A stretch of 64,000 nucleotides of DNA from Hyphomicrobiales bacterium (GTDB lineage: Bacteria > Pseudomonadota > Alphaproteobacteria > Rhizobiales > JAJFHB01), in NCBI GenBank assembly GCA_021775755.1, contig JAJFHE010000032.1, positions 1 through 64,000 on the forward strand, in the 5' to 3' direction. Both the position numbers and the translations under genes were made by a program. Under the pieces are notes generated by a model, which was not told where the DNA came from, made no database searches, and saw only the letters and a program-made list of their open reading frames with translations. Below, piece by piece: positions 1 to 64,000 of this stretch (positions are counted from its first letter, which is position 1; each line of letters starts with the position of its first letter).

Positions 1-78
1 GCGCAACAGCGCCTCGCGCTTGAACTCGGAACTGAAACGTTTGTATCGACGTTTTGCCTTCGGTTTTGGATTCTGCAT
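1..78 (-). CDS. IS3-family transposase OrfA, N-terminal part only
   Basis: Only 26 codons are visible, beginning MQNPKPKAKRRYKRFSSEFK. The basic N-terminus followed by FSSEFKREAL is the usual opening of IS3/IS911 OrfA, which carries an N-terminal helix-turn-helix that binds the element's terminal repeats. A GGAGG ribosome site lies 6 bases before the ATG on the minus strand. The rest of the gene, and the OrfB DDE transposase expected after it, lie outside the window, so it cannot be said whether the copy is intact. Confidence 0.7.
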   Translation of the reverse strand, partial: MQNPKPKAKRRYKRFSSEFKREALLR

Positions 79-124
79 CTGACACCTCCAAGCGCTCATA
101 GCGCCTCAGTTTAGGTGTCCACCA
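1..124 (-). mobile_element. End of an IS3-type insertion sequence, running off the window
   Basis: The first 78 bases encode the start of an IS3-type OrfA on the minus strand. Just outside it, read on the minus strand, comes TGGTGGACACCTAAACTGAG (ending at 124), which starts with TG as IS3-family terminal repeats do. The exact tip (121 or 124) cannot be fixed because the other end and the target duplication lie outside the window. From 125 to 317 I see no gene. Confidence 0.55.
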
Positions 125-317
125 AACAAGGGCAAAACCACATTATCCACTCGCTAGGGTTCGCACGAGAACGTCTCGAGTCGGGTGCTGACCGGACATC
201 CTCCGGAGCGGTGTCAACGGTTCGCGTTTATGCGTACACGGGTTGGATTTGCAACTCGATTTGGGGAGGGAAATGGCCGACACTATAGTCAGTATACCAA
301 TCGGGAGACGGTCAGAG

Positions 318-641
318 ATGAAAACGAAACAGTTGCTGTTGGGTTGCGCCCTCGCGGCCGTTCTGACAACGCCGGCCTTTGCCAAAGACCTGTCCTTTCT
401 TCTGACGAACCAGAGCAGTGCCGGTGTGGTGGGCTTTTACGTCAGCAATACCGGCTCGAGCGAGTGGGAGGAAAACCTTCTCGAAGGTGGGATCCTCGCG
501 CCCGGCTATGAGATCGACGTTGTCATCGCCGATGGATTGGCGACCTGCCAGTACGATATCCGCACCGAGTTCGAGGGCGGCGACAGCTTTGAGGATTACG
601 ATCTCGATCTCTGCGAAATGGGCGGTTACGCGTTCGAGTAG
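318..641 (+). CDS. Small exported protein of unknown function
   Basis: The 107-residue product starts MKTKQLLLGCALAAVL and has a clear Sec signal peptide cut after AFA (about residue 22). The mature part is about 85 residues, acidic, rich in Gly, Ser and Glu, with two cysteines that may pair (in the ATCQY and DLCEM stretches). An upstream in-frame start at 243 would bury the signal peptide behind 25 extra residues, so 318 is preferred. Such proteins are periplasmic or secreted; I recognise no named domain. It stands alone between the IS end and a convergent oxidoreductase gene. Confidence 0.6.
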   Translation: MKTKQLLLGCALAAVLTTPAFAKDLSFLLTNQSSAGVVGFYVSNTGSSEWEENLLEGGILAPGYEIDVVIADGLATCQYDIRTEFEGGDSFEDYDLDLCEMGGYAFE

Positions 642-666
642 CTGCAAAACCGGGACACGTCCCGCT

Positions 667-2712
667 TTACGGCTTCGTTATCGACACTTCCGTGCTGTGC
701 ACCGATGTGCTTTGCCCCATGTCGGATTTTTGCGGGACGTGCAGCAGATTGACGTTGGCGCCCGAGGGTTCCCACATCGGCCAGCGGCTCTTGTGGGTTA
801 GAAGCGTGCCGCGCGGTACGATGTCGTCGACCTGTGCTGTGAAAGAGATGTCCCCGCCGCTGTTGGAAAGGGTCACCCGGTCGCCAGAGCCTATGCCGTT
901 TTCGCGTGCATCTTCTGGATGAATGGCCACATGGGCATCGCCCATCATGGTGCGCACATGCGCATCGTTGCCATGGCTTGAGTTCATCAGGTGTTTGTCC
1001 GCCGGAGACAGCAGCCGGAAGCTGCCGCTCTCCGGTTGCTGGTCGGCATCGGGCCGCGGGGTGAGGGGCAGTCCGTCGGCGCGGGCGCTCTCGCTGGCTA
1101 TCTCAATGCGGCCGCTGGGGGTCGCGAAGTCGCCATCGGCCCAGAGCACCATCGGCTCTTCGCTCAAATAGGCCCAGCCGTTCTCCTTGAGTTCTTCCCA
1201 GGTGACGCCGGCGCCGCATTTTTCCAGCATCGCGTCTATCATCGCCTGGTCGTCCTTGAAGAGCGCCGGTGCCGTGAACCCCATTTTCCGGGCGAGGCGG
1301 CGGAAGATTTCCTGATTGGGCAGGGCCTCGCCCATGGGCTCTGTGCATTTCACCTGCGGACCGATCATCAACTGGAAATAGTTGGCGCAGAGATCGTCGA
1401 ATTCGAGGAAGCTTGCGGCGGGCAATACGATGTCGGCATAACGGGCCGTGTCGGTCATGAAGCAGTCGACGACCACGGTGAAGAGATCGTCGCGCGACAG
1501 GCCGCGCCGGGTGAGTGCCTGTGCCGGGTTGGAGGCGAGCGGGTTGCAGTTCCAGACCATGTAGGCGCGGATGGTGTCCGGATCCTGCAGGAGTTGCGGC
1601 ACATCCATCTGGCTGACGGTTTGCGGGGGCGCGTCCGCGTCGTCACTGGCGTCGTCGGCCTCGAAGCGCGGCGACGCACCGCGCCGGGCGCCAATGCCGT
1701 AAGTGTCGTTCAGGTAGTAGGCGCCGGTGCCCGGTTTGCCGATATTGCCGGTAAAGGCCGGCAGCATGGTGCAGGCGCGGAAAATATTACCGCCGCCGGT
1801 CTGGCGCTGCAGTCCCTGTCCGAGCCACATGACGGAAGGGCCCTCGGCATAGAGCCGGGCGGCGCGTTCGATGTCCGCCGCCGGAACGCCGGTGCATTCT
1901 TCGCCCCATTGCGGTGTGCAGTCGGCAATCGCGGGCGAGACATCGTCGTACCCAAGCACATGGTCGCGAATGTAGCCGCGGTCGATGAGACCATCGCGCT
2001 CGATGACATGAGCCATGGCAAAGGCGAGTGCCGCGTCGCTGCCGGGGCGGACTTGCAGATGAAGATCCGCGTTGGCGGCCGTCTCGTGGCGCACCGGGTC
2101 TATAACGATAACCTTCGCTTTGCTTTCGCGCAGCCAGTAGCGGTCGACATGCGGAGCGCAGGCCGACGGGTTCGCGCCCCACACCAAAATGCAATTACTG
2201 CCGGCGGCGGTTCGCGGGTCGAAGCCGTTGACCGAAGAACCGAAGACATAGTCCCAGGCGACGTGTCCGGCCTTGTTGCACACCGTGTCGGGGTCGATTT
2301 CGGTGGCGCCCAGATGATCGAAAAACCGCCCGGGAAATCCGCCGGCAATCATCGAACAGGTGCCGGTGTAGTGGGTGTGATGAATGCTCCCAGCACCGTG
2401 CGCGTCAACGATGCCCTGCAGGCGGGATGCGACCTCGTCGAGAGCTTCGTCCCAGGTGATGCGTTCGAATGCGCCGCCGCCCTTGGCGCCGGTGCGGCGC
2501 ATCGGAAAAAGCAGCCGCGAATTTTCGTCCCGCCACGCCCCGTTATAGGCCGCCGAACATTTGCCGCACAGGGGGCCACGGTTCGACGGATGGTCGGGAT
2601 TGCCGGCGACGCGGGAGATCTCGCCGTCGCGCAAAACTACGGAAATCCCGCAACCGTCGTAGCAGTCGCGCGGGCACGCGGTATTGACCGTAACCTTGCC
2701 GCCGCTCTCCAT
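667..2712 (-). CDS. Molybdopterin oxidoreductase of the DMSO reductase family
   Basis: The 681-residue protein has the layout of soluble DMSO-reductase-family enzymes: an N-terminal [4Fe-4S] domain with cysteines 13, 17, 21 and 49, then the molybdopterin domains, and a C-terminal molydopterin-dinucleotide-binding beta barrel (about residues 560-680). Cys145, in the stretch DPDTVCNKAG, falls where NapA and formate dehydrogenases have their Cys or Sec molybdenum ligand. There is no Tat signal, so it should be cytoplasmic. No partner electron-transfer subunit is adjacent. The substrate cannot be told; homologues are annotated loosely as formate dehydrogenase- or thiosulfate reductase-like. Confidence 0.85.
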   Translation of the reverse strand: MESGGKVTVNTACPRDCYDGCGISVVLRDGEISRVAGNPDHPSNRGPLCGKCSAAYNGAWRDENSRLLFPMRRTGAKGGGAFERITWDEALDEVASRLQGIVDAHGAGSIHHTHYTGTCSMIAGGFPGRFFDHLGATEIDPDTVCNKAGHVAWDYVFGSSVNGFDPRTAAGSNCILVWGANPSACAPHVDRYWLRESKAKVIVIDPVRHETAANADLHLQVRPGSDAALAFAMAHVIERDGLIDRGYIRDHVLGYDDVSPAIADCTPQWGEECTGVPAADIERAARLYAEGPSVMWLGQGLQRQTGGGNIFRACTMLPAFTGNIGKPGTGAYYLNDTYGIGARRGASPRFEADDASDDADAPPQTVSQMDVPQLLQDPDTIRAYMVWNCNPLASNPAQALTRRGLSRDDLFTVVVDCFMTDTARYADIVLPAASFLEFDDLCANYFQLMIGPQVKCTEPMGEALPNQEIFRRLARKMGFTAPALFKDDQAMIDAMLEKCGAGVTWEELKENGWAYLSEEPMVLWADGDFATPSGRIEIASESARADGLPLTPRPDADQQPESGSFRLLSPADKHLMNSSHGNDAHVRTMMGDAHVAIHPEDARENGIGSGDRVTLSNSGGDISFTAQVDDIVPRGTLLTHKSRWPMWEPSGANVNLLHVPQKSDMGQSTSVHSTEVSITKP

Positions 2713-3118
2713 AGTGTGCCTCTCGTGGATGGTTATGCCCGTCGATTTTCTGCGAGGAATGATGGACTTCGTGTCCTTCAGGCGAAAGAGCCAATCGGAA
2801 CCGCCAGTGCCGGACCAATTTCAGAGCGGGCATGACGGGCCGGCGCGACCGGGCCAAGCGGCGGCGTTGTTGCCGTTCAATCCGCACCGCGGCTGGAGGC
2901 ATACGCGGGCACAGCGCATAATGGCGTTACAAGCCGCAAGTTCGGCGCCTATCCCTGCAGTTTGCGTTTCCGCGAGCTGACCGATTGAGGGGTCGACGGA
3001 TCTGTCCAACAGCGGATCGCACAGGATGTGAATTTGCGTGCGGGGCCCAGTCATGCTGTCATGCAGGGCGAAGCGGAATACCGTGACATGCGTCAGCGCC
3101 AATCAGGAGGTTGAGACA
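2713..3118. other. Intergenic region between divergent genes
   Basis: About 400 bases separate the start of the minus-strand molybdoenzyme from the plus-strand transglutaminase-like gene. It must hold both promoters, but I see no strong palindrome or terminator. Short open frames on both strands here do not look like protein. An AGGAGG ribosome site sits just before the ATG at 3119. Confidence 0.4.
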
Positions 3119-6007
3119 ATGTCAGTTTGGCTCCTAGCACGCCATATATTGGTCTACACGCTCAGTGTTTCCGTGGTCATTGCCACAACGCCCATTCCGA
3201 GCCGTGCGCAATCCGGCTCGGCTTCCGACACACCGGCGTGCAGCCTGACCGGCAGCTGGCAGAGTACATTCGGGCCGCTGACCTTCAAGGAGCACCCCGT
3301 CGACAGCTCCACCGGCGTGATTGCGTCTTCACCGGTCGAGGACGGCGATGGCGGCCCTGAAATCGGCATAGACATCACAGACGATGCACTTGCCTTCAGC
3401 GCGACTTATGAAACGCCGGACGGCGTGGGGCGGATCGATGGCATTCGTTCTGGCCTGACCCTGAACGCCAGATGGTACCGGCCGCCGACGTTCAAAGACG
3501 GCGATGCGGGCGGGCTCGTGCTTACACTCGATGCCGGCTGCACGTCGCTGGCCGGACAGACGACAACGCAAGGTGGAGACGCGCAAGCTGAATGGTCGGC
3601 GGAACGCGTGCAAGTTGCCGAAATCGAAAGCCCCGATCTTGCGCAAACGATGGAGCTTGATGCCGGCTCGCTCACCGGGGTGCGCGATCAGCTTCAGGCG
3701 CTGGTTTCCGGCGCCGATGTATCGCGGTTTGATGTCGCGGCGCTGGCGACCCGGTTGAGCGGCGTGGAGGAAACCTACAACCACGTGCGCGATGGCTACG
3801 GCAAGGCGGTTTATGATGGCGTCTTGAGAGGTGCGAGAGGAGTGCTTCTCACAGGTGCCGGCAACGCCGTGGATCGTGCACTTTTGCTGTCGAACCTGTT
3901 GCGGGCGCAAGGCATCGAAACGCAATTTGCCCGTGCGCAGCTCTCGGACGAACAGGCGCTAGCGGTTGTGGCGGCATCTTCGTTCGCCCTGCCGGCGGCC
4001 AGTGACGCAGCGCCGGCCGGCATCGAGAACTTCGCCGCCCAGCCCGATGGCGATGCTACTTGGCTTGCCGGCCAGGAGTTTCAAGCGGATACGGCACGGG
4101 TCGTCGATGCAATTATCGACGCATCGCCTGCCGATCTTCCGGCCTGGCAGGCCGGAGCCCGGCTTGATGCGGCAAAGCAGGCCGCGGCGCAGCATGTGTG
4201 GGTCCGCGCCAGCGTGGACGGCGAGTGGGTCGATCTCGATCCGACGTATCCGGGCCTTGCGGCAGGTGAGACGATCGTGGAAGCGGAAACGGTTTCAGAC
4301 GCGTTGCCTGAGCAGGCGTATCACAGTCTCGAAATCAACGTCCGCATCGAACAACTCAAAGAAGGTGCGATTTCGGGGAGCGCGGTCGCGGTATGGGTCC
4401 TGAAACTGGCCGATATCATGGGAGCGGGCGCCCCGACACTTGCGTTGACGCTCCAGCCGGTCGATACGCCGCAAGACCCGGGCGCCGCGCTTCCTCTGGC
4501 GACATCCGGGCAGGCCGCGGCCGGCCGTCTTGACGCCCTGGCGAATTCCTCCACCGTTTTTCAGCCGATCCTGACGCTTTCAACCGGTGAAACCGAAGTC
4601 GGCAGACCGTTCGATCTCAATGGTAACGTCCTGCCGCCCGACGCGCTGTCAAGACTGACGATGCCGCTGGCCGGTGCGACTGGAGAGGCATTCGGCATCG
4701 CAACGGACGCGCTCGGCGGGCTGTTTGGCACACCGGCCGCACCCGAGCCGCCCGACGAAGGCGCGTTGACGGGGGTGTGGCTGGAAATCCACCAGGTCAG
4801 GCCGGATGGCACGCGACGTGTAAATGCGCGTGCGCTGGTGGACCGGATCGGTCCGGAACTGCGGGCGGCAGGCGGCGGTGCGGTACCGGAATTGACGCCG
4901 GCCGGTTCCGATGTGGTGTCAAAGCTGCTTTCGCTTCACCGAATTCAGGCGCTGTCGGGCCCGCTTTCACCCGAATTCATTGCCCTGCAGGCAGCCCGGC
5001 AGGCATTGGCCCGTATCAGCTCCGTTCTCGGCGTAGCCGCCCGGCCCACCGCAAGCGGTACGGTGAATGCCGCGGAGTTTACCGGCAACACCGGCGCGGC
5101 GTTTGAACTCGTGGGACTGGCGCAGGCCATGTATCAGGCGGTCGCGGAGCTGTCGGCGGCAACGGGCGTCATACCTTACCAAACCGGAGCGGCCGTCATT
5201 GCCGACCACCTGGCGTTCAGCCTGCAAAGCGACAGCGACGGGCGCATGGTCTACACCGTCGATGTCATGACCACAGGGGTGTCGGGCTTCACGCCGCAAG
5301 CTGAAAGCGGGGATGCCATTTCGCGGTTTCTGACGTCGGTTGGCGTTTACCTGACGGGACTGGAAGCGCGCATGGATCCGCCCATGCCTCGGGGGGTGTG
5401 CTTCAACTGTCCGCCTCCATCGAAAACGGGTTCATTTGCGGCGACCCTGGCGCAAATGGATGATGACGGTGCGATGATCTGGCTGACCGGCGATGCGGCT
5501 TTGCCCGATGAACTGTCCGGCGAACTCAGCGCATCGGAGCGCCTGTCGGTTGCCGGGCTTCGTACTGAACGCGACATGATCACGTTCTCAGGCGGGGCCG
5601 CAGAACATGGCGCGGTTGTTTGGACAATAGACAGGGAAACCGGCGTGCCTGTTGGCAGGGACCTTGGTGGTTATGGCAGCACGCAGTCGGAATACGCCAT
5701 CATCCTTGCCAAGACGATTGCCTACATGCTGCCGCTGTTCGCCGGGTTCTTCGGAGGCCTGGCGAGTTGCTACAAGTTCGGCAGCAGCGATTTGCCAAGC
5801 GGGTCATGTTTGTTGTGCGCCGCCTTAGTGGGGCTCGCATTCGAACTGGCATTCGTTGCCTGGTGGATCGCCCCGGCGGCGGGCGCCACGTTTGCGGTAG
5901 GATCCGCTGAGGGGTTTTACGCAATGTTGTTCGGCTGGAGTTCCGGGTCGGGGTTCGGCGTGGCCTCGGGCGGGCTTGCCGTTTGTGCCTACGCCGGTCA
6001 GCAGTGA
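3119..6007 (+). CDS. Large exported transglutaminase-like protein lacking the catalytic Cys
   Basis: The ATG at 3119 follows an AGGAGG site and starts a Sec signal peptide (residues 1 to about 32, ending IPSRAQ). The 962-residue product then has a small beta-rich domain (about 37-160) and a transglutaminase/protease-core fold: the stretch GNAVDRALLLSNLLRAQGI around residue 250, then His359 in HVWVRA and Asp374 in DLDPT. In active members the position of Ala250 is a cysteine, so this copy keeps His and Asp but not the nucleophile. The last 100 residues are very hydrophobic and glycine-rich, with two to three likely membrane segments. It converges, 15 bases apart, on a VWA-protein gene. A binding or scaffold role at the envelope is inference. 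Confidence 0.6.
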   Translation: MSVWLLARHILVYTLSVSVVIATTPIPSRAQSGSASDTPACSLTGSWQSTFGPLTFKEHPVDSSTGVIASSPVEDGDGGPEIGIDITDDALAFSATYETPDGVGRIDGIRSGLTLNARWYRPPTFKDGDAGGLVLTLDAGCTSLAGQTTTQGGDAQAEWSAERVQVAEIESPDLAQTMELDAGSLTGVRDQLQALVSGADVSRFDVAALATRLSGVEETYNHVRDGYGKAVYDGVLRGARGVLLTGAGNAVDRALLLSNLLRAQGIETQFARAQLSDEQALAVVAASSFALPAASDAAPAGIENFAAQPDGDATWLAGQEFQADTARVVDAIIDASPADLPAWQAGARLDAAKQAAAQHVWVRASVDGEWVDLDPTYPGLAAGETIVEAETVSDALPEQAYHSLEINVRIEQLKEGAISGSAVAVWVLKLADIMGAGAPTLALTLQPVDTPQDPGAALPLATSGQAAAGRLDALANSSTVFQPILTLSTGETEVGRPFDLNGNVLPPDALSRLTMPLAGATGEAFGIATDALGGLFGTPAAPEPPDEGALTGVWLEIHQVRPDGTRRVNARALVDRIGPELRAAGGGAVPELTPAGSDVVSKLLSLHRIQALSGPLSPEFIALQAARQALARISSVLGVAARPTASGTVNAAEFTGNTGAAFELVGLAQAMYQAVAELSAATGVIPYQTGAAVIADHLAFSLQSDSDGRMVYTVDVMTTGVSGFTPQAESGDAISRFLTSVGVYLTGLEARMDPPMPRGVCFNCPPPSKTGSFAATLAQMDDDGAMIWLTGDAALPDELSGELSASERLSVAGLRTERDMITFSGGAAEHGAVVWTIDRETGVPVGRDLGGYGSTQSEYAIILAKTIAYMLPLFAGFFGGLASCYKFGSSDLPSGSCLLCAALVGLAFELAFVAWWIAPAAGATFAVGSAEGFYAMLFGWSSGSGFGVASGGLAVCAYAGQQ

Positions 6008-6022
6008 CGTGCGGTATTGGGT

Positions 6023-7513
6023 TTATCGAGACGGCTTGAACACCACCGCGCCATTTTCCCGCGAGAGCTGAAGAACGGTCTGTCCGCCGGCGAGGACCTC
6101 GACTTCGCCCAGCGCGGCGCCGGCCAGGTTGTCGATCTCGACCGCATAGGTGCCGGGGGGAATTTCAACCGGCGCCGCCCCGACCGAACCCTGCGCGACA
6201 ATCTCGCCAATCGCATTCCGTACAGTGAATGTGAGCTTGAGTGCCTGTTCGATGGCGCTCCGCAGACCCTCGGTGTCGCGTGCATCGAGATAACTACCAC
6301 CGGCGGCGCCGGCGAGGTCTTCAAGAAACGCGCGGGTTGCGCTTTCGGTAATGTCGAAACCCACTACGTGAGCGCGAAAATCGATGCCTTTGGCCACGAG
6401 GGCCTGAACCACGGCGGGCGGATAGAGTTTATCGGTTGGCGCCGTCGCGCAACTCTCGATGCCGTCGCTGATCAGCACCACGAGCGTTGCGGCTCCAACG
6501 TCCTGCAGGTCTTCGCGGAGTGCCGCCAGCGAAAAACCGATCGGCGTTTGTCCGCGCGGAGAGATGCCGTCAAGTGCGGCGATTACGGCACCGCCGTTGC
6601 CGGGTGCCACGGGAACCACGAGCTCCGAGTCGCGGCAACTTTCGGCGGTGCGCTGGCGCGATACGCGGTGGCCGTAGACGCGCAATCCAACGGCGACATC
6701 GTCCGGCAAGGTGCCGATCGCGTCACGCAGCACATCGCCCGCAACTTCGGTCTTCGGCCGGCCATCGTCAACTCGGCCCCACATGGAATTCGATGCGTCG
6801 AGGATGAATTCAACGCGTGCGGCGCTGGCCAGCGCCGGGTCGTCCGCCTCAACGGAAATGAAACCCGGGCCGCTTGCGACCTGAACGGAACCAATGGCGC
6901 CGACCGCATCGATGTCGGCTCCCGGCCAGCTTGAGCCGCACGCCGTTCGCAGGTCCTGAAGGCGCACGAAAGAATACTGGGTGCTCGGCTGCGCGTGGCC
7001 AGCGATGTCGACGATGGCCGTCGCGCCCTTGATTTCACCGATGCCGATCCACTCGTTGCCGTGTTCGGATATCCAAAGATCCGTGCCTTCCACATCGCTG
7101 CCGATCTCGAACACATAAAGGTCCGGGCCATCGACATCGATCAGGGCATTATCGGTAAACCGCAACGTCAATGTGCCTCCGCATCCCAAAGTCACATAGT
7201 TCTGCGCAACGCTCGTGTTGGTGCTGACGGCAGGGTCCCAGTCGGGGGGGGCGAGAGACTTTTCCGGGAACCGAACAAGTTCAATCGGCTTCGGGTCGCC
7301 CATCTCGTAGGCAACGACTGCATCGGCGAAGGAAATGTCGCCCTGCGGAAAGCAGACCTCGACGCCGCGGTCTTCGTAGCAAGTGGTCTGTGCCGACGCG
7401 CCCGGTGGTGCGAACAGCGAGAGCGCGGCCCAGAGCAGGACCAGAAGCGGGGTGCCTCCCGGAATGAGCGTTCTTTTCCCGGTGATCCTGATCATCAGCC
7501 AATCCTGGTTCAT
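6023..7513 (-). CDS. Exported von Willebrand factor A domain protein
   Basis: This 496-residue protein has a signal peptide (cut near residue 42, ASAQ), an N-terminal beta-rich domain with a cysteine pair (C45/C54) that includes the stretch LYVFEIGSDVEGTDLWIS, then a VWA domain from about residue 232. The metal-dependent adhesion site DxSxS is intact: Asp239, Ser241 and Ser243 in DASNSMWG. A C-terminal carboxypeptidase-regulatory-like beta domain (about 425-496) follows. It probably binds a protein partner in the periplasm. A second ATG at 7495, with AGGA 8 bases before it, is an equally good start. The convergent transglutaminase-like gene could supply a partner, but that is a guess. Confidence 0.75.
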   Translation of the reverse strand: MNQDWLMIRITGKRTLIPGGTPLLVLLWAALSLFAPPGASAQTTCYEDRGVEVCFPQGDISFADAVVAYEMGDPKPIELVRFPEKSLAPPDWDPAVSTNTSVAQNYVTLGCGGTLTLRFTDNALIDVDGPDLYVFEIGSDVEGTDLWISEHGNEWIGIGEIKGATAIVDIAGHAQPSTQYSFVRLQDLRTACGSSWPGADIDAVGAIGSVQVASGPGFISVEADDPALASAARVEFILDASNSMWGRVDDGRPKTEVAGDVLRDAIGTLPDDVAVGLRVYGHRVSRQRTAESCRDSELVVPVAPGNGGAVIAALDGISPRGQTPIGFSLAALREDLQDVGAATLVVLISDGIESCATAPTDKLYPPAVVQALVAKGIDFRAHVVGFDITESATRAFLEDLAGAAGGSYLDARDTEGLRSAIEQALKLTFTVRNAIGEIVAQGSVGAAPVEIPPGTYAVEIDNLAGAALGEVEVLAGGQTVLQLSRENGAVVFKPSR

Positions 7514-7548
7514 TACTCAGGCAGTGTCCACCGGATCGGGATGCGTGA

Positions 7549-8103
7549 TCAAGTCTGCGGCGACCCGATCTCCGCAGTCAATTCTTCAATCGCATCGGCG
7601 AGATGCACCTCTGCAATGGCGTAGTCGCCACGCTCGACGCGCATGTGGTGCGCGAGCCGGAGGACGTCTGAGTGGGTGAAGCCTGCGGGTGGATCGAACT
7701 TGTAGCAGGCCAGCTCGATCAGCTGGCCCAGCGGTTCGCGGAAATAGATTGAATCCATGAACCCGCGGTCGATTTCGCCGGTATTGGCGATGTCGTGCTC
7801 TTTGAGGCGCTCGACCGCGAGATTGTAAGTGGCGCGCGATACGGCGAAGGCGAGGTGGTGCAGATTGCCCGGCTCGTTCGGGTTCTTGGTGGCGTCGGGC
7901 TTGCGGTCCTCGCGGGTGAAGATGGTGATGAGCCGTCCATCGCCCGGGTCGAAATAGAGGTGATGGACATCGCGGTCGTCGAGATTGGGCTGTTCGAACA
8001 CGAATGGCATGCCGAGCACGCCCTCCCAGAAGTCCATCGATGTCTGGCGGTCGGCTCCATTGAGCGTGATGTGGTGGACACCTTGTGACTGCAGTTTGCG
8101 CAT
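7549..8103 (-). CDS. VOC (glyoxalase/bleomycin-resistance fold) family protein
   Basis: The 184-residue product shows paired beta-alpha-beta-beta-beta modules of the vicinal oxygen chelate family. Likely metal ligands are a His in GVHHITLNG near residue 11, a His in NLHHLAF near 82 and a Glu in LIELACY near 130. The family includes glyoxalases and ring-cleaving dioxygenases; the substrate here is not evident. It was probably once the gene directly downstream of caiD, because a second copy of its first 15 codons remains next to caiD at 10456-10502. Its first 47 coding bases lie in a 169-bp repeat. Confidence 0.8.
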   Translation of the reverse strand: MRKLQSQGVHHITLNGADRQTSMDFWEGVLGMPFVFEQPNLDDRDVHHLYFDPGDGRLITIFTREDRKPDATKNPNEPGNLHHLAFAVSRATYNLAVERLKEHDIANTGEIDRGFMDSIYFREPLGQLIELACYKFDPPAGFTHSDVLRLAHHMRVERGDYAIAEVHLADAIEELTAEIGSPQT

Positions 8104-8225
8104 GGCTTTCCTCCCGGTGCCGCGACAGGAGCGGCTAACCGGTTATAGCGCTGCGGCAGCGTTGGTGTCTAACGGCCCTTCCAGACCGGGTCGCGGTCTT
8201 CCGCGAAGGACTTCGGGCCTTCCTC
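8057..8225. repeat. 169-bp direct repeat, copy A (left of the ATPase-nuclease insertion)
   Basis: Bases 8057-8225 match 10456-10624 with, by eye, five differences in 169. The repeat is made of the 5' end of the VOC gene, the short VOC/caiD intergenic spacer and the last 18 codons of the caiD-like gene. The two copies bracket about 2.2 kb holding one gene. Four of the five differences are silent in the affected reading frames, so the copies look like functional alleles that diverged before being joined, not a fresh duplication. Confidence 0.9.
8169..8225 (-). pseudogene. Remnant of the 3' end of the caiD-like gene
   Basis: Read on the minus strand this encodes EEGPKSFAEDRDPVWKGR and a stop, the same C-terminus as the intact caiD-like gene at 10568-11350 except for one Gly-to-Asp change. 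Its other codon differences are synonymous. It lies directly upstream of the intact VOC gene and is a left-over from the duplication that accompanied the insertion. Confidence 0.85.
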
Positions 8226-10455
8226 GGAGCGGACACTTTGTATGGCGACTTGACTGAAGTTGGACTGCATGCCGCCAATATTGATTGCTATTGAGTTCGC
8301 GATGCATTTCTAACAAGCATTCCGATATCCTGCACTGTTGTTCTGCATTGAATAGACGTCACTTGTTCGAGGGGTCGTCCGCGTGTTCAAACTCTTTTTG
8401 AGATGGATAACGGTCGGGAGGATTTTTATCTCTAGAAACACTTTGATCTAACCGATCCGCATGGATTATCGAAGACTTCAATTGAGAAATCCTCTCTTCA
8501 ATTTCTTCCATCGACACTTCAATCTGTAAACGTTGTTGAACAAAATGAAGTCTGCCCTCGCACTCACGAACTAGCTCCGCCCATGTTTTTACCCATACTT
8601 TGTAGTTCAATTTATCAAGGAAGAGTCCCACCGGTCGATCACTTTGGGTTACACGCTCTTTGACGGCGTCATCATACTCACCAGTAACAAGAAAAAAGCT
8701 CCAGTTGGTTGACGTGTTTTTGAAATCTGGTTGGCTTCTTATGGCATTCACATAGTCTTCGAGTTGGTCCAATTCTCTTCGCGTGACAACTAGTGATGGT
8801 CGCTTTAGTTCCAGCAACAAGAATTCCCTGCGTTCTCCGTCAGGATGGGGAATTACCCGCCCGAGGAACGAGTCTACGCGGCCGACTTTTCCATCTGCCT
8901 TGCGAATTTTTCTCCGTGTGCTTTGGCTTGCTAGCTCCCTTGATACCCGCTCCATCACCTTGGTAAGGCCCGACTCAGCAAGTGTGATGTGAAAGTGTTC
9001 TCCGAAGATCCAAGTGTTGTCCCGTATGAGTGCGTCGAGTTCGCCTCGCTCCTTGATGCTTCGGCGATGTTTCGGGTCGAAGACCATTCCCTTCAAGACT
9101 TCGAGGACCACAACGCGATCAGCGATCAGGCTAGACGCGGCAATAATGCTCGCCAGTCCGGTTCTGTTCAAAAGGCCAGCAAACTCGTCCTGCCGCACTT
9201 TCGGTAGATTGAAAACCGCGTGCAAAATGTTGGAGACCGATTCGGGGTTGTGTCTGACAGCTTCACGCAAAAGGCTAAGAGTGATTCGTTTTTGCGGATT
9301 ATCTGAACGTTTGAAGTCGCGAGAGTACGAGGTAACCGCGTGCGTCGCTATGTCAAACACCTGCCTTTCGCGGCGCTCGACTTCGTCTTTCGGGTCTCCC
9401 TCGTATGGATAAACACCCGCTGCTTTAAGTTCATCGATAAGGTGCCCGCTGCGCTCAGCTTGACGCATTCGAAAGTAGCCGCCGAGCGTATCTCGGACAT
9501 GATTTACGACTTGTGCGAAATCTGGATCGTTGAGCTCATCGAAATCTAACAGGTTCGCATCAGCAATTTCTTGAAAAAACGGAGAGTATGCATACGCGGA
9601 GAAATTGAAATCTGGTGCGGTCACATTTGCTGCTTGTGATCCTAATACAACACCGCTTTCGCCGCCGAAATGTAGCTTGCGGCTGCCAACATTTGAATTC
9701 CACTCGATTACCTTGATAACGAGATCGTTCACAGTGCGGCCGGAGCAAATGACGGTTTGAACAGGAAACTCATGCGAATGCACAATCGTTTCAGTCGGCT
9801 CGATCTGTCTTTTGTCATAGGAAATTGTGATGCCGGGATACTGCATAACGTACGGCGCAAATATGGCACTGAACTCCGAGCGGGCTTCCTCAGCGACGAG
9901 CCAGTCAAAAGTCTCCTTCAATGATGAAAGCTGAACCACCGTACCGATGGCTCCGTCATCCACAGATTGCGCATCCGAAACGTCTGCCGTTTTCAATGAT
10001 CCTGCAGATATTTTTATAGTCAGTTTCGCTCTTTGTTCACCATCGTGATAGCATGTGTCCCATTGTGCGTTGTTGGCGAGTGAGAAAAATCTAAGTCGAC
10101 CTTGCCCCTCCTTGCCGTGCATAGCCCGTTGTGCGTTTGTGCGGGTTGTTTTTCGTTTCCATGAAGCGCCGACATTTTCAAAATCTCGCCTAGCGTGCTG
10201 TCCAGAAATACCTTCACCGTTGTCACGGACAACTATTGCTTCAATTCCTCCCAACCCGTTCTTCTCAAATTCAACATCGACTTTGTCTGCATCCGCGTCG
10301 AGCGCGTTCCATACAAACTCCGCAAGTGCCTTGATAGGGTCGCGCGTGCTGGCAATCTTCTCTAGATGGTCCTGCTGTGCTTTTAGCGTCAGTATTGTCA
10401 TTGTTCTGGTGTAGTCTCAGTGCATACCCCGTGGCAAGAGTGTGATAATTGACCG
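8226..10455. mobile_element. Single-gene insertion between VOC and caiD-like genes
   Basis: This 2.2-kb segment, visibly richer in A+T than its neighbours, lies between the two copies of a 169-bp repeat and carries one gene on the minus strand. No transposase, integrase or terminal inverted repeat is seen. The 133 bases left of the gene (8226-8358) are its 3' flank; 54 bases right of it (10402-10455) must hold its promoter. Long flanking homology without a recombinase fits uptake by homologous recombination, for example single-crossover integration of a circle. That mechanism is inference. Confidence 0.7.
8359..10401 (-). CDS. GHKL ATPase fused to a Shedu-like PD-(D/E)xK nuclease domain
   Basis: The 680-residue protein opens with a GHKL (Hsp90/MutL/MORC-type) ATPase: N-box Glu28 and Asn32 in EFVWNALDADA, ATP-lid motif DNGEGIS at 60-66 and the glycine loop GKEGQGR at 96-102. 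After a linker, residues about 450-620 resemble the DUF4263/Shedu nuclease domain: LDALIRDNTWIFGEHFHIT (456-474), then Asp510, the ExK motif Glu531-Leu-Lys533 in LLLELKRP and Gln546 in LDQLEDY. Such a nuclease coupled to an ATP-driven clamp suggests single-gene anti-phage defence. The insertion context and AT-richer composition point to horizontal gain. The function has not been shown here and is inferred from the domains. Confidence 0.75.
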   Translation of the reverse strand: MTILTLKAQQDHLEKIASTRDPIKALAEFVWNALDADADKVDVEFEKNGLGGIEAIVVRDNGEGISGQHARRDFENVGASWKRKTTRTNAQRAMHGKEGQGRLRFFSLANNAQWDTCYHDGEQRAKLTIKISAGSLKTADVSDAQSVDDGAIGTVVQLSSLKETFDWLVAEEARSEFSAIFAPYVMQYPGITISYDKRQIEPTETIVHSHEFPVQTVICSGRTVNDLVIKVIEWNSNVGSRKLHFGGESGVVLGSQAANVTAPDFNFSAYAYSPFFQEIADANLLDFDELNDPDFAQVVNHVRDTLGGYFRMRQAERSGHLIDELKAAGVYPYEGDPKDEVERRERQVFDIATHAVTSYSRDFKRSDNPQKRITLSLLREAVRHNPESVSNILHAVFNLPKVRQDEFAGLLNRTGLASIIAASSLIADRVVVLEVLKGMVFDPKHRRSIKERGELDALIRDNTWIFGEHFHITLAESGLTKVMERVSRELASQSTRRKIRKADGKVGRVDSFLGRVIPHPDGERREFLLLELKRPSLVVTRRELDQLEDYVNAIRSQPDFKNTSTNWSFFLVTGEYDDAVKERVTQSDRPVGLFLDKLNYKVWVKTWAELVRECEGRLHFVQQRLQIEVSMEEIEERISQLKSSIIHADRLDQSVSRDKNPPDRYPSQKEFEHADDPSNK

Positions 10456-10502
10456 CCATTGAGTGTGATGTGGTGGACACCTTGTGACTGCAGTTTGCGC
10501 AT
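10456..10502 (-). pseudogene. Remnant of the 5' end of the VOC gene
   Basis: On the minus strand this reads MRKLQSQGVHHITLN, identical to the start of the intact VOC protein whose gene begins at 8103, and then breaks off at the edge of the insertion. It keeps the original start codon and upstream spacer, so it shows the order before insertion: the caiD-like gene followed by VOC on the same strand. Confidence 0.85.
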
Positions 10503-10624
10503 GGCTTTCCTCCCGGTGCCGCGACAGGAGCGGCTAACCGGTTATAGCGCTGCGGCAGCGTTGGTGTCTAACGACCCTTCCAGACCGGGTCGCGGCCTTC
10601 GGCGAAAGACTTCGGGCCTTCCTC
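10456..10624. repeat. 169-bp direct repeat, copy B (right of the insertion)
   Basis: This is the second copy of the repeat at 8057-8225. It supplies the true 3' end of the caiD-like gene and a truncated 5' end of the VOC gene. Because each neighbour keeps one complete copy, the insertion did not destroy either gene, but it did separate a likely two-gene transcription unit. Confidence 0.9.
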
Positions 10625-11350
10625 CGCGTCTTCGGATTTGAGGAGTGTCGTGTAGGTTTCGCAGGCGCCGGACTTGGTCCAGGCATAGCATTCCGGGATC
10701 GTCATGTTGGCGGTCTGGCGGACGATGTCCTTGATCGCGGCATGCACGAGGGGCGGGCCGGAGGCAATGGCTTCGGCGATTTCGCGGGTGCGCTCCATGA
10801 GTTTGTCGGCGGGCACGACTTCATTGACGATGCCCCAGCCGTGCGCTTCTTCCGCGCTCATCCGCCGGCCGGTCAGCAGCATCTCCATGGCGATGTGATA
10901 GGGAATGCGCCGCGGCAGGCGGTAGGTTGCGGCATCGGCGATGATGCCGACATGAATTTCAGCCAGGAACACCTCGACGTGTTCCGCCGCGACGATCATG
11001 TCGCAGCACAGTGCGAGCTCGAACCCGCCGCCGACGGCCATGCCGTTGAGGGCGGCGATCACCGGCTTGTTGAGATCGTGCAGTTCGGTGAGACCGGCAA
11101 ACCCGCCGGGTCCATAGTCTTCATCGAACCCGGCACCGTCGGCTGCCGCCTTCAGGTCCCAGCCGGCGGAGAAGAAGCGTTCGCCACCGCCGGTGATGAT
11201 GGCGCAGCGCAGCTCCGGGTCGTCGCGATAGGCGCAGAAGATCTCGCCGAGTTCGCGGCTCGTTGCATTGTCGATGGCATTGGCCTTGGGTCGGTCGAGA
11301 ACGACTTCAAGCACGCGGCCATTGCGGGTGGTGTGAACGGATTGTGTCAT
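10568..11350 (-). CDS. caiD: Carnitinyl-CoA dehydratase-like enoyl-CoA hydratase
   Basis: This is a 260-residue crotonase-fold protein very like E. coli CaiD, which hydrates crotonobetainyl-CoA to carnitinyl-CoA. The likeness runs end to end: the DRPKANAID start, FSAGWDLKAAA, GPGGFAGLTE, GGGFELAL and the RDPVWKGR end. Glu111 and Glu131 sit at the same numbers as the catalytic glutamates of CaiD. The ATG at 11350 is preferred because it has an AAGGAA site; a longer frame upstream reads into non-coding-looking sequence. Nearby carnitine genes support the role. The last 18 codons lie in the 169-bp repeat. Confidence 0.8.
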   Translation of the reverse strand: MTQSVHTTRNGRVLEVVLDRPKANAIDNATSRELGEIFCAYRDDPELRCAIITGGGERFFSAGWDLKAAADGAGFDEDYGPGGFAGLTELHDLNKPVIAALNGMAVGGGFELALCCDMIVAAEHVEVFLAEIHVGIIADAATYRLPRRIPYHIAMEMLLTGRRMSAEEAHGWGIVNEVVPADKLMERTREIAEAIASGPPLVHAAIKDIVRQTANMTIPECYAWTKSGACETYTTLLKSEDAEEGPKSFAEGRDPVWKGR

Positions 11351-11650
11351 CGGCTGTTCCTTCAGGTTGAGTACTCGGAGACGCGACCCGGTGAAGCTAC
11401 CCTCATGATTGCCAGATTGGCGCTCGATTTTCGACGTTCTCAAGCAAAACCCGACAGGCGGGTTCGCTTTGCATGCAAATATCAGAGCGGGGCCGTCACT
11501 TGTTCTTTTGTTGCCGCTCATGGAGAAAACTAAAGCGGCGCACGTACCCGCGGCAGCTATTCAGCAAACGTGCGTTTGAACGATCACGCTAGGTCGACTG
11601 CGACGCGGGTTTGCGACGTTGCGCTCTTTGGGGGTTGCGGCCGGTATGAA
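11351..11650. other. Intergenic region upstream of the caiD-like gene
   Basis: Three hundred bases without a convincing gene separate the caiD-like start from the end of the HxlR-type regulator gene. It should contain the caiD promoter. I see no clear terminator, palindrome or RNA gene. Confidence 0.4.
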
Positions 11651-12034
11651 TCAGGCGCGCGCATCATACGACTTGCGCGCGGCGACGACTTGATCGAAAT
11701 TTTCTGACGCCCAGCTCACGATCGGTTTCAGTACTTCAACCAGATCCTTCCCCGGTCCGGTCAGTTCGTAGGAAACCGCTACGGGCGGGCCCGGATCAAC
11801 GGTGCGGGTCAGGTAGCCGTCTCGTTCCAGAGCACGCAGGTTCTCGGTCAGTACGCGCTGAGTGATGTCGCCAACCGTCCTTTTCACTGCAGAAAATCGC
11901 AAAGGCCCGTCTTCTAGGCTCAGAAGGATCAGAGATTGCCATTTGCCGAACACGTTGCTCAGTACGTTCCGTATAGGGCAGAGCTTGCCCTCCTCGACAG
12001 TCAGGGCAGTTACTTGAAGCATACTTTGTTCCAT
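11651..12034 (-). CDS. HxlR-family transcriptional regulator
   Basis: The 127-residue winged-helix protein has the HxlR hallmarks: the CPIRNVLSNVFGKWQSLILLSL start, RFSAVKRTVGDITQRVLTENLRALERDGYLTR recognition region, and YELTGPGKDL wing. Cys19 is in the place of the conserved cysteine that senses quinones, aldehydes or thiol stress in HypR, QorR and YodB-type members. It is divergent from a SnoaL-like and an NmrA-like gene, the usual target arrangement, and probably represses them and itself. Met5 is a possible alternative start. Confidence 0.88.
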   Translation of the reverse strand: MEQSMLQVTALTVEEGKLCPIRNVLSNVFGKWQSLILLSLEDGPLRFSAVKRTVGDITQRVLTENLRALERDGYLTRTVDPGPPVAVSYELTGPGKDLVEVLKPIVSWASENFDQVVAARKSYDARA

Positions 12035-12038
12035 ATTA

Positions 12039-12064
12039 GTGCGTAATTGACACTTGGTGCGTAA
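12039..12064. promoter_or_regulatory. Candidate HxlR-type operator: direct repeat GTGCGTAA
   Basis: In the 82-base gap between the divergent HxlR and SnoaL-like genes the octamer GTGCGTAA occurs at 12039-12046 and again at 12057-12064, 18 bases apart, or nearly two helical turns. That spacing suits a dimeric winged-helix repressor bound on one DNA face. The site abuts the regulator's own start, which fits autorepression. The assignment is inferred from position. Confidence 0.5.
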
Positions 12065-12116
12065 ATAATACCTATGTCTCCACGATCAAACAACCTCTTC
12101 AAACGGAGACATCCAA

Positions 12117-12947
12117 ATGAAACTGGCAACACTCACGTTTGCGGTTGGCCTGGCCGCGTCCACCGCACTGGCTGCTGAACACCCAAAGGCTCTCGCTACC
12201 GCCGCGCTGAACGCAATTTTCGTTGATTTCGATGTATCAGCGGCAACGAAATTGCTGACTGATGACTACATACAGCACAATCCGAGTGTGCCTACCGGCG
12301 CCGCTCCCGTTATCGGCTTTATCCCTGCGCTGAAGGAAAGCGGCATTGAACTGACAACCTACCGGCTGATCGCGGAGGGCGACTTGGTCGTCGCTCATAA
12401 TCAGTATGAGAACGCCCAGGCTTTTGGCGCTCAGACACTTGTTGCCTTCGACGTGTTCAGGATTGAAGACGGTCGGGTGGCCGAGCACTGGGACAACCTC
12501 GAACCGCTGGCAGCGCCGAATCCGTCAGGCAGAACCCAACTGGACGGTCCAACAGAAATTATCGATCTCGACAAGACGGCCGAGAACAAGGCACTTGTCA
12601 TCGAGCTTGTCGAAACAGTTCTGATGAACGGGGAAGTCGACCGGATCACCGACTTCGTTTCAACAGAGACATACTTGCAGCACAACACAGGCATCGCTGA
12701 CGGTCTGGACGGCCTCGGAGCTGCGCTTGCAGCGATGGCCGAAAACGGTGTGGCCATGGTCTATTCCGAACTGCATGTCGTCGTTGCCGAGGGTAATTTC
12801 GTCTTCACCGCCTCAAGCGGCGTGTTGGGCGACGCGCCCACTGCCTTTTTCGACCTTTTTCGCGTTGAAGACGGCAAGGTCGTCGAGCACTGGGATGTCA
12901 TTTCAACCATTCCAGAGGAGATGGCCCACGAAAATGGAAAGTTCTGA
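12117..12947 (+). CDS. Exported protein with two SnoaL-like (NTF2-fold) domains
   Basis: The 276-residue product has a signal peptide (MKLATLTFAVGLAASTALAA) and two tandem SnoaL-like repeats, about residues 25-130 and 155-265. Each has the ATKLLTDDYIQHNP / ITDFVSTETYLQHN start and the FDVFRIEDGRVAEHWD / FDLFRVEDGKVVEHWD end. Single-domain relatives are polyketide-cyclase-like or stress proteins, often next to HxlR regulators. The gene is divergent from the HxlR gene and followed by an NmrA-like reductase gene, probably co-transcribed. The substrate is unknown. Confidence 0.8.
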   Translation: MKLATLTFAVGLAASTALAAEHPKALATAALNAIFVDFDVSAATKLLTDDYIQHNPSVPTGAAPVIGFIPALKESGIELTTYRLIAEGDLVVAHNQYENAQAFGAQTLVAFDVFRIEDGRVAEHWDNLEPLAAPNPSGRTQLDGPTEIIDLDKTAENKALVIELVETVLMNGEVDRITDFVSTETYLQHNTGIADGLDGLGAALAAMAENGVAMVYSELHVVVAEGNFVFTASSGVLGDAPTAFFDLFRVEDGKVVEHWDVISTIPEEMAHENGKF

Positions 12948-13018
12948 ATCCATTCTGCGGACCGAAGCAATAGGTTCCGTGGACGGTTCTGCAATCAGCA
13001 GTGAACAGGAAGTGCAAG

Positions 13019-13858
13019 ATGCCTCATCCGAAAATTGCCATCACCGGTGCCACAGGCGCACTCGGAGGCCGGATCGCACGGCTACTTGACGATCGGGAAA
13101 TTCCAACCCGCTTGATCGTTCGAGATCCGGCGAAGGCTCCGTCACTGAAACATGCAACGCCGACGATATCCTCCTATGCCGACCGCGAGTCGCTCGTGGC
13201 CGCCGTGAGGGACATCGACACCGTGTTCTTCGTCTCCGGTGGTGAGGCCGCTGACCGGCTGGATCAGCATAAGACGGCTGTTGACGCCTTCGCCGAAGCC
13301 GGGGTGCAGCGCATCGTGTACACATCGTTTGTAAACTGTGCACCGAAATCGACGTTCACATTCGCCCGCGACCACTATCATACCGAACAGTACATGACTT
13401 TCCGGGACATCCCGTTTGCGGCACTGCGCAACAATTTCTACGCCGATCTGGTGCCGCTGCTCGTGACAGACGGTGAGCTACGTGGCCCCGCAGGGTCCGG
13501 GCGGTTCGCACCGGTTTCGCGTGATGATATCGCGGAAGTCGCCGCCGCCATGTTGACAGACCCGTCAGGACCAACAGGCCTGTTCGACGTCACCGGGCCG
13601 GAACTCATGACAATGGAACAGGCTGCTTCCCAGCTTACGTCGGTCTCCGGCCAAACGGTCATCTTCCGGAATGAGACACTGGAAGAAGCCTATGCCTCGC
13701 GGGCCGGGTTCGGCGCGCCACAGTTCGAAGTCGATGGCTGGGTCACGAGCTACGCCGGCATTGCCGCAGGCGAGTTTGAGGTCCTGAGCGACACAGTAGA
13801 GCGTTTCACCGGTCATTCACCGACAGCATTCAGGGATTTTCTGAATTCCCGCCGGTGA
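13019..13858 (+). CDS. NmrA-like NAD(P)-binding protein, QOR2 type
   Basis: This 279-residue Rossmann protein begins MPHPKIAITGATGALGGRIA; GATGALGG is the nucleotide loop, and VFFVSGGEAADRL plus VYTSFVNCAP follow the NmrA/QOR2 (NADPH-quinone reductase 2) pattern. AGGAAG lies 7 bases before the ATG at 13019, better than the start 18 bases upstream. It follows the SnoaL-like gene by 71 bases and probably belongs to the HxlR-controlled unit. HxlR-type regulators with such reductases commonly respond to quinones or electrophiles; that role is inferred here. Confidence 0.8.
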   Translation: MPHPKIAITGATGALGGRIARLLDDREIPTRLIVRDPAKAPSLKHATPTISSYADRESLVAAVRDIDTVFFVSGGEAADRLDQHKTAVDAFAEAGVQRIVYTSFVNCAPKSTFTFARDHYHTEQYMTFRDIPFAALRNNFYADLVPLLVTDGELRGPAGSGRFAPVSRDDIAEVAAAMLTDPSGPTGLFDVTGPELMTMEQAASQLTSVSGQTVIFRNETLEEAYASRAGFGAPQFEVDGWVTSYAGIAAGEFEVLSDTVERFTGHSPTAFRDFLNSRR

Positions 13859-13885
13859 GCCGGCCGCTTGGGCGGTGGACGGAAG

Positions 13886-15979
13886 TTAGCGACTATTTTT
13901 CTTGCGATCTGAAAGGGCGATCAGTGCGTCGGCGGCAACGGCGCCGGACCCATTCGGCCGCACGATAAGGGGATTGATGTCGATTTCCTCAATTCGGTCG
14001 GTGTTCTCTTCAACGAAACGGCACACGGCTTCGATAGCGTCGATGGCCGCGTCGGTGTCGCCTGCGGGCTTGCCGCGCCAGCCCTCAAGCAGGGGGAAAC
14101 ACTGCAACGAACGCAATGCGGTTTCAATCTCGGCGCGTGATGCGGGCAGAAGAACGATGCGGCTGTCGCGCAGGAGTTCGACCATTGTGCCGCCCGCACC
14201 GATCACGATGTGGGGTCCGAATTGCGGATCGCGAACGGCACCAATCAGGAGTTCGGCGATCCCGTCACGCACCATTTCCTCAACCAGAATCCGGTCCGAA
14301 ATCGCCGCTAACTTGTGCGCCGCCGCCTCGGCGTCTTGCTCATTGGCGAGGTTCAACAGTACCGCACCTGCTTCGGACTTGTGCGCAAGCGTTTCGCTCA
14401 CGGCCTTCATGACCACCGGATAGCCGATGCCGTCCGCTGCCCTGACCGCCTCCGGTACGGCGACGATTGCGCCGTTGGGTGTCGTTAGGCCCGCCGCGCG
14501 CAGCAGCTCCTTGCTATCCCATTCGTTGAGGGTTGCCACATCGCCCGCCAGCGCCGGCGCATCGCCAAGCGGTTCGGACGTTCCTTTGGCGCGTGCCGTG
14601 CCGATGGAGGCGGCCGCGGCGACGGCGGTCAGGCCTTCCTCGACGCCGCTGAAGGTCACGATGCCCTCGTCGCGCAGCCAGCGCGCAACGTCCTCGGGCA
14701 TGCCCTCCTGCAGCGAGGAGAGCACGGCGGCCCGGGCGTCATTGTCGCGGGCGCTTGCGATGAATTCCTCCAGCATGACGTACCACGAGCTCACGTCGCA
14801 GCGCTCGAGCGTTGGAAAGTCGAGCACCAGAATGGCGAGATCGAAACCGCCCGACAGCATGGCGGAGAATGTCGCGCGCGCTTCCTCGCGGTGACCCCAG
14901 ATGAAGGTGTGATAGTCGAGCGGATTGGCGATATCGACAAAGTCGTTGAGCGTCGCGCGCAGGCGTGCGGCGTGAGCGGGCTCAAGGTCCGGAAAGACGA
15001 GGCCGTAGGCTTCCGCCCGGTCGGCCATAAGCGAGGCCTCGCCGCCGGAACAACTGAGCGAGGCGATGCGGTTGCCGGGCAGGGGGCCGGTGAGGTCTAG
15101 TAGTTTCAGCGTTTCGATAAAGGCCGGGACGGAGTGGACCCGAGCGACGCCAAAGCGTTCAAACAGCGCGTCATAGAGCCGGTCGGAACCGGACAGCGTA
15201 GATGTGTGGCTGACGGTGGCGCGCGCGCCTTTCTCCGAGCGCCCGGCTTTGAGGGCGACAATTGGTTTGCCCTGCTCGAGGGCACCAAGTGCGAGGCGGG
15301 AGAATCGGGCGATGTCGTCGATCCCCTCGACATGCAGGCCGATTGCGGTGACACGTTCGTCTTCAAGCAGCGCCTCGATGCAGTCGTTGATCGTGATCTG
15401 CGCCTGATTGCCGAGAGTAAGCAGATAGGCAAGCGGCATGGCGCGGCGCTGCATTGTGAAGTTGAGACCCATATTGCCGCTTTGCGAAATGATCGCGACG
15501 CCACGTTCGCAAGGGGCCGCGCCGTGATTGTCGGGCCACAGCGCGGCGCGCTCGATGAAGTTGAGCGTGCCGTAACAGTTCGGACCGATGATCGGCATGT
15601 CTCCGGCTGCCGCCACTAACTCGCTCTGCAGGAAGCGGCCTTCGTCTCCGGTTTCGGCAAAGCCCGAGGCGAAGCACACAGCGCCGCCCGCACCCATCTC
15701 GACAAGCAGTCTGACGGCCTCAATCGTCGGTTCGCGGGGAATGGCGATAAACGCGGCATCGGGCGCGTACGGCAGGTCTTCAAGGCGGGCATAGGCCTGG
15801 TGGCCGTGAACCTCATCGCGCGAGCGGCTGACTGGCCAAATTTCGCCCGCAAATCCCAGGAGCGTGCATTGCTGCACGACGCGGGCGGCCTCGGTGCCGC
15901 CGATGACGGCAATCGACTTCGGCGTAAGCAGGCGTCGCAGCCGGGCGGTCTTGGTGTTTGCGGGGGCGGACATGTTCAT
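13886..15979 (-). CDS. Acyl-CoA synthetase (ADP-forming), single-chain with ATP-grasp
   Basis: The 697-residue protein has the fused layout of NDP-forming acetyl-CoA synthetases: CoA-binding Rossmann domain (about 5-130), two succinyl-CoA-synthetase-like domains (about 145-450, with GPNCYGTLNF and SQSGNMGLNF; the active His region is near SHTSTLSG) and a C-terminal ATP-grasp domain (about 480-690). Starts further upstream overlap the preceding gene, so the ATG at 15979 (or 15973) is taken. It follows the acyl-CoA dehydrogenase by about 20 bases on the same strand. In this carnitine cluster it may make the CoA ester of gamma-butyrobetaine or another betaine; that is inference. Confidence 0.82.
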   Translation of the reverse strand: MNMSAPANTKTARLRRLLTPKSIAVIGGTEAARVVQQCTLLGFAGEIWPVSRSRDEVHGHQAYARLEDLPYAPDAAFIAIPREPTIEAVRLLVEMGAGGAVCFASGFAETGDEGRFLQSELVAAAGDMPIIGPNCYGTLNFIERAALWPDNHGAAPCERGVAIISQSGNMGLNFTMQRRAMPLAYLLTLGNQAQITINDCIEALLEDERVTAIGLHVEGIDDIARFSRLALGALEQGKPIVALKAGRSEKGARATVSHTSTLSGSDRLYDALFERFGVARVHSVPAFIETLKLLDLTGPLPGNRIASLSCSGGEASLMADRAEAYGLVFPDLEPAHAARLRATLNDFVDIANPLDYHTFIWGHREEARATFSAMLSGGFDLAILVLDFPTLERCDVSSWYVMLEEFIASARDNDARAAVLSSLQEGMPEDVARWLRDEGIVTFSGVEEGLTAVAAAASIGTARAKGTSEPLGDAPALAGDVATLNEWDSKELLRAAGLTTPNGAIVAVPEAVRAADGIGYPVVMKAVSETLAHKSEAGAVLLNLANEQDAEAAAHKLAAISDRILVEEMVRDGIAELLIGAVRDPQFGPHIVIGAGGTMVELLRDSRIVLLPASRAEIETALRSLQCFPLLEGWRGKPAGDTDAAIDAIEAVCRFVEENTDRIEEIDINPLIVRPNGSGAVAADALIALSDRKKNSR

Positions 15980-15998
15980 GCCTGTCGCGGGGGTTGGC

Positions 15999-17162
15999 TC
16001 AGCCGCCGAGCGGGCGGAGCAGGGCGCGCGAAATGATGTGCCGCTGGATTTCGCTTGTGCCTTCCCAGATGCGCTCGACACGGTGATCGCGCCAGATGCG
16101 CTCCAGCGGGATCTCGTCCATCAGCCCCATGCCGCCGTGGATCTGGATCGCTTCGTCAGCCACCATGGCCAGCATTTCAGTCGCGTGCAGTTTGGCCATC
16201 GCGGCATCGGGGTCGGTCATCGTGCCTTGATCGTTCTTCCATGCGGCATTGAGCAGCAAAAGGTCAGATGCCCTCAATTGCAGCGCCATGTCGGCAAGCT
16301 TGAAGGAAACGCCCTGAAACTTCGATATCTGCTGGCCGAACTGCTGGCGGCTGGCTGACCAGTCAAGCGCCAGATCGAGCGCGCGCCCGGCACGGCCGAT
16401 ACAGGTGGCGGCAACCTGAAGCCGGGTCGCGGAGAGCCAGGTGTTGGCAACCTCAAAACCCTGATCGACTTCTCCCAGAACCTGCGTCTGCGGCACGCGG
16501 CAGTCATCGAACTCCAGAATGCTGTTCTGATAGCCGCGGTGCGAGACGTTGTTGTAGCCCTCGCGGATCATGTAGCCCGGCGTGCCGGTATCGATGAGGA
16601 AGGCGGTGATCTTCTTCTTGCGGCCGCGCGGCGTGTCCTCTTCCCCGGACGCTGCGAACAAGATGACGAAATCGGAGAGGTCGGCATGGCTGATGAAGTG
16701 CTTGGTGCCGTTGATGACCCAGTCGCCTCCATCGCGTTTTGCCGTCGTCTTCATGGAGCGCACATCCGAACCGGCGCCCGGTTCGGTCATGGCGAGACAG
16801 TCGATCTTGTCGCCTTTGACGACGGGATAAAGATAGTGCTTCGCCTGTTCGGGTGTGCAGGCCATGAGAATGTTCGAGGGGCGCGCGACGCAGGTATAGT
16901 GCAACGCGTAGTTCGCCCGACCGAGTTCCTTTTCAAGCAGTACCCACGACACCGTGTCGAGCCCCGCGCCGCCGGCCTCTTCCGGCATGTTTGCGGCGTA
17001 GAGCCCGGTATCGAGCGCCTTGGCCTTGATCTCGTCGATCAGATCGCGGCGCAGTTCGCCGGTGCGCTCGACTTCTGCTTCGTGCGGGTAAAGCTCGTTC
17101 TCGACGAAGGCACGCGCCATGTCGACCAGCATGGTCTGCACTTCCGTCAGGGCGAAATCCAT
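15999..17162 (-). CDS. Acyl-CoA dehydrogenase
   Basis: This 387-residue flavoprotein has the full acyl-CoA dehydrogenase pattern: helical N-terminus, CLAMTEPGAGSDV FAD loop near residue 125, ISHADLSDF, RQQFGQQISKFQ, and IHGGMGLMDEIPLERIWRD. Glu367 in WEGTSEIQR matches the catalytic base of medium-chain enzymes. It sits between an SDR gene and an ADP-forming acyl-CoA synthetase gene on one strand. In a carnitine setting it could convert gamma-butyrobetainyl-CoA to crotonobetainyl-CoA, the substrate of the CaiD-like enzyme. The sequence alone does not prove that specificity. Confidence 0.85.
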   Translation of the reverse strand: MDFALTEVQTMLVDMARAFVENELYPHEAEVERTGELRRDLIDEIKAKALDTGLYAANMPEEAGGAGLDTVSWVLLEKELGRANYALHYTCVARPSNILMACTPEQAKHYLYPVVKGDKIDCLAMTEPGAGSDVRSMKTTAKRDGGDWVINGTKHFISHADLSDFVILFAASGEEDTPRGRKKKITAFLIDTGTPGYMIREGYNNVSHRGYQNSILEFDDCRVPQTQVLGEVDQGFEVANTWLSATRLQVAATCIGRAGRALDLALDWSASRQQFGQQISKFQGVSFKLADMALQLRASDLLLLNAAWKNDQGTMTDPDAAMAKLHATEMLAMVADEAIQIHGGMGLMDEIPLERIWRDHRVERIWEGTSEIQRHIISRALLRPLGG

Positions 17163-17180
17163 CGGGCTATTCCTTAAAGT

Positions 17181-17948
17181 TCACAAACGTTCCGTGTGGC
17201 CGTCGACGGCAAGCGCCTGGCCGGTGATCTTTTTGGCCGCGGGCGAGGCCAGAAACAAAACGGTGTCGGCCATATCGTCGGCGGTGACGAAGCTGCGCAG
17301 CGACACCGAACCGGTCACATCCGCACGAACATCTCCCTGACTGCGCCCGGTCTTGGCCGCTTCCGCTTCAATCACCCGGTCCATGCGGTCGCCTTCTACC
17401 GGGCCCGGGCAAATGCAGTTTGCGCGAATGCCGAAAGGTCCCAGTTCCATGGCTTGCGTTTTGGTGAAGCCGATGACGCCCCATTTCGCCGTGGCGTAAG
17501 GGGCGCGGCGCGGGAAGCCGACAAGGCCTGCGGTCGACGAAAAGTTGACGATGAGGCCACTACCCTGGGCTTTCATCGGCGGAATGGCGCATTGCGAACA
17601 CAGAAACTGACCGTCGAGGTTGATCGAGAGACAGCGGCGCCACTCTTCAAAGTCCATATCTTCGACGTTGGCGGTCGGGCCTGCGGTGCCGGCGCAGTTG
17701 ACGAGAATATCGAGCCCGCCGAGGTCGGCGAGCGCCGCATCGAACCATGCACCGACCCTTGCCTGATCGGTAACGTCGAGGGGGGTGCCGGTCACATTCG
17801 GATTGCCGGCGAACGCGCGATCCAATCCGTCCGCATCGATGTCGCTTGCGTGCACGCGCGCGCCCTGTTCGGCAAACCGTTCCGCGATGCGCTGGCCGAT
17901 GCCCCCGCCGGCGGCGGTGATCATCACCCGTTGCGGACTGTCATACAT
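17181..17948 (-). CDS. SDR-family NAD(P)-dependent dehydrogenase
   Basis: The 255-residue short-chain dehydrogenase shows the coenzyme loop (ITAAGGGIGQRIA, with Ala-Ala in place of the usual Thr-Gly), NCAG at about residue 85, the catalytic Ser in FSST, and YATAK as the YxxxK motif near residue 150. Asp38 in ASDID after the second strand suggests NAD. It lies 9 bases from the carnitine dehydrogenase gene in the same operon. Possible roles are a 3-hydroxybutyrate or stereospecific carnitine dehydrogenase; neither can be decided from sequence. Confidence 0.85.
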   Translation of the reverse strand: MYDSPQRVMITAAGGGIGQRIAERFAEQGARVHASDIDADGLDRAFAGNPNVTGTPLDVTDQARVGAWFDAALADLGGLDILVNCAGTAGPTANVEDMDFEEWRRCLSINLDGQFLCSQCAIPPMKAQGSGLIVNFSSTAGLVGFPRRAPYATAKWGVIGFTKTQAMELGPFGIRANCICPGPVEGDRMDRVIEAEAAKTGRSQGDVRADVTGSVSLRSFVTADDMADTVLFLASPAAKKITGQALAVDGHTERL

Positions 17949-17957
17949 GGCGGCCTC

Positions 17958-19445
17958 CTAGGTTGCGGGTACTTCCATGACACGGCCGACCTGTTCGGGC
18001 CGCTCCGCGGACTTGTGCACATTCCAGATCGCCGTGAGCGCTTCATGCACCGGGGCAAGTGTCGGGCAGGTCTTCTGATCCTTCGTGTCGACGTGCAACA
18101 GCATCTGCTCGGTGGTCGCAATGAGCTTGCCCGTATTGCCGTGAAACATCTCATGAAAGAGGTGCACGCGCTTGTCGTCCAGCCCGATAAGACGGGTTGC
18201 GAATTCCAGCGGTTCGCCGCTTGCAACCTGACGTACGAAGCTGGTGTGCGACTCGACGGTAAAGAACGAATGGCCGGCGGCCCGGTAGTCCTCGTCGACT
18301 CCGACGAACCGGTAGAGCGCATCGGAGGCGTCGCTGCAGGCCTGAAGATAAAAGCTCTCCGACATGTGGCCGTTATAGTCGATCCATTGCGGCTGCACGT
18401 TGCAGCGGTAAAGCCGCAGCGGGCACGAAATTTCCGCATCGGTCGACCACTTCTTGTAGTCGCGGCCCGCATAATTGCGGGCTTCATCGCGTGCCAGCGT
18501 CAGTCCTGCACCGACCTTGTGCTGGCGCAGCACGCGCATGATGTCGACGAGACAGTCGTTGCGCAGCCGTTCAAGCTCCTGGATGGAGCGGCCCGCCGCC
18601 TGTTCCTGCGTGCCCTCGACCATGGCATCGATCAGGCCGTCGGTGAGTTCCGGCGCTTCAAGCTTGGTCCACGGCAGTTTGAGGGCGGGGCCGAATTGCT
18701 CGAGCATGTGGCGCATGCCCGTTGCGCCGCCGGCGAGATGGAACGTCAGATTGGTGCCCATGATTGCCCAGCGCAGACCGGGCCCGTAGATGATTGCATC
18801 GTCTAGTTCGCCGGTGGTGGCGACACCGTCTTTCACGAGATGCAGGACCTCGCGCCACAGCGCCTCCTGCAGGCGGTCCGACAAATGGCCGTCGATCTCG
18901 TTGCGCACTTTCAGCACCTGCATGCCGACGCGCTCGTAAAAGCCGCTGGCACGGTCGATGGCGTCGGCGGACGTCTTGTTGCCGCCAACCACTTCGACAA
19001 GCGGCAGCAGATAAACCGGGTTGAACGGATGACCGACGAGGACGCGCTCTGGATGGAGTGCGCAGTCAGACTGAAGAACGCTCGGCATATAGCCGGACGT
19101 GGAGGACGCAAGCAACGTTGCGGGCGCGGCCGCGGCATCCATGGCGGTGTAGAGGCGGCGTTTCAGGTCTTCGCGTTCGGGCGCGCTTTCCTGCACGAAC
19201 TGAGCCTTCGAGACCGCGTCTTCCATGTCCGCCGTAAACGACAGTTGTCCCGGTTCCTGGCCGGGCGCCATGGAAAGCTTCGCCGTTGCCGGCCACGCAT
19301 TGTTGATCGCCTCGCGCAGCTTTGCCTCGGCATCGGGGCCGGGGTCGGTGGCAATCACATTGAGACCGCGCGCCAGGCAGCGCGTCGCCCAGCCGGCACC
19401 GATAACCCCGGTGCCGACAACGGCAACCGTCTCGATTTCGCTCAT
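17958..19445 (-). CDS. cdhA: Carnitine 3-dehydrogenase fused to betainyl-CoA thioesterase
   Basis: Residues 1 to about 325 of this 495-residue protein are a 3-hydroxyacyl-CoA-dehydrogenase-like L-carnitine dehydrogenase: GTGVIGAGWA dinucleotide loop at 10-19, STSGYMPS and GHPFNPVYLLPLVEVV. Residues 340-495 form a hotdog (4HBT) thioesterase with Asp356 in WIDYNGHM. In Pseudomonas these are separate genes (cdhA and the thioesterase cdhB); rhizobial homologues are fused like this one. The pair oxidises carnitine and frees betaine from betainyl-CoA. The ATG at 19445 follows GGAG; an upstream frame adds 29 unlikely residues. It is 16 bases from the BKACE gene. Confidence 0.85.
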   Translation of the reverse strand: MSEIETVAVVGTGVIGAGWATRCLARGLNVIATDPGPDAEAKLREAINNAWPATAKLSMAPGQEPGQLSFTADMEDAVSKAQFVQESAPEREDLKRRLYTAMDAAAAPATLLASSTSGYMPSVLQSDCALHPERVLVGHPFNPVYLLPLVEVVGGNKTSADAIDRASGFYERVGMQVLKVRNEIDGHLSDRLQEALWREVLHLVKDGVATTGELDDAIIYGPGLRWAIMGTNLTFHLAGGATGMRHMLEQFGPALKLPWTKLEAPELTDGLIDAMVEGTQEQAAGRSIQELERLRNDCLVDIMRVLRQHKVGAGLTLARDEARNYAGRDYKKWSTDAEISCPLRLYRCNVQPQWIDYNGHMSESFYLQACSDASDALYRFVGVDEDYRAAGHSFFTVESHTSFVRQVASGEPLEFATRLIGLDDKRVHLFHEMFHGNTGKLIATTEQMLLHVDTKDQKTCPTLAPVHEALTAIWNVHKSAERPEQVGRVMEVPAT

Positions 19446-19461
19446 CGGAGGTCTCCGCCGC

Positions 19462-20349
19462 TCAGCGTTTCTTGAGGCTGAGGATTTCGCGGGCGTCGTC
19501 GGGGCTGGCAACGGCCGAGCCAAGCGTCTCAATGACGGTTACGGCTTTCTCGGTAAGCGTGCCGTTCGACGCATAGACGCCTTTTTCCAGATAGAGATTG
19601 TCTTCCAGTCCGACCCGCACATGGCCGCCGAGCAGCATCGCCTGGGCGACCATCGGGAACTGAAAGCGGCCGATGCCGAAGCCCGCCCATACCGCGTTGT
19701 CGGGCAACTGGCTCACCATATAGCCCATGGTTTGCGGGTTGACCGGGGCGCCCCACGGAATACCAAGGCACAACTGGAACATCGGCGGCTCGTCGATCAG
19801 TTCCTCTGAGCACATCTGCTTGGCGAACCAGAGATTGCCTGAATCGAAGATCTCCATCTCCGGCTTGACGCCATAGCTCCGGATCAGTTTGGCCTGAGTG
19901 CGCAACTGGTTCGGCGTTTGCACGACGATCGTGTCGCCATCGCCGAAATTGAGCGAGCCGCAGTCGAGCGTGCAGATTTCCGGACGCAACTCCTCGACAT
20001 GAAGCAGCCGCTCCACGGGGCCGACGAGGTCCGTTTCGGGACCGAAACTTCCCGGCTCCTCGCCTTTGCCAATTTCGACATCGCCGCCCATGCCGGCGGT
20101 CAGGTTAATGACAACCTCGGTATTCTTGGCGCGGATGCGCTCAACCACTTCGCGGTAGAGATTGACATCGCGCGAGCCTTTGCCGGTTTCCGGGTTGCGC
20201 ACGTGGCAGTGGACGATGGATGCGCCGGCGCTCGCCGCCTCAAGCGCTGAGTTGGCGATCTGCTCCGGTGTGACGGGAATGGCGGGGTGTTTGTCGACAG
20301 TGTCGCCGGCGCCGGTGATCGCGCAGGTGATGATGACTTTCGGGTTCAT
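19462..20349 (-). CDS. cdhC: Beta-keto acid cleavage enzyme (BKACE, DUF849), probable dehydrocarnitine cleavage
   Basis: The 295-residue TIM-barrel protein has the BKACE zinc motif His47-x-His49 in IVHCHVRNP, plus [22 protein letters not shown] and [14 protein letters not shown], which carries the conserved Arg and Glu. Family members condense a beta-keto acid with acetyl-CoA to give acetoacetate and a new acyl-CoA. Next to carnitine dehydrogenase the substrate should be 3-dehydrocarnitine, yielding betainyl-CoA. The ATG at 20349 follows GGAGGAAA. It is the first gene of the operon and divergent from the CdhR-like regulator gene. Confidence 0.85.
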
Positions 20350-20526
20350 GGTATTTCCTCCGACCATGCATGTTCTCGGGCCGTGCCGTGCGACGGCGGG
20401 CCGGTGACTTGCAAAAAGGATACGCCAACCGCATGGACGAGTTTGATTTATTACGCCGGATATTTGATGTAGAACGTCAGATCGGAAAATCGTTCAACTC
20501 TGCAATTTGACACATACGGGACATCA
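20350..20526. promoter_or_regulatory. Divergent promoter region of the carnitine operon and its regulator
   Basis: The 177 bases between the BKACE gene and the CdhR-like gene must carry promoters for both directions. The half nearer the regulator (about 20430-20520) is AT-richer than its surroundings. I could not pick out a binding site with confidence. Confidence 0.5.
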
Positions 20527-21528
20527 ATGGCGCCCACTGCAACGGCCCGAGACGAGAGACAGGTGGTCTTCGTGCTGCTGCCGAAGTTTTCAATGATCGC
20601 GCTTTACGGCGCGCTTGAACCGTTGCGCCTTGCCAACCGCTTTGCCGGCCCGGCATTCAACTGGCGCTTTGTGTCGGTGGATGGGGAACCTGTAGCCGCC
20701 AGCAACGACATTCCGGTGTCGGTGTCGGGTCCTCTGTCCGACATTGGACGTCCGGATCTTGCGATCTTCTGCGCAAGTTATGAGCCTGAGCGCAACATCT
20801 CGCGCGCGCTGCTCTCGCATGTGCGGCGGCTGGCGCGGCAGGGGACGCATCTGGGCGGTGTCGATACCGGTCCTTTCGTGCTGGCGGAAGCGGGCGTGCT
20901 CGATGGCTACCGCGCGACCTGCCACTGGGAAAGCCTGCCTGGATTTCGCGAAAGTTACGAGGCGGTCGCGTCAACCACGCGCCTTTACGAGATCGACCGA
21001 GGCCGGTTGACCTGTGCCGGCGGCGCCGCGGCCATCGACATGATGCTTGAATACATTTCGATAAACTGCGGAAAACACGTATCAATTTCAATTGCCGACC
21101 AGCTCCTGCATTTCAGGTTTACCGATGGATCGGAAGAGGGGCGTCTGCCGGCGGATGTGCGCCATCAGTTCGGCGAGCCGCGTTTGCTGCGCATAGTTGA
21201 AGCCATGGAACAGAATGTCGAGGATACGCTTTCGGTTGCCGAACTGGCGCGCGCCGGCGGTGTTTCAGTGCGCCAGATGGAACGGTTGTTTGCCCGTCAT
21301 CTGGAAATGACACCGCGCAAATTTTACCAGACATTGAGGCTTGAGCGCGCGCAGCGGCTGTTGCACTACAGCCATATGAGCGTCACCGATGTGGCGGTGG
21401 CCTGCGGGTTTCCCTGTCTTGCGCACTTTACGCGCGCCTACCGCGCCTGGGCCGGCGAACCGCCGTCGCGGCACCGGCGCCGGGGCGAGGACCGCGGCAT
21501 GGGTGTGGCCGTGGCACCGCTGGGGTAG
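20527..21528 (+). CDS. cdhR: GlxA/CdhR-type AraC-family regulator with DJ-1/PfpI domain
   Basis: The 333-residue protein joins an N-terminal DJ-1/PfpI class-I glutamine-amidotransferase-like ligand domain (about 15-190: FVLLPKFSMIALYGALEPLRLANR, GVDTGPFVLAEAG) to two C-terminal AraC helix-turn-helix motifs (about 220-315: VAELARAGGVSVRQMERLF and VTDVAVACGFPCLAHFTRAYR). This is the make-up of Pseudomonas CdhR, which senses carnitine and turns on carnitine catabolism. Its place divergent from the carnitine operon matches. It is most likely an activator of the minus-strand genes starting at 20349. Confidence 0.82.
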   Translation: MAPTATARDERQVVFVLLPKFSMIALYGALEPLRLANRFAGPAFNWRFVSVDGEPVAASNDIPVSVSGPLSDIGRPDLAIFCASYEPERNISRALLSHVRRLARQGTHLGGVDTGPFVLAEAGVLDGYRATCHWESLPGFRESYEAVASTTRLYEIDRGRLTCAGGAAAIDMMLEYISINCGKHVSISIADQLLHFRFTDGSEEGRLPADVRHQFGEPRLLRIVEAMEQNVEDTLSVAELARAGGVSVRQMERLFARHLEMTPRKFYQTLRLERAQRLLHYSHMSVTDVAVACGFPCLAHFTRAYRAWAGEPPSRHRRRGEDRGMGVAVAPLG

Positions 21529-21576
21529 TGGACCGGCCGCTACGAATAATGTTTTGTTACCCGAGGCAGACCGGCG

Positions 21577-22853
21577 ATGCGTTCAACTATCACTCACTCG
21601 GAATCGGCACTCATGGAAAATAGAGGACAGCGGCCGGACGTAATGCACTGGGTTAACCGCGCGCCCGAGGGTGCCGCCGCCGACCTGAGGCGTGCCTATG
21701 CCCTGGCGCGGGTCGGATTTCCGATAGGGCTGTTCTCGCATACGTCTTTCATTTTTCTGTTCTGGTTTCTCGATCAGCCGGTCATGGCGATTATCAATGT
21801 GTTTTCCTCAATCATTTTGGGTTGGGGCGTGTGGTCTGCCTGGACGTTGCGCGACGTCAGGCTGGCGACGATCGTCGCACTTTTGATCGAAATCCCGCTG
21901 CATGCCGCTTTGGCCACCTACTACATGGGCTTCGCACCGTTCTTTGCAGCGTTTCTCCTGTTTCCGGTCATGTTGATGCCGTTTCTCCCGTTCTTCGAGC
22001 GCAGGACGCGTCTCGGTCTGAGTTTCGCCTGTGCGGCGGTATTTGTCGTGATCGGTGCAGCCGCCGTCGCCACCGAACCTGTGCGTCCGCTGACGGTGTC
22101 TTGGAACGTATTTTTTCTCATTTTCAACGCCGCACCCGTCGTTGCCTTTATCGGAATTTTTGCCGCGATTTACGAAACCATTGCGACGTCGGCTGAGGAG
22201 AAACTGGCGCACGAGTTTCACCGCGCCGAGAGCCTGCTGCTAAACATCCTGCCGGCACCCATCGCGGCCCGCTTGAAGGACAATCCCGAACTGATCGCCG
22301 ATGAACATCCGCAGTGTCGGTTCTGTTCGCCGATATCGTGAACTTCACCGAAACCTCCGACAGAATGTCGCCGGCAGACCTTGTACATATGCTGAACACG
22401 GCCTTCTCCCGGTTCGATGCGTTGGTCGAGAAACACGGCTGCGAGAAGATCAAGACCATCGGCGATGCCTATATGGTCGTATCGGGCCTGCCCGAACCGC
22501 GCGCCGATCATGCGCAGGCCATGGTTGCTCTGGCGCTCGACATGATCGACGCCGCCGATGAAATCAACGCATCGGGGGAGTTTCCGTTTTCCCTGCGCAT
22601 CGGCATCAATTCCGGCCCGGTTGTCGCCGGTGTCATCGGCGACCGCAAGTTCGCGTACGACCTTTGGGGCGATACCGTAAATGTGGCTTCGCGGATGGAG
22701 TCCCACGGCCGGCCCGGAATGATCCAGATCACAGATGCTACGCGCGCCCAACTGGGCGAAGACGTACAGGTCGACCCCCTCGGACATGTCGACATCAAGG
22801 GCAAGGGCAACATGGCGACCTATGCCGTGGCCGGGAAACGCCAAACGGGCTGA
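21577..22853 (+). pseudogene. Membrane adenylate/guanylate cyclase split by a -1 frameshift
   Basis: The first frame (to 22341) encodes about six membrane helices and a linker ending AARLKDNPELIADEHPQ. The class III cyclase domain then continues one base back from about 22314: VSVLFADIVNFTETSDRM, IGDAYMVVSGLP and WGDTVNVASRMESHG, to the stop at 22853. Joined, the parts give a normal, full-length cyclase with both metal aspartates (FADIV, IGDAY). The second frame has only a GTG and no ribosome site at its start. No slippery heptamer is visible at the junction. It is therefore a frameshift mutation or a one-base sequence error. Confidence 0.8.
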
Positions 22854-22946
22854 CGGGCGGGGCTGGCGTGCGGCCGGTGTTATTTTCCGACGGCAAATAC
22901 ATGCTAATTGTGAGTACACGACCTAACGCGACGACAGGAGCAACGC

Positions 22947-23252
22947 ATGAAGATCATTGCAAAGGCCGCAATTGTGGCCGTGGCGGTTTCATTTCTTCCG
23001 GTGAGCGGTTTCGCGCACGATCCCGGCTGGTTTTCGAACCCAAATCACATGAGCTGTTCGAAGCTGTGCACGTCGATAGGTCAGCAGCCCTTCGGTTCGT
23101 TTCACGATCTTGTTTGTGCTGTCGATTTTGATGTCGATGAAAGAGGAGCCGTTGGCCGCAACCCCAATCATCAAGAGCCTGGACAGTGCATCTATGTGAA
23201 AGAGAATGGCGAAGCTGCGACCACCGATCAGTTCCTGTGCTTATGTAGCTGA
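22947..23252 (+). CDS. Small exported cysteine-rich protein
   Basis: The 101-residue protein has a signal peptide cut after SGFA (about residue 23) and a mature part with six cysteines (MSCSKLC, LVCAV, GQCIYV, LCLCS), enough for three disulfides. It also holds a His-Asp-Pro-Gly-Trp start. A good ribosome site (CAGGAG) precedes the ATG. I recognise no family. It sits between the cyclase and hydantoinase genes, with no sign of being co-transcribed with either. Confidence 0.6.
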   Translation: MKIIAKAAIVAVAVSFLPVSGFAHDPGWFSNPNHMSCSKLCTSIGQQPFGSFHDLVCAVDFDVDERGAVGRNPNHQEPGQCIYVKENGEAATTDQFLCLCS

Positions 23253-23414
23253 ACGTGGTTTGCACCATCCGGTAGCGAACCGTTAGTGGCACCGGGGCAT
23301 GGCGACAACGTGCTGGGGTTTTCACCCCCGGGCCGGGGAGCCTCCGGCCGGGACGTGGAATCGGGTGCCATCACACAGATCATGCCATAGAGTTCCGAAC
23401 ACAGGAGGAGTTGT
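23253..23414 (+). promoter_or_regulatory. Upstream region of hyuA with two hairpins
   Basis: The 162 bases before hyuA contain GGGGTTTTCACCCC near 23322-23335 and a second GC-rich hairpin directly after it, GGCCGG paired with CCGGCC around 23332-23350. No T-run follows. They could be a leader structure or a weak terminator of the upstream gene. No known riboswitch is recognised. Confidence 0.3.
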
Positions 23415-25436
23415 ATGCGCATAGGTGTCGAGGTTGGCGGAACATTCACCGATCTGATCGTAATCGCGGACGGCGTTGCCCGCGTCGCCAAAGTCCCGAG
23501 CACGCCGGACGCACCGGATCGCGGTGCCATCAATGCTATCGATGCCGCTGATGTCGACCTCACGGGCGTGTCCGATCTGGTGCATGGATCAACGGTTGCG
23601 ACAAATGCCGTTCTGGAGCGCAAGGGCGGGCGCGTTTGCGTGTTCGTGACCCGGGGGACGCGGGATCTGTTGGCGCTGCAGCGCCATGACCGCCGGGCGA
23701 TCTACGATCTGAACTACGCGAAGCCGGAGCCCATTGTCAGCCGGCAGGACATCTGCGAAATCGATGAGCGCATGGCGGCTGATGGATCCGTGGTCGAAGC
23801 ACTCGATGCCGAGCGCCTCGACGCGCGCGTCGCCCAGTTCCTGGGCGTCGATCTGTTCGATGCGGTGGCGATTTGCCTGTTGCACAGTTACACCAATCCT
23901 GATCACGAGCAGCGTGTGGCCGCTGCGGTGCGGCGTCACGCACCGAATATGCCGGTGACGTGTTCGAGCGACGTCTCCCGCGAGTTTCGCGAATATGAGC
24001 GCGCATCGACGACGGCTCTTGCCGCCTTCGTTCGGCCCGCCATAGAGGGGTATCTCGACCGACTTTCGAATACGCTCGAAGCGCGTGGTTTCGCCGGCCG
24101 GTTTTCCATCATGCAGTCCAATGGCGGGCGCATTCCCGCGGACGCCATGTCGAAGAACCCGATATCGGCGCTGTTTTCGGGCCCGGCAGCGGGTGTTGTG
24201 GGCGCTCTGGGAGCCGCCGGCCGGTCGGACTTCAAAGACATCATTACTCTCGACATGGGTGGCACCAGCACCGACGTCTCGCTCATTTCCGATGGTGTGC
24301 CGGATCTGGCGCCGCAAACCGAAATCGACGGGCTGCCTGTGCGCACGCCTGTGATCGACATCGTGACGGTCGGCGCCGGCGGCGGATCGATCGCCTGGAT
24401 GGACGACGGTGGATTGCTGCGGGTCGGCCCGCAGTCCGCCGGCGCTCATCCCGGGCCCGCCAGCTACCTGCGCGGCGGTACTGAGGCAACGGTTACCGAT
24501 GCGCATCTAGTCAGAGGCACATTGCAGGCAGGCTCGTTCCTTGGCGGCCAGATGGAGGTCGATGCGGCGGCGGCGGCGACGGCGCTCGCGCCGCTGTGCG
24601 AACGGCTGGCGCTTTCGGTCGAGGAACTGGCGGACAGCGTGATCCGCATCGCTGAATCCAACATCGTGCGGGCAATACAGCAGGTCTCGACCGAACGGGG
24701 GCGCGATCCGCGCGATTTCGCGCTGGTGCCGTTCGGCGGCGCGGGGCCGCTTCATGCCGCCCGCGTGGCCGAGGAACTGGGCATTGGCACGGTTGTCGTG
24801 CCGACAAATGCCGGTGTCCTCTCCGCCGCTGGCCTGCTCATGTCCGACTACGTCCACTACCGCGCCCGCACTGAGCGCACCAGGCTCGATGCGGAGGCGC
24901 TCGGCACCGTGTTGGACCGGCTTCAGGGACTGCGCCATGAAGCCACCGAGTATCTGCGATCGGTCGGTGTCACGGAGACGTTGACCTTCCAGCACATTCT
25001 GGAAATGCGCTATGTGGGGCAGGCTTTTGAAGTGTCGGTTCCGCTTGCCGAAGATCTGAGTGATCTCACGGCCGATGCGATCTCGGCAGCGTTTTCCGAC
25101 GCGCACCACAGAGTGTTCGAGTTCTCCAAGCCGCCGGGCGATCCGGTGGAGATTGTATCGTTCCGCATTGGCGCGCGGGCGACTGCGAATGAGTTCCCGG
25201 TGTATCAGGAGCCGTTCGCCGGCGGCGCAGGTGAAGATCAGGAACCGGGCGTCATCGATATTGTGGAGGGCGGACAGACGCGGGCGTGCAAGCTGATGCC
25301 GCGAAACGCAATCGGGCTCACAGAGCTCGCCGGTCCGCTGCTGGTGGAAGACGGAACTTCGACGATTTACGTGCCGCCCGGGTGGCATGCCCGGCGTGAC
25401 GACGCCGACAGTGTGATCTTGCGGCAGGAAGGGTGA
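23415..25436 (+). CDS. hyuA: Hydantoinase/oxoprolinase A-subunit (HyuA)
   Basis: The 673-residue protein begins with the actin-like fold start RIGVEVGGTFTDLIV, followed by STVATNAVLERKGG, SREFREYERASTT, ITLDMGGTSTDVSLI and VPFGGAGPLHAARVAEEL, all standard in HyuA/oxoprolinase A. These ATP-dependent enzymes open five-membered lactam or imide rings or carboxylate ketones (for example N-methylhydantoin, 5-oxoproline, acetophenone) together with HyuB. AGGAGGA precedes the ATG. The hyuB gene follows at once. The true substrate is not evident. Confidence 0.88.
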   Translation: MRIGVEVGGTFTDLIVIADGVARVAKVPSTPDAPDRGAINAIDAADVDLTGVSDLVHGSTVATNAVLERKGGRVCVFVTRGTRDLLALQRHDRRAIYDLNYAKPEPIVSRQDICEIDERMAADGSVVEALDAERLDARVAQFLGVDLFDAVAICLLHSYTNPDHEQRVAAAVRRHAPNMPVTCSSDVSREFREYERASTTALAAFVRPAIEGYLDRLSNTLEARGFAGRFSIMQSNGGRIPADAMSKNPISALFSGPAAGVVGALGAAGRSDFKDIITLDMGGTSTDVSLISDGVPDLAPQTEIDGLPVRTPVIDIVTVGAGGGSIAWMDDGGLLRVGPQSAGAHPGPASYLRGGTEATVTDAHLVRGTLQAGSFLGGQMEVDAAAAATALAPLCERLALSVEELADSVIRIAESNIVRAIQQVSTERGRDPRDFALVPFGGAGPLHAARVAEELGIGTVVVPTNAGVLSAAGLLMSDYVHYRARTERTRLDAEALGTVLDRLQGLRHEATEYLRSVGVTETLTFQHILEMRYVGQAFEVSVPLAEDLSDLTADAISAAFSDAHHRVFEFSKPPGDPVEIVSFRIGARATANEFPVYQEPFAGGAGEDQEPGVIDIVEGGQTRACKLMPRNAIGLTELAGPLLVEDGTSTIYVPPGWHARRDDADSVILRQEG

Positions 25437-25441
25437 AGCGC

Positions 25442-27073
25442 ATGGCAGCATCGAGTGTCGATCAGGCGATCATCAACCGTTCCCTCATTGCCGCGACCCA
25501 TGAAATGGGAACAAAGCTGATCCGCTCGGCCCATTCGCCGATTGTGCGCGAAGCGCAGGATTGTTCGGCGGCGATTATCGACCGGGAAGGCCGGGTGGTG
25601 GCCCAGGCCGAGCTGATCCCGATACAGCTTGGGTCGATCACGCAGACTTTCGCACCGTGCCTGAGCCTTTATCCGCCGGAAACGCTTAAAGAGGGCGACT
25701 TTTTCATTAACAACGACCCCTATCATGGCGGTCAGCACATCCAGGACATCTTCCTGTTTTCGCCGATCTTCTTTGACGGTGAGCTCTTGGGCTTCAGTGC
25801 CTCGGTCGTACATCACATCGATCTGGGCGGTGGCGCGCCGGGGCTCAACCCCGATGCCGGCGATGTCCATCAGGAAGGCCTCATCTTTCCACCGTCGAAG
25901 TACAATCTGGATCACGATTGGAACGGCGGGTCGTTCGAGCGGCTTGTCGCGGCGAACGTGCGGATGCCGGAGGCAACCATCGGCGACATCAACGCTCAGT
26001 TCGCGGCAAACTCGATCGGCGCCAAGCGGCTCCAGGCCCTGGCCGCGCGCTACGGACGCGACATCGTGAGCGATGCGATGGACGAAATGCTGAACTATTC
26101 GGAACGCCGCATGCGGGCCGCGATCACCGGGTTGCCGGACGGCACCTATTGCGCGCAAGCGGCAATGGACGATGACGGCCTGGGAACCACGCCGGTGGTG
26201 GTCCGCGCGCAGGTAACGATTGCCGGCGATGCGATCCACATTGGTTTCGATGGCACCGACCCCCAGGTGGCGACCAATGTGAACAACCCGTTCGCATCGA
26301 CGTTCGCCGCCGCGGTCGCGTGCGCAAAATCCGTCCTGACCGACCCGGACATACCGTTCAACGATGGTGTTTCGAGGGTGATTTCAGTCGATGCGCCCCT
26401 GGGGTCGGTGCTCAATCCCAGACCACCGGCACCGGTGCGTGCGCGGCTTTTGCCAAGCTATCGGGTGTTCAACGCGGTGATGAAGGCGCTGGCTCAAGTT
26501 GCGCCGGACAAGGTGATGGCCGAGGGCTACGACACGACAACGCCGGTCTGTCTCAGCCATTTGGGCGAGGGCGGTTACAACATCTATCTGGAAATACTTG
26601 GCGGCGGCTATGGCGCCGGCGTTGATAATGACGGCTGCGACGGCGTCGACAGTCCGTTGTCGAACTGCGCCAACATTCCCATCGAGTCGCTGGAGATGGA
26701 CTATCCGTTCATGCGGATCAACGAATATGCATTGATCCCCGGCTCGGGCGGTGCCGGTGCGCGGCGCGGCGGACTGGGTTTTGAGCGCTCCTACAATATC
26801 GTTCAAGACGGCGTGCAGTTTGCGACCTATGGCGACCGTTTCACATCGCCGGCGCAGGGTCTGTTCGGCGGCGCCAATGGTGCGGCGGCTGAAAATTACA
26901 TCGTGCGCGGCAAGGAAACCATCACGCTGCGGTCGAAAACCGGCTGCAGGCTGGAGGCAGGCGACCTGCTCGTCGTGCGCACCGGCGGCGGGGGAGGTTA
27001 CGGCCCGCCGGAAGACCGGCCGGCAGCGCTGCACGAACGCGACCGCTCCAAAGGCCTGGAGCGATCCAAGTAG
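25442..27073 (+). CDS. hyuB: Hydantoinase/oxoprolinase B-subunit (HyuB)
   Basis: This 543-residue partner of HyuA has the family signatures AATHEMGTKLIRSAHSPIVREAQDCSAAI, FFINNDPYHGGQHIQDIFLF, the zinc-region HHIDLGG, and LLPSYRVFNAVMKAL. The ATG at 25442 has AGGAAGG about 9 bases before it. A GTG 9 bases earlier overlaps the hyuA stop (GTGA) but would lie against the ribosome site, so 25442 is preferred. The tight coupling means the two subunits are made together. A small GYD-domain gene follows after 45 bases. Confidence 0.88.
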   Translation: MAASSVDQAIINRSLIAATHEMGTKLIRSAHSPIVREAQDCSAAIIDREGRVVAQAELIPIQLGSITQTFAPCLSLYPPETLKEGDFFINNDPYHGGQHIQDIFLFSPIFFDGELLGFSASVVHHIDLGGGAPGLNPDAGDVHQEGLIFPPSKYNLDHDWNGGSFERLVAANVRMPEATIGDINAQFAANSIGAKRLQALAARYGRDIVSDAMDEMLNYSERRMRAAITGLPDGTYCAQAAMDDDGLGTTPVVVRAQVTIAGDAIHIGFDGTDPQVATNVNNPFASTFAAAVACAKSVLTDPDIPFNDGVSRVISVDAPLGSVLNPRPPAPVRARLLPSYRVFNAVMKALAQVAPDKVMAEGYDTTTPVCLSHLGEGGYNIYLEILGGGYGAGVDNDGCDGVDSPLSNCANIPIESLEMDYPFMRINEYALIPGSGGAGARRGGLGFERSYNIVQDGVQFATYGDRFTSPAQGLFGGANGAAAENYIVRGKETITLRSKTGCRLEAGDLLVVRTGGGGGYGPPEDRPAALHERDRSKGLERSK

Positions 27074-27118
27074 CCAACCACAAACACGTTCCGAACAACG
27101 CAGGAAAGGCTAGTCCCG

Positions 27119-27460
27119 ATGGGAGTTCTCGTTCTCTACCTGGTGAAATACGAAAACGATCAGAAGGCCGCCATGGTGGCCGACCCGGATACGCGCGACC
27201 GCGCCGCGATCCACCGCAAGGCCATCGCCGACTTTGGCGGCAAGCCCATTGCGCAATACGGCTCCTATGGCGAATACGACATGGTCTACATCTATGAAAT
27301 GCCCGACGACAAGGCACTGGCGGCCAATCTGCATCTCACCGATTCCTACGGGCTTGCGAAATACAGCAAGGCCATTCCGCTTATGAACAGCGACGACTTC
27401 GCCGCCTCGCTCGAACTCGCGCATGAGACGCCGACGCAATACGCACCTGCCAAGTCGTGA
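27119..27460 (+). CDS. GYD-domain protein
   Basis: The 113-residue protein is a ferredoxin-like alpha/beta barrel of the GYD family, with the signature stretch QYGSYGEYDMVYIYEMPDD. Members are small cytoplasmic proteins often next to amidohydrolase, hydantoinase or glutamine-synthetase-like genes; their reaction is mostly unknown. It is 45 bases behind hyuB and likely the third gene of that operon. Confidence 0.7.
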   Translation: MGVLVLYLVKYENDQKAAMVADPDTRDRAAIHRKAIADFGGKPIAQYGSYGEYDMVYIYEMPDDKALAANLHLTDSYGLAKYSKAIPLMNSDDFAASLELAHETPTQYAPAKS

Positions 27461-28079
27461 AGCCGCAATCGACGGCGTTCATCGTCCCGGTGAAACGGGT
27501 CAATAATTGCCGCCCTTGGTATTATGTGGACGCGCATGATTGCCATCTTGCGCGCCGCCCTATCTGCGCGCGGTCGCTGCCGTTCTGACGCGGGCGTGGC
27601 CCGTCTCGGGTACTCGGGACCTGGGCAACGCTAATGTCGAATCAACGCGTCGGTCCGATGGCCATCAAAGTGACCCCGATTTCATCAAACGTCTTAGACC
27701 GCTTCACGTTCATAGGGAAACGTTTGATGGGTCAAATCGGTTCATCCGGCAAGGCGCGGCGCGAAGCGCGATGCGGTGTATCGGGCAAGCGCCGCAACGC
27801 CGCCGGTGAGCCGATTGGGCCCATCGAAGGCCGGTGTTTCGCGCCTTCTGGACTGCGTTACGGCTCCCTTGTGGACGGGAAGTCCACGGCGGGACCCGTA
27901 CCCTGCCAGCAGACGCGAAACACCGGTCAAACGATTCCGTATGAACGTGAAGCGGTCTAGATACAATTTGAAGCAATTTTTCGTCGTATTTTGTTAAAGC
28001 CCGTCAACCACGTTCTTCAACCGAATGTTTTTTGTTTCCAGTTATGGTTCCGTCAGTTGGGACAGGAGTCCGGCGAACC
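27461..28079. other. Intergenic stretch containing a structured repeat
   Basis: No gene is supported in these 619 bases. Overlapping open frames on both strands at 27540-27960 arise from the inverted repeats described at 27695-27959. The last 120 bases before 28080 are AT-rich and probably carry the promoter of the TadG-like gene. Confidence 0.6.
27695..27959. repeat. 265-bp cloverleaf-like inverted-repeat element (MITE-like)
   Basis: The ends form a 33-bp terminal inverted repeat (27695-27727 against 27927-27959) with 31 matches. Inside are two further arms: 27726-27749 pairs with 27802-27825 (about 19 of 23), and 27831-27845 pairs with 27912-27926 (14 of 15). The second arm has an inner hairpin GTGGAC/GTCCAC at 27871-27887. 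Together they make a three-way junction in DNA or RNA. Compensating differences and the lack of a transposase fit a non-autonomous repeat spread by another element, or a dispersed structured RNA. Confidence 0.8.
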
Positions 28080-29477
28080 GTGACACAATCATTTGTATAC
28101 GTTCGATTTTTTAAAGAAACCTATGGTGGCATTGCGATTGTGTTCGCATTGTTGCTTCCGTGTCTTGTGGTGTGTTTGGGTTTGGCGGTGGACTACACGA
28201 TCTGGGTCACCCAGAAGCACGAACTCCAACGCATCGCCGACCAGGCAGCATTTGCAGCAGCGCGCGAGCTTTACATGGCAAACAGCAGTGGCCCACAAAC
28301 GGAGTCTGTAGCCGCCACTTCCGCATCCGAGCAAATGATTGGCGCTGGAATGTTGAGCGCAGCCGATGCCGACATGATGGTAGCGTCTGCAACCGATTCA
28401 TTTGCCTCATCCGGTTCGCAGTCCGGTGGCGGAGGCGGCGGTACAGGTGCCGGGCGCTCGTCGGGCTCAGCCGCGACGCCGACGACATTCGGCAATGGAT
28501 ACAACCTCCAGGTCAAAGCGGACATTGAAAACGGCACCGTAGCAGTGGTCATCACGCAAGCCGGCGCTGCGTACTTCTCCAGGGGTGTTATGCCGCCGCC
28601 GAACATTGCAGTGACAACGGTGGCCCGCGTTGTCGGGGGTGGACGTGTGTGCGTCATCGGCCTCGATAAAGTTGCTGCAGAAACCGTCGCCCTAAACCTG
28701 AGCGCGGCCATCAATGCGGACCAGTGCGGGGTGTTTTCCAACTCCACAGATCCTTCAGGTCTTGCGGTTTTGGTGAATTCGCGTCTCACCGCGGAAACGA
28801 TCTGTTCCACCGGTGGATTTCAGGGCGCCACCACCAACTACAGTACCGCGCCGCTCACAGACTGCCCGGCAGTTTCGGATCCGCTCGCCGACAGGGCTCC
28901 GCCGAGTGGCGGTAGTTGCGATCAGACGGACTACACCATCTCGAGTGGGTCTGACGTGCTGTCTCCGGGCGTTTACTGCGGCGGGATCAGGGTAGAAAAG
29001 TCCGCCTCCGTTCAGTTTCAGCCTGGCGTTTATGTCATTCGGGGTGGCCAGATGAGATTTGGGGGACACGCCCAAATCACAGGCGAATACGTAGGAGTTT
29101 ACCTCAAAGGTCCGCGTTCCACCTTCATGTTCACCCCGAACACATCAATCTCGCTTACCGCTCCGAAAGACGGGCCGCTCGCTGGCATCCTATTCTTCGA
29201 GGATCGCGATGTGCCCGAGCTTCGGGAGTACGAGATACGCAGCAACGACGCCCGTGTTCTTGTCGGAACGATCTATCTGCCGAACGGTATTTTCATGGTA
29301 AGCGCCAGAAACGCGGTTGCGACAGATTCGGCCTATACGGCAATCGTTGCGCGCCGTATTATCCTGAACCAGGAAGCCAGTCTGACGATCAACTCCGACT
29401 ACCACCAAACAGACGTGCCGGTGCCTTCAGGCCTCGGCGATGTTGGAATCGGCGGCAGCATCGCACTCGTGAAGTAG
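28080..29477 (+). CDS. TadG-like pilus-assembly/envelope protein
   Basis: The 465-residue product has an N-terminal membrane anchor, GGIAIVFALLLPCLVVCLGLAVDY, followed by the HELQRIADQAAFAAARELYM helix typical of TadE/TadG-like proteins of Flp pilus loci. A Gly/Ser linker (about residues 115-135) leads to a cysteine-containing beta-rich C-terminal domain. GTG at 28080, with AGGAG 11 bases upstream, is taken as the start; TTG at 28032 or ATG at 28044 would add up to 16 residues. No other tad genes are nearby, so it may be a stand-alone surface protein. Confidence 0.7.
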   Translation: MTQSFVYVRFFKETYGGIAIVFALLLPCLVVCLGLAVDYTIWVTQKHELQRIADQAAFAAARELYMANSSGPQTESVAATSASEQMIGAGMLSAADADMMVASATDSFASSGSQSGGGGGGTGAGRSSGSAATPTTFGNGYNLQVKADIENGTVAVVITQAGAAYFSRGVMPPPNIAVTTVARVVGGGRVCVIGLDKVAAETVALNLSAAINADQCGVFSNSTDPSGLAVLVNSRLTAETICSTGGFQGATTNYSTAPLTDCPAVSDPLADRAPPSGGSCDQTDYTISSGSDVLSPGVYCGGIRVEKSASVQFQPGVYVIRGGQMRFGGHAQITGEYVGVYLKGPRSTFMFTPNTSISLTAPKDGPLAGILFFEDRDVPELREYEIRSNDARVLVGTIYLPNGIFMVSARNAVATDSAYTAIVARRIILNQEASLTINSDYHQTDVPVPSGLGDVGIGGSIALVK

Positions 29478-29815
29478 GCGTGCGCCCGTTCGCGGTTTCA
29501 AACGTCTGCGGGTTGTACGCTTTGTGAACGATTTTCCGACAACCCCGATTGACAAGATCCAGAATAATGTCCTGAAACAGACATTCTGGAGCGGTCGGGA
29601 GAAGAAAATCTGAAAAGGCCTGGGCGCGGCGTTGGCAATTCAACGTTTACTCGACGCACAACTCACATTTGCCGCCCCCTGTTCCTTTCCTTTTGTGGTG
29701 CGGACATCGAATTGTGACCACAATTTCGACGAAAAATGTGGAGCCTTATGCGTGATCCGTTATGATCGCGCCGGTGAGTCGCCGGAGTTTGCGGACCAGG
29801 GGAATAATCCAGTCG
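29478..29815. other. Intergenic region upstream of the MlaC-like gene
   Basis: No gene is supported in these 338 bases. It is AT-richer than the genes on either side and contains the palindrome listed at 29710-29725. Promoter function for the plus-strand MlaC-like gene is likely. Confidence 0.4.
29710..29725. promoter_or_regulatory. Candidate operator palindrome AATTGTG-AC-CACAATT
   Basis: A perfect 7-2-7 inverted repeat lies about 90 bases before the MlaC-like start. Its length and AT/GTG composition suit a dimeric helix-turn-helix regulator, though it does not match the CRP or FNR consensus. The regulator is unknown. Confidence 0.4.
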
Positions 29816-30427
29816 ATGCGTGACGCTATGAAAGTCAGATCCGCCGTGTCGCGGCGCGGATTGCTTGCCGGATTGGGCGCGCTTGCGCTGGTCGGCACAC
29901 AGGCTTCAGTACCGCAATCGGCATATGCGGCAACGGACCGTGTCGCGAAGTTCATGAACCGACTGAAGGGACCGCTGTTGCGGGCCGCGAAGGAACACTC
30001 GCCATCGCGCTTCCTGCGCGTCATACGTTCTCACGCGGATGTGCCGAACATCGCACTTTACTCGCTAGGCTCCTACCGCGACGGCCTCGACCGCTCGCGC
30101 CGGCGCGCCTACTACACCGGTGTCGCGCGCTACATGGCCAACTACTTCGCCTTGATGTCGAAGGAGTACAAGGTGGTCGACGCGGAAGTCGTCGGCAACA
30201 GCTGGAACGAGGGCGACGACTACTATATCGACACCAAGATTACGCTCGAATCCGGCTCGACTTACAATGTGCGCTGGCAACTGAAAAAGAAGGACGGCAA
30301 GTTCAAGATTGCCGATGTCCGCGTGCTCGGGTTCTGGCTTGCGTGGCTGCAGCGCCAGCAGTTTCAGAGCTTCATCGAGAGCCGCGGCGGTAGCGTCAAT
30401 TCGCTTGTGGTGGCGCTCAATCCCTGA
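29816..30427 (+). CDS. MlaC/Ttg2D-family phospholipid-binding protein with Tat-like signal
   Basis: The 203-residue product has a twin-arginine-like signal (SRRGLLAGLGALALVG) and a mature NTF2-like MlaC fold: RSHADVPNIALYSLGSYRDGL, YTGVARYMANYFALMSKEY and WQLKKKDGKFKIADVRVLG, ending with FQSFIESRGGSVNSLVVAL. MlaC carries phospholipids across the periplasm for the MlaFEDB ABC transporter. No mla transporter genes are adjacent, as is common for extra alphaproteobacterial copies. The start at 29816 is chosen to begin just before the signal; 29828 is possible. Its end overlaps the convergent WYL regulator gene by 11 bases. Confidence 0.75.
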   Translation: MRDAMKVRSAVSRRGLLAGLGALALVGTQASVPQSAYAATDRVAKFMNRLKGPLLRAAKEHSPSRFLRVIRSHADVPNIALYSLGSYRDGLDRSRRRAYYTGVARYMANYFALMSKEYKVVDAEVVGNSWNEGDDYYIDTKITLESGSTYNVRWQLKKKDGKFKIADVRVLGFWLAWLQRQQFQSFIESRGGSVNSLVVALNP

Positions 30428-31136
30428 GGACGGCCGCGCGGCGGGTGTTGCTCATCTCCTGGTGCAACTTTTCCAGATACTCGCGATACTTCGATGCCCG
30501 GTGCGGGCGGAAACTTGCGCCGGTTTCCGCGGCATCTTCGATGCGGTCGAGGCGGAAGACGCGGTGGTCGGTGCGCAGCGTGCACCAGGCGACGAGAAGA
30601 TCCGTCTCATCGAGATAGGCGATCGACAGCGGCCACACATCGCGCTTGGTCACCGTACCGTTGACATCGGCATAACGGATCGCCAGCACGCGCTCTTCCC
30701 AGGCGGCGCGGCGCAGAAACACAGGATCGACGCCCGGTATGGGACGCTGGCGGAAAGACTGTGTGGTGGAAACCGCATGAGCGGCGCGGCCGCGCATGCT
30801 TTCGGGCATGGCGGCAACGAGCTTTGCGCGGGCTTCGGCGGCCGCCTCGACGAGAGCCGGGTCGGCAATCTGGCCGACGCTTGCGAGGCCAAGCACAATC
30901 GCTTCCGTTTCGTCCTCCGTAAACTGCAGGGGCGGCAGCATCGGGTCTTCGGTGAGCGTATAGCCGTAGCCCGCGGCGCCATCGATCAGCGCGCCGGAAC
31001 TCTTGAGCGTCTCGATGTCGCGGTAGATGGTGCGCACCGACACGGCGAGCGTTTCGGCGAGCCGCTCCGCGGTGATCGGCGCCGGCCTTACCCGCATTTC
31101 CTGCAGGAGTGCGAAAAGTCTGTCCGTTCGTTTCAT
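30417..31136 (-). CDS. YafY-type transcriptional regulator with HTH and WYL domains
   Basis: The 239-residue protein starts MKRTDRLFALLQEMR with a DeoR-like winged helix (RLAETLAVSVRTIYRDIETLKSSGALI, about 22-55), then a WYL domain (about 135-210; here WEERVLAIRYAD, WPLSIAYLDETDLLVAWC and FRLDRIEDA). WYL domains bind nucleotide-like or other ligands. The gene is divergent from a glutathione transferase gene, a frequent pairing. A palindrome in the gap is the probable binding site. An upstream ATG would add six residues. Confidence 0.85.
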   Translation of the reverse strand: MKRTDRLFALLQEMRVRPAPITAERLAETLAVSVRTIYRDIETLKSSGALIDGAAGYGYTLTEDPMLPPLQFTEDETEAIVLGLASVGQIADPALVEAAAEARAKLVAAMPESMRGRAAHAVSTTQSFRQRPIPGVDPVFLRRAAWEERVLAIRYADVNGTVTKRDVWPLSIAYLDETDLLVAWCTLRTDHRVFRLDRIEDAAETGASFRPHRASKYREYLEKLHQEMSNTRRAAVLRD

Positions 31137-31160
31137 CGCGGCCCACAATGACATAGTCTG

Positions 31161-31177
31161 CTGACATCATTTGTCAG
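31161..31177. promoter_or_regulatory. Candidate operator CTGACA-TCATT-TGTCAG
   Basis: A perfect 6-5-6 palindrome lies in the 81-base gap between the divergent WYL regulator gene and the glutathione transferase gene, 25 bases before the regulator start. This is where an autoregulated YafY-type factor would bind. DNA-binding data are absent, so the link is positional. Confidence 0.55.
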
Positions 31178-31217
31178 GAGAGTGGCAGCATAACCATATG
31201 CCGCGTAACCCGTAAGG

Positions 31218-31931
31218 ATGAAGCTCATGTTGCACCTCGTTTCCTATGCGCCCGCGTTCGGCGAGCCGAGCCCCAGCCCGTTCTGCGTGAAGGCGATGTG
31301 CCTGTTGCAGATGTCGGGAGTTGAATGGCAGCCGAAATGGCAGCAGGACCCGCGCAAGGAACCCAAGGCCAAGCTGCCGGTGCTTGAGGATGGCGACAGC
31401 AAGATCGCCGACTCGCATTTTATCCTGCGCCATCTTGAGAGCGCCCACGGTGCCGACTTCGACGCTGGGCTTTCCGAGGAGCAGAAGGCCATATCGATGG
31501 CCGCGGTGAGGATGACCGAAGAGCATCTCTACTGGGCCATCCTGCATGACCGCTGGATGGACGACCGTAACTGGGCCGTGGTCCGCGACCTTTTCTTCTC
31601 CGGCATTCCCGCCATCATGCGCGGCTTCGTGACGGGCCAGGTGCGCCGTCAGGTGCGCGGCTCTCTCAACGCCCACGGTCTTGGACGCCACAGCGCGGCG
31701 GAAATAGCCGAACTCGCTACCGAGGACCTGCGCTCGCTTGAGGGATTGCTCGGCGACAAGCCGTTCATGATGGGTGATGCGCCCACCGGTCTCGATGCCA
31801 CCGCCGGCCCCTTCATCGCCGCCGCCGCCGGCACGCCGAACGAAACCGGGCTCACCCGCGCGCTGGCCGCAATGCCGAAGCTCAACGCCTATACGGGCCG
31901 CGTGCGCGACGCGATCTATCCGAATGTCTAA
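31218..31931 (+). CDS. Glutathione S-transferase family protein
   Basis: The 237-residue protein shows an N-terminal thioredoxin-like domain (residues 1-80: LHLVSYAPAFGEPSPSPFCVKAMCLLQMSG, KAKLPVLEDGDSKIADSHFILRHLE) and an all-helical C-terminal domain ending in GLDATAGPFIAAAA. Cys23 in SPFC may be the active-site residue, as in omega/beta-like or metaxin/FAX-like transferases. It is divergent from a WYL regulator gene that probably controls it, suggesting detoxification of an electrophile. The higBA operon starts 56 bases after its stop. Confidence 0.8.
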   Translation: MKLMLHLVSYAPAFGEPSPSPFCVKAMCLLQMSGVEWQPKWQQDPRKEPKAKLPVLEDGDSKIADSHFILRHLESAHGADFDAGLSEEQKAISMAAVRMTEEHLYWAILHDRWMDDRNWAVVRDLFFSGIPAIMRGFVTGQVRRQVRGSLNAHGLGRHSAAEIAELATEDLRSLEGLLGDKPFMMGDAPTGLDATAGPFIAAAAGTPNETGLTRALAAMPKLNAYTGRVRDAIYPNV

Positions 31932-31951
31932 CGACCAGAGTTTCGAAAACA

Positions 31952-31981
31952 TTGTCTATTGTATGCTGTACGTACTATATA
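31952..31981 (+). promoter_or_regulatory. Probable higBA promoter
   Basis: TTGTCT (31952-31957) and TATATA (31976-31981) are 18 bases apart, near sigma-70 consensus, with the palindrome GTACGTAC (31968-31975) just before the -10 box where antitoxin repression would act. A transcript from here would begin almost at the higB ATG (31988), so higB may be translated with little or no leader. Confidence 0.5.
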
Positions 31982-31987
31982 TGAAAA

Positions 31988-32266
31988 ATGATAAAGAGCT
32001 GTGGGGACCGAGATACGGAAAAGCTCTACAACCGCGAACCTGTTCGCAAGTGGCAGTCCCTCCAAAGGGTTGCACTTCGTAAACTTGTCATGATCGACTA
32101 TGCAGATCAGATTGAGGATCTGCGGTCTCCGTCAGGCAATCGTCTGGAAAAGCTTGTCGGAAACCGCGCGGGGCAGTGGAGCATCCGCATCAACGACCAA
32201 TGGCGCGTTTGCTTCGAATGGGAAGAAGGCAACGCCGAAAACGTGGAAATTACGGACTATCACTGA
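31988..32266 (+). CDS. higB: HigB-type toxin (RelE superfamily mRNA interferase)
   Basis: The 92-residue protein starts MIKSCGDRDTEKLYNREPVRKW, as many HigB toxins do, and carries RLEKLVGNRAGQWSIRINDQWRVCFEW and the VEITDYH end, the RelE/HigB core whose Arg and His residues act on ribosome-bound mRNA. The toxin gene precedes the antitoxin gene, the usual higBA order. The stop TGA overlaps the higA ATG (ATGA-type coupling, shared base 32266). Confidence 0.88.
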   Translation: MIKSCGDRDTEKLYNREPVRKWQSLQRVALRKLVMIDYADQIEDLRSPSGNRLEKLVGNRAGQWSIRINDQWRVCFEWEEGNAENVEITDYH

Positions 32267-32571
32267 TGGACAAGATTGCACCGGTTCACCCCGGCGAAAT
32301 TCTCAAGCATGAATTCATGGAGCCATACGGCCTCTCGTCCAATAAGCTCGCCGAGATTCTTGGAGTGCCCGCCAATCGGGTTTCCTCCATCGTGGCCGGC
32401 AAGCGCTCGGTTACCGGCGACACGGCGTTGAGGCTCGGGCGGGCATTCGGAACCACGGCGAAGTTCTGGATGAACGCCCAGGCCGGTTTTGATCTCGACA
32501 CCGCCAGCGATGAGATTGCTGCAGCAACGTTGAGCTCGATTGAACCGGTTGGGGAAAGTAAACCGGCATGA
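32266..32571 (+). CDS. higA: HigA-type antitoxin (XRE family)
   Basis: The 101-residue protein begins MDKIAPVHPGEILKHEFMEP and has an XRE helix-turn-helix (LSSNKLAEILGVPANRVSSIVAGKRSVTGDTALRLGRAFG, about 19-58) followed by FWMNAQAGFDLD, the classic VapI/HigA pattern. It neutralises HigB and represses the operon. Translation is coupled to higB by a one-base overlap. Its end lies 35 bases before an acyl-CoA dehydrogenase gene that has its own ribosome site. Confidence 0.88.
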   Translation: MDKIAPVHPGEILKHEFMEPYGLSSNKLAEILGVPANRVSSIVAGKRSVTGDTALRLGRAFGTTAKFWMNAQAGFDLDTASDEIAAATLSSIEPVGESKPA

Positions 32572-32605
32572 ACCGGGCGTCGTCGGGGTGCGGAGGAGCC
32601 AGCAT

Positions 32606-33820
32606 ATGAGTGCGTCATTCGATGTCCGTCAGCATCTGGAAACGCGTGAACTTTGTGCGTTTCGTGCCGAGGTGCGCGACTTCATCCGCTCAAACCTGCC
32701 GGACGAAATCCGCGCCAAGGTTGCCGAAGAGCGTATGGATCTCACGCGCGAGGACATGCAGCGCTGGCACAAAATCTTGCAGTCGAAGGGATGGGGCTGC
32801 CCGTCCTGGCCGGTGGCACACGGCGGCACCGGCTGGAGCGATGAACAGTCCTACATATTCGAGCGCGAAATCGCGCTTGCCGATGCGCCGCGCCCGATGG
32901 TGTTCGGCACCGGCATGCTTGGTCCGACCGCAATCGAATACGGCACCGAAGAGCAAAAGGAGCGCATTCTGCCCGGCATCGCCTCGGGCGATGTCGTGTG
33001 GTGCCAGGGGTTTTCAGAACCAAATTCCGGCTCCGACCTTGCCTCGCTGCAGACGCGCGCGGTGCGCGACGGCGAGCGCTATGTCGTCAACGGCTCGAAG
33101 ATCTGGACCAGCGATGGCCACTTCGCCGACCGCATGTTCGGCCTCTTCCGAACCGACAGTTCAGGCCGCAAGCAACAGGGCATTACCTTCCTCACGCTCG
33201 ACATGAAGGTGCCGGGTATCACCGTTACGCCGATCATCACGTTCGACGGCGGACACGAAGTGAACCAGGTGTTCTTTGAAGATGTCGAGGTGCCGGTCGA
33301 AGACCGCCTCGGCGAGGAGCATGACGGCTGGAAGCTTGCCAAGTATTTGCTGGGCATGGAACGTTTCGGCACCGCCGAAGTCTCCCGCTCCATGGCATCT
33401 TGCAAGCGGCTGCGCGAGCTTGCCTGCCGCATTCCGGCGGGCGAGGGCATGCTGATCGATGACCGCGACTTTGCCCGTCGTATGGCCGAAGCGGAGACCG
33501 AACTGCGGGCGCTGGAACTTACCGAGATGCGCTTTTTGTTCGGTCCCGGCGGCGCCGATGCGCTTGGCGCTGAGGCCTCGATGCTCAAGGTGCGCGGCAC
33601 CGAAGTTCAGCATCTCCTGCTTGAGCTCGCCATGGAGGCGGTGGCGCATCATGCGCGCGTCGATGTTGGCGATCTGGAGGAGAACGCCGGCTGTCCCGCC
33701 GGCCCCGGCGAAGCGCGCTACGTGTCGCGCGCCTATTTCAATTTCCGCAAGACGGCGATCTATTCCGGCTCCAACGAGATACAGAAGAACATCATCGCAA
33801 AAGCGGTTTTGGGTTTGTAG
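32606..33820 (+). CDS. Acyl-CoA dehydrogenase, pimeloyl-CoA-dehydrogenase large-subunit type
   Basis: The 404-residue protein has the FadE/PimC-like features WPVAHGGTGWSDEQSYIFEREIALADAPRP, WCQGFSEPNSGSDLAS, WTSDGHFADRMFGLFRTD and FRKTAIYSGSNEIQKNIIAK. At the usual catalytic Glu the residue is Ser (YSGSNEIQ), as in heterodimeric dehydrogenases where the base lies elsewhere or in the partner. A GGAGGAG site precedes the ATG at 32606. It is followed after 11 bases by the small-subunit gene, the pimC-pimD arrangement of dicarboxylate or cyclic-acid degradation. Confidence 0.82.
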   Translation: MSASFDVRQHLETRELCAFRAEVRDFIRSNLPDEIRAKVAEERMDLTREDMQRWHKILQSKGWGCPSWPVAHGGTGWSDEQSYIFEREIALADAPRPMVFGTGMLGPTAIEYGTEEQKERILPGIASGDVVWCQGFSEPNSGSDLASLQTRAVRDGERYVVNGSKIWTSDGHFADRMFGLFRTDSSGRKQQGITFLTLDMKVPGITVTPIITFDGGHEVNQVFFEDVEVPVEDRLGEEHDGWKLAKYLLGMERFGTAEVSRSMASCKRLRELACRIPAGEGMLIDDRDFARRMAEAETELRALELTEMRFLFGPGGADALGAEASMLKVRGTEVQHLLLELAMEAVAHHARVDVGDLEENAGCPAGPGEARYVSRAYFNFRKTAIYSGSNEIQKNIIAKAVLGL

Positions 33821-33831
33821 GGCGCGGCACT

Positions 33832-34995
33832 ATGGATTTCGGATTGAGTGAAGAACAAACCCTGTTCCGTGACAGCGTAGCGCGGTTTCTGGGAACGGAA
33901 TTTCCTTTCGATAAACGCCAGGGCGCGGTTGCCGGAGGCGGTGGCGTGCCGGACGATCACTGGCGCGCCTATGCGGAACTCGGCTGGCTTGCCGCGCCCT
34001 TTGCCGAAGAACACGGCGGGTTGGACGGCGGCGCCGTTGAGGTGGCGCTGGTCATGGAGCAGATGGGCCGGGCGCTGTGCGCATCGCCTTATTTGGCAAC
34101 CGTGATTGCCGGCATTGCCGTAGCGCGCGCCGGCAGCGATGCGCAAAAAGCAGACGTTTTGCCAAAGATAGCCGATGGCACTCTGTGCTGCGCCATCGCC
34201 CATGACGAGGCGCGCGCGCGCCATGACCGCGCGCGGGTCGAGACCACCGCCGGTGCCGCCGGTGGCGGTTATGTGCTGAGCGGCACAAAATGTGGTGTGC
34301 CTTTTGCCGAAACTGCCGGTTTGCTGCTCGTCAGTGCGCGGACCTCGGGTAAGGCCGAGGAGCGCGATGGCGTTTCGCTCTTTATGATCCCTCGCGATGC
34401 GCCCGGTGTGACGCTTTCCGCTTATGCGACACAGGACGGCGGCAGGGCGGGGGATGTTTCGCTGCACGATGCGGCGGTGGACGCAGCCTCGCTTCTTGGA
34501 GCGGAAGGCGGCGCCTTTGAGGTGATCGACCTTGCCTATGACTGGTCGGCGGCGATGGCTTGTGCGGAAACCGTCGGTGCCATGTGGGAGATCCATGCGC
34601 AGACGCTTGAGTACCTCAAAACCCGTGAGCAGTTCGGCCAGAAGCTCTCCGCGTTTCAGGCGCTGCAGCACCGGCTTGTCGACATGTATATGCGCTGCGA
34701 ACTGGCGCAGTCGGTCGCGATGGACGCGGTTGCCTCGCTTGAGCGTGATGATGTCACCGAGCGCCGGCTTGCGGTCTCGGCGGCGAAAATCCAGGTCGGG
34801 CGGCTCGGCCGCCTCGTCGGTCAGGAAGGCATTCAGCTGCATGGCGGCGTCGGCATGACCAACGACCTGCCCATCGGCCACTACTTCAAGCGTCTCACAA
34901 TGAGCGGGCTGTCACACGGCGACATCGACTGGCACCTCAACCGCTATGCGGAGATCGGTGCGCACGAATTGCACAACAGGCCGCCGGCGGGGTGA
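33832..34995 (+). CDS. Acyl-CoA dehydrogenase, pimeloyl-CoA-dehydrogenase small-subunit type
   Basis: The 387-residue protein is the likely partner of the preceding subunit: MDFGLSEEQTLFRDSVARFL, LVMEQMGRALCASPYLATVI, YLKTREQFGQKLSAFQALQHR and QLHGGVGMTNDLPIGHYFKRL are typical of PimD-like small subunits. The glycine-rich FAD loop in the middle is degenerate (AHDEARARHDRARVE in place of TEPGAGSD), so this chain may not bind FAD fully and may serve to form the heterodimer. The two genes are 11 bases apart and clearly co-transcribed. The substrate acyl-CoA is unknown. Confidence 0.8.
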   Translation: MDFGLSEEQTLFRDSVARFLGTEFPFDKRQGAVAGGGGVPDDHWRAYAELGWLAAPFAEEHGGLDGGAVEVALVMEQMGRALCASPYLATVIAGIAVARAGSDAQKADVLPKIADGTLCCAIAHDEARARHDRARVETTAGAAGGGYVLSGTKCGVPFAETAGLLLVSARTSGKAEERDGVSLFMIPRDAPGVTLSAYATQDGGRAGDVSLHDAAVDAASLLGAEGGAFEVIDLAYDWSAAMACAETVGAMWEIHAQTLEYLKTREQFGQKLSAFQALQHRLVDMYMRCELAQSVAMDAVASLERDDVTERRLAVSAAKIQVGRLGRLVGQEGIQLHGGVGMTNDLPIGHYFKRLTMSGLSHGDIDWHLNRYAEIGAHELHNRPPAG

Positions 34996-35101
34996 GGGGG
35001 GTCGTAGTAGTCGCCCGTTACTTTGCCAGCCCTCCATCCGGTCAAGGGCTTCCCTGTGAGGCTGAAACGCTCTGACTGTGAATGGCCCGGCAAGGGCTTG
35101 A

Positions 35102-36766
35102 TCATCCGTCCTCGTACAAGTCGCCCAAAGCGTTCTTCAGCGGACCCAAATGCGCCTCGTATCGCTTCCATCGTTTCACCGACGTTGTGTAAATCGGTTG
35201 CCGTACCTGCCATCGGCTCAAGGTCCGTACGGAGCGTTTGGTTTCATGAAACATCAGGCAGGCGTCGTCCCACTCCAGCCCGATAAAATCGATCAGCGCG
35301 CGCGACATGCCTTCCTGGTCGGCGATCATGTTCTCATAGTGGAGGTCGAATATTTTCAGGTTCAATGTGTCGGACCAATGGCGGAGCAGACGGTCATACT
35401 CGCGGTAGTAGAGGCCAAGGGTATTGAGGTCGCGGGCGTAGCCATGGGCGTCATTGAAATGATGGGTAAAGCAGGAGACACAGGTGTCCATCGGATCGCG
35501 CCGACAGTGAATGACCTGGGCATTGGGAAACATCAACGCGATCAGCCCGAGCGCCTGAAAGTTGTGGGGCATTTTGTCGACTACGCGCAGAGAAGACAGG
35601 GAATGCTTCTTCAAGACCGACAGGTATGATGCGGTTTCCTGGACGACCTGCTCCTTGGTCAGGGTCGAAAAATTCTCAAAATACTCATCCGTCTCACGGG
35701 ACGCGGAATTAGTCACGCGCAGCAGGGCCTCATCGATTTCAACCAGCTCGCCCGCGCCGACGACGTCTGGATGGCTGGCCAGTATCTGCTCGGTCAACGT
35801 CGTACCGGACCTCGGCATTCCGACAACAAACACCGGTCGGTTCGACGTATCGCCAAAATCCGTTCTGGCGGCGAAATACTCATCGGAAAACTGTGCGATG
35901 CTTTTGTCGATATAGGCCCTGTAGTCTTCGACCGAGTATCCGGCACCGCCTATCCGTTTGGCCTCTTTGTAGTGTTCGAAAGCGTCGTCGTAACACTCGA
36001 GATCGCTGTAGACCTTGCCCAGCGAATCATGAATTGCGGCTCGGCCCTGATTGGTAAGTCCCGGCTTGTCGAGGGCAGCGGCAATTGTCGCGATTTCCTT
36101 GTCTTCGGCGGAAAACTTGTGAGACGCCGCGAGTCCGGCGATTGCATTCACATCACCGGGATCTTCGGTCAGGAGTTCGCGAAACAGCGCCGTCGCGTCG
36201 TCCATTCGGCCAAGGTCGATGCACGTGTCGCCGAGTCCCATTCTCGCCTGTTTATTCCGGGCGTCATAGGCGAGCACCTTCTCATAGGCGTTCGCCGCCT
36301 CTTCCGCTTTGCTGACTGCACGATAAGCCCGGGCGAGGTTCAACAACGCTTCGGTAAATCGCGGCTTGATGGAAATCGCCTTGCGCAGATGCGGCAAAGC
36401 CTTCGCCGCCTCCTCGGCAACAATGTATGAGTTCGCGAGATTGTTTCGATAGTTGGCGTTCCTGGGGCTGGCCTTGACGGCCTTCTCCAGCAGTTCGAGC
36501 GAAAGCGAGTAACGTTTTGCGTGAACCGCAAGGGTGCCCATAAGATTGAGCGCCTCGGGTTGGGTTGGATAGTCCCGCAGCACGAGCTGGTAGCAGTATT
36601 CGGCCTCGCGGAACTTCTCACCCCGCTGAAACTCAATTCCCCGCTGCAGTGTCGGCGCCACTTGATGCTTGGCCAGTTTTGCACCGGTGGCGGCGTTTGC
36701 CGCCGAACGCCGGCTCCGCGGCTCTTTGCCTTTGACGGCTGGAGATCTTCTGACCATAGGGAACAA
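35102..36766 (-). CDS. TPR-repeat sulfotransferase
   Basis: The 554-residue protein has five to six TPR motifs (about residues 38-280, such as AEYCYQLVLRDYPTQPEALNLMG) joined to a sulfotransferase domain (about 305-545). The PAPS 5'-phosphate loop GMPRSGTTLTEQIL is near residue 315 and the 3'-phosphate site HCRRDPMDTCVSCF about 110 residues later. Such TPR-sulfotransferases probably sulfate a protein or glycan held by the repeats, in the cytoplasm. There is a second start at Met4. The neighbours give no clue to its target. Confidence 0.85.
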   Translation of the reverse strand: MFPMVRRSPAVKGKEPRSRRSAANAATGAKLAKHQVAPTLQRGIEFQRGEKFREAEYCYQLVLRDYPTQPEALNLMGTLAVHAKRYSLSLELLEKAVKASPRNANYRNNLANSYIVAEEAAKALPHLRKAISIKPRFTEALLNLARAYRAVSKAEEAANAYEKVLAYDARNKQARMGLGDTCIDLGRMDDATALFRELLTEDPGDVNAIAGLAASHKFSAEDKEIATIAAALDKPGLTNQGRAAIHDSLGKVYSDLECYDDAFEHYKEAKRIGGAGYSVEDYRAYIDKSIAQFSDEYFAARTDFGDTSNRPVFVVGMPRSGTTLTEQILASHPDVVGAGELVEIDEALLRVTNSASRETDEYFENFSTLTKEQVVQETASYLSVLKKHSLSSLRVVDKMPHNFQALGLIALMFPNAQVIHCRRDPMDTCVSCFTHHFNDAHGYARDLNTLGLYYREYDRLLRHWSDTLNLKIFDLHYENMIADQEGMSRALIDFIGLEWDDACLMFHETKRSVRTLSRWQVRQPIYTTSVKRWKRYEAHLGPLKNALGDLYEDG

Positions 36767-36783
36767 TTCTATTTCTTTGGCCC

Positions 36784-36818
36784 GAAAAGCGAAAGGCCGG
36801 TCGGAAATCCGACCGGCC
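36784..36818 (-). terminator. Rho-independent terminator of the outer-membrane barrel gene
   Basis: On the minus strand a perfect 10-bp stem, GGCCGGTCGG paired with CCGACCGGCC around a four-base loop (36795-36818), is followed by TTTCGCTTTT. It lies 31 bases after the stop of the minus-strand barrel gene and before the next gene on the same strand, so it insulates the two. Confidence 0.85.
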
Positions 36819-36848
36819 TCTTCGTCCAGAATTCAAGCTCTTGAAGAG

Positions 36849-37565
36849 CTACATCCCGCCAAGGCTATAGGTTATGCCCCCCTGGATGATATGGGAGTAC
36901 AGATCGAAGCCCCGGTTGCGCGCGAGCAAGCCGGCTCGATCATCGAAGTCCAGATCCGTGATGCCCCTGAAGCGGTAGCCCAGATCGAAAGACAGCCTCT
37001 CGTTAAAGGCATATTTCAAACCTGCCCCGACCTGAAAAGCGAATCCCGCATCGCTGTCATCGGGGCCAAACGGGGGGGCCGGCCCGACCCTCACATCCGC
37101 ATCGACAATACCGACGCCGACACCGCCGCCGATATAGGGCGTGACGCCCAGTTCGATCGGGATATCGGCCCAGACATTGGCCAAAATGTAGATGGCGTCG
37201 AGATCGCCCCGGGCCGAATAGGCGAATGCCGTTGTTGCGTTGCTGCCGCTGAAGCTGTCCGCATCCACTTGTTGATAGGATACTTCCAGTTCGGTCCGCA
37301 GCCATTCATTGATTTCCACGCCGATGGCGCCGCCGACCAAAAAGCCGGTATCGGTATCCAGGTTCACTCTGAAGGATGTACCCGTCGTGTTGGTGGCCGA
37401 TCCCTTCACGTCCTCAGGCAGCGCGACACCGCCGAATATCGAGACGTAAAAATCCGGCGCGAAGCCGCCGGTCTCGAACATGTCCGCGGACTGTGCCGCC
37501 GAGGCGCTTAGCGCCACCGATGCCGCACAGACCCCTGACAGCAGTACTTTTCTTACGTTTTTCAT
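36849..37565 (-). CDS. Outer-membrane beta-barrel protein (Omp25/31-like)
   Basis: The 238-residue product has a signal peptide (cut near SAAQSAD, residue 27) and alternating-pattern beta strands: FYVSIFGGVALPE, GFLVGGAIGVEINEWLRTELEVSYQQ, DAIYILANVWADIPI, VTPYIGGGVGVGI, AFQVGAGLKYAFNERLSFDLGYRFRG and HIIQGGITYSLGGM. It ends with a hydrophobic strand but without a terminal Phe. Eight strands are likely, as in OmpA-like/Omp25 barrels of Rhizobiales. Tandem 21-bp repeats lie directly upstream. Confidence 0.85.
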   Translation of the reverse strand: MKNVRKVLLSGVCAASVALSASAAQSADMFETGGFAPDFYVSIFGGVALPEDVKGSATNTTGTSFRVNLDTDTGFLVGGAIGVEINEWLRTELEVSYQQVDADSFSGSNATTAFAYSARGDLDAIYILANVWADIPIELGVTPYIGGGVGVGIVDADVRVGPAPPFGPDDSDAGFAFQVGAGLKYAFNERLSFDLGYRFRGITDLDFDDRAGLLARNRGFDLYSHIIQGGITYSLGGM

Positions 37566-37588
37566 GGTGCAGGCCCCAAATCCCCATT

Positions 37589-37630
37589 GTGTCTATACAG
37601 TGTGTCGATGTGTCTATTCAGCGTGTCGAT
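37589..37630. repeat. Tandem 21-bp repeat upstream of the outer-membrane barrel gene
   Basis: Two adjacent 21-base units (37589-37609 and 37610-37630) of the form GTGTCTA-CAG-GTGTCGAT differ at two positions, and part of a third (ACAGCATCGAT) follows. They lie 24 bases before the start codon of the minus-strand barrel gene, in its leader or promoter, so they may be regulator sites or slippage products altering spacing. Confidence 0.7.
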
Positions 37631-37834
37631 ACAGCATCGATAAAACGAATCACTAAACTTCTATCTCACAAGCGGTACACTGGCCGGTCCTTGTTTGCAC
37701 CCGCTAATCCCCGGTTCACAGCGGGGCACTGACACTATTCTGGGTTGTGCGGCAATATTGTCACGCCGGGTTTTTCGCCGGATTTTTCTTGGAACTCTGC
37801 GCTTTGGGTATTGTGGCCCCGGAATTCCTTGGTA

Positions 37835-38401
37835 TTACTCCGGGCACGGCACAATGCCTCCAAACACCCAGATGCTGCCTGTATTACTGATGACAACGTC
37901 GGAGACGCGTACGCAGTCATTCGCGGCGCTGGAGACGATATCGATTACAGCAGGGCTCGGGTTCAGTGCCGTTACCCGGTCCACACGCATGTTAACTAGC
38001 GTCGTTGGCTCAAGGATCGCACCGTTATCCAACTCCCCGCCACTGACGGCATAGAACCATTTGTCTTCCTGGCCTGCCTTGCCAACGTATGTCCAGCCTG
38101 TCGCACGGGACACCGTTTCTCCGGTCGTCGAAGGACCGGCGGTTACGACTTGTGCATCCTCGCGCCCTTCGGTCCAACCCGGGAACATCGAAGACATGAT
38201 TGCGACCTGGGCATCGGAACTGGGTATCAGTGCGAATAGCACAGCTCCCAAAGCAAAGACGGCGCTAATGTCCTTTGCAATATCAACTGCGACACGCCAC
38301 GCTGTTTTCTCGTTGACGAGTTTGACCTTAACGACATCATCTTCCGGCATGGGCTGCCTCACGGGCGGGGGCAACTTTGGCGGCCAATAGTTCAAGCGCA
38401 C
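37835..38401 (-). CDS. Membrane-anchored hypothetical protein
   Basis: The 188-residue protein begins with a proline-rich, charged cytoplasmic stretch, then one membrane segment (VFALGAVLFALIPSSDAQVA, about residues 47-66) and a periplasmic part including GWTYVGKAGQEDKWFYAV, which recalls an SH3-like fold, and four cysteine- or proline-rich loops near the end. Met18 is an alternative start. No family is recognised. It is the only gene between the barrel gene and a small membrane protein. Confidence 0.55.
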   Translation of the reverse strand: MRLNYWPPKLPPPVRQPMPEDDVVKVKLVNEKTAWRVAVDIAKDISAVFALGAVLFALIPSSDAQVAIMSSMFPGWTEGREDAQVVTAGPSTTGETVSRATGWTYVGKAGQEDKWFYAVSGGELDNGAILEPTTLVNMRVDRVTALNPSPAVIDIVSSAANDCVRVSDVVISNTGSIWVFGGIVPCPE

Positions 38402-38580
38402 GTGTCGGAATAGCCCGCGCGAAAGTTACCTTTGCAAATGTCATGATTGCCCCCGCAACATGGTGAGGCCGCAATCGTTGAACGTTCAATTGCCGATGTC
38501 AACAGAGTGGGTTGGTCACAATAAGTTGTGCGATTCCGCACAGGCCAATGGCTGACAAAACCCGTACGGCGAAGGAGCGT

Positions 38581-38799
38581 TCAAGATTCGCTAAACGCCA
38601 AAGCCTCTCTGGACAATCTGCCGAGGAAGCGTTTTACCGCAAAGCACAGCGACACGAGCAGCACGCTCAAAATCCCTGTCCATTGCAGAAAGCTCAACAT
38701 GTCCTGGGCCTGTGCGGACCGCAACGCCGAGCCGAATACGGGGGCCATTACGAGGCCAATGGCAAAACAGAAAAAGCAGATTGCATAGAGCGCACGCAT
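38581..38799 (-). CDS. Small protein with two membrane helices
   Basis: Read from the ATG at 38799 the 72-residue product has two hydrophobic helices (ALYAICFFCFAIGLVMAPVFG and MLSFLQWTGILSVLLVSLCFAV) and a basic tail. An upstream start would add 18 residues. Composition and the helix pattern suggest a real gene, but with no homologue in mind and a weak ribosome site this is tentative. Confidence 0.4.
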   Translation of the reverse strand: MRALYAICFFCFAIGLVMAPVFGSALRSAQAQDMLSFLQWTGILSVLLVSLCFAVKRFLGRLSREALAFSES

Positions 38800-39118
38800 T
38801 GGGGGCCATCCGATCAACGTTGTCGATACCAGCTGACCGTCACTGAACCACACGGGCGTAACGGTCAGGTAAATGCATCACGTCAATTTGTACAAACTGC
38901 CGCCTGCTCCCTTGCATTTACGATCTACGCCGCAACGGCAGGGCATCTCTATTGGCGGCTGTTCCTCGGCCCGCATCCACCGCGCCTCGGAGGAAAACGA
39001 ATACTGCGGCGTTGCGTTCGCGCTCATGCCGGCGTTCAGATTTTTGTGAACGACCTAGGAATTCGCCCCCCGCCGGGCCAGATTGTTGCTCAACTGGTTT
39101 AAACATAGGCAAGGCACC
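38800..39118. other. Intergenic region upstream of msrA
   Basis: No gene is supported in these 319 bases. It contains a 9-bp inverted repeat, GTAAATGCA at 38869-38877 and its complement at 38913-38921, with a 35-base gap. The msrA promoter should lie here. Confidence 0.4.
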
Positions 39119-39766
39119 ATGAAACATCTCCGCTCAAGGTTTGCCGGATTGATTTTCGCCGCAGTGGGCATCGTGCTGCTCCTCGGCGCCCAGACTACCC
39201 ACGCTGAAGACCGCCAGCTTCAAACCGCGATCTTCGCCGGCGGGTGCTTCTGGTGCGTAGAGTCAGACTTTGATGTGGTGCCGGGAGTTGTCGAAACCAC
39301 GTCGGGCTATACCGGCGGTACGCTCGATAATCCGACCTACGGCCAGGTCGGCAGCGGCGGCACCGGGCATCTGGAAGCGGTGCAGATCACGTTTGATGCG
39401 AACGAGGTGAGCTACAGCGAACTTCTGCGCATTTTCTGGCGCAGCATCGATCCGACCGATGCCGGCGGCCAGTTCTGCGACCGCGGCGAGACCTATACCA
39501 CCGCCATCTTCACGCACGACGACAATCAGGCCTGGGAAGCGGCGCAGTCGAAAACGGCGATCGAGGAAGCCCGCCTGCTGGACCGCCCGATCGCCACGGT
39601 CATCCGTCCCGCCCAGCTGTTCTGGCCGGCGGAAGACTACCATCAGGACTATCACAACAAGAATCCCTTCCGGTACAAGTTCTACCGTCTCTCCTGCGGG
39701 CGCGACCGCCGAGTGAAGGGGTTGTGGGGCGAAGACGCCTGGGGCGGCATGGCGCACGGCTCGTAA
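39119..39766 (+). CDS. msrA: Exported peptide-methionine (S)-S-oxide reductase
   Basis: The 215-residue protein has an N-terminal signal sequence (LIFAAVGIVLLLGAQTTHA) and the MsrA domain: catalytic Cys43 in GGCFWC, TSGYTGGTLDNPTYGQVGSGGTGHLEAVQ, FWRSIDPTDAGGQFCDRGETY, and the DYHQDY motif. It repairs oxidised methionine in envelope proteins, using thiol-reducing partners in the periplasm. Cys185 (LSCG) may be a resolving residue. The ATG at 39119 places the signal peptide correctly; the longer start at 39083 does not. Confidence 0.9.
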   Translation: MKHLRSRFAGLIFAAVGIVLLLGAQTTHAEDRQLQTAIFAGGCFWCVESDFDVVPGVVETTSGYTGGTLDNPTYGQVGSGGTGHLEAVQITFDANEVSYSELLRIFWRSIDPTDAGGQFCDRGETYTTAIFTHDDNQAWEAAQSKTAIEEARLLDRPIATVIRPAQLFWPAEDYHQDYHNKNPFRYKFYRLSCGRDRRVKGLWGEDAWGGMAHGS

Positions 39767-39790
39767 GTGGGCGCCCGCCTGTTCGCCCGC

Positions 39791-41422
39791 CTATTCTATG
39801 GTGACGTTGACGGTCGTCTTGTCGTGGGCAGCCAGAGCCTCAACGGTATCGCCGGCGCTCACCGCGCGCGGCGTGCGCAGGAAAAACACTTCATGGCCCC
39901 AGTGATTGTCTTCGCGCGCCGGGTCGTTGTCGATTGAGAAGCCGTCATAGACCTGCATCGAGAACCACGCGAGCACACCGTGCAGCGCGCCGTTTCGGGT
40001 GCACTCAAGCGACAGCTTTTTGGCTTCGGCGGCGAACTCGGGCCGCGTCAGGTTGAATTCGAAGGCGGCTGTCGATTGCGACAGGGCGGTGTAGCTGCCG
40101 GGCGTCACCGAAAGCGACGAGCGCCGTCCGTGCGATGAGAATTCATTGAAGCTTGAGACGTCAAACCCACTCGCCTGATCGACGGCCTCACGGGCGAAGA
40201 GTTCCGGGCATTCGATGGCGATGAGGTGGACGGCGCCGGCAAGCGGCACGATGCGGGCATCGGGTTTTACCAGATCCGTGAGCGCATGCTCCAGTGTCGG
40301 AATGATGCCTTCGCCGATCAGCACGTTGTCGACGATTTCAGAGACCAGCACATCGGCCCTGGCGTGCATATGCTCGCCGACGGCAAGACCGGTGGACCAC
40401 TTGTCGAACACGGTGATGCGATCGGCAAAACCGTTGGCGGCGACGATGGCGCGGGCCTTTTGCGCAATCAGTTTCTCGCCCTCGCAGCTATAGACATGTT
40501 TTGCGCCCGCGCGCGCGGCCATCATCGCAAGCAGCCCCGATCCGGAGCCGATGTCGAGCACCACATCTCCCGGTCTGACGATTTTCTCGATGACGGCGTT
40601 ATAGGCATCGTTGCGGGTGCGGTCGTTGAGCATGGTGAAATGCCAGCGCGGCACATGGCGGCGGTAAAGCTGGGCAAGGCCCGCCTGCGCCGTGACGTTG
40701 CCGCTATCGAGTGCGGCGGCTTCCCTGAAGAGTTCGATGGCCGCCAGGTCGCGGCCGACTTTCATCAGGACGTCGCCGGCATCGGCAAGCGTGTTTGCGT
40801 GCTCGGCGGCGTCCAGTTTTGCGGCGGCGAGACAGTCGCGTGCCTCGACCGTGCGGCCCGCCCCGGCAAGCGCAATGGCGTGGCGCTGGCGCAGCAGCGC
40901 ATCGTCCGGCGAAAATGCCACCAGCGCTTCGTAGGCGTCCGCCGCTTCGGCCCATTTCTGCGCCTGAAACAGGACATCGGCCAGATCGGAGATGATCTCG
41001 GGCGTGTTGCCCGACAATGACTGCGTCTTGCGCAGGTGCCGCTCGGCGCCGGCGAAGTCTCCGGCCGCCTTGTACGCATTGGCAAGGTTGAGATGAGCGT
41101 TGGCGTAACCGGGCTTGAGCTCGACCGCGCGCTTCAGATGCGTGACCGCGTCATCCAGCCGGCCGCCATGCAGGCAGGCGACGCCCAGATTGTTGACGAT
41201 TTCCGGGGCATCCGGCTGCTGTTTCACCGCGCGTTCCAGATAGTCGGCGCTGGCGGCGAAATCCTCCTGCTGAAGCGCGCAGTTGCCGGCCATGAAGAGC
41301 GCGCGGACGTGGGTCTTGTCCTGCTTCAAAATGCGCGCGCAGAGTTTTCTCGCATCGGAGAATTTGCCGTTCTGCAAGGCACGTGCGGCCTTCTCGATCA
41401 ATGTGGCGGTGGATGACGACAC
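39791..41422 (-). CDS. TPR protein with PRMT-like arginine methyltransferase domain
   Basis: Residues 1-250 of this 543-residue protein are about six TPR repeats. Residues about 258-540 form a methyltransferase whose motifs are those of PRMT7/PRMT9-type protein arginine methyltransferases: MLNDRTRNDAYNAVI, the SAM loop DIGSGSG (290-296), the double-E hairpin SEIVDNVLIGEG with Glu362 and Glu371, then PTLEHAL, and a THW-loop equivalent NHWGHEVFFL with His507 and Trp508. All key residues are kept, so it should be active. PRMT9 of animals also has N-terminal TPRs. The bacterial substrate is unknown. Confidence 0.78.
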   Translation of the reverse strand: MSSSTATLIEKAARALQNGKFSDARKLCARILKQDKTHVRALFMAGNCALQQEDFAASADYLERAVKQQPDAPEIVNNLGVACLHGGRLDDAVTHLKRAVELKPGYANAHLNLANAYKAAGDFAGAERHLRKTQSLSGNTPEIISDLADVLFQAQKWAEAADAYEALVAFSPDDALLRQRHAIALAGAGRTVEARDCLAAAKLDAAEHANTLADAGDVLMKVGRDLAAIELFREAAALDSGNVTAQAGLAQLYRRHVPRWHFTMLNDRTRNDAYNAVIEKIVRPGDVVLDIGSGSGLLAMMAARAGAKHVYSCEGEKLIAQKARAIVAANGFADRITVFDKWSTGLAVGEHMHARADVLVSEIVDNVLIGEGIIPTLEHALTDLVKPDARIVPLAGAVHLIAIECPELFAREAVDQASGFDVSSFNEFSSHGRRSSLSVTPGSYTALSQSTAAFEFNLTRPEFAAEAKKLSLECTRNGALHGVLAWFSMQVYDGFSIDNDPAREDNHWGHEVFFLRTPRAVSAGDTVEALAAHDKTTVNVTIE

Positions 41423-41586
41423 CGGTTGCTCCGAATGCGCGTTGGCGATGGGATTTCAGGCGCCTCTAACGGCGGCGCGCGATCATAACGGAACAGACGT
41501 GGAGCGGGAACGGGAAATGCTGGTGCAACCTGCGCCGGATGAGGAATTGAAATTGATCGTAGGTGGTTGCGTGCCGGCGCGTTGGG

Positions 41587-42180
41587 TCAAACGCTTATGT
41601 CGTGTTCACTGGAGGGAACCCGACGAGAGTGCCGGGCTGCCTCGAAAGAGGACACCAGCCAACGCTCTATCTCCGCCGTGTGCGGTTCGAGCAACTGACC
41701 TTCGCCGCCGCAGAAACTGTTCCAGGCATCGATATTTGTGCGGCTCAAGCCGACGAGAACGGGAATGCCGGCATCGACCGCCAGCGCAATGGCATTGCGC
41801 AGGCCTTTGCCTTCTGCCTCCTGGTTCCCGAATTTGTTGAGAACCAGCATATCCAGACCGTTGCGGACGGAGGTCTCGACAAGCCCCACGACATGCTCAA
41901 GCGCCGCGGCGTCCAGGCGGCAACCGCGGGACTGGTTTCCGAGGTTTTGCGATATTTGGATCTCTTGTCCGCCGGTAAGTTCCTCCAGCACCATGTCGCA
42001 GCGGCACTGACCTGGCTGCATGATGTTGGATTGGATCACGCCACCGACGCGGTACCCCTGCGACCTGAGGTGGTTCGCGATGTCCGAGATCAGCCTGTCG
42101 CCGGTCTGGTCGCCGGAATGCAGCACCGCCGCGAGCAACATGCCCGGTGCGGCGTTTTCCTGTGAGGGATCGATGTCCAC
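41587..42180 (-). CDS. DUF2478 NTPase, probably linked to molybdenum or nitrate metabolism
   Basis: The 197-residue product (GTG start) contains the DUF2478 pattern: LLAAVLHSGDQTGDRLISDIANHLRSQGYRVGGVIQ, DMVLEELTGGQEIQISQNLG and LNKFGNQEAEGKGLR, a P-loop-like NTPase variant usually encoded near molybdate transport or nitrate genes. An ATG at 42237 in frame is only 12 bases from an FNR box. The GTG at 42180, with AGAGG 7 bases before it, better fits a transcript started by that box. It lies at the edge of a molybdoenzyme block. Confidence 0.7.
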   Translation of the reverse strand: MDIDPSQENAAPGMLLAAVLHSGDQTGDRLISDIANHLRSQGYRVGGVIQSNIMQPGQCRCDMVLEELTGGQEIQISQNLGNQSRGCRLDAAALEHVVGLVETSVRNGLDMLVLNKFGNQEAEGKGLRNAIALAVDAGIPVLVGLSRTNIDAWNSFCGGEGQLLEPHTAEIERWLVSSFEAARHSRRVPSSEHDISV

Positions 42181-42248
42181 TCCCCAACCTCTACTTTTGA
42201 ATGCACTGTTTGCGAGCTCATGCTCTAGCGCAATCATAGCTCACAGCC

Positions 42249-42262
42249 TTGATCATGATCAA
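42249..42262 (-). promoter_or_regulatory. Perfect FNR/FixK box TTGATCATGATCAA
   Basis: The sequence TTGAT-CATG-ATCAA is an exact match to the FNR/FixK/DNR consensus TTGAT-N4-ATCAA. Centred at 42255.5, it would put a class II start near 42214 on the minus strand, with TAGAGC at the -10 position and the DUF2478 GTG start 34 bases further on. This suggests low-oxygen or nitric-oxide control of that gene. Confidence 0.7.
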
Positions 42263-42347
42263 ATGTCACTCACCGGGAAACCGTCACGCGGAAATTTGCC
42301 GCTTGCCGAGCGGCTGTTCCGTCTTGCGCAGTATCCTGCTCGGTGTC

Positions 42348-42779
42348 TCAGGCGTCCGAGCCGGGAGACCGGATCAGCACGCAGCCGGAAATGCGCCAGT
42401 CGCCATCGGGCTGGCGCTCCATGCCGTAAAGGGCGATCCAGGTGTTTCCGCGTGGTCCGATGATGTGGGCGCGCTGTGTCGGTCCCCCGAGTTCATCGGT
42501 GACATCGCTAAAGGTGACCGCCCTTGGCCGGTAGACGGGTGCATAACCGTTGCGCACCATTCCGAGAAAGCGTTCAGGGGTTCCGATGCGTTGCCGAATG
42601 CCGGGCGAGGCGTAGGACCAGGCAGTGGCACCGTCGTCTGCCTGAAAGGCCGCCATCTGGTCGAGGACGATCTGTTCGAAGCTTTGGCGGTCGGCGTCTG
42701 AAACTTCGGTTGCCTCCGCCGCCGTCAGAAACGTGCAGAACAGCGCGACAAATGTCGGGAAAGCGGCAATCCGCACCAT
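42348..42779 (-). CDS. DUF4864-family exported protein
   Basis: The 143-residue protein has a signal peptide (MVRIAAFPTFVALFCTFLTAAEA) and a DUF4864 domain: FEQIVLDQMAAFQADDGATAWSYASPGIRQRIGTPERFLGMVRNGYAPVYRP and DWRISGCVLI. The family consists of small periplasmic proteins with an NTF2-like fold and no known reaction. An ATG eight codons upstream is less likely because it would put a polar stretch before the signal. It faces coxG divergently. Confidence 0.75.
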   Translation of the reverse strand: MVRIAAFPTFVALFCTFLTAAEATEVSDADRQSFEQIVLDQMAAFQADDGATAWSYASPGIRQRIGTPERFLGMVRNGYAPVYRPRAVTFSDVTDELGGPTQRAHIIGPRGNTWIALYGMERQPDGDWRISGCVLIRSPGSDA

Positions 42780-42894
42780 GATGAGTGTTCCTCCATCGGC
42801 CAAGCGCGGTTAGTATAGCAAGGAAATCTGGGTAAATGCAGGTGCGTCGTCTTTCGCGGTGTGCCGGTGGCGGCAGTTTGAGGAGTGCGCCAAC

Positions 42895-43503
42895 GTGAAG
42901 ATGAACGGTTCTTACGATCTCAACGCGGCTCGCGAGGACGTGTGGGCAGCGTTGAATGATCCTGACGTGCTGAAGCAGTGCATTCCCGGCTGTGAGAGCA
43001 TCGAGAAACTGTCGGATACCGAATTCGAGGCCGTGGCGGTCGCCAAGGTCGGGCCGGTGAAGGCGAAGTTCAAGGGTAAAGTCGAGCTGTCCGATCTCGA
43101 TCCGCCGAACGGCTACACCATATCCGGGGAAGGCCAGGGCGGAGCCGCGGGGTTTGCCAAGGGTGGCGCGAAAGTGGCGCTGGAGGAAACTGCTCCCGGC
43201 TTGACGCGGCTCACCTACGATGTCGATGCAACGGTCGGCGGAAAGCTAGCCCAGATTGGCCAGCGCCTGGTCGATGGCGCTGCAAAGAAAATGTCGGATC
43301 AGTTTTTCAAAAATTTTGCGCAAGCAGTTGGCGGCGAGGCAGACAATGGGGCCGGGGAAGCGGAGGCTGCGCCGCAAGCGCCCGCGCAGACGCCGCCGCA
43401 CCCGCTGGGCGAGAACCAGAAGATCGTCAAACAGCTGTCTTATCTAGGCGTTGCCGCCATGGTGGCGCTGGTGGTGTGGATGTTTTTCAACGGCGGGCCA
43501 TAA
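42895..43503 (+). CDS. coxG: CoxG-like SRPBCC protein with C-terminal membrane anchor
   Basis: The 202-residue product starts (GTG) VKMNGSYDLNAAREDVWAALNDPDVLKQCIPGCESIEKLSDTEF, a textbook CoxG opening, followed by VGPVKAKFKGKVELSD and GKLAQIGQRLVDGAAKKM. A Pro/Ala linker leads to one C-terminal helix (LSYLGVAAMVALVVWMFF). CoxG tethers the CO dehydrogenase-type enzyme to the membrane and can deliver quinone. GAGGAG precedes the GTG; the ATG two codons later is possible. It opens the cox cluster. Confidence 0.85.
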   Translation: MKMNGSYDLNAAREDVWAALNDPDVLKQCIPGCESIEKLSDTEFEAVAVAKVGPVKAKFKGKVELSDLDPPNGYTISGEGQGGAAGFAKGGAKVALEETAPGLTRLTYDVDATVGGKLAQIGQRLVDGAAKKMSDQFFKNFAQAVGGEADNGAGEAEAAPQAPAQTPPHPLGENQKIVKQLSYLGVAAMVALVVWMFFNGGP

Positions 43504-43519
43504 GCGGGACACGCGCATC

Positions 43520-43888
43520 ATGCAGGATCAGGCGGATTTCTCTTGGATTACGGGGCGCGAAGGCGAGACCATCCGCCTTGTGGTCGGCGAGAAAGTCTTC
43601 CAGGTCGGCGACCCGGCCGACGATATGTACATTGTCAGGGCCGGTTCTGTGGAGATCCGTGCCGACGGCAATACGCTGGAGCGGGTCGAGGCGAACGGTA
43701 TCTTCGGCGAGATGGCGCTCATCGACAACGCGCCGCGCAGCGCCGATGCGGTGATCGTCGAGGACGCCGACATTCTGCCCGTCGACAAGAAGCTCTTTAT
43801 CTTCCTGGTGCATGAAACACCCTATTTCGCACTCGATGTGATGCGCATTCTGGCGCAGCGGCTGCGGGCGATGAACGAGTTGATGTAG
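43520..43888 (+). CDS. Stand-alone cyclic nucleotide-binding domain protein
   Basis: The 122-residue protein is one CRP-type cyclic nucleotide-binding beta barrel: FQVGDPADDMYIVRAGSVEIRADG, then GIFGEMALIDNAPRSADAVIVEDADILPV, the latter being the phosphate-binding cassette with Glu and Arg. No DNA-binding domain follows. It begins 16 bases after coxG and is probably co-transcribed with it. It may link cox enzyme activity to cAMP or cGMP level; the nearby cyclase gene (21.6 kb) is broken. Confidence 0.8.
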   Translation: MQDQADFSWITGREGETIRLVVGEKVFQVGDPADDMYIVRAGSVEIRADGNTLERVEANGIFGEMALIDNAPRSADAVIVEDADILPVDKKLFIFLVHETPYFALDVMRILAQRLRAMNELM

Positions 43889-44117
43889 CCGTGCCGCACA
43901 CGCGATTGCGGATTTCCATGCCGCCATGCGGGTTTGAATGTTGACCGGGCGCGCTTCTTTGGCGACACTTCGTCTACGAACAAAACCAAAACCAGTTCGA
44001 GCCAAAATTAGTTCGAGGGAGGCGACAGCCCATTTCTCCACACCGGACCCGGTGATGAGTAGCGCGCGTGGCGTATGCCGCGGGCGGGGTGTTGCGTTCA
44101 AAGCGAGGAGGACCTAA

Positions 44118-44585
44118 ATGCCGTCAGTTTCCATGAAAGTGAACGGGAGCGAGGTATCGGCCGATGTCGATGCGCGGACGCTTCTGGTTGAATATCTCAG
44201 GAGCGATCTCGGGCTTACCGGCACCCATGTCGGCTGCGACACGTCGCAATGCGGCGCCTGCGTCGTGCATGTGGACGGCAAGGCCGTAAAATCGTGCACC
44301 CTGCTCGCCGTTCAAGCCGAAGGGGCCGAGGTCACGACCATCGAAGGCATGGCGGCAAACGGCGATCTGCACCCGATGCAGGAAGCCTTCCGCGAGCATC
44401 ACGGACTGCAATGCGGTTTTTGCACGCCGGGCATGATCATGGCGGCAACCGACATGGTGGCGCGCCACGGCAAGGACCTCGACGAGGCCACAATCCGCCG
44501 CGAGCTCGAAGGCAATCTATGCCGCTGCACCGGATATCATAACATCGTGAAGGCCATTGCGGCCGCAGCCAAGGCTATGGGCTAG
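44118..44585 (+). CDS. coxS: CoxS-like (2Fe-2S) small subunit of a molybdenum hydroxylase
   Basis: The 155-residue protein has the two [2Fe-2S] clusters of this family: a plant-ferredoxin-like set with Cys40, Cys45, Cys48 and Cys60 ([10 protein letters not shown]) and a helical-bundle set with Cys99, Cys102, Cys135 and Cys137 (CGFC, CRC). It passes electrons from the Mo centre of CoxL to FAD in CoxM. GGAGGA precedes the ATG. It starts the S-L-M structural operon, 29 bases before coxL. The 229 bases before it should hold the promoter. Confidence 0.9.
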
Positions 44586-44614
44586 AGCGTCAACCGGGAG
44601 AGGGAGTTCACATT

Positions 44615-46975
<2,361 letters not shown>

Positions 46976-46995
46976 CCCCCGGGGAGGAGAGACCC

Positions 46996-47790
46996 ATGTA
47001 TGAATTCACCTATCACCGCCCCGCAACGGTCGACGAGGCCATCGCGCTTTTGAAGTCGGCCGACGACGGCAAGCTTCTGGCCGGCGGCCACACATTGTTG
47101 CCGACCATGAAGCAGCGGCTTGCATCGCCCTCCGATCTCATCGATCTTGGCGGCGCGCTCGCCACCGGCATCGATGTCTCGAACGGCTGCGTCACCATCG
47201 GCGCGGGCACCTGCCACGCCGATGTCGCGACCTCGAGCGATGTCGCCAACGCGATCCCGGCACTTGCCAAACTGGCGAGCATGATCGGCGACCCGCATGT
47301 GCGCAACAAGGGCACGATCGGCGGCTCCATCGCCAATAACGACCCGGCGGCGGACTATCCGGCGGCGTGTCTCGGACTTGGCGCCACAATCGTCACCTCG
47401 GCGCGCGAGATCGAGGCCGACGACTTCTTCACCGGCATGTTCGACACCGCGCTCGGCGACGACGAGGTCATCACCTCGGTGCGCTTCCCGGTGCCCGCCA
47501 AGGCCGGTTATTCGAAGTTCCCCAACCCGGCGTCGCGCTACGCCATGGTCGGCGTCTTCGTCTCCTCGGCGAAAGGCGGCATCCGCGTCGCGGTCACCGG
47601 GGCGGGGCCTTGCGTCTTCCGCCAGGGCGACATGGAGGCGGCGCTCGAGGGCGACTTCGCCTCTTCGGCCATTGCCGGCGTCACCCAGGCCGACGGCGAC
47701 CTCAACTCCGACATCCACGCCAGCGCCGAATATCGCGCGCATCTCGTCGGCGTCATGGCGCGGCGCGCCGTGGACCAGGCGACGGGGTGA
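46996..47790 (+). CDS. coxM: CoxM-like FAD-binding medium subunit
   Basis: The 264-residue subunit has the FAD loops LLAGGHTLLPTMKQRLASPSDLIDLGG and the stretch GDPHVRNKGTIGGSIANNDPAADYPAA, both standard for xanthine dehydrogenase-family FAD subunits. It takes electrons from CoxS. GGAGGAG precedes the ATG at 46996, 20 bases after coxL. A strong terminator follows, so transcription of the structural genes ends here and coxD-E is read separately. Confidence 0.92.
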   Translation: MYEFTYHRPATVDEAIALLKSADDGKLLAGGHTLLPTMKQRLASPSDLIDLGGALATGIDVSNGCVTIGAGTCHADVATSSDVANAIPALAKLASMIGDPHVRNKGTIGGSIANNDPAADYPAACLGLGATIVTSAREIEADDFFTGMFDTALGDDEVITSVRFPVPAKAGYSKFPNPASRYAMVGVFVSSAKGGIRVAVTGAGPCVFRQGDMEAALEGDFASSAIAGVTQADGDLNSDIHASAEYRAHLVGVMARRAVDQATG

Positions 47791-47830
47791 GGCGAGGCTT
47801 TAACCGGCCGTTGAAACTTGAGACTTGAGA

Positions 47831-47860
47831 GGCCGCGGGCAGGGATGCCCGCGGCCTTTT
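47831..47860 (+). terminator. Rho-independent terminator after coxM
   Basis: A perfect 10-bp stem, GGCCGCGGGC (47831-47840) with GCCCGCGGCC (47847-47856), a six-base loop and TTTT lie 40 bases after the coxM stop. This ends the coxSLM transcript and marks the left edge of the region that interrupts the cox cluster. Confidence 0.9.
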
Positions 47861-47969
47861 CATGTGGCGGGGCCGCCGCGCCAACACGTCACGCCGCACT
47901 CGATGCGGGGTCCGTTGGCATGGCCGCATGTGCCGTGGCCGGCGCAGTGTTTCCCGGCCATCGCCGCTG

Positions 47970-48025
47970 GAGTCCCGCGTTCGCGGGAATGACGGGGGAG
48001 TCCCGCGTTCGCGGGAACGACGGGA
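47970..48025. repeat. Two REP-like 28-bp units
   Basis: Adjacent 28-base units (47970-47997 and 47998-48025) each hold the palindrome CCCGCGTTCGCGGG followed by AA-GACGGG; they differ at about two positions. This is the common extragenic-palindrome type of GC-rich proteobacteria. It lies between the coxM terminator and the end of a small membrane-protein gene. Confidence 0.75.
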
Positions 48026-48036
48026 GCGGGCCCGCG

Positions 48037-48330
48037 TTATCCCTTGATCAGGCTGAGCAAGCCGAAATAGACGAAGGCGAGGGGGAACATGGCGACGAAG
48101 AGCTGTAGCGCTTTCTTCGCCTTGTCGAGATAGGCGATGCCTTCCGGCTCGACATTCCGCCGCGCCCTGGAGAAGAACCAGAAGTCGAGCCAGAAGTAGG
48201 TCATGAAGCGGCGCCCGGGCTTGATGTGATTGTGCACGCGCACCTGGTAGTAGAGCGATCTCAAGAAAAACCAGATGGCGGCGGCGAAGAGCACAAAGAG
48301 CGGGATCGATTCTAGCGTGGTCAGCGTCAT
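48037..48330 (-). CDS. Small membrane protein of unknown function
   Basis: The 97-residue protein (start at 48330) has an N-terminal membrane helix (IPLFVLFAAAIWFFLRSLYY), an aromatic, basic middle (FMTYFWLDFWFFSRARRN) and a C-terminal helix (LFVAMFPLAFVYFGLLSLI). An upstream in-frame start at 48456 would add a low-complexity Pro/Arg stretch and is rejected. I recognise no family. It lies in the insertion between coxM and coxD. Confidence 0.6.
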   Translation of the reverse strand: MTLTTLESIPLFVLFAAAIWFFLRSLYYQVRVHNHIKPGRRFMTYFWLDFWFFSRARRNVEPEGIAYLDKAKKALQLFVAMFPLAFVYFGLLSLIKG

Positions 48331-48641
48331 TGCCGGGCTGTCATGGCTGTGTTCAGGGGGCGGGAGCGACACTGTGCGCGGTCGCGGGCGCGGGATCAAG
48401 TGGGTGGAACTTCTGACGAAGTGTGCAGCCGGGCGGGTGCAGCCGGGCCGCTTCATCTTATGCCCCCGTCACGGTGGGGCAGGTAGGGTAGGCGAGGCTG
48501 ACCGGCGTCCCGGCCCCGCGCTTGCCCTTCGCGCGCGGGCCCGGCGCCGCGGCCGCCCCTTTCACGAACCCCGAGACATCCTTGACCCAAGCGCCCACCG
48601 GACCGCGCGCGGCCGCGCCCCTATGCGAGCCGTCGGGCGAG

Positions 48642-49217
48642 GTGCGACTTTGCCGGCGCGGGCACATGATGGTGCGTGCCGGTTGGCGGGGGGACTATCG
48701 TTGCAGGGTTTGCCGGAACGCGCGCCAGCGCAAGGCCTATGCGGCGAAACGGCGGGAAAGACTCAAGGCACGCCGACGCCGTATTGCCGGGCGCCGCCGG
48801 CCGCCACGGGTGGACTGCATCTGGGCGGCGGGACATTTCGAGGGCGAGGGCACCGTCTCCATTGTGTCGAATGGCGCCAGGCCCTTTGGGCGGCCGGTGG
48901 CGAGCCTGTGCTCGACGGACTTCAGCATGGTCGATGTCTTTCAGACGCACTGGCCCGGCCATGTCCAACGCGTGACACACAGATCCGGCCGGGCCCGCGA
49001 TCTCTATGTGTGGAGGATCAACACGCTCGATGGCATCGAATGTTTTCTTCTCGATATCAAGCCGTTCCTCAAGTCCGAGCGGGTGCGCGTCAAGGCGGCG
49101 CTGCTCTTGCAAGACGTGCGCGAGCGCGCCGAACTGCTCCGCACGCCGCAGGTGCAGCAGAGGATGAGGGAACGGCATATGAAGATGCGGTCGTTGAACA
49201 AGAGGGGGCGGGTGTGA
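48642..49217 (+). CDS. LAGLIDADG homing-endonuclease-like protein with zinc finger
   Basis: A zinc-finger-like motif (CRRGH...CRVC, two Cys, one His, two more Cys within 22 residues) is followed by a basic stretch and one LAGLIDADG motif, AAGHFEGEG, whose catalytic acid is the Glu codon at 48846. Then come TVSIV, SLCSTDFSMVDVF, DLYVWRINTLDGIECFLLDIKPFL and a helical end, as in single-motif endonucleases that act as dimers. The GTG at 48642 is taken as start; the frame is open back to 48522 but that part looks non-coding. It is free-standing, not within an intron or intein, next to the coxM/coxD break. Confidence 0.65.
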   Translation: MRLCRRGHMMVRAGWRGDYRCRVCRNARQRKAYAAKRRERLKARRRRIAGRRRPPRVDCIWAAGHFEGEGTVSIVSNGARPFGRPVASLCSTDFSMVDVFQTHWPGHVQRVTHRSGRARDLYVWRINTLDGIECFLLDIKPFLKSERVRVKAALLLQDVRERAELLRTPQVQQRMRERHMKMRSLNKRGRV

Positions 49218-49245
49218 GGGGGGCAAGAAGTAGTGCCGTTCGGTG

Positions 49246-51672
49246 TCACACTTCCGTTGCGCCTTCTTGATCTTCTTCTTCAACGCGCACACCGAAGGTG
49301 TGTTTGCGCAATTCGATTTGCTCTTCCGCTCTGCGGCGCTCACTCTCCGCGTCCGATTTCCAGTGTTCCGAGAAGCTTTCAGCGAACGCTCTTACCGACT
49401 CATTTTCGTCAGCCAGCCAGGGTCTAACTTCCTCGATAAGTCTCTCGAGCGCTTCGGCGCGCCCGAACTCGCCAACGAGCACGCCGGTACACTCCAGTGC
49501 AATTGAGACATAGCCCAACAGTTCATCTTCTTTTGGCAGCTTGGCGACGATCTCTCTGCAAACGCCTTGCAAGAAGGTCTGGCCTTCGTAGTTTCGGAGA
49601 ATAGAGAGCACGAAATGAATGTTGTCCCTACTGCTTGTTCTCACCAATTCTAGAAGCTTCGTTTCGAATTGGTCCCCAAACTCAGGAAAGATTATCGCGA
49701 GGAGGCGTGCCTCGCGATATTGGAACATCATGGTGTCTTCGTGAAAACGGGAACGAACCAAATCGACGGCCAGGTTACAGGAATTGGCCAGTTCTTCATC
49801 GAGATGGTGGAACTTGTAGGGGATCGCCGTGTAGCGTGAGGCCAGTTTCTTGGCTTCCTCGAACTCGATGCGATGCATGAAGAATGAGAGTACACGCTCC
49901 GGTTCTTTCTTTGCGAGTGGCAAGAGCAGGGTCTCTGCGTGGTAATCAATGTCCTCCGCCGCCAACATGCCGTTGAGAACAATTTCCCAATCCCCTTGCG
50001 ATAGTTCATCGAGCAAGTGCCTGAGTTCCTTTCGGTACCAGTGTTCTTGCACCCAGCTAGCATCTTCAAATGTGGTCAGAGCTTGAATGGTTGGCAAGAA
50101 AAACTCAGAAACCAGGCTAGGCCAGTCCTTCGAGTGATTTGCGGCGACAACTGCAATTATCTGATTTAGGACTCCGGCGTTTTTCTCTGCCATCCCCTTC
50201 TGCATCAGTCCTTGAAGCAGCTCCAAATCGAGGTCATCGGTTGACAGGAAGAGCTTCGTCATTGGAACGAGTTGCCGACCGTCTTCCAACCAGTCGAGCA
50301 TGAGGGCCCTTAAGTCCGTTTTCATCGGGCCTGCCCAAAGGCCCCTCATCAGTGGGATGACGAACGGATAAATGTCATCCAAGCACTCTGCTAGAAGCTC
50401 AAACGCCAATTGCGGCGCGCTGTGTGCGAGCGCTGCCAAGAATTCATAGAATTTTGGAAAAGTGGCTAGGTCGTTGGATTCTGTTTTGCTGAACTCAAGT
50501 ATGCGGCGATGCCACTCTTCCCAGTTTTCCGAATTTATCTCTGATGCGTAGCGCTGAGCCATAGCCGAGCGTTGCTCGTCTATTCTCTGGACATCCCGAT
50601 GGCCTTCAGACGGCGACTCCCAATCTTCGAACACACCTTCAAAGCCGATCAGGTTTTTATAGATTGTGTATTCTTCATGGTGCGCGATAGCGTCTCGGAT
50701 TTCGAGCGCCGTCTGCTTCACGTCTGGGCGTGTGGCGTGTCGATGGCGCCAGAACGTGTCGTGTTCAATTTTCTGAACGATTTGTAGAGGGGCGGTCGGA
50801 ACGATTTCCTTGTAGAAACGTAATACTTCAATCGCGTCGTTTGCTATCGTGTCGATCACCGCTTTGCTGCATTCGCACTGATGGGGGGTGTACGCTGCGG
50901 TTAGCATAGCGCTCAGGATTGCCTCTTTGTCTGTTAGGGAACTTGCGTCGCCGTAAAGCGTCGTCAGCAGGGCAAGCGCCCGTCGCCGAACGTCTATGAT
51001 CTCGTCGTCTGCGGGAATACACGCCGTTGACCAGGTTACACTTCTGTAGTCCCATGACGTGCCCTCCATGTTCGCTGACAAGAGATTCCTACTTAGCTCC
51101 ACCAATGCCGGTAGGCTGTCTGCCTTGTCGCGCTGCCCCAGATCCTCCATCCAATCGACAACTGCCAACTGAGGCGCAGCACCAAATCCGGCACGTCCTT
51201 CACCAGAATAATACACGTCGATGTTGTATTCCGCCGCGTGCCGGAGGTTCTCGCTGGCGCGCGCTCTGACATCGCTATCGTCATGTTCAAGATACGCGAC
51301 CGCAATCTCGACCGTTTCCGTGATGCTGTGGTAGCGGATGTTATCGAGCAGTCGAAGAGCTTGGACGATTAGCCCGCTTTTTGTTTCGTATCGAGTAATC
51401 GTCAATTTGTCCGCACGATCCGGAACATTGTGCTTCAATTGGATTTGTTCAACTCGATTTAGGAAGTCCCGAATTGTGGTGACTGCTATCGAAGGCACAC
51501 GGAAGGCGATGGCGTCAAGCGTTTCAATGAGTTCCTTAATCTGATCGAAGCGAACTTCTTCGACCAAAGCAAACTTGATCCTGTCTGCCTCTTTTTCGAG
51601 AGCACGCTCGGTAATCTCTCCCCGCGTTCGGCTGAGTTGATTCAATATTTTGATTTTTGAAGAATGATCCAT
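49246..51672 (-). CDS. Large helical-repeat (HEAT-like) protein of unknown function
   Basis: The 808-residue protein is almost wholly alpha-helical, with repeated helix pairs rich in Leu, Glu and Trp such as EIAVAYLEHDDSDVRARASENLRHAAEY, FPKFYEFLAALAHSAPQLAFELLAECLDDIYPF and WLADENESVRAFAESFSEHW, in keeping with HEAT/ARM solenoids. A charged coiled tail (ESERRRAEEQIELRK) ends it. No catalytic motif is seen. It starts 5 bases after the restriction-like gene 51678-52553, so they are translated together. AT-richer composition than the cox genes suggests foreign origin. Confidence 0.6.
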   Translation of the reverse strand: MDHSSKIKILNQLSRTRGEITERALEKEADRIKFALVEEVRFDQIKELIETLDAIAFRVPSIAVTTIRDFLNRVEQIQLKHNVPDRADKLTITRYETKSGLIVQALRLLDNIRYHSITETVEIAVAYLEHDDSDVRARASENLRHAAEYNIDVYYSGEGRAGFGAAPQLAVVDWMEDLGQRDKADSLPALVELSRNLLSANMEGTSWDYRSVTWSTACIPADDEIIDVRRRALALLTTLYGDASSLTDKEAILSAMLTAAYTPHQCECSKAVIDTIANDAIEVLRFYKEIVPTAPLQIVQKIEHDTFWRHRHATRPDVKQTALEIRDAIAHHEEYTIYKNLIGFEGVFEDWESPSEGHRDVQRIDEQRSAMAQRYASEINSENWEEWHRRILEFSKTESNDLATFPKFYEFLAALAHSAPQLAFELLAECLDDIYPFVIPLMRGLWAGPMKTDLRALMLDWLEDGRQLVPMTKLFLSTDDLDLELLQGLMQKGMAEKNAGVLNQIIAVVAANHSKDWPSLVSEFFLPTIQALTTFEDASWVQEHWYRKELRHLLDELSQGDWEIVLNGMLAAEDIDYHAETLLLPLAKKEPERVLSFFMHRIEFEEAKKLASRYTAIPYKFHHLDEELANSCNLAVDLVRSRFHEDTMMFQYREARLLAIIFPEFGDQFETKLLELVRTSSRDNIHFVLSILRNYEGQTFLQGVCREIVAKLPKEDELLGYVSIALECTGVLVGEFGRAEALERLIEEVRPWLADENESVRAFAESFSEHWKSDAESERRRAEEQIELRKHTFGVRVEEEDQEGATEV

Positions 51673-51677
51673 GGGGA

Positions 51678-52553
51678 CTATCCTTGCAACTCTTGCAAGA
51701 TCTCAGCCATAATTGTTTCCGCAGCTTGCTGACACAATTCTTCATCCAACGGAAGATAGTAGTTTTCGGTAATCTTTATCAAATTTGCTTCATGCAATCG
51801 TCGAGCGTTTGACTCGACCATATTTTCACTATGCCCCAGTACCTTGAGTTTTCGCTTGATTTCAGTTTTGCTGGCTGGGTCGTACCATCGGGTGTAGCCC
51901 AGCAAACGCAGTCTTACATCTCGGTCTTGATCGCCAAGATGTACCAATGACTCATGCAAAGGCAACGCGTTCAGCAAAGGCCGTTCATTGACGTCACCTT
52001 GCGGCGTTGGAGCTCTATGTTTGCTTACAACTTCTGCCAGATAGTCGACAGCATCCTCAGAAAGCGTTTGGCCTTGGGCAAGATGTGGAAATAGTTTCCT
52101 TAATGTGGTCTCCGGTAGCTCAAGAAGCTGCGAGATGAAGTGATCCGGTGTCCAGGTTTCAATGTTGATACGAGGGTTTTGGCCTCTAAGCGTGTGTAGC
52201 AATACATTCGTTGTGGGTGGAAGGCCTGCTGTTTGATTGTGGACAAATATCCAACATCGCATTCTGATTCCAAATTTCTCCCGAGCCCCTTCGAAATCAT
52301 CGAGGATCTTCTTTTCGAGTTTATTGCGTACGAGATGCTCAGGAGCGTGGCACTGAAAAACGCATTGCTTTGAAACACGGTATCCGTCGCATTTGAAATC
52401 TCCATGTTGTCCTTGCGGCTTCCAAGGTTCGAAATCTGCTCCCCACAAAACGATTGCTGCTTTTGTGAAAAAGTCCTCAAATGCTTGTGCTTTATGATGA
52501 AGCAAAGCATCCTTCAGCATGAAAAAGATTAGTGCTCGATCTGCACTAGACAT
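51678..52553 (-). CDS. Restriction-endonuclease-like protein paired with the helical-repeat protein
   Basis: The N-terminal half of this 291-residue protein looks like a PD-(D/E)xK-type fold: helix FEDFFTKAAIVLWG, then GDFKCDGY at 51-58, strand VFQCHAPE at 65-72 and WIFVHNQ at 101-107. The Asp of GD or CDG and the Gln of FQ stand where nucleases have Asp and E/QxK, but the usual Lys is replaced by His69, so catalysis is uncertain. The GDxKxDG...FQxxAP pattern recalls the effector-like N-terminal domains seen in ABC-three-component and other defence loci. The C-terminal part (about 195-285) resembles a winged helix (TEIKRKLKVLG...LIKITENYYLP). Confidence 0.55.
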   Translation of the reverse strand: MSSADRALIFFMLKDALLHHKAQAFEDFFTKAAIVLWGADFEPWKPQGQHGDFKCDGYRVSKQCVFQCHAPEHLVRNKLEKKILDDFEGAREKFGIRMRCWIFVHNQTAGLPPTTNVLLHTLRGQNPRINIETWTPDHFISQLLELPETTLRKLFPHLAQGQTLSEDAVDYLAEVVSKHRAPTPQGDVNERPLLNALPLHESLVHLGDQDRDVRLRLLGYTRWYDPASKTEIKRKLKVLGHSENMVESNARRLHEANLIKITENYYLPLDEELCQQAAETIMAEILQELQG

Positions 52554-52792
52554 TCAGGAAATCTCAAAGCTTTTCGATATCTTGCTGCATGGTGTAGGTC
52601 AATTTTCTACGCGAAATTGCAGAACGCTTTCAAGTGCGAAATGTGGAGATAGTTGTGGTCAATTTGCAAATATGAGGTTGCCATTTCATCTGCCTACAAT
52701 TCGAAACTCAGTTTCGGCAACACCAAAAGAGGTTTCAAGAGCTACCGTAAATCTCGACTGTGCTTAACTAGTACAATGTTTTTTGGGATTGG
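52554..52792. other. Divergent promoter region in the island
   Basis: These 239 AT-rich bases separate the minus-strand two-gene unit from the plus-strand orphan gene and should hold promoters for both. No clear palindrome or RNA gene is seen. Confidence 0.4.
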
Positions 52793-53431
52793 ATGACCGA
52801 GAAATCCGAAAAAGAAAGCCTTATGGAGGCTGTACTCTTCGATGCCATCGGTGTGGTCTTGCCGACTCAAACGATGCAGACAGCGTTGGACAACTATCGA
52901 CTTAAGAAAATTAGAGCAGCACGGGATATATGGATTGAAGAAATCGGCTCAGGTGCTATCGCACCTGAAGATGTGAATGATGACTTACTGGCCCTGCTAG
53001 AACGCTGGACTCGCGCGGTTGCTGAAGGCGTGGCCATTGCGAATTTGCGTTTGATGCTCCGGGTAGTGAAAGGGCAGTGGCGGCTTGATCGTTGTTTCAA
53101 CCCCCACGAGTTTCAGCATTTTACCAACATCATCGAGTCGCTGACGGAGCAGGAGATCGTTCTTTTGGGAACACTATATCGAGGTTGGCTAGCGGCTCCG
53201 GAGAACGAACGGCAAAATCGTTGGGATCGAATTTGGAAGGATGCGGAAAAAGAACTCGTTGAGGATCGACGCCTGTTCGAATCAGCGAATGACTTGCAAG
53301 CTAGCGCAAACGCGCTGCAGCGCACGGGCTTGTTTGTGGTGCAAAACAATGTTTGGGAGATTGGATCCCTTGTGTTTTCGAACCGGATAGATCGGTTCGG
53401 TGCTGTTCTCAGCCTTGATCAATCAATATAG
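52793..53431 (+). CDS. Orphan protein in the coxM-coxD island
   Basis: The 212-residue, mostly helical protein has a hydrophobic middle (WTRAVAEGVAIANLRLMLRVVKGQ) and the stretch FQHFTNIIESLTEQEIVLLGTLYRG, then an acidic helix and a beta-like end. Proteins of this general pattern occur next to mobile elements, but I cannot name a family. The start at 52793 has a weak ribosome site; the ATG at 52823 is possible. Its AT-richer composition matches the two genes divergent from it. Confidence 0.5.
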   Translation: MTEKSEKESLMEAVLFDAIGVVLPTQTMQTALDNYRLKKIRAARDIWIEEIGSGAIAPEDVNDDLLALLERWTRAVAEGVAIANLRLMLRVVKGQWRLDRCFNPHEFQHFTNIIESLTEQEIVLLGTLYRGWLAAPENERQNRWDRIWKDAEKELVEDRRLFESANDLQASANALQRTGLFVVQNNVWEIGSLVFSNRIDRFGAVLSLDQSI

Positions 53432-53661
53432 CGATGCAAAACGCTACCCTGTTGTGGGGTGGATATAGATATGGCGGCTGTATTCGCTGTCCATTTGGGA
53501 AGATAAAGAGAGTGTAGAAGTTGTGTGGGGCGGGCCGCGCATGACGAAGGGGGCATTTGCGCCAGCGCAAAAGCTCTGATCCCCCTCACGCCTATACTTA
53601 CCCCTCCCAATTCCGACATGCGGGTTCCCCTATGCGGATGCAATCGACTAATGTCCTCTCC

Positions 53662-54588
53662 ATGACCAATTCGCTTCCAGCGTCCATCGACGAGATCCAG
53701 GAGTTGCTGGCGGAAGGCCGCTATGTGGCGGACCGCTCGCTTGCGACGGTGCTGTTTCTGGCGCTACGCATGGGCCGGCCGTTGTTCCTCGAGGGCGAGG
53801 CGGGCGTCGGCAAGACGGAGATTGCCAAGGTGCTGGCGGACGCGCTCGGGCGGCGGCTGATCCGGCTGCAGTGTTACGAGGGGCTGGATGTGGCCTCGGC
53901 CGTTTACGAGTGGAACTATTCCGCGCAGATGATCGAGATCAGGCTGGCCGAACTTGGCGGGGCGGCCGAGCGCGAACGCGTCGGGCGCGATGTGTTTTCC
54001 GACCGGTTTTTGATCAAGCGGCCGCTGCTGCAGGCGCTTGAGAGCGACGAGGACGGGGCGGCGCCGGTGCTTTTGATCGACGAGCTTGACCGCACCGACG
54101 AGGCCTTCGAGGCATTCTTGCTGGAGGTGTTGTCGGACTTTCAGGTGACGGTGCCGGAGATCGGCACGATCAGCGCGGCGCAGCCGCCGGTGGTGATCAT
54201 TACGTCGAACCGCACGCGGGAGATCCATGACGCGCTGAAGCGGCGCTGTCTTTATCACTGGGTCGATTACCCGGACGCGGCGCGCGAGCTGGCGATCCTG
54301 CGGGCGCGGCTGCCGGAGGCACCGGAGGACCTGTCGCGCGAGATCGTCGCCTTCGTGCAGGCGCTGCGCGGCGAGGACCTGTTCAAGCTGCCGGGGGTTG
54401 CCGAAACGCTCGACTGGGCCGGGGCGCTGGGCGAGCTCGACCGCATCGTGCTGGACCCCGAGACCGTCAACGATACGCTGGGCGTGTTGCTCAAGTATCA
54501 GGACGATATCGCCAAGATCGAGGGCTCGACCGCCAAGCGGCTTCTGGACGAGATCAAGGCGGACCTCGCCGTCGCGGCGGCGCAATGA
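53662..54588 (+). CDS. coxD: CoxD-like MoxR-family AAA+ ATPase
   Basis: The 308-residue ATPase has Walker A GEAGVGKTE at 45-53, Walker B LLIDELDRTDEAFEAFLLEVL, sensor 1 ITSNRTRE and the MoxR lid. In carboxydotrophs CoxD, with CoxE, puts the bridging sulfur and metal into the Mo site of CoxL. The ATG at 53662 aligns with CoxD family starts; upstream ATGs at 53632 and 53638 are possible. The stop overlaps the coxE start by four bases (ATGA). It would follow coxM directly but for the intervening 5.7 kb. Confidence 0.88.
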   Translation: MTNSLPASIDEIQELLAEGRYVADRSLATVLFLALRMGRPLFLEGEAGVGKTEIAKVLADALGRRLIRLQCYEGLDVASAVYEWNYSAQMIEIRLAELGGAAERERVGRDVFSDRFLIKRPLLQALESDEDGAAPVLLIDELDRTDEAFEAFLLEVLSDFQVTVPEIGTISAAQPPVVIITSNRTREIHDALKRRCLYHWVDYPDAARELAILRARLPEAPEDLSREIVAFVQALRGEDLFKLPGVAETLDWAGALGELDRIVLDPETVNDTLGVLLKYQDDIAKIEGSTAKRLLDEIKADLAVAAAQ

Positions 54589-55868
54589 GTGATACGGACT
54601 CCGGCGCTGGATCGGAACCGGGCGAGGCTCTTGAGGCGGTGGACGGACTTGAAGCGGCAGGCGGGGGCCGGCTTGCTGAAAACATCATGCATTTTGCGCG
54701 TGTGCTCCGCGCGGCCGGGCTGGCGGTGGGGCCGGGGCAGATGCTCGACGCGGTCGCGGCGGTGTCGGCGGCGGGGATCGGGCGGCGCGACGATTTTTAC
54801 TGGATGCTGCATGCGGTGTTCGTGAAGGCCTATCGCGACCGCGCCCTGTTCGACCAGGCGTTTCACGTGTTCTGGCGCCGGCCCGACCTGATCGACCAGA
54901 TGATGCAGATGATGCTGCCGGAACTTGCCGTGCCGGTGCCGAAGGACAAGCAGCCGGCTGCGGCGGCGCGGCTGGCGCAGGCGATGTTTCCGGAAAACCA
55001 GAACGCGCCCGAGCGCGAGATGCCGGAGGTGCTGGAGGTCGACGCGGAGCTGACCTATTCGGGCGCGGAGGTGTTGGCCGAGAAGGACTTCGAGCAGATG
55101 AGCGTCGAGGAGCAGGCGGACGCAAGGCGCGCCATTGCGCGGCTCGACCTGATGCGCGCGCGCGTTGCGACGCGGCGCTTCCGCCGCGACCCGCACGGGG
55201 GCCGCGTGGACATGCGCGCGACGCTGCGGGCGAGCCTCAGAGGCGGCGGCAAGGTGATCTCGCTGCAGCGGCGCGCGCGGCGGCTGCGCCCACCGCCGAT
55301 CGTCGCCTTATGCGATATATCGGGCTCGATGACGCAGTATTCGCGCATGCTGTTGCACTTTCTGCATGCCCTGGCGGAGGCGCACGGGCGCGTGCACTCG
55401 TTCGTCTTCGGCACGCGGCTGACCAATATCACGCGCTACCTGAGGACCCGCGATGTGGATGTGGCGCTCGAGGCGGTGAGCGATCATGTGGACGACTGGT
55501 CGGGCGGCACGCGCATCGGGGCGTGCCTCAAGGCGTTCAATTTCGACTGGTCGCGGCGCTGTCTCGGCCAGGGCGCCATCGTGCTGTTGATCACCGACGG
55601 GCTCGACCGCGGCGAGGGCGACAACCTTGAGGCGGAGATGGACCGGCTGCAGCGCTCGTGCCGGCGGCTGGTTTGGCTGAACCCCTTGCTGCGCTATGAT
55701 GGGTTCGAGCCGAAGGCACAAGGCATTCGCGCCATGCTGCCGCATGTGGACGCGTTCGCGCCGGTGCATAACCTGAAGAGCCTGGAGGCGCTTGCCGACG
55801 GGCTGTCGCGGCCCACGCGGGGCTTTGGAACTATTGAAGGCTTTGGTGCGTTAAAGAAGGCGGGCTGA
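54585..55868 (+). CDS. coxE: CoxE-like VWA-domain protein
   Basis: The 427-residue protein has a helical N-terminal region (ENIMHFARVLRAAGLAVGPGQMLDAVAAV) and a C-terminal VWA domain with the MIDAS motif DISGSM at 244-249, plus the GGTRIGACL and ITDGLDRGEGDNL segments. It works with the CoxD ATPase in maturing the CoxL active site. The two genes overlap by four bases. A split XdhC pair follows within 50 bases, so coxD-E-xdhC-mobA looks like one operon. Confidence 0.9.
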   Translation: MSDTDSGAGSEPGEALEAVDGLEAAGGGRLAENIMHFARVLRAAGLAVGPGQMLDAVAAVSAAGIGRRDDFYWMLHAVFVKAYRDRALFDQAFHVFWRRPDLIDQMMQMMLPELAVPVPKDKQPAAAARLAQAMFPENQNAPEREMPEVLEVDAELTYSGAEVLAEKDFEQMSVEEQADARRAIARLDLMRARVATRRFRRDPHGGRVDMRATLRASLRGGGKVISLQRRARRLRPPPIVALCDISGSMTQYSRMLLHFLHALAEAHGRVHSFVFGTRLTNITRYLRTRDVDVALEAVSDHVDDWSGGTRIGACLKAFNFDWSRRCLGQGAIVLLITDGLDRGEGDNLEAEMDRLQRSCRRLVWLNPLLRYDGFEPKAQGIRAMLPHVDAFAPVHNLKSLEALADGLSRPTRGFGTIEGFGALKKAG

Positions 55869-55913
55869 GTGAGGCTGGCGGGAATGAACCGGGCCGGCAA
55901 GGAGGAACGTTTG

Positions 55914-56234
55914 ATGGATGCGCAACACGGAATTCTGGAGCAGGCGGCGGAGTGGCGCGCGGCGGGCCGCGACGTGGCGCTGGCGACCGTGATCCAGACC
56001 TGGGGCTCGGCGCCGCAGTCGGTCGGCGCGCAGCTGGCGATCGACGCAGAGGGCAATTTCGCCGGCTCGGTGTCGGGCGGCTGCGTCGAGGGCGCGGTGG
56101 TCACCGAAGCGCTCGACGTGATGGAAAGCGGCGCGGCGAAGGTGCTGGAATACGGCGTCTCCAACGAGACCGCCTGGGAGGTCGGGCTGGCCTGCGGCGG
56201 CACCATCCGGATATTCGTCGAGAAGCTCGGCTGA
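55914..56234 (+). CDS. XdhC/CoxI-like protein, N-terminal half
   Basis: The 106-residue protein matches the XdhC_CoxI N-terminal domain: EWRAAGRDVALATVIQTWGSAPQSVGAQLAI, GSVSGGCVEGAVV and ACGGTIRIFVEKL. XdhC-type proteins bind molybdenum cofactor, protect it, help sulfurate it and insert it in the Mo subunit. AAGGAGG precedes the ATG at 55914. The Rossmann half is a separate gene starting 2 bases after its stop, so the usual single protein is split, as in CoxF/CoxI variants. Confidence 0.85.
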   Translation: MDAQHGILEQAAEWRAAGRDVALATVIQTWGSAPQSVGAQLAIDAEGNFAGSVSGGCVEGAVVTEALDVMESGAAKVLEYGVSNETAWEVGLACGGTIRIFVEKLG

Positions 56235-56236
56235 CG

Positions 56237-56926
56237 ATGAAAGCGGATATCCTTCAAAGACTGCTCGAGGCGCGCAAGGGGCGACGCGGCGTCGCGGTGG
56301 TGAGCGACCTTGCCAGCGGCGAACAGCGCTTTATTGCGCGCGGGGAAGCGAGCGGCGACGCGGCTCTCGATGCGGCGCTTGACGAGAGTTTCGCACGCGA
56401 CCACAGCCGCACGATCGAGATCGGCGGGGCGGAAGTTTTCATCCACATCCACAATCCGCCGCTCAAGATGATCATCGTCGGCGCGGTGCATGTGGCGCAG
56501 GATCTCATTCCGATGGCCGGGGCGGCGGGCTTCGACGTGAGCGTGATCGACCCGCGCGGGGCGTTCGCGACGGCGGAGCGGTTTCCGCAGGTGACGCTGC
56601 ATTCCGACTGGCCCGACGAGGTCATGCCGGGGCTCGGCATCGACCACCGCACGGCGGTGCTGGCGCTGACGCACGACCCGAAGATCGACGATCCCGCGCT
56701 CACCCATGCGCTGCGGTCGGAGTGCTTCTATATCGGCGCGCTGGGCTCGCGGAAGACCCATGCGGGGCGGCTTGAGCGGTTGTCCGCGCATGGCTTCGAG
56801 GCTGAGACGATGGCGCGCATTCACGGGCCTATCGGTCTAGATATCGGCGCGCGCGGCACGGCGGAGATCGCCATCTCGATCATGGGGCAGGTGGTGCAGG
56901 TGTTGCGGCGCGGGCCGGGGGCCTGA
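56237..56926 (+). CDS. XdhC-like protein, Rossmann C-terminal half
   Basis: The 229-residue product carries the XdhC Rossmann domain: MIIVGAVHVAQDLIPMAGAAGFDVSVIDPRGAFAT, AVLALTHDPKIDDPAL, FYIGALGSRKTHAGRLERL and IHGPIGLDIGARGTAEIAISIM. The family's usual VGAGHVA is here VGAVHVA. It probably forms a complex with the preceding 106-residue half to deliver sulfurated cofactor to CoxL. The gene abuts the cofactor-nucleotidyltransferase gene with no gap. Confidence 0.87.
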   Translation: MKADILQRLLEARKGRRGVAVVSDLASGEQRFIARGEASGDAALDAALDESFARDHSRTIEIGGAEVFIHIHNPPLKMIIVGAVHVAQDLIPMAGAAGFDVSVIDPRGAFATAERFPQVTLHSDWPDEVMPGLGIDHRTAVLALTHDPKIDDPALTHALRSECFYIGALGSRKTHAGRLERLSAHGFEAETMARIHGPIGLDIGARGTAEIAISIMGQVVQVLRRGPGA

Positions 56927-58549
56927 ATGAAATTCGGCGAGACCGCCCTGGCCGACGCGCACGGCGCCATTCTGGCGCACAGCGTCAAACACGACGGCGG
57001 CACCTTCAAGAAAGGCCGGGTCCTGAGCGCCGGCGACATCGAGGCGCTCAGCGCAAGCGGCGTCACGAGCGTCATTGCTGCGCGGCTTGAGGCTGGCGAT
57101 ATCGCCGAAGACGCGGCGGCGGAGCGGATTTCGCAAAGCGCCGCGGGCGAGGGCTGCACGGTCACCGCCCCCTTCACCGGCCGCGCCAATCTCTACGCGC
57201 AAGCGCATGGGCTGGCGCTCATCGACGAGGCCCGCGTGGCGGCGCTGAACGGTTTGCACGAGAGCGTCACCATCGCAACGCTACCGGCCTATGCGCAGGT
57301 CGCGCCGCGCCAGATGCTGGCGACGGTCAAGATCATCCCCTTCGCCGCACCCAGCGATGTCGTCAACGAGGCGGCGGGGATCTGTGCCACGGGTGAGCCG
57401 CTGGTCTCGGTCGCGCCCTTCGCCGCACGCGATGTCGGACTGGTGCTGACGAGGCTGCCGCAAACCGCCGACAAGCTCATCGCCAAGAGCACGCGCACTC
57501 TTTCAGACCGCATCGAAGCGCTCGGCAGTCAGGTCACACAGGTCATCGAATGCGGCCACGACGCGGCGGCCGTGGCCAACGCGATCGAAGCGCTGCGGGC
57601 GTTCGGCTGCGATCTGGTGCTGGTGCTCGGCGCGTCAGCCATCGTCGACCGCGGCGACGTTATTCCGCAAGGACTTGAACGCGCGGGCGGCGAGGTCGTG
57701 CATCTCGGCATGCCGGTCGACCCGGGCAATCTCCTGATGCTGGGGCATGCGGGAGCGGTGCCGGTGATCGGCGTGCCAAGCTGCGCGCGCTCGCCGAAAC
57801 TCAACGGCTTCGACTGGGTGCTGCAGCGCCTTGCCGCCGGGCTTGAGGTGAGCGGCGCCGACATCGCCGCCATGGGAGCAGGCGGGCTGTTGAAGGAAAT
57901 CCCCTCGCGGCCGACACCGCGCGATGCGCAGGGGCAGTTGGCCGGCTCAGGCCGGGCGCCGCGCGTTGCGGCTCTGGTGCTGGCGGCCGGGCAGTCACGG
58001 CGCATGGGCCCGGACAACAAGCTTCTGGAACCGATCGGCGGTGTGCCCATGGTGCGTGCGGTGGTGGAAAATGTCGGCCGCGCGCAGGTGGCGCAGGTCA
58101 CCGCGGTGCTCGGCCACGAACCCGATGAGGTGCGCGCCGCGCTTGACGGCCTCTCCGTCTCCTTCGTGCAGAACGCCGATTATGGCAAGGGGCTCTCGAC
58201 ATCGCTCAAGGCCGGGCTCGACGCGTTGCCGGGCGACATCGATGCGGTGCTCGTCTGTCTCGGCGACATGCCGTTTGTCGAGGCGCAACATCTCAACAAG
58301 CTCATCGCCGCCTTCGACCCGCAGGAGGGACGCGGCATCTGCGTGCCCGTCTTCAACGGCAAGCGTGGCAATCCGGTGTTGTGGGGCCGCGCCTATTTCG
58401 ACGAGATGCGCGCCGTGCAGGGCGATGTCGGCGCACGCCATCTGCTCGGCCAGTTCGAGGAGGACCTTTGCGAAGTCGAGACCGGCGCCGATGCGGTGAT
58501 GACCGACATCGACACGCCCGAAGCCCTGGCGAAGGCGAGATCAGAGTAA
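56927..58549 (+). CDS. MoeA-like/MobA-like molybdenum cofactor fusion protein
   Basis: Residues 1 to about 330 of this 540-residue protein form a MoaB/MoeA-type molybdopterin-binding domain (LVLVLGASAIVDRGDVIPQGLERAGGEVVHLGMPVDPGNLLMLG). Residues about 345-535 form a MocA/MobA-type nucleotidyltransferase (VAALVLAAGQSRRMG near 345, CLGDMPFV, RGNPVLW, TDIDTPEAL). MocA adds CMP to the cofactor, the form used by CoxL-type enzymes, so it should finish and hand over the cofactor with the XdhC pair. It is the last gene of the operon. Confidence 0.85.
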   Translation: MKFGETALADAHGAILAHSVKHDGGTFKKGRVLSAGDIEALSASGVTSVIAARLEAGDIAEDAAAERISQSAAGEGCTVTAPFTGRANLYAQAHGLALIDEARVAALNGLHESVTIATLPAYAQVAPRQMLATVKIIPFAAPSDVVNEAAGICATGEPLVSVAPFAARDVGLVLTRLPQTADKLIAKSTRTLSDRIEALGSQVTQVIECGHDAAAVANAIEALRAFGCDLVLVLGASAIVDRGDVIPQGLERAGGEVVHLGMPVDPGNLLMLGHAGAVPVIGVPSCARSPKLNGFDWVLQRLAAGLEVSGADIAAMGAGGLLKEIPSRPTPRDAQGQLAGSGRAPRVAALVLAAGQSRRMGPDNKLLEPIGGVPMVRAVVENVGRAQVAQVTAVLGHEPDEVRAALDGLSVSFVQNADYGKGLSTSLKAGLDALPGDIDAVLVCLGDMPFVEAQHLNKLIAAFDPQEGRGICVPVFNGKRGNPVLWGRAYFDEMRAVQGDVGARHLLGQFEEDLCEVETGADAVMTDIDTPEALAKARSE

Positions 58550-58568
58550 CCGGCCAGGGGCGTAGCGC

Positions 58569-59882
58569 TCACGCCGCGCGCGAACGCGCCGCGCTGCCAC
58601 TTTTGAGGTGGAAAGCAAGCAGCTCGCCGAAACGGCCGTTGCCGAGCGGCCCGCCGACGCGCTGTTCGATTTCGATGCAGGCCTTCTTGTTGCCTTCGAT
58701 GAGACAGGGTCCGGAAGGCAGAATGGCGATATCCCAGCCGACGAACGGCGCATCGCCGAGGCAGTCATGCGCCCTGAAGGCGAGATTGAGGGCCGCGTCC
58801 CAGTAGGGAATCTTACGCCCGGCAATCTGTGCACCCGTCACGGGGTGCCGGTCGACCCAGCCGAGCCGCGCCGAAACGCCGGAATCCGTAGCCTTGCCCA
58901 TTATGCCCGTCGCCGGATCAACAAGCGCTGCAAGGCCGCCGGCGTGGCAGTTATCGACAATCATCGACGCGTCGCGCGCAATGCGGAAGATCGTCACAAT
59001 ATGTTCCGGCTCAAAGTTCTCGTTGCGGCAGGTGACGATGCGCAGCGTGTTGAGCGCGCCGCAGGTCAGATCGTGCAGGTCTTCATGATTGGCGACACGC
59101 TCCATGGCGAGCCAGGCTTCGGGCTCTTTACCGGGCGCCGTCTTCTGCAGCGACTTGCGGCACATTCGGGCTGTTAGTTCCTGTGGACTGAGGGCTGTTC
59201 CGTCAGGGCTTGTGAACAGGCCTGCAGTGTGGGTCCAAAGTTCCGCCCCGCGGCCGCCTTTCGCCCGGCGCGGTTTGACGAAGAGGTCGCGCGACGGCAA
59301 CTCGGGATGCCCGGGGTTGGCCCACGTGACCGAGCCGCCGCTGAACTCGGCAAATATCTCCGGTGTCGGAAGCCCGTTATTCCGGCACATATCGTGAAAG
59401 AGTTTCTTGTCGCCGAGCACCGGCGAGCGGTCCGCCTCGGGAAATTTGCCATAGACGAGGCCATAGAGGCCGAACGGTTTAAGCACCAGTCTTGGCAGGT
59501 AGTCGCGCGCTTTGGCGCGGTTCTTCGGGTCGTAGAACTCGTACATGTAGTAGAAGGACGGAAACACGCCGTCATGGAAAGCAAGCTTCAATTGCTGGCG
59601 GATTTGTGCCACTACTCCGGTCCCGGAGCGGCGTTTGACCGTTCGTCCGTTGAGCATCACCAGCCACAGCGCCGAAGAGACCACCATAACCGGCCACACT
59701 GCAAATATGAGCCAGCGCCTAACGGGCGGCAACGTCTGCAATATTGCCCGGACATGCTCGCGGACCGAAGCGAACAAGAAGTCGACCGTTGTCGGGCGGC
59801 CAGGCTCCCGGCTGTCACAGAACCGATCGATCGGCGCCGCCTGCGCGGCCAGTTTGTACAAATGCCTTAAACGCATCATCAC
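58569..59882 (-). CDS. Sugar-transfer-associated ATP-grasp protein
   Basis: The 437-residue protein has an N-terminal membrane-like stretch (about 55-80, RWLIFAVWPVMVVSSALWLVML) and an ATP-grasp domain (about 150-425) of the ATPgrasp_ST type: DKKLFHDMCRNNGLPTPEIFAEF, LFVKPRRAKGGRGAELW, LNTLRIVTCRNE, and the metal-binding end DIAILPSGPCLIEGNKKACIE. Such enzymes ligate a carboxylate to an amine and often sit in polysaccharide gene sets. None is nearby. It is convergent with the cofactor gene at 19 bases. Confidence 0.8.
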   Translation of the reverse strand: MMMRLRHLYKLAAQAAPIDRFCDSREPGRPTTVDFLFASVREHVRAILQTLPPVRRWLIFAVWPVMVVSSALWLVMLNGRTVKRRSGTGVVAQIRQQLKLAFHDGVFPSFYYMYEFYDPKNRAKARDYLPRLVLKPFGLYGLVYGKFPEADRSPVLGDKKLFHDMCRNNGLPTPEIFAEFSGGSVTWANPGHPELPSRDLFVKPRRAKGGRGAELWTHTAGLFTSPDGTALSPQELTARMCRKSLQKTAPGKEPEAWLAMERVANHEDLHDLTCGALNTLRIVTCRNENFEPEHIVTIFRIARDASMIVDNCHAGGLAALVDPATGIMGKATDSGVSARLGWVDRHPVTGAQIAGRKIPYWDAALNLAFRAHDCLGDAPFVGWDIAILPSGPCLIEGNKKACIEIEQRVGGPLGNGRFGELLAFHLKSGSAARSRAA

Positions 59883-60092
59883 TCACTTCGGGCTTTCAGC
59901 CCCGAACTTCCGACTTCCCCAATGTCAAAGTTGTGCCGTGCCAGACGGTATGCCAGCTGCCTTAGTCTGCCTGCCGCAGATCTGACACGAAGCATTGAAC
60001 CACTGTTTTCGCGTTTGCGAAACCGGATTCTCCGACAGTGTTAATACCGGGTGGAGCAGCAACGTGGTGGCTGTCGAGGTTTGCGGACTGCT

Positions 60093-61016
60093 TCAGCCGT
60101 TTGGCTTTGTCCGGTACCGTGTTGGCGACATCTGATATTGCTTTCGAAAAACGCGGCTGAAATGCGCCGTATCATTGAAACCCCAACTCAACGCGATTGC
60201 GGTGATGGAGCAATCGGCAAATCTGCCGTCGCGAAACTGAGCGGCTGCCATTTGCAGGCGGCGCCTCAGGACATACGACCCAAACGTCGTTCCGCGTCCG
60301 GCATACTCTCGCTGGATGGTGCGAGCGGATACGCCGAGCATCTCTGCTGCGGTTGGAAGGCTTAGTTCGGGATCAGTCAATCTAACGTCGATCAAGTTCC
60401 GCACACGCTGCCACAATCCGCTCTGCCGAGATTGGACGTTGTCGGCGCCGTCAATGGCGCCCTTGACCAACCGGCACAAATCGAAGGTCAAATCCGGCGA
60501 AAGGTGCGAGCCGGCCTCTTGGCCAATCTCGGCGAAATAGTGGCGCAGCAACCTCAGCATGAGTGTTTCGCCGTACAGGTGGATACCGTTGTTACACCGG
60601 TCGATTCCGGTACCTGCGTTGAACAAAGTACGGGGAATGCGGGCGATCTGACGCTCAACCGCGCCGTTGAAGGTGAGGGCGAAAGGGGCCGCGCAATCCA
60701 CGACGGCGGCATCGCCGGGATTGAGGACAAATCGATTGTCGCCGCAAGTCACACTGGCCTGGCCGCATCGCTGAAAGCTGATGAGATAGTCATCATGATA
60801 GCTGCGGCGAATCCGCTGTGCGTTGCGCTCAATTTTGTGAGCTCCGGAACGGAAGTGAGACATGCTGGCCGCACCAAGCTTGCGGGTGGAAATCGATGCC
60901 CGGAATGACTGGACCGTTTCCGGCTGGCTGGCGGAAACGTCCATCACAAGATCGCAGATGGCTTCGCTCCAATCTGCGAAACGATCAATAACCATCATGT
61001 CTTCACAAGACCGCAT
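60093..61016 (-). CDS. AraC-family regulator (FeaR-like)
   Basis: The product (307 residues from the ATG at 61016) has an AraC-binding-like domain (about 45-180: DDYLISFQRCGQASVTCGDNRFVLNPGDAAVVDCAAPF) and a C-terminal AraC double helix-turn-helix (about 205-300: LPTAAEMLGVSARTIQREY, FADCSITAIALSWGFNDTAHFSRVFRKQYQMSP). It is divergent from a GlcF-like/flavin oxidase gene pair and probably activates it. ATGs at 60998 and 60995 are alternative starts. Confidence 0.82.
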   Translation of the reverse strand: MRSCEDMMVIDRFADWSEAICDLVMDVSASQPETVQSFRASISTRKLGAASMSHFRSGAHKIERNAQRIRRSYHDDYLISFQRCGQASVTCGDNRFVLNPGDAAVVDCAAPFALTFNGAVERQIARIPRTLFNAGTGIDRCNNGIHLYGETLMLRLLRHYFAEIGQEAGSHLSPDLTFDLCRLVKGAIDGADNVQSRQSGLWQRVRNLIDVRLTDPELSLPTAAEMLGVSARTIQREYAGRGTTFGSYVLRRRLQMAAAQFRDGRFADCSITAIALSWGFNDTAHFSRVFRKQYQMSPTRYRTKPNG

Positions 61017-61108
61017 GGGGCAAAAGGTTACCGCGCCTGTCACCTACGGAAAAGCGATTTGTCATGTGCGGGCAAGCGCAGCATCGTTCAAGTCGCTAGG
61101 TTTGGAGG

Positions 61109-62485
61109 ATGAAAACCGCCTTCACGGATCAACAACTCGCGCGGCCCGGTTACACCGAAGCCGCCAAGATACTGAAGGACTGTGTGCATTACGGCTTTTG
61201 CACCGCCGGGTGTCCGACCTATGTCCTGACCCGTGATGAAAACGATGGGCCGCGCGGCAGGATCGATTTGATCAAGGCAATGCTGGAAAAGGGCGGGACG
61301 CCCGAACCTGAGACAGTGCGCTATCTCGACCGCTGTTTGTCCTGCCAGTCCTGCATGACGACGTGTGCGGTCAATGTAGACTATATGCACCTAATCGACA
61401 TTGGCCGTGTCTATATCGACACGCATTTCTCCCGTCCCTGGAGGGAACGTGTTTTTCGTTCCGCGCTTGCAAACATCCTGCCGCGACCGCGCCTCATGCG
61501 GTTGGCTATGCGCTTGGGTGCGATAGGACGGATGACGCACCCACTTCTTCCCGCATCCTTGCGCAGCATGGTGGCAATGCTGCCACGGGTCGATCGCGGC
61601 GAAATACTACGTCCGCAGGTGTATCCCGCAGAAGGCGGCGCGCGATACCGAGTGGCTCTTCTTCAGGGCTGTGCTCAACAGGCAATCAATGGTGACATCA
61701 ACGCTGCCACTATTCGCCTCCTTCAGCGGCACCGGTGTGAGGTTGTGATCGCGGAGGGAGCGGGCTGTTGCGGCGCCTTGCCACTACACATGGGCCGAAT
61801 GAAGCAGGCGCGGGCCAATGCGCGGGCCAACATTGCAGCATGGAAATCCGCTACGGAAGATCAGCTTGACGCTATCGTCGTCAACGCTTCGGGATGTGGC
61901 ACCACCCTAAAGGATTACGGGCATCTTCTAGCAGATGAGAGTGATTGTCAGGGATCGGCGGCGCGGATCGCTGGCATCACTCACGATATTGCTGAATGGA
62001 TCTCCCGGATCGGTTTGAACGAGCCCATCGGTCTACCGGAGTTCAAAGTCGCCTATCATGACCCCTGCTCGATGCGGAATTCGCAAAAGGTGACGGGTGA
62101 ACCACGCGACCTGCTGCACCGTGCGGGCTTTGCGGTGCATGATATTCCCGAAGCACATTTCTGCTGCGGATCGGCGGGCACCTACAACATCCTGCAGCCC
62201 GAAATGGCTGGGCAACTGGGCGCGCGAAAAGCCAAAGCCATCGCAAGTGTCGGTCCGGACATCGTGGTCACCGGCAATATCGGATGCATGGTCCAGATCG
62301 AGCATCATCTTGGGGCCCCGGTTGTACATACCGTGGAAATGCTCGACTGGGCGACGGGCGGGCCAAAGCCAGCGGCACTTTCAGGGGAGTGTCTGAAAGA
62401 GAGATCGACGAGGCAAATTACGCCGGACGTTCCGGCGCCATCGGATACACCGCCGCCGCCACCATCTGGCGGGGCTGTTTGGTAG
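61109..62485 (+). CDS. GlcF-like iron-sulfur subunit of a flavin oxidase
   Basis: The 458-residue protein has two [4Fe-4S] ferredoxin motifs (CVHYGFCTAGCPTY near residue 25 and CLSCQSCMTTC near 76) and two CCG domains (GAGCCGALPLHMG, HFCCGSAGTYNI), as in GlcF of glycolate oxidase and related lactate and glycerol-3-phosphate oxidases. It would carry electrons from the flavoprotein encoded next to the quinone pool. The flavoprotein is not GlcD but a VAO/4-cresol-dehydrogenase-type oxidase, so the substrate is probably not glycolate. Confidence 0.85.
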   Translation: MKTAFTDQQLARPGYTEAAKILKDCVHYGFCTAGCPTYVLTRDENDGPRGRIDLIKAMLEKGGTPEPETVRYLDRCLSCQSCMTTCAVNVDYMHLIDIGRVYIDTHFSRPWRERVFRSALANILPRPRLMRLAMRLGAIGRMTHPLLPASLRSMVAMLPRVDRGEILRPQVYPAEGGARYRVALLQGCAQQAINGDINAATIRLLQRHRCEVVIAEGAGCCGALPLHMGRMKQARANARANIAAWKSATEDQLDAIVVNASGCGTTLKDYGHLLADESDCQGSAARIAGITHDIAEWISRIGLNEPIGLPEFKVAYHDPCSMRNSQKVTGEPRDLLHRAGFAVHDIPEAHFCCGSAGTYNILQPEMAGQLGARKAKAIASVGPDIVVTGNIGCMVQIEHHLGAPVVHTVEMLDWATGGPKPAALSGECLKERSTRQITPDVPAPSDTPPPPPSGGAVW

Positions 62486-62507
62486 CAGAGAGAACGGAGG
62501 CATGCAG

Positions 62508-64000
62508 ATGAGTGCACTTGAGAGTTTTTTGACCGAAGTCGCCGGGGAGATTGGTGCTGACGAGATCAGCCGCTCGGACGAATCCATTGAACGTTACGGG
62601 GAAAATACGCTGCCTGGTGGCGATAAGCCCCCCGCAGCCATTGTGTACCCGGGCTCCACCTCAGAAGTGCAGGCGATCGTGCGTGCAGCCAACATCCATA
62701 AAATTGCGCTTTATCCCAACTCGACGGGCGCCAACATCGGTCTCGGCACGCGGTGCGCAACCCACGCGGGTCAGGTCGTGGTCGACATGGGCAAGCGCAT
62801 GAACCGCATCTTGGAGGTGGACGAAAAACTGGGCTACGCGGTTGTCGAGCCGGGCGTCACATATCAGATGCTCTATGACGAGCTCGTGCGGTTGGGCGAT
62901 ACTTTGATGATGGATGTGACGTCCGGCCCGCCGCATGGCGGTGTGCTTGGCAATGCCCTGGACAAGGGAGCAGGCTACACGCCCTATTTCGACCATTTCG
63001 GATTTTCGTGCGGCATGGAAGTCGTGCTCGGTAACGGTGAGATCCTGCGTACTGGCGACGGCAGCCTGGACGTAGACAATCTCGCCAATTGGCATACGTC
63101 GAAATACAGTCTTGGACCCATCCTCGACGGTTTGTTTACGCAGTCGAATTATGGAATCGTCACCCGCATGGGCATGTGGCTTTTGCCGCGCCCGCCGGCA
63201 GTACGCACTTTCCATTTTACCTTTCCCGACGACGATGATCTTGGCGAGATCATCGAGCTGTGCCGCCCACTCAAGATGTCGAACTTCGTTCCGTCGTTGT
63301 TCCGGGTGTCGAACGACCTCTATCTTTGCGGTACGGAGGTCCAGAACCCGGAATACGAAGCATCCGGGGGCAAGATGTCAATTTCCGACGAGGGGCGCAA
63401 AGCGTTGCATATGGCTCATGGACTGGGATCCTGGACAGTCTCCGGCGCCTTTTACGGCCCTTCGATGGAAGCGTTGGAGCCGCAGATTCAACGCGTTGTC
63501 AGCCATTTTGGACAATCCGACAAGGCGCGTTACGTCCCACATGAACGAGCCCAGGAGATGGCACCGCTCGAGACTGCCACCAAGGCGTTCTCCGGAATTC
63601 CGTGGTCCGGTGAACTCGGCCTGTTGAAATGGCGCCCGGGCGGAGGCAACAGCTGGTTTCTGCCTGGCATGACGATGGACGGGGCAGTTGCCAATGAACT
63701 GCAAAGCATCTGCCGTGGCAGTTTCGAAAAACACGGCTTCGATTACATGGTGATGAATGTGTGTGGACCGCGATTTGCCCGAGGACTGAACGTATTGGTG
63801 TTCAATCGAGAGGACGACGACGAATGCCAACGCGCCGATGCGTGCTACCGGGAAATGTCCGAAGCGGTAATACAGCGCGGAATTTTTGTGGGCCGGGCCC
63901 CGATCGACTATCACGGGTACCATATGGATCAGGTAATGCCGGCCTTCCGCGATAGCTGCAATGCCGTTAAATCGGCACTGGATCCCCAAGGTGTTATCGC
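62508..64000 (+). CDS. FAD-linked oxidase of the vanillyl-alcohol oxidase/4-cresol dehydrogenase type, 3' end beyond window
   Basis: The 497 visible codons encode a VAO-fold flavoprotein: PGSTSEVQAIVRAANIHKIALYPNSTGANIGLGT (FAD-binding PP-loop region, about 48-85), MGKRMNRILEVDEKLGYAVVEPGVTY, and HFGFSCGMEVVLGNGEILRTGDG near 165. The C-terminal substrate domain (about 225 on) continues to the window edge with no stop. The start chosen has GGAGG 7 bases upstream; an ATG two codons earlier touches that site. With the iron-sulfur subunit it may oxidise a phenolic or aromatic alcohol; this is inference. Confidence 0.85.
   Translation, partial: MSALESFLTEVAGEIGADEISRSDESIERYGENTLPGGDKPPAAIVYPGSTSEVQAIVRAANIHKIALYPNSTGANIGLGTRCATHAGQVVVDMGKRMNRILEVDEKLGYAVVEPGVTYQMLYDELVRLGDTLMMDVTSGPPHGGVLGNALDKGAGYTPYFDHFGFSCGMEVVLGNGEILRTGDGSLDVDNLANWHTSKYSLGPILDGLFTQSNYGIVTRMGMWLLPRPPAVRTFHFTFPDDDDLGEIIELCRPLKMSNFVPSLFRVSNDLYLCGTEVQNPEYEASGGKMSISDEGRKALHMAHGLGSWTVSGAFYGPSMEALEPQIQRVVSHFGQSDKARYVPHERAQEMAPLETATKAFSGIPWSGELGLLKWRPGGGNSWFLPGMTMDGAVANELQSICRGSFEKHGFDYMVMNVCGPRFARGLNVLVFNREDDDECQRADACYREMSEAVIQRGIFVGRAPIDYHGYHMDQVMPAFRDSCNAVKSALDPQGVI

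Follow-up and report, generated by a model that had tools for sequence, protein, structure and literature searches.

A GHKL ATPase–nuclease gene bracketed by an imperfect 169-bp duplication at the caiD–VOC junction of a Hyphomicrobiales bacterium

The window analysed here, that is, the whole 64-kb stretch of DNA under study, contains a set of codirectional genes assigned to an acyl-CoA catabolic operon. On the reverse strand lie an intact VOC/glyoxalase-family gene (7549–8103), an intact caiD-like enoyl-CoA hydratase/isomerase gene (ECH_1, 10568–11350) and the remainder of the operon (13886–19532), which encodes a CoA ligase (ATP-grasp), an acyl-CoA dehydrogenase, an SDR and a 3-hydroxyacyl-CoA dehydrogenase. 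A scan of positions 7900–11500 for promoters and terminators returned nothing exceeding shuffled sequences. Between the CoA ligase and caiD, a block of HxlR, SnoaL-like and NmrA-like genes (11651–13858) also splits the operon as it is seen in G002, a relative of the same family; no direct repeat flanking this block was found.

The VOC and caiD genes are separated by a 2230-bp insert and share a direct repeat (8057–8225 and 10456–10624), the sole one in the window at E ≤ 1e-3. The two copies align without gaps over 169 bp with 97.0% identity and five differences (E 3.5e-76), and two further bases match at the VOC-side edge (8055–8056 and 10454–10455). The unit comprises the first 47 bp of VOC, a 65-bp gap and the last 57 bp of caiD. 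On the reverse strand, copy A (8057–8225) joins the complete VOC 5' end, across the gap, to an orphan caiD 3' tail, and copy B (10456–10624) joins the complete caiD 3' end, across the gap, to an orphan VOC 5' end. Each neighbour is therefore intact, VOC on copy A and caiD on copy B, and the imperfect duplication sparing both genes described in an earlier note on this DNA is confirmed. Four of the five differences are synonymous (8065 in VOC; 8175, 8202 and 8208 in caiD), the fifth (8197, in caiD) gives Asp in the remnant and Gly in the functional copy, and none falls within the 65-bp gap. The longest block identical between the copies measures 109 bp. Elsewhere in the genome, at E ≤ 1, the repeat matches only 53 bp with 79% identity inside a caiD paralogue.

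The insert (8226–10455) is marked by a drop in GC and matches its own assembly only once. It holds one long open reading frame, located at 8359–10401 on the reverse strand and encoding 680 amino acids; the remaining frames of at least 80 codons are all antisense to it. With a GC content of 0.49 and a GC3 of 0.50, this gene departs from its three neighbours (0.61–0.64 and 0.72–0.79, respectively), in agreement with the single AT-richer gene that had been reported between the repeats. The reported lack of a recombinase and of inverted repeats is likewise borne out: the insert has neither a transposase nor an integrase, and no inverted repeat was found between its ends. These observations bear on the idea of a decayed integrase-borne island whose attachment sites would be the 169-bp repeats. 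Two plasmid relatives of the gene do lie near site-specific integrases, but an insert made of one long frame with no integrase, and a repeat of 169 bp running over two genes, far longer than the usual att cores, make such an origin highly improbable. A short-read join at the repeat that misplaced the cassette is scarcely credible: the genome is a draft of 77 contigs with an estimated contamination of 3.88%, but the gene would need the repeat on both sides anywhere, the two copies are distinguishable at five sites, and neither the insert nor a full repeat is present elsewhere in the assembly.

An empty site of the kind envisaged by the earlier note is present in G002, where the operon runs uninterrupted through caiD and VOC, adjacent genes with a gap of 47 bp; this genome stands at family rather than strain distance and its contig stops inside VOC. 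Because a relative of the same family has the uninterrupted operon up to caiD–VOC, the foreign-looking gene at 8359–10401 is an insertion, and the view that one foreign-looking gene was inserted with both neighbours spared is supported. Among 12 other genomes of the order that match both genes, drawn from two samples of 150 order genomes each and possibly through paralogues, caiD and VOC are side by side only in G002, so the uninterrupted site is known from one genome. The inserted gene is absent from the three other family genomes available, including two with a completeness of just 61 and 71%, and is missing from 390 of the 396 other genomes of the order sampled (E ≤ 1e-30).

The 680-aa protein combines a GHKL ATPase domain (residues 24–133; HATPase_c_3, E 1.1e-15) with a C-terminal nuclease motif formed by D510 and E531-L-K533. 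The HATPase_c_3 match is present in all 12 homologues, and residues E28, N32, D35, D60, G62, G64, D510, E531 and K533 are invariant in 12 of 12 when these are aligned. HSDR_N_2 matches 11 of the 12 at E ≤ 1 (best 8e-5), the exception being the window protein, whose C-terminal piece alone gives E 0.16. In a sequence search of solved structures, all matches were to MutL/PMS- and MORC-type GHKL ATPases and covered the GHKL domain. Models for DUF4263/Shedu are available in both Pfam and PADLOC. DUF4263 is unmatched in all 12 homologues (Pfam, E ≤ 1), as is any Shedu-named PADLOC model, with only REase_II at E ≤ 0.01. From the initial designation as a GHKL ATPase–Shedu nuclease we thus retain a GHKL ATPase with a restriction-type nuclease, and apply the word Shedu by architecture and motifs only.

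Two published families help to place this protein. ParaMORC3 proteins, as presented by Iyer et al. 2008 (PMC2292703), share with it an N-terminal GHKL ATPase, a C-terminal D-ExK, a standalone occurrence and a patchy distribution. Their nuclease motif is given there as E-D-ExK within an RE fold, with an S5 domain after the GHKL domain; the D and the ExK are matched here, and the first E has no assignment. An AlphaFold model built from three sequences (pLDDT 41.5, pTM 0.31) was too poor for judging the S5 domain. No R-M genes are linked to the gene, whose scanned neighbours encode a VWA-like protein, a regulator and metabolic enzymes. Judged from its sequence, the product is a standalone paraMORC3-type protein with a GHKL ATPase and a restriction-type nuclease motif, and its C-terminal domain, identified at the level of the motif, would adopt the RE fold on the strength of that motif and of the published family descriptions. 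GHKL-Shedu (type I-D) is a recent name for this architecture, and one member, VcSduA, is described as anti-phage in a manner requiring both ATPase and nuclease residues (PMC12137116). By that description, VcSduA resembles the present protein in domain order, single-gene organization, ATPase glutamate and nuclease ExK lysine, and differs in that Pfam finds no DUF4263 in any of our 12 homologues. The gene product is probably a virus-fighting, DNA-cutting enzyme, which would recognise and cleave phage DNA, its nuclease being gated by the GHKL domain.

Homologues with 59–64% identity are carried by three alphaproteobacterial plasmids, with toxin–antitoxin, abortive-infection or integrase genes nearby, and others with 27–33% identity by 25 viral contigs and two phage records. 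We considered whether flanking repeats could be a trait of the gene family, and rejected this: with up to 6 kb of flank scanned (shortened by a contig end for L061), none of the 12 bacterial and plasmid homologues is flanked by direct repeats scoring better than E 0.03. At E ≤ 1e-3, one of the 25 viral-contig homologues (L117) has a repeat, 52 bp long with 98% identity and looking like a duplicated terminator hairpin; for three of these 25 the flank on one side was too short for the scan.

The footprint at caiD–VOC fits an insertion with long target duplication, a style already described. It has been known for R-M genes since 2000 (Nobusato et al. 2000, as cited in PMC1643837, PMC4978471 and PMC3031569), which corrects the earlier opinion that this would be an unusual route for a defence-type gene. 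As in those reports, a defence-type gene with no transposase or integrase is flanked on both sides by long target repeats and a related genome has a single target. The differences are a standalone GHKL nuclease gene with no linked methylase, a comparison genome at family level only and repeat copies that differ mostly at synonymous sites. Our literature search found no paper joining "Shedu" and "target duplication". A plain target duplication, with copies identical at birth and drifting afterwards, is a possibility to be weighed, if a somewhat doubtful one. Products of this kind have been reported for Helicobacter R-M genes, and a duplication of this type accounts for a unit that spans caiD, gap and VOC regardless of gene borders. 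At caiD–VOC alone, four synonymous differences out of five do not reject drift after insertion (P 0.065–0.113). Two observations speak weakly against it: the differences are mostly synonymous with none in the 65-bp gap, and at three synonymous sites the state unseen in the two caiD relatives belongs to the functional caiD copy rather than to the free remnant.

Aligned with the alleles of relatives, copy A agrees with at least one of them at four of the five difference sites and copy B at one, a polarity derived from two relatives for caiD and seven for VOC at about 70–85% identity, with third positions near saturation. The better match of copy A to relatives and the synonymous nature of four of the five differences mildly favour the import of a diverged allele over a drifted target duplication. 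The previous argument that synonymous differences indicate arrival from another strain is to this extent plausible, but weak given the probabilities above.

We attach an even chance to the reading in which a cassette of one gene, encoding an ATP-gated anti-phage nuclease and acquired horizontally, entered caiD–VOC by a recombinase-free, homology-guided event that duplicated the 169-bp junction. The target would have been the junction within the acyl-CoA catabolic operon, and the incoming DNA would have carried its own slightly diverged caiD tail and VOC head, now copy B or most of it. Joining may have taken place by one homologous crossover, with a circle or with a linear fragment that was homologous at one end and joined illegitimately at the other; the Campbell-like gain first suggested fits, as one among several fitting routes. 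Against a one-crossover import, five differences are few, and a simple linear donor with the cassette after caiD would not be expected to leave an orphan VOC 5' end immediately ahead of the cassette, so that the donor would need to have been a circle or already duplicated. Homology-facilitated illegitimate recombination is proposed for T6SS immunity arrays (PMC5361080), which similarly involve a homologous anchor on one side, the gain of a foreign gene and an old 3' piece pushed downstream, whereas the piece duplicated here extends into the start of the next gene. It is also conceivable, though rather unlikely, that the repeat–gene–repeat block (about 2.6 kb) was built in another strain and arrived whole by a double crossover in its flanks, a history compatible with the other readings. 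The block is small, the operon DNA around it is conserved, and diverged copies would call for no new event; on the other hand, this merely shifts the question of origin, and no donor strain was found. Transformation or gene-transfer-agent uptake are possible carriers.

In the 2.23 Mb read of the same genome, three further loci consist of an intact gene, codirectional cargo and a duplicated gene tail, and their cargo contains no recognised recombinase. Two of them show 8 synonymous differences versus 3 not, and 4 versus 3; pooled with caiD–VOC, these two loci, chosen afterwards, bring the count to 16 synonymous of 23 (P 0.005–0.021). The C15 gene-tail case was kept out of pooling because its frames break. 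Also set aside and excluded from this count was C47, where a 63-bp tail, HipA-like by eye, shows 6 synonymous differences versus 3 others, the order is opposite, and IS110-like and resolvase-like ORFs occur within the 8.8 kb. With the C38 contig (80 kb, internal repeat array) omitted, the repeat list holds 19 rows, five of which read as gene-tail duplications. As a control, 1.0 Mb of Sinorhizobium meliloti pSymB gave 10 repeat rows and no intact gene–cargo–tail arrangement, judged by eye from ORFs; the four loci in 2.23 Mb here translate into an expectation of 1.8 for pSymB, under which zero has P 0.17, and no enrichment is shown. At the uvrB site, the downstream stretch of the nearest usable relative, G001, is too short for an empty-site call. 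That this lineage repeatedly gains single genes by one-sided, homology-guided capture at gene 3' ends, with caiD–VOC, uvrB, an MGMT-like gene and one more as outcomes of one process, is a speculation we hold to be improbable. In such a capture, the incoming diverged tail would become the working gene end, the cargo would follow codirectionally, and the old host tail would be left as a scar; each cassette could then pop out again by RecA.

To our knowledge, the movement of single defence genes without a recombinase is poorly understood. The case described here has a compact footprint, with one gene, intact neighbours and 109 bp of perfect repeat usable by RecA, which should still be able to excise the cassette as a loop and leave the operon intact again. 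With this gene, a Shedu-like single-gene nuclease joins the cargo types of insertions with long target duplication. Since the uninterrupted state is known from a relative and at least three similar gene-tail scars occur in the part of the genome read, the homology-guided route is testable.

Two 169-bp direct repeats, copy A (8057-8225) and copy B (10456-10624), share 97.0% identity with five mismatches and no gaps (E 3.5e-76) and form the sole direct repeat at E ≤ 1e-3 within the 64-kb window. In minus-strand order, each copy comprises the last 57 bp of a caiD-like enoyl-CoA hydratase/isomerase gene (caiD), a 65-bp gap and the first 47 bp of a VOC/glyoxalase-family gene (VOC). The full caiD (10568-11350, minus strand) has its 3' end within copy B and the full VOC (7549-8103, minus strand) its 5' end within copy A, so that the imperfect duplication spares both neighbours, as the earlier note had claimed. 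That a single AT-richer gene is bracketed was likewise borne out: the 2230-bp insert holds one long ORF (8359-10401, minus strand), codirectional with caiD and VOC, with a GC of 0.49 and a GC3 of 0.50 against 0.61-0.64 and 0.72-0.79 in three neighbours. By sequence search, the insert is single-copy in its own genome assembly, and the 169-bp unit is unique to this locus except that a caiD paralogue matches 53 bp of it.

The encoded 680-aa protein matches HATPase_c_3 (E 1.1e-15), a GHKL ATPase domain; among curated NCBI families it comes closest to the BbrUII/HgiDII restriction enzymes and MutL, in this GHKL part only. It aligns end to end with 11 homologues (30-63% identity to the window protein); ATPase residues E28, N32, D35, D60, G62 and G64 and nuclease residues D510, E531 and K533 are invariant across the 12 sequences, both motif assignments being our own. 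The succession of a GHKL domain and a C-terminal nuclease motif is shared with paraMORC3, described in PMC2292703 as a GHKL domain with a C-terminal restriction-fold nuclease, one subset being standalone. According to PMC12137116, VcSduA of Vibrio cholerae has the same plan and is anti-phage, loses activity upon mutation of the ATPase glutamate or the nuclease lysine, and is classed by its authors as Shedu type I-D. The GHKL domain and the invariant nuclease residues uphold much of the former label 'GHKL ATPase-Shedu nuclease', but profile searches with the 12 proteins gave no hit to a Shedu or DUF4263 model, which is why we class the gene as paraMORC3-type and Shedu-like.

Three rhizobial plasmids carry homologues of about 60% identity in the vicinity of toxin-antitoxin, abortive-infection or integrase genes, and two Parasphingorhabdus records hold others (57 and 56% identity) that are again AT-richer (0.42 vs 0.58). 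More distant homologues (27-33% identity) occur in 25 viral contigs and two Pasteurella phages, and 6 of 396 other genomes sampled across the order have one at E ≤ 1e-30. Given these plasmid and viral homologues and the count in the order, the gene is patchy, probably mobile and a probable defence gene, the activity of its protein being inferred. Flanking repeats were rejected as a trait of the gene family (0/12 bacterial and plasmid homologues). On one viral contig (L117), a 52-bp hairpin resembling a terminator occurs twice (3398-3449 and 6981-7032) and encloses a paraMORC3 homologue with two smaller ORFs, an arrangement that reads as a phage cargo cassette whose border is duplicated.

In a relative of the same family (G002), the operon is uninterrupted, HCDH (3' part)-SDR-ACAD-CoA ligase-caiD-VOC, with 47 bp from the caiD stop to the VOC start and the contig end falling inside VOC. 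Relative to it, the window operon has two interruptions: HxlR, SnoaL-like and NmrA-like genes separate CoA ligase from caiD (11651-13858) and have no flanking repeat, and the GHKL gene separates caiD from VOC. Comparing this junction in close relatives, as proposed previously, was achieved at family level, outside the genus, and gave an uninterrupted site in one genome; as caiD and VOC are non-adjacent in 11 of the 12 other genomes of the order that match both genes, that state rests on one relative. The gene was absent from the three other family members compared, all outside the genus and two only 61 and 71% complete.

Four of the five differences between the copies are synonymous; the fifth changes Gly to Asp in the orphaned tail of caiD. 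Copy A's state was found in at least one relative at four of these sites and copy B's at one, using G002 and a further relative (G001) for caiD and seven loci for VOC; one caiD codon, Ala instead of Ser in both caiD relatives, was compared by its third base. Such bias and polarity would be expected if copy B had arrived with the cassette, now serving as the working caiD end, and copy A were the old junction. An arriving copy from another strain, as the earlier note had it, agrees with both observations, but if remnants drift freely and working ends change only synonymously, four of five gives P 0.065-0.113, and the relatives are too distant to polarise well.

We favour homology-guided capture by one crossover, in which a circle with the cassette and junction would integrate (Campbell-type) or a linear fragment would be anchored at one end. 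Since the simplest source of the circle would be a repeat-gene-repeat block made earlier, secondary spread of that kind of block competes closely with this reading and is compatible with the other routes. The chief alternative is end capture at a staggered break. All three yield the same anatomy, and the single-crossover gain suggested before is retained as the favoured route among them. Precise cassette loss by RecA would be expected, because the copies share an identical run of 109 bp.

Direct repeats of at least 50 bp and 80% identity, 300-15000 bp apart, were surveyed in 2.23 Mb of the 5.47-Mb, 77-contig genome, including the window and leaving out C38, a contig with an internal repeat array. 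Five of the 19 resulting rows read as duplicated gene tails, the window locus among them. On contig C33 (70109-73461, in stretch L151), a tail of uvrB, so named by reading the protein sequence (89 bp, 87.6%; 8 synonymous and 3 other differences), encloses a 1012-aa peptidoglycan-binding/TPR/caspase-domain gene. On C5 (40314-43908), the tail of an MGMT-like ORF, whose PCHRVVG we take to be the MGMT motif (69 bp, 89.9%; 4 synonymous and 3 other differences), encloses three codirectional ORFs resembling nitronate monooxygenase, P450 and SDR by eye. The C15 repeat (4981-7415; 264 bp, 83.7%) spans an ORF's 3' end and downstream DNA, with one 424-aa ORF as cargo. A HipA-like tail on C47 (7259-16222; 63 bp, copies 8.8 kb apart), whose intervening DNA by eye includes IS110-like and resolvase-like ORFs, was set aside; its order is opposite to the intact gene, codirectional cargo and tail of the other four loci.

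The uvrB repeat runs 2 bp past the stop codon, and that of the MGMT-like gene ends within its stop codon, as expected if the tails derive from orthologues that have diverged too far for their non-coding DNA to match. When the window, uvrB and MGMT-like loci are pooled, a selection made once the data were known, synonymous changes account for 16 of 23 differences (null 0.41-0.46, P 0.005-0.021). The 1.0-Mb control replicon, Sinorhizobium meliloti pSymB, had no gene-tail loci by eye, not significantly fewer than this genome (P 0.17).

Other repeats were seen in passing. Three copies of a 353-559 bp segment at C33:694-5610 vary in their 3' parts, are separated by small ORFs and by eye resemble a polymorphic-toxin cassette array. 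Imperfect repeats lie near a caspase-domain gene at C5:101257-103482 (Pfam), on the far side of which 53 bp of an EamA transporter gene reappear at 85% identity, and near a caspase-like gene on a further contig (C57:11553-12908, by eye). At 27695-27959 of the window, a 33-bp inverted repeat pair (94%) flanks an imperfect palindrome of about 96 bp.

Insertion with long target duplication was described in Helicobacter pylori, where it often accompanied R-M genes and was put forward as a potential new means of mobility (Nobusato 2000, cited in PMC1643837), and later reported for all R-M types (cited in PMC3031569), so the route is not the unusual one for a defence-type gene that had been supposed. 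Because our literature search found no paper combining 'Shedu' and 'target duplication', the window locus is, as far as searches show, a further case of such insertion with a new cargo type. The recurrence of gene-tail scars in one genome might be more than the known kind.
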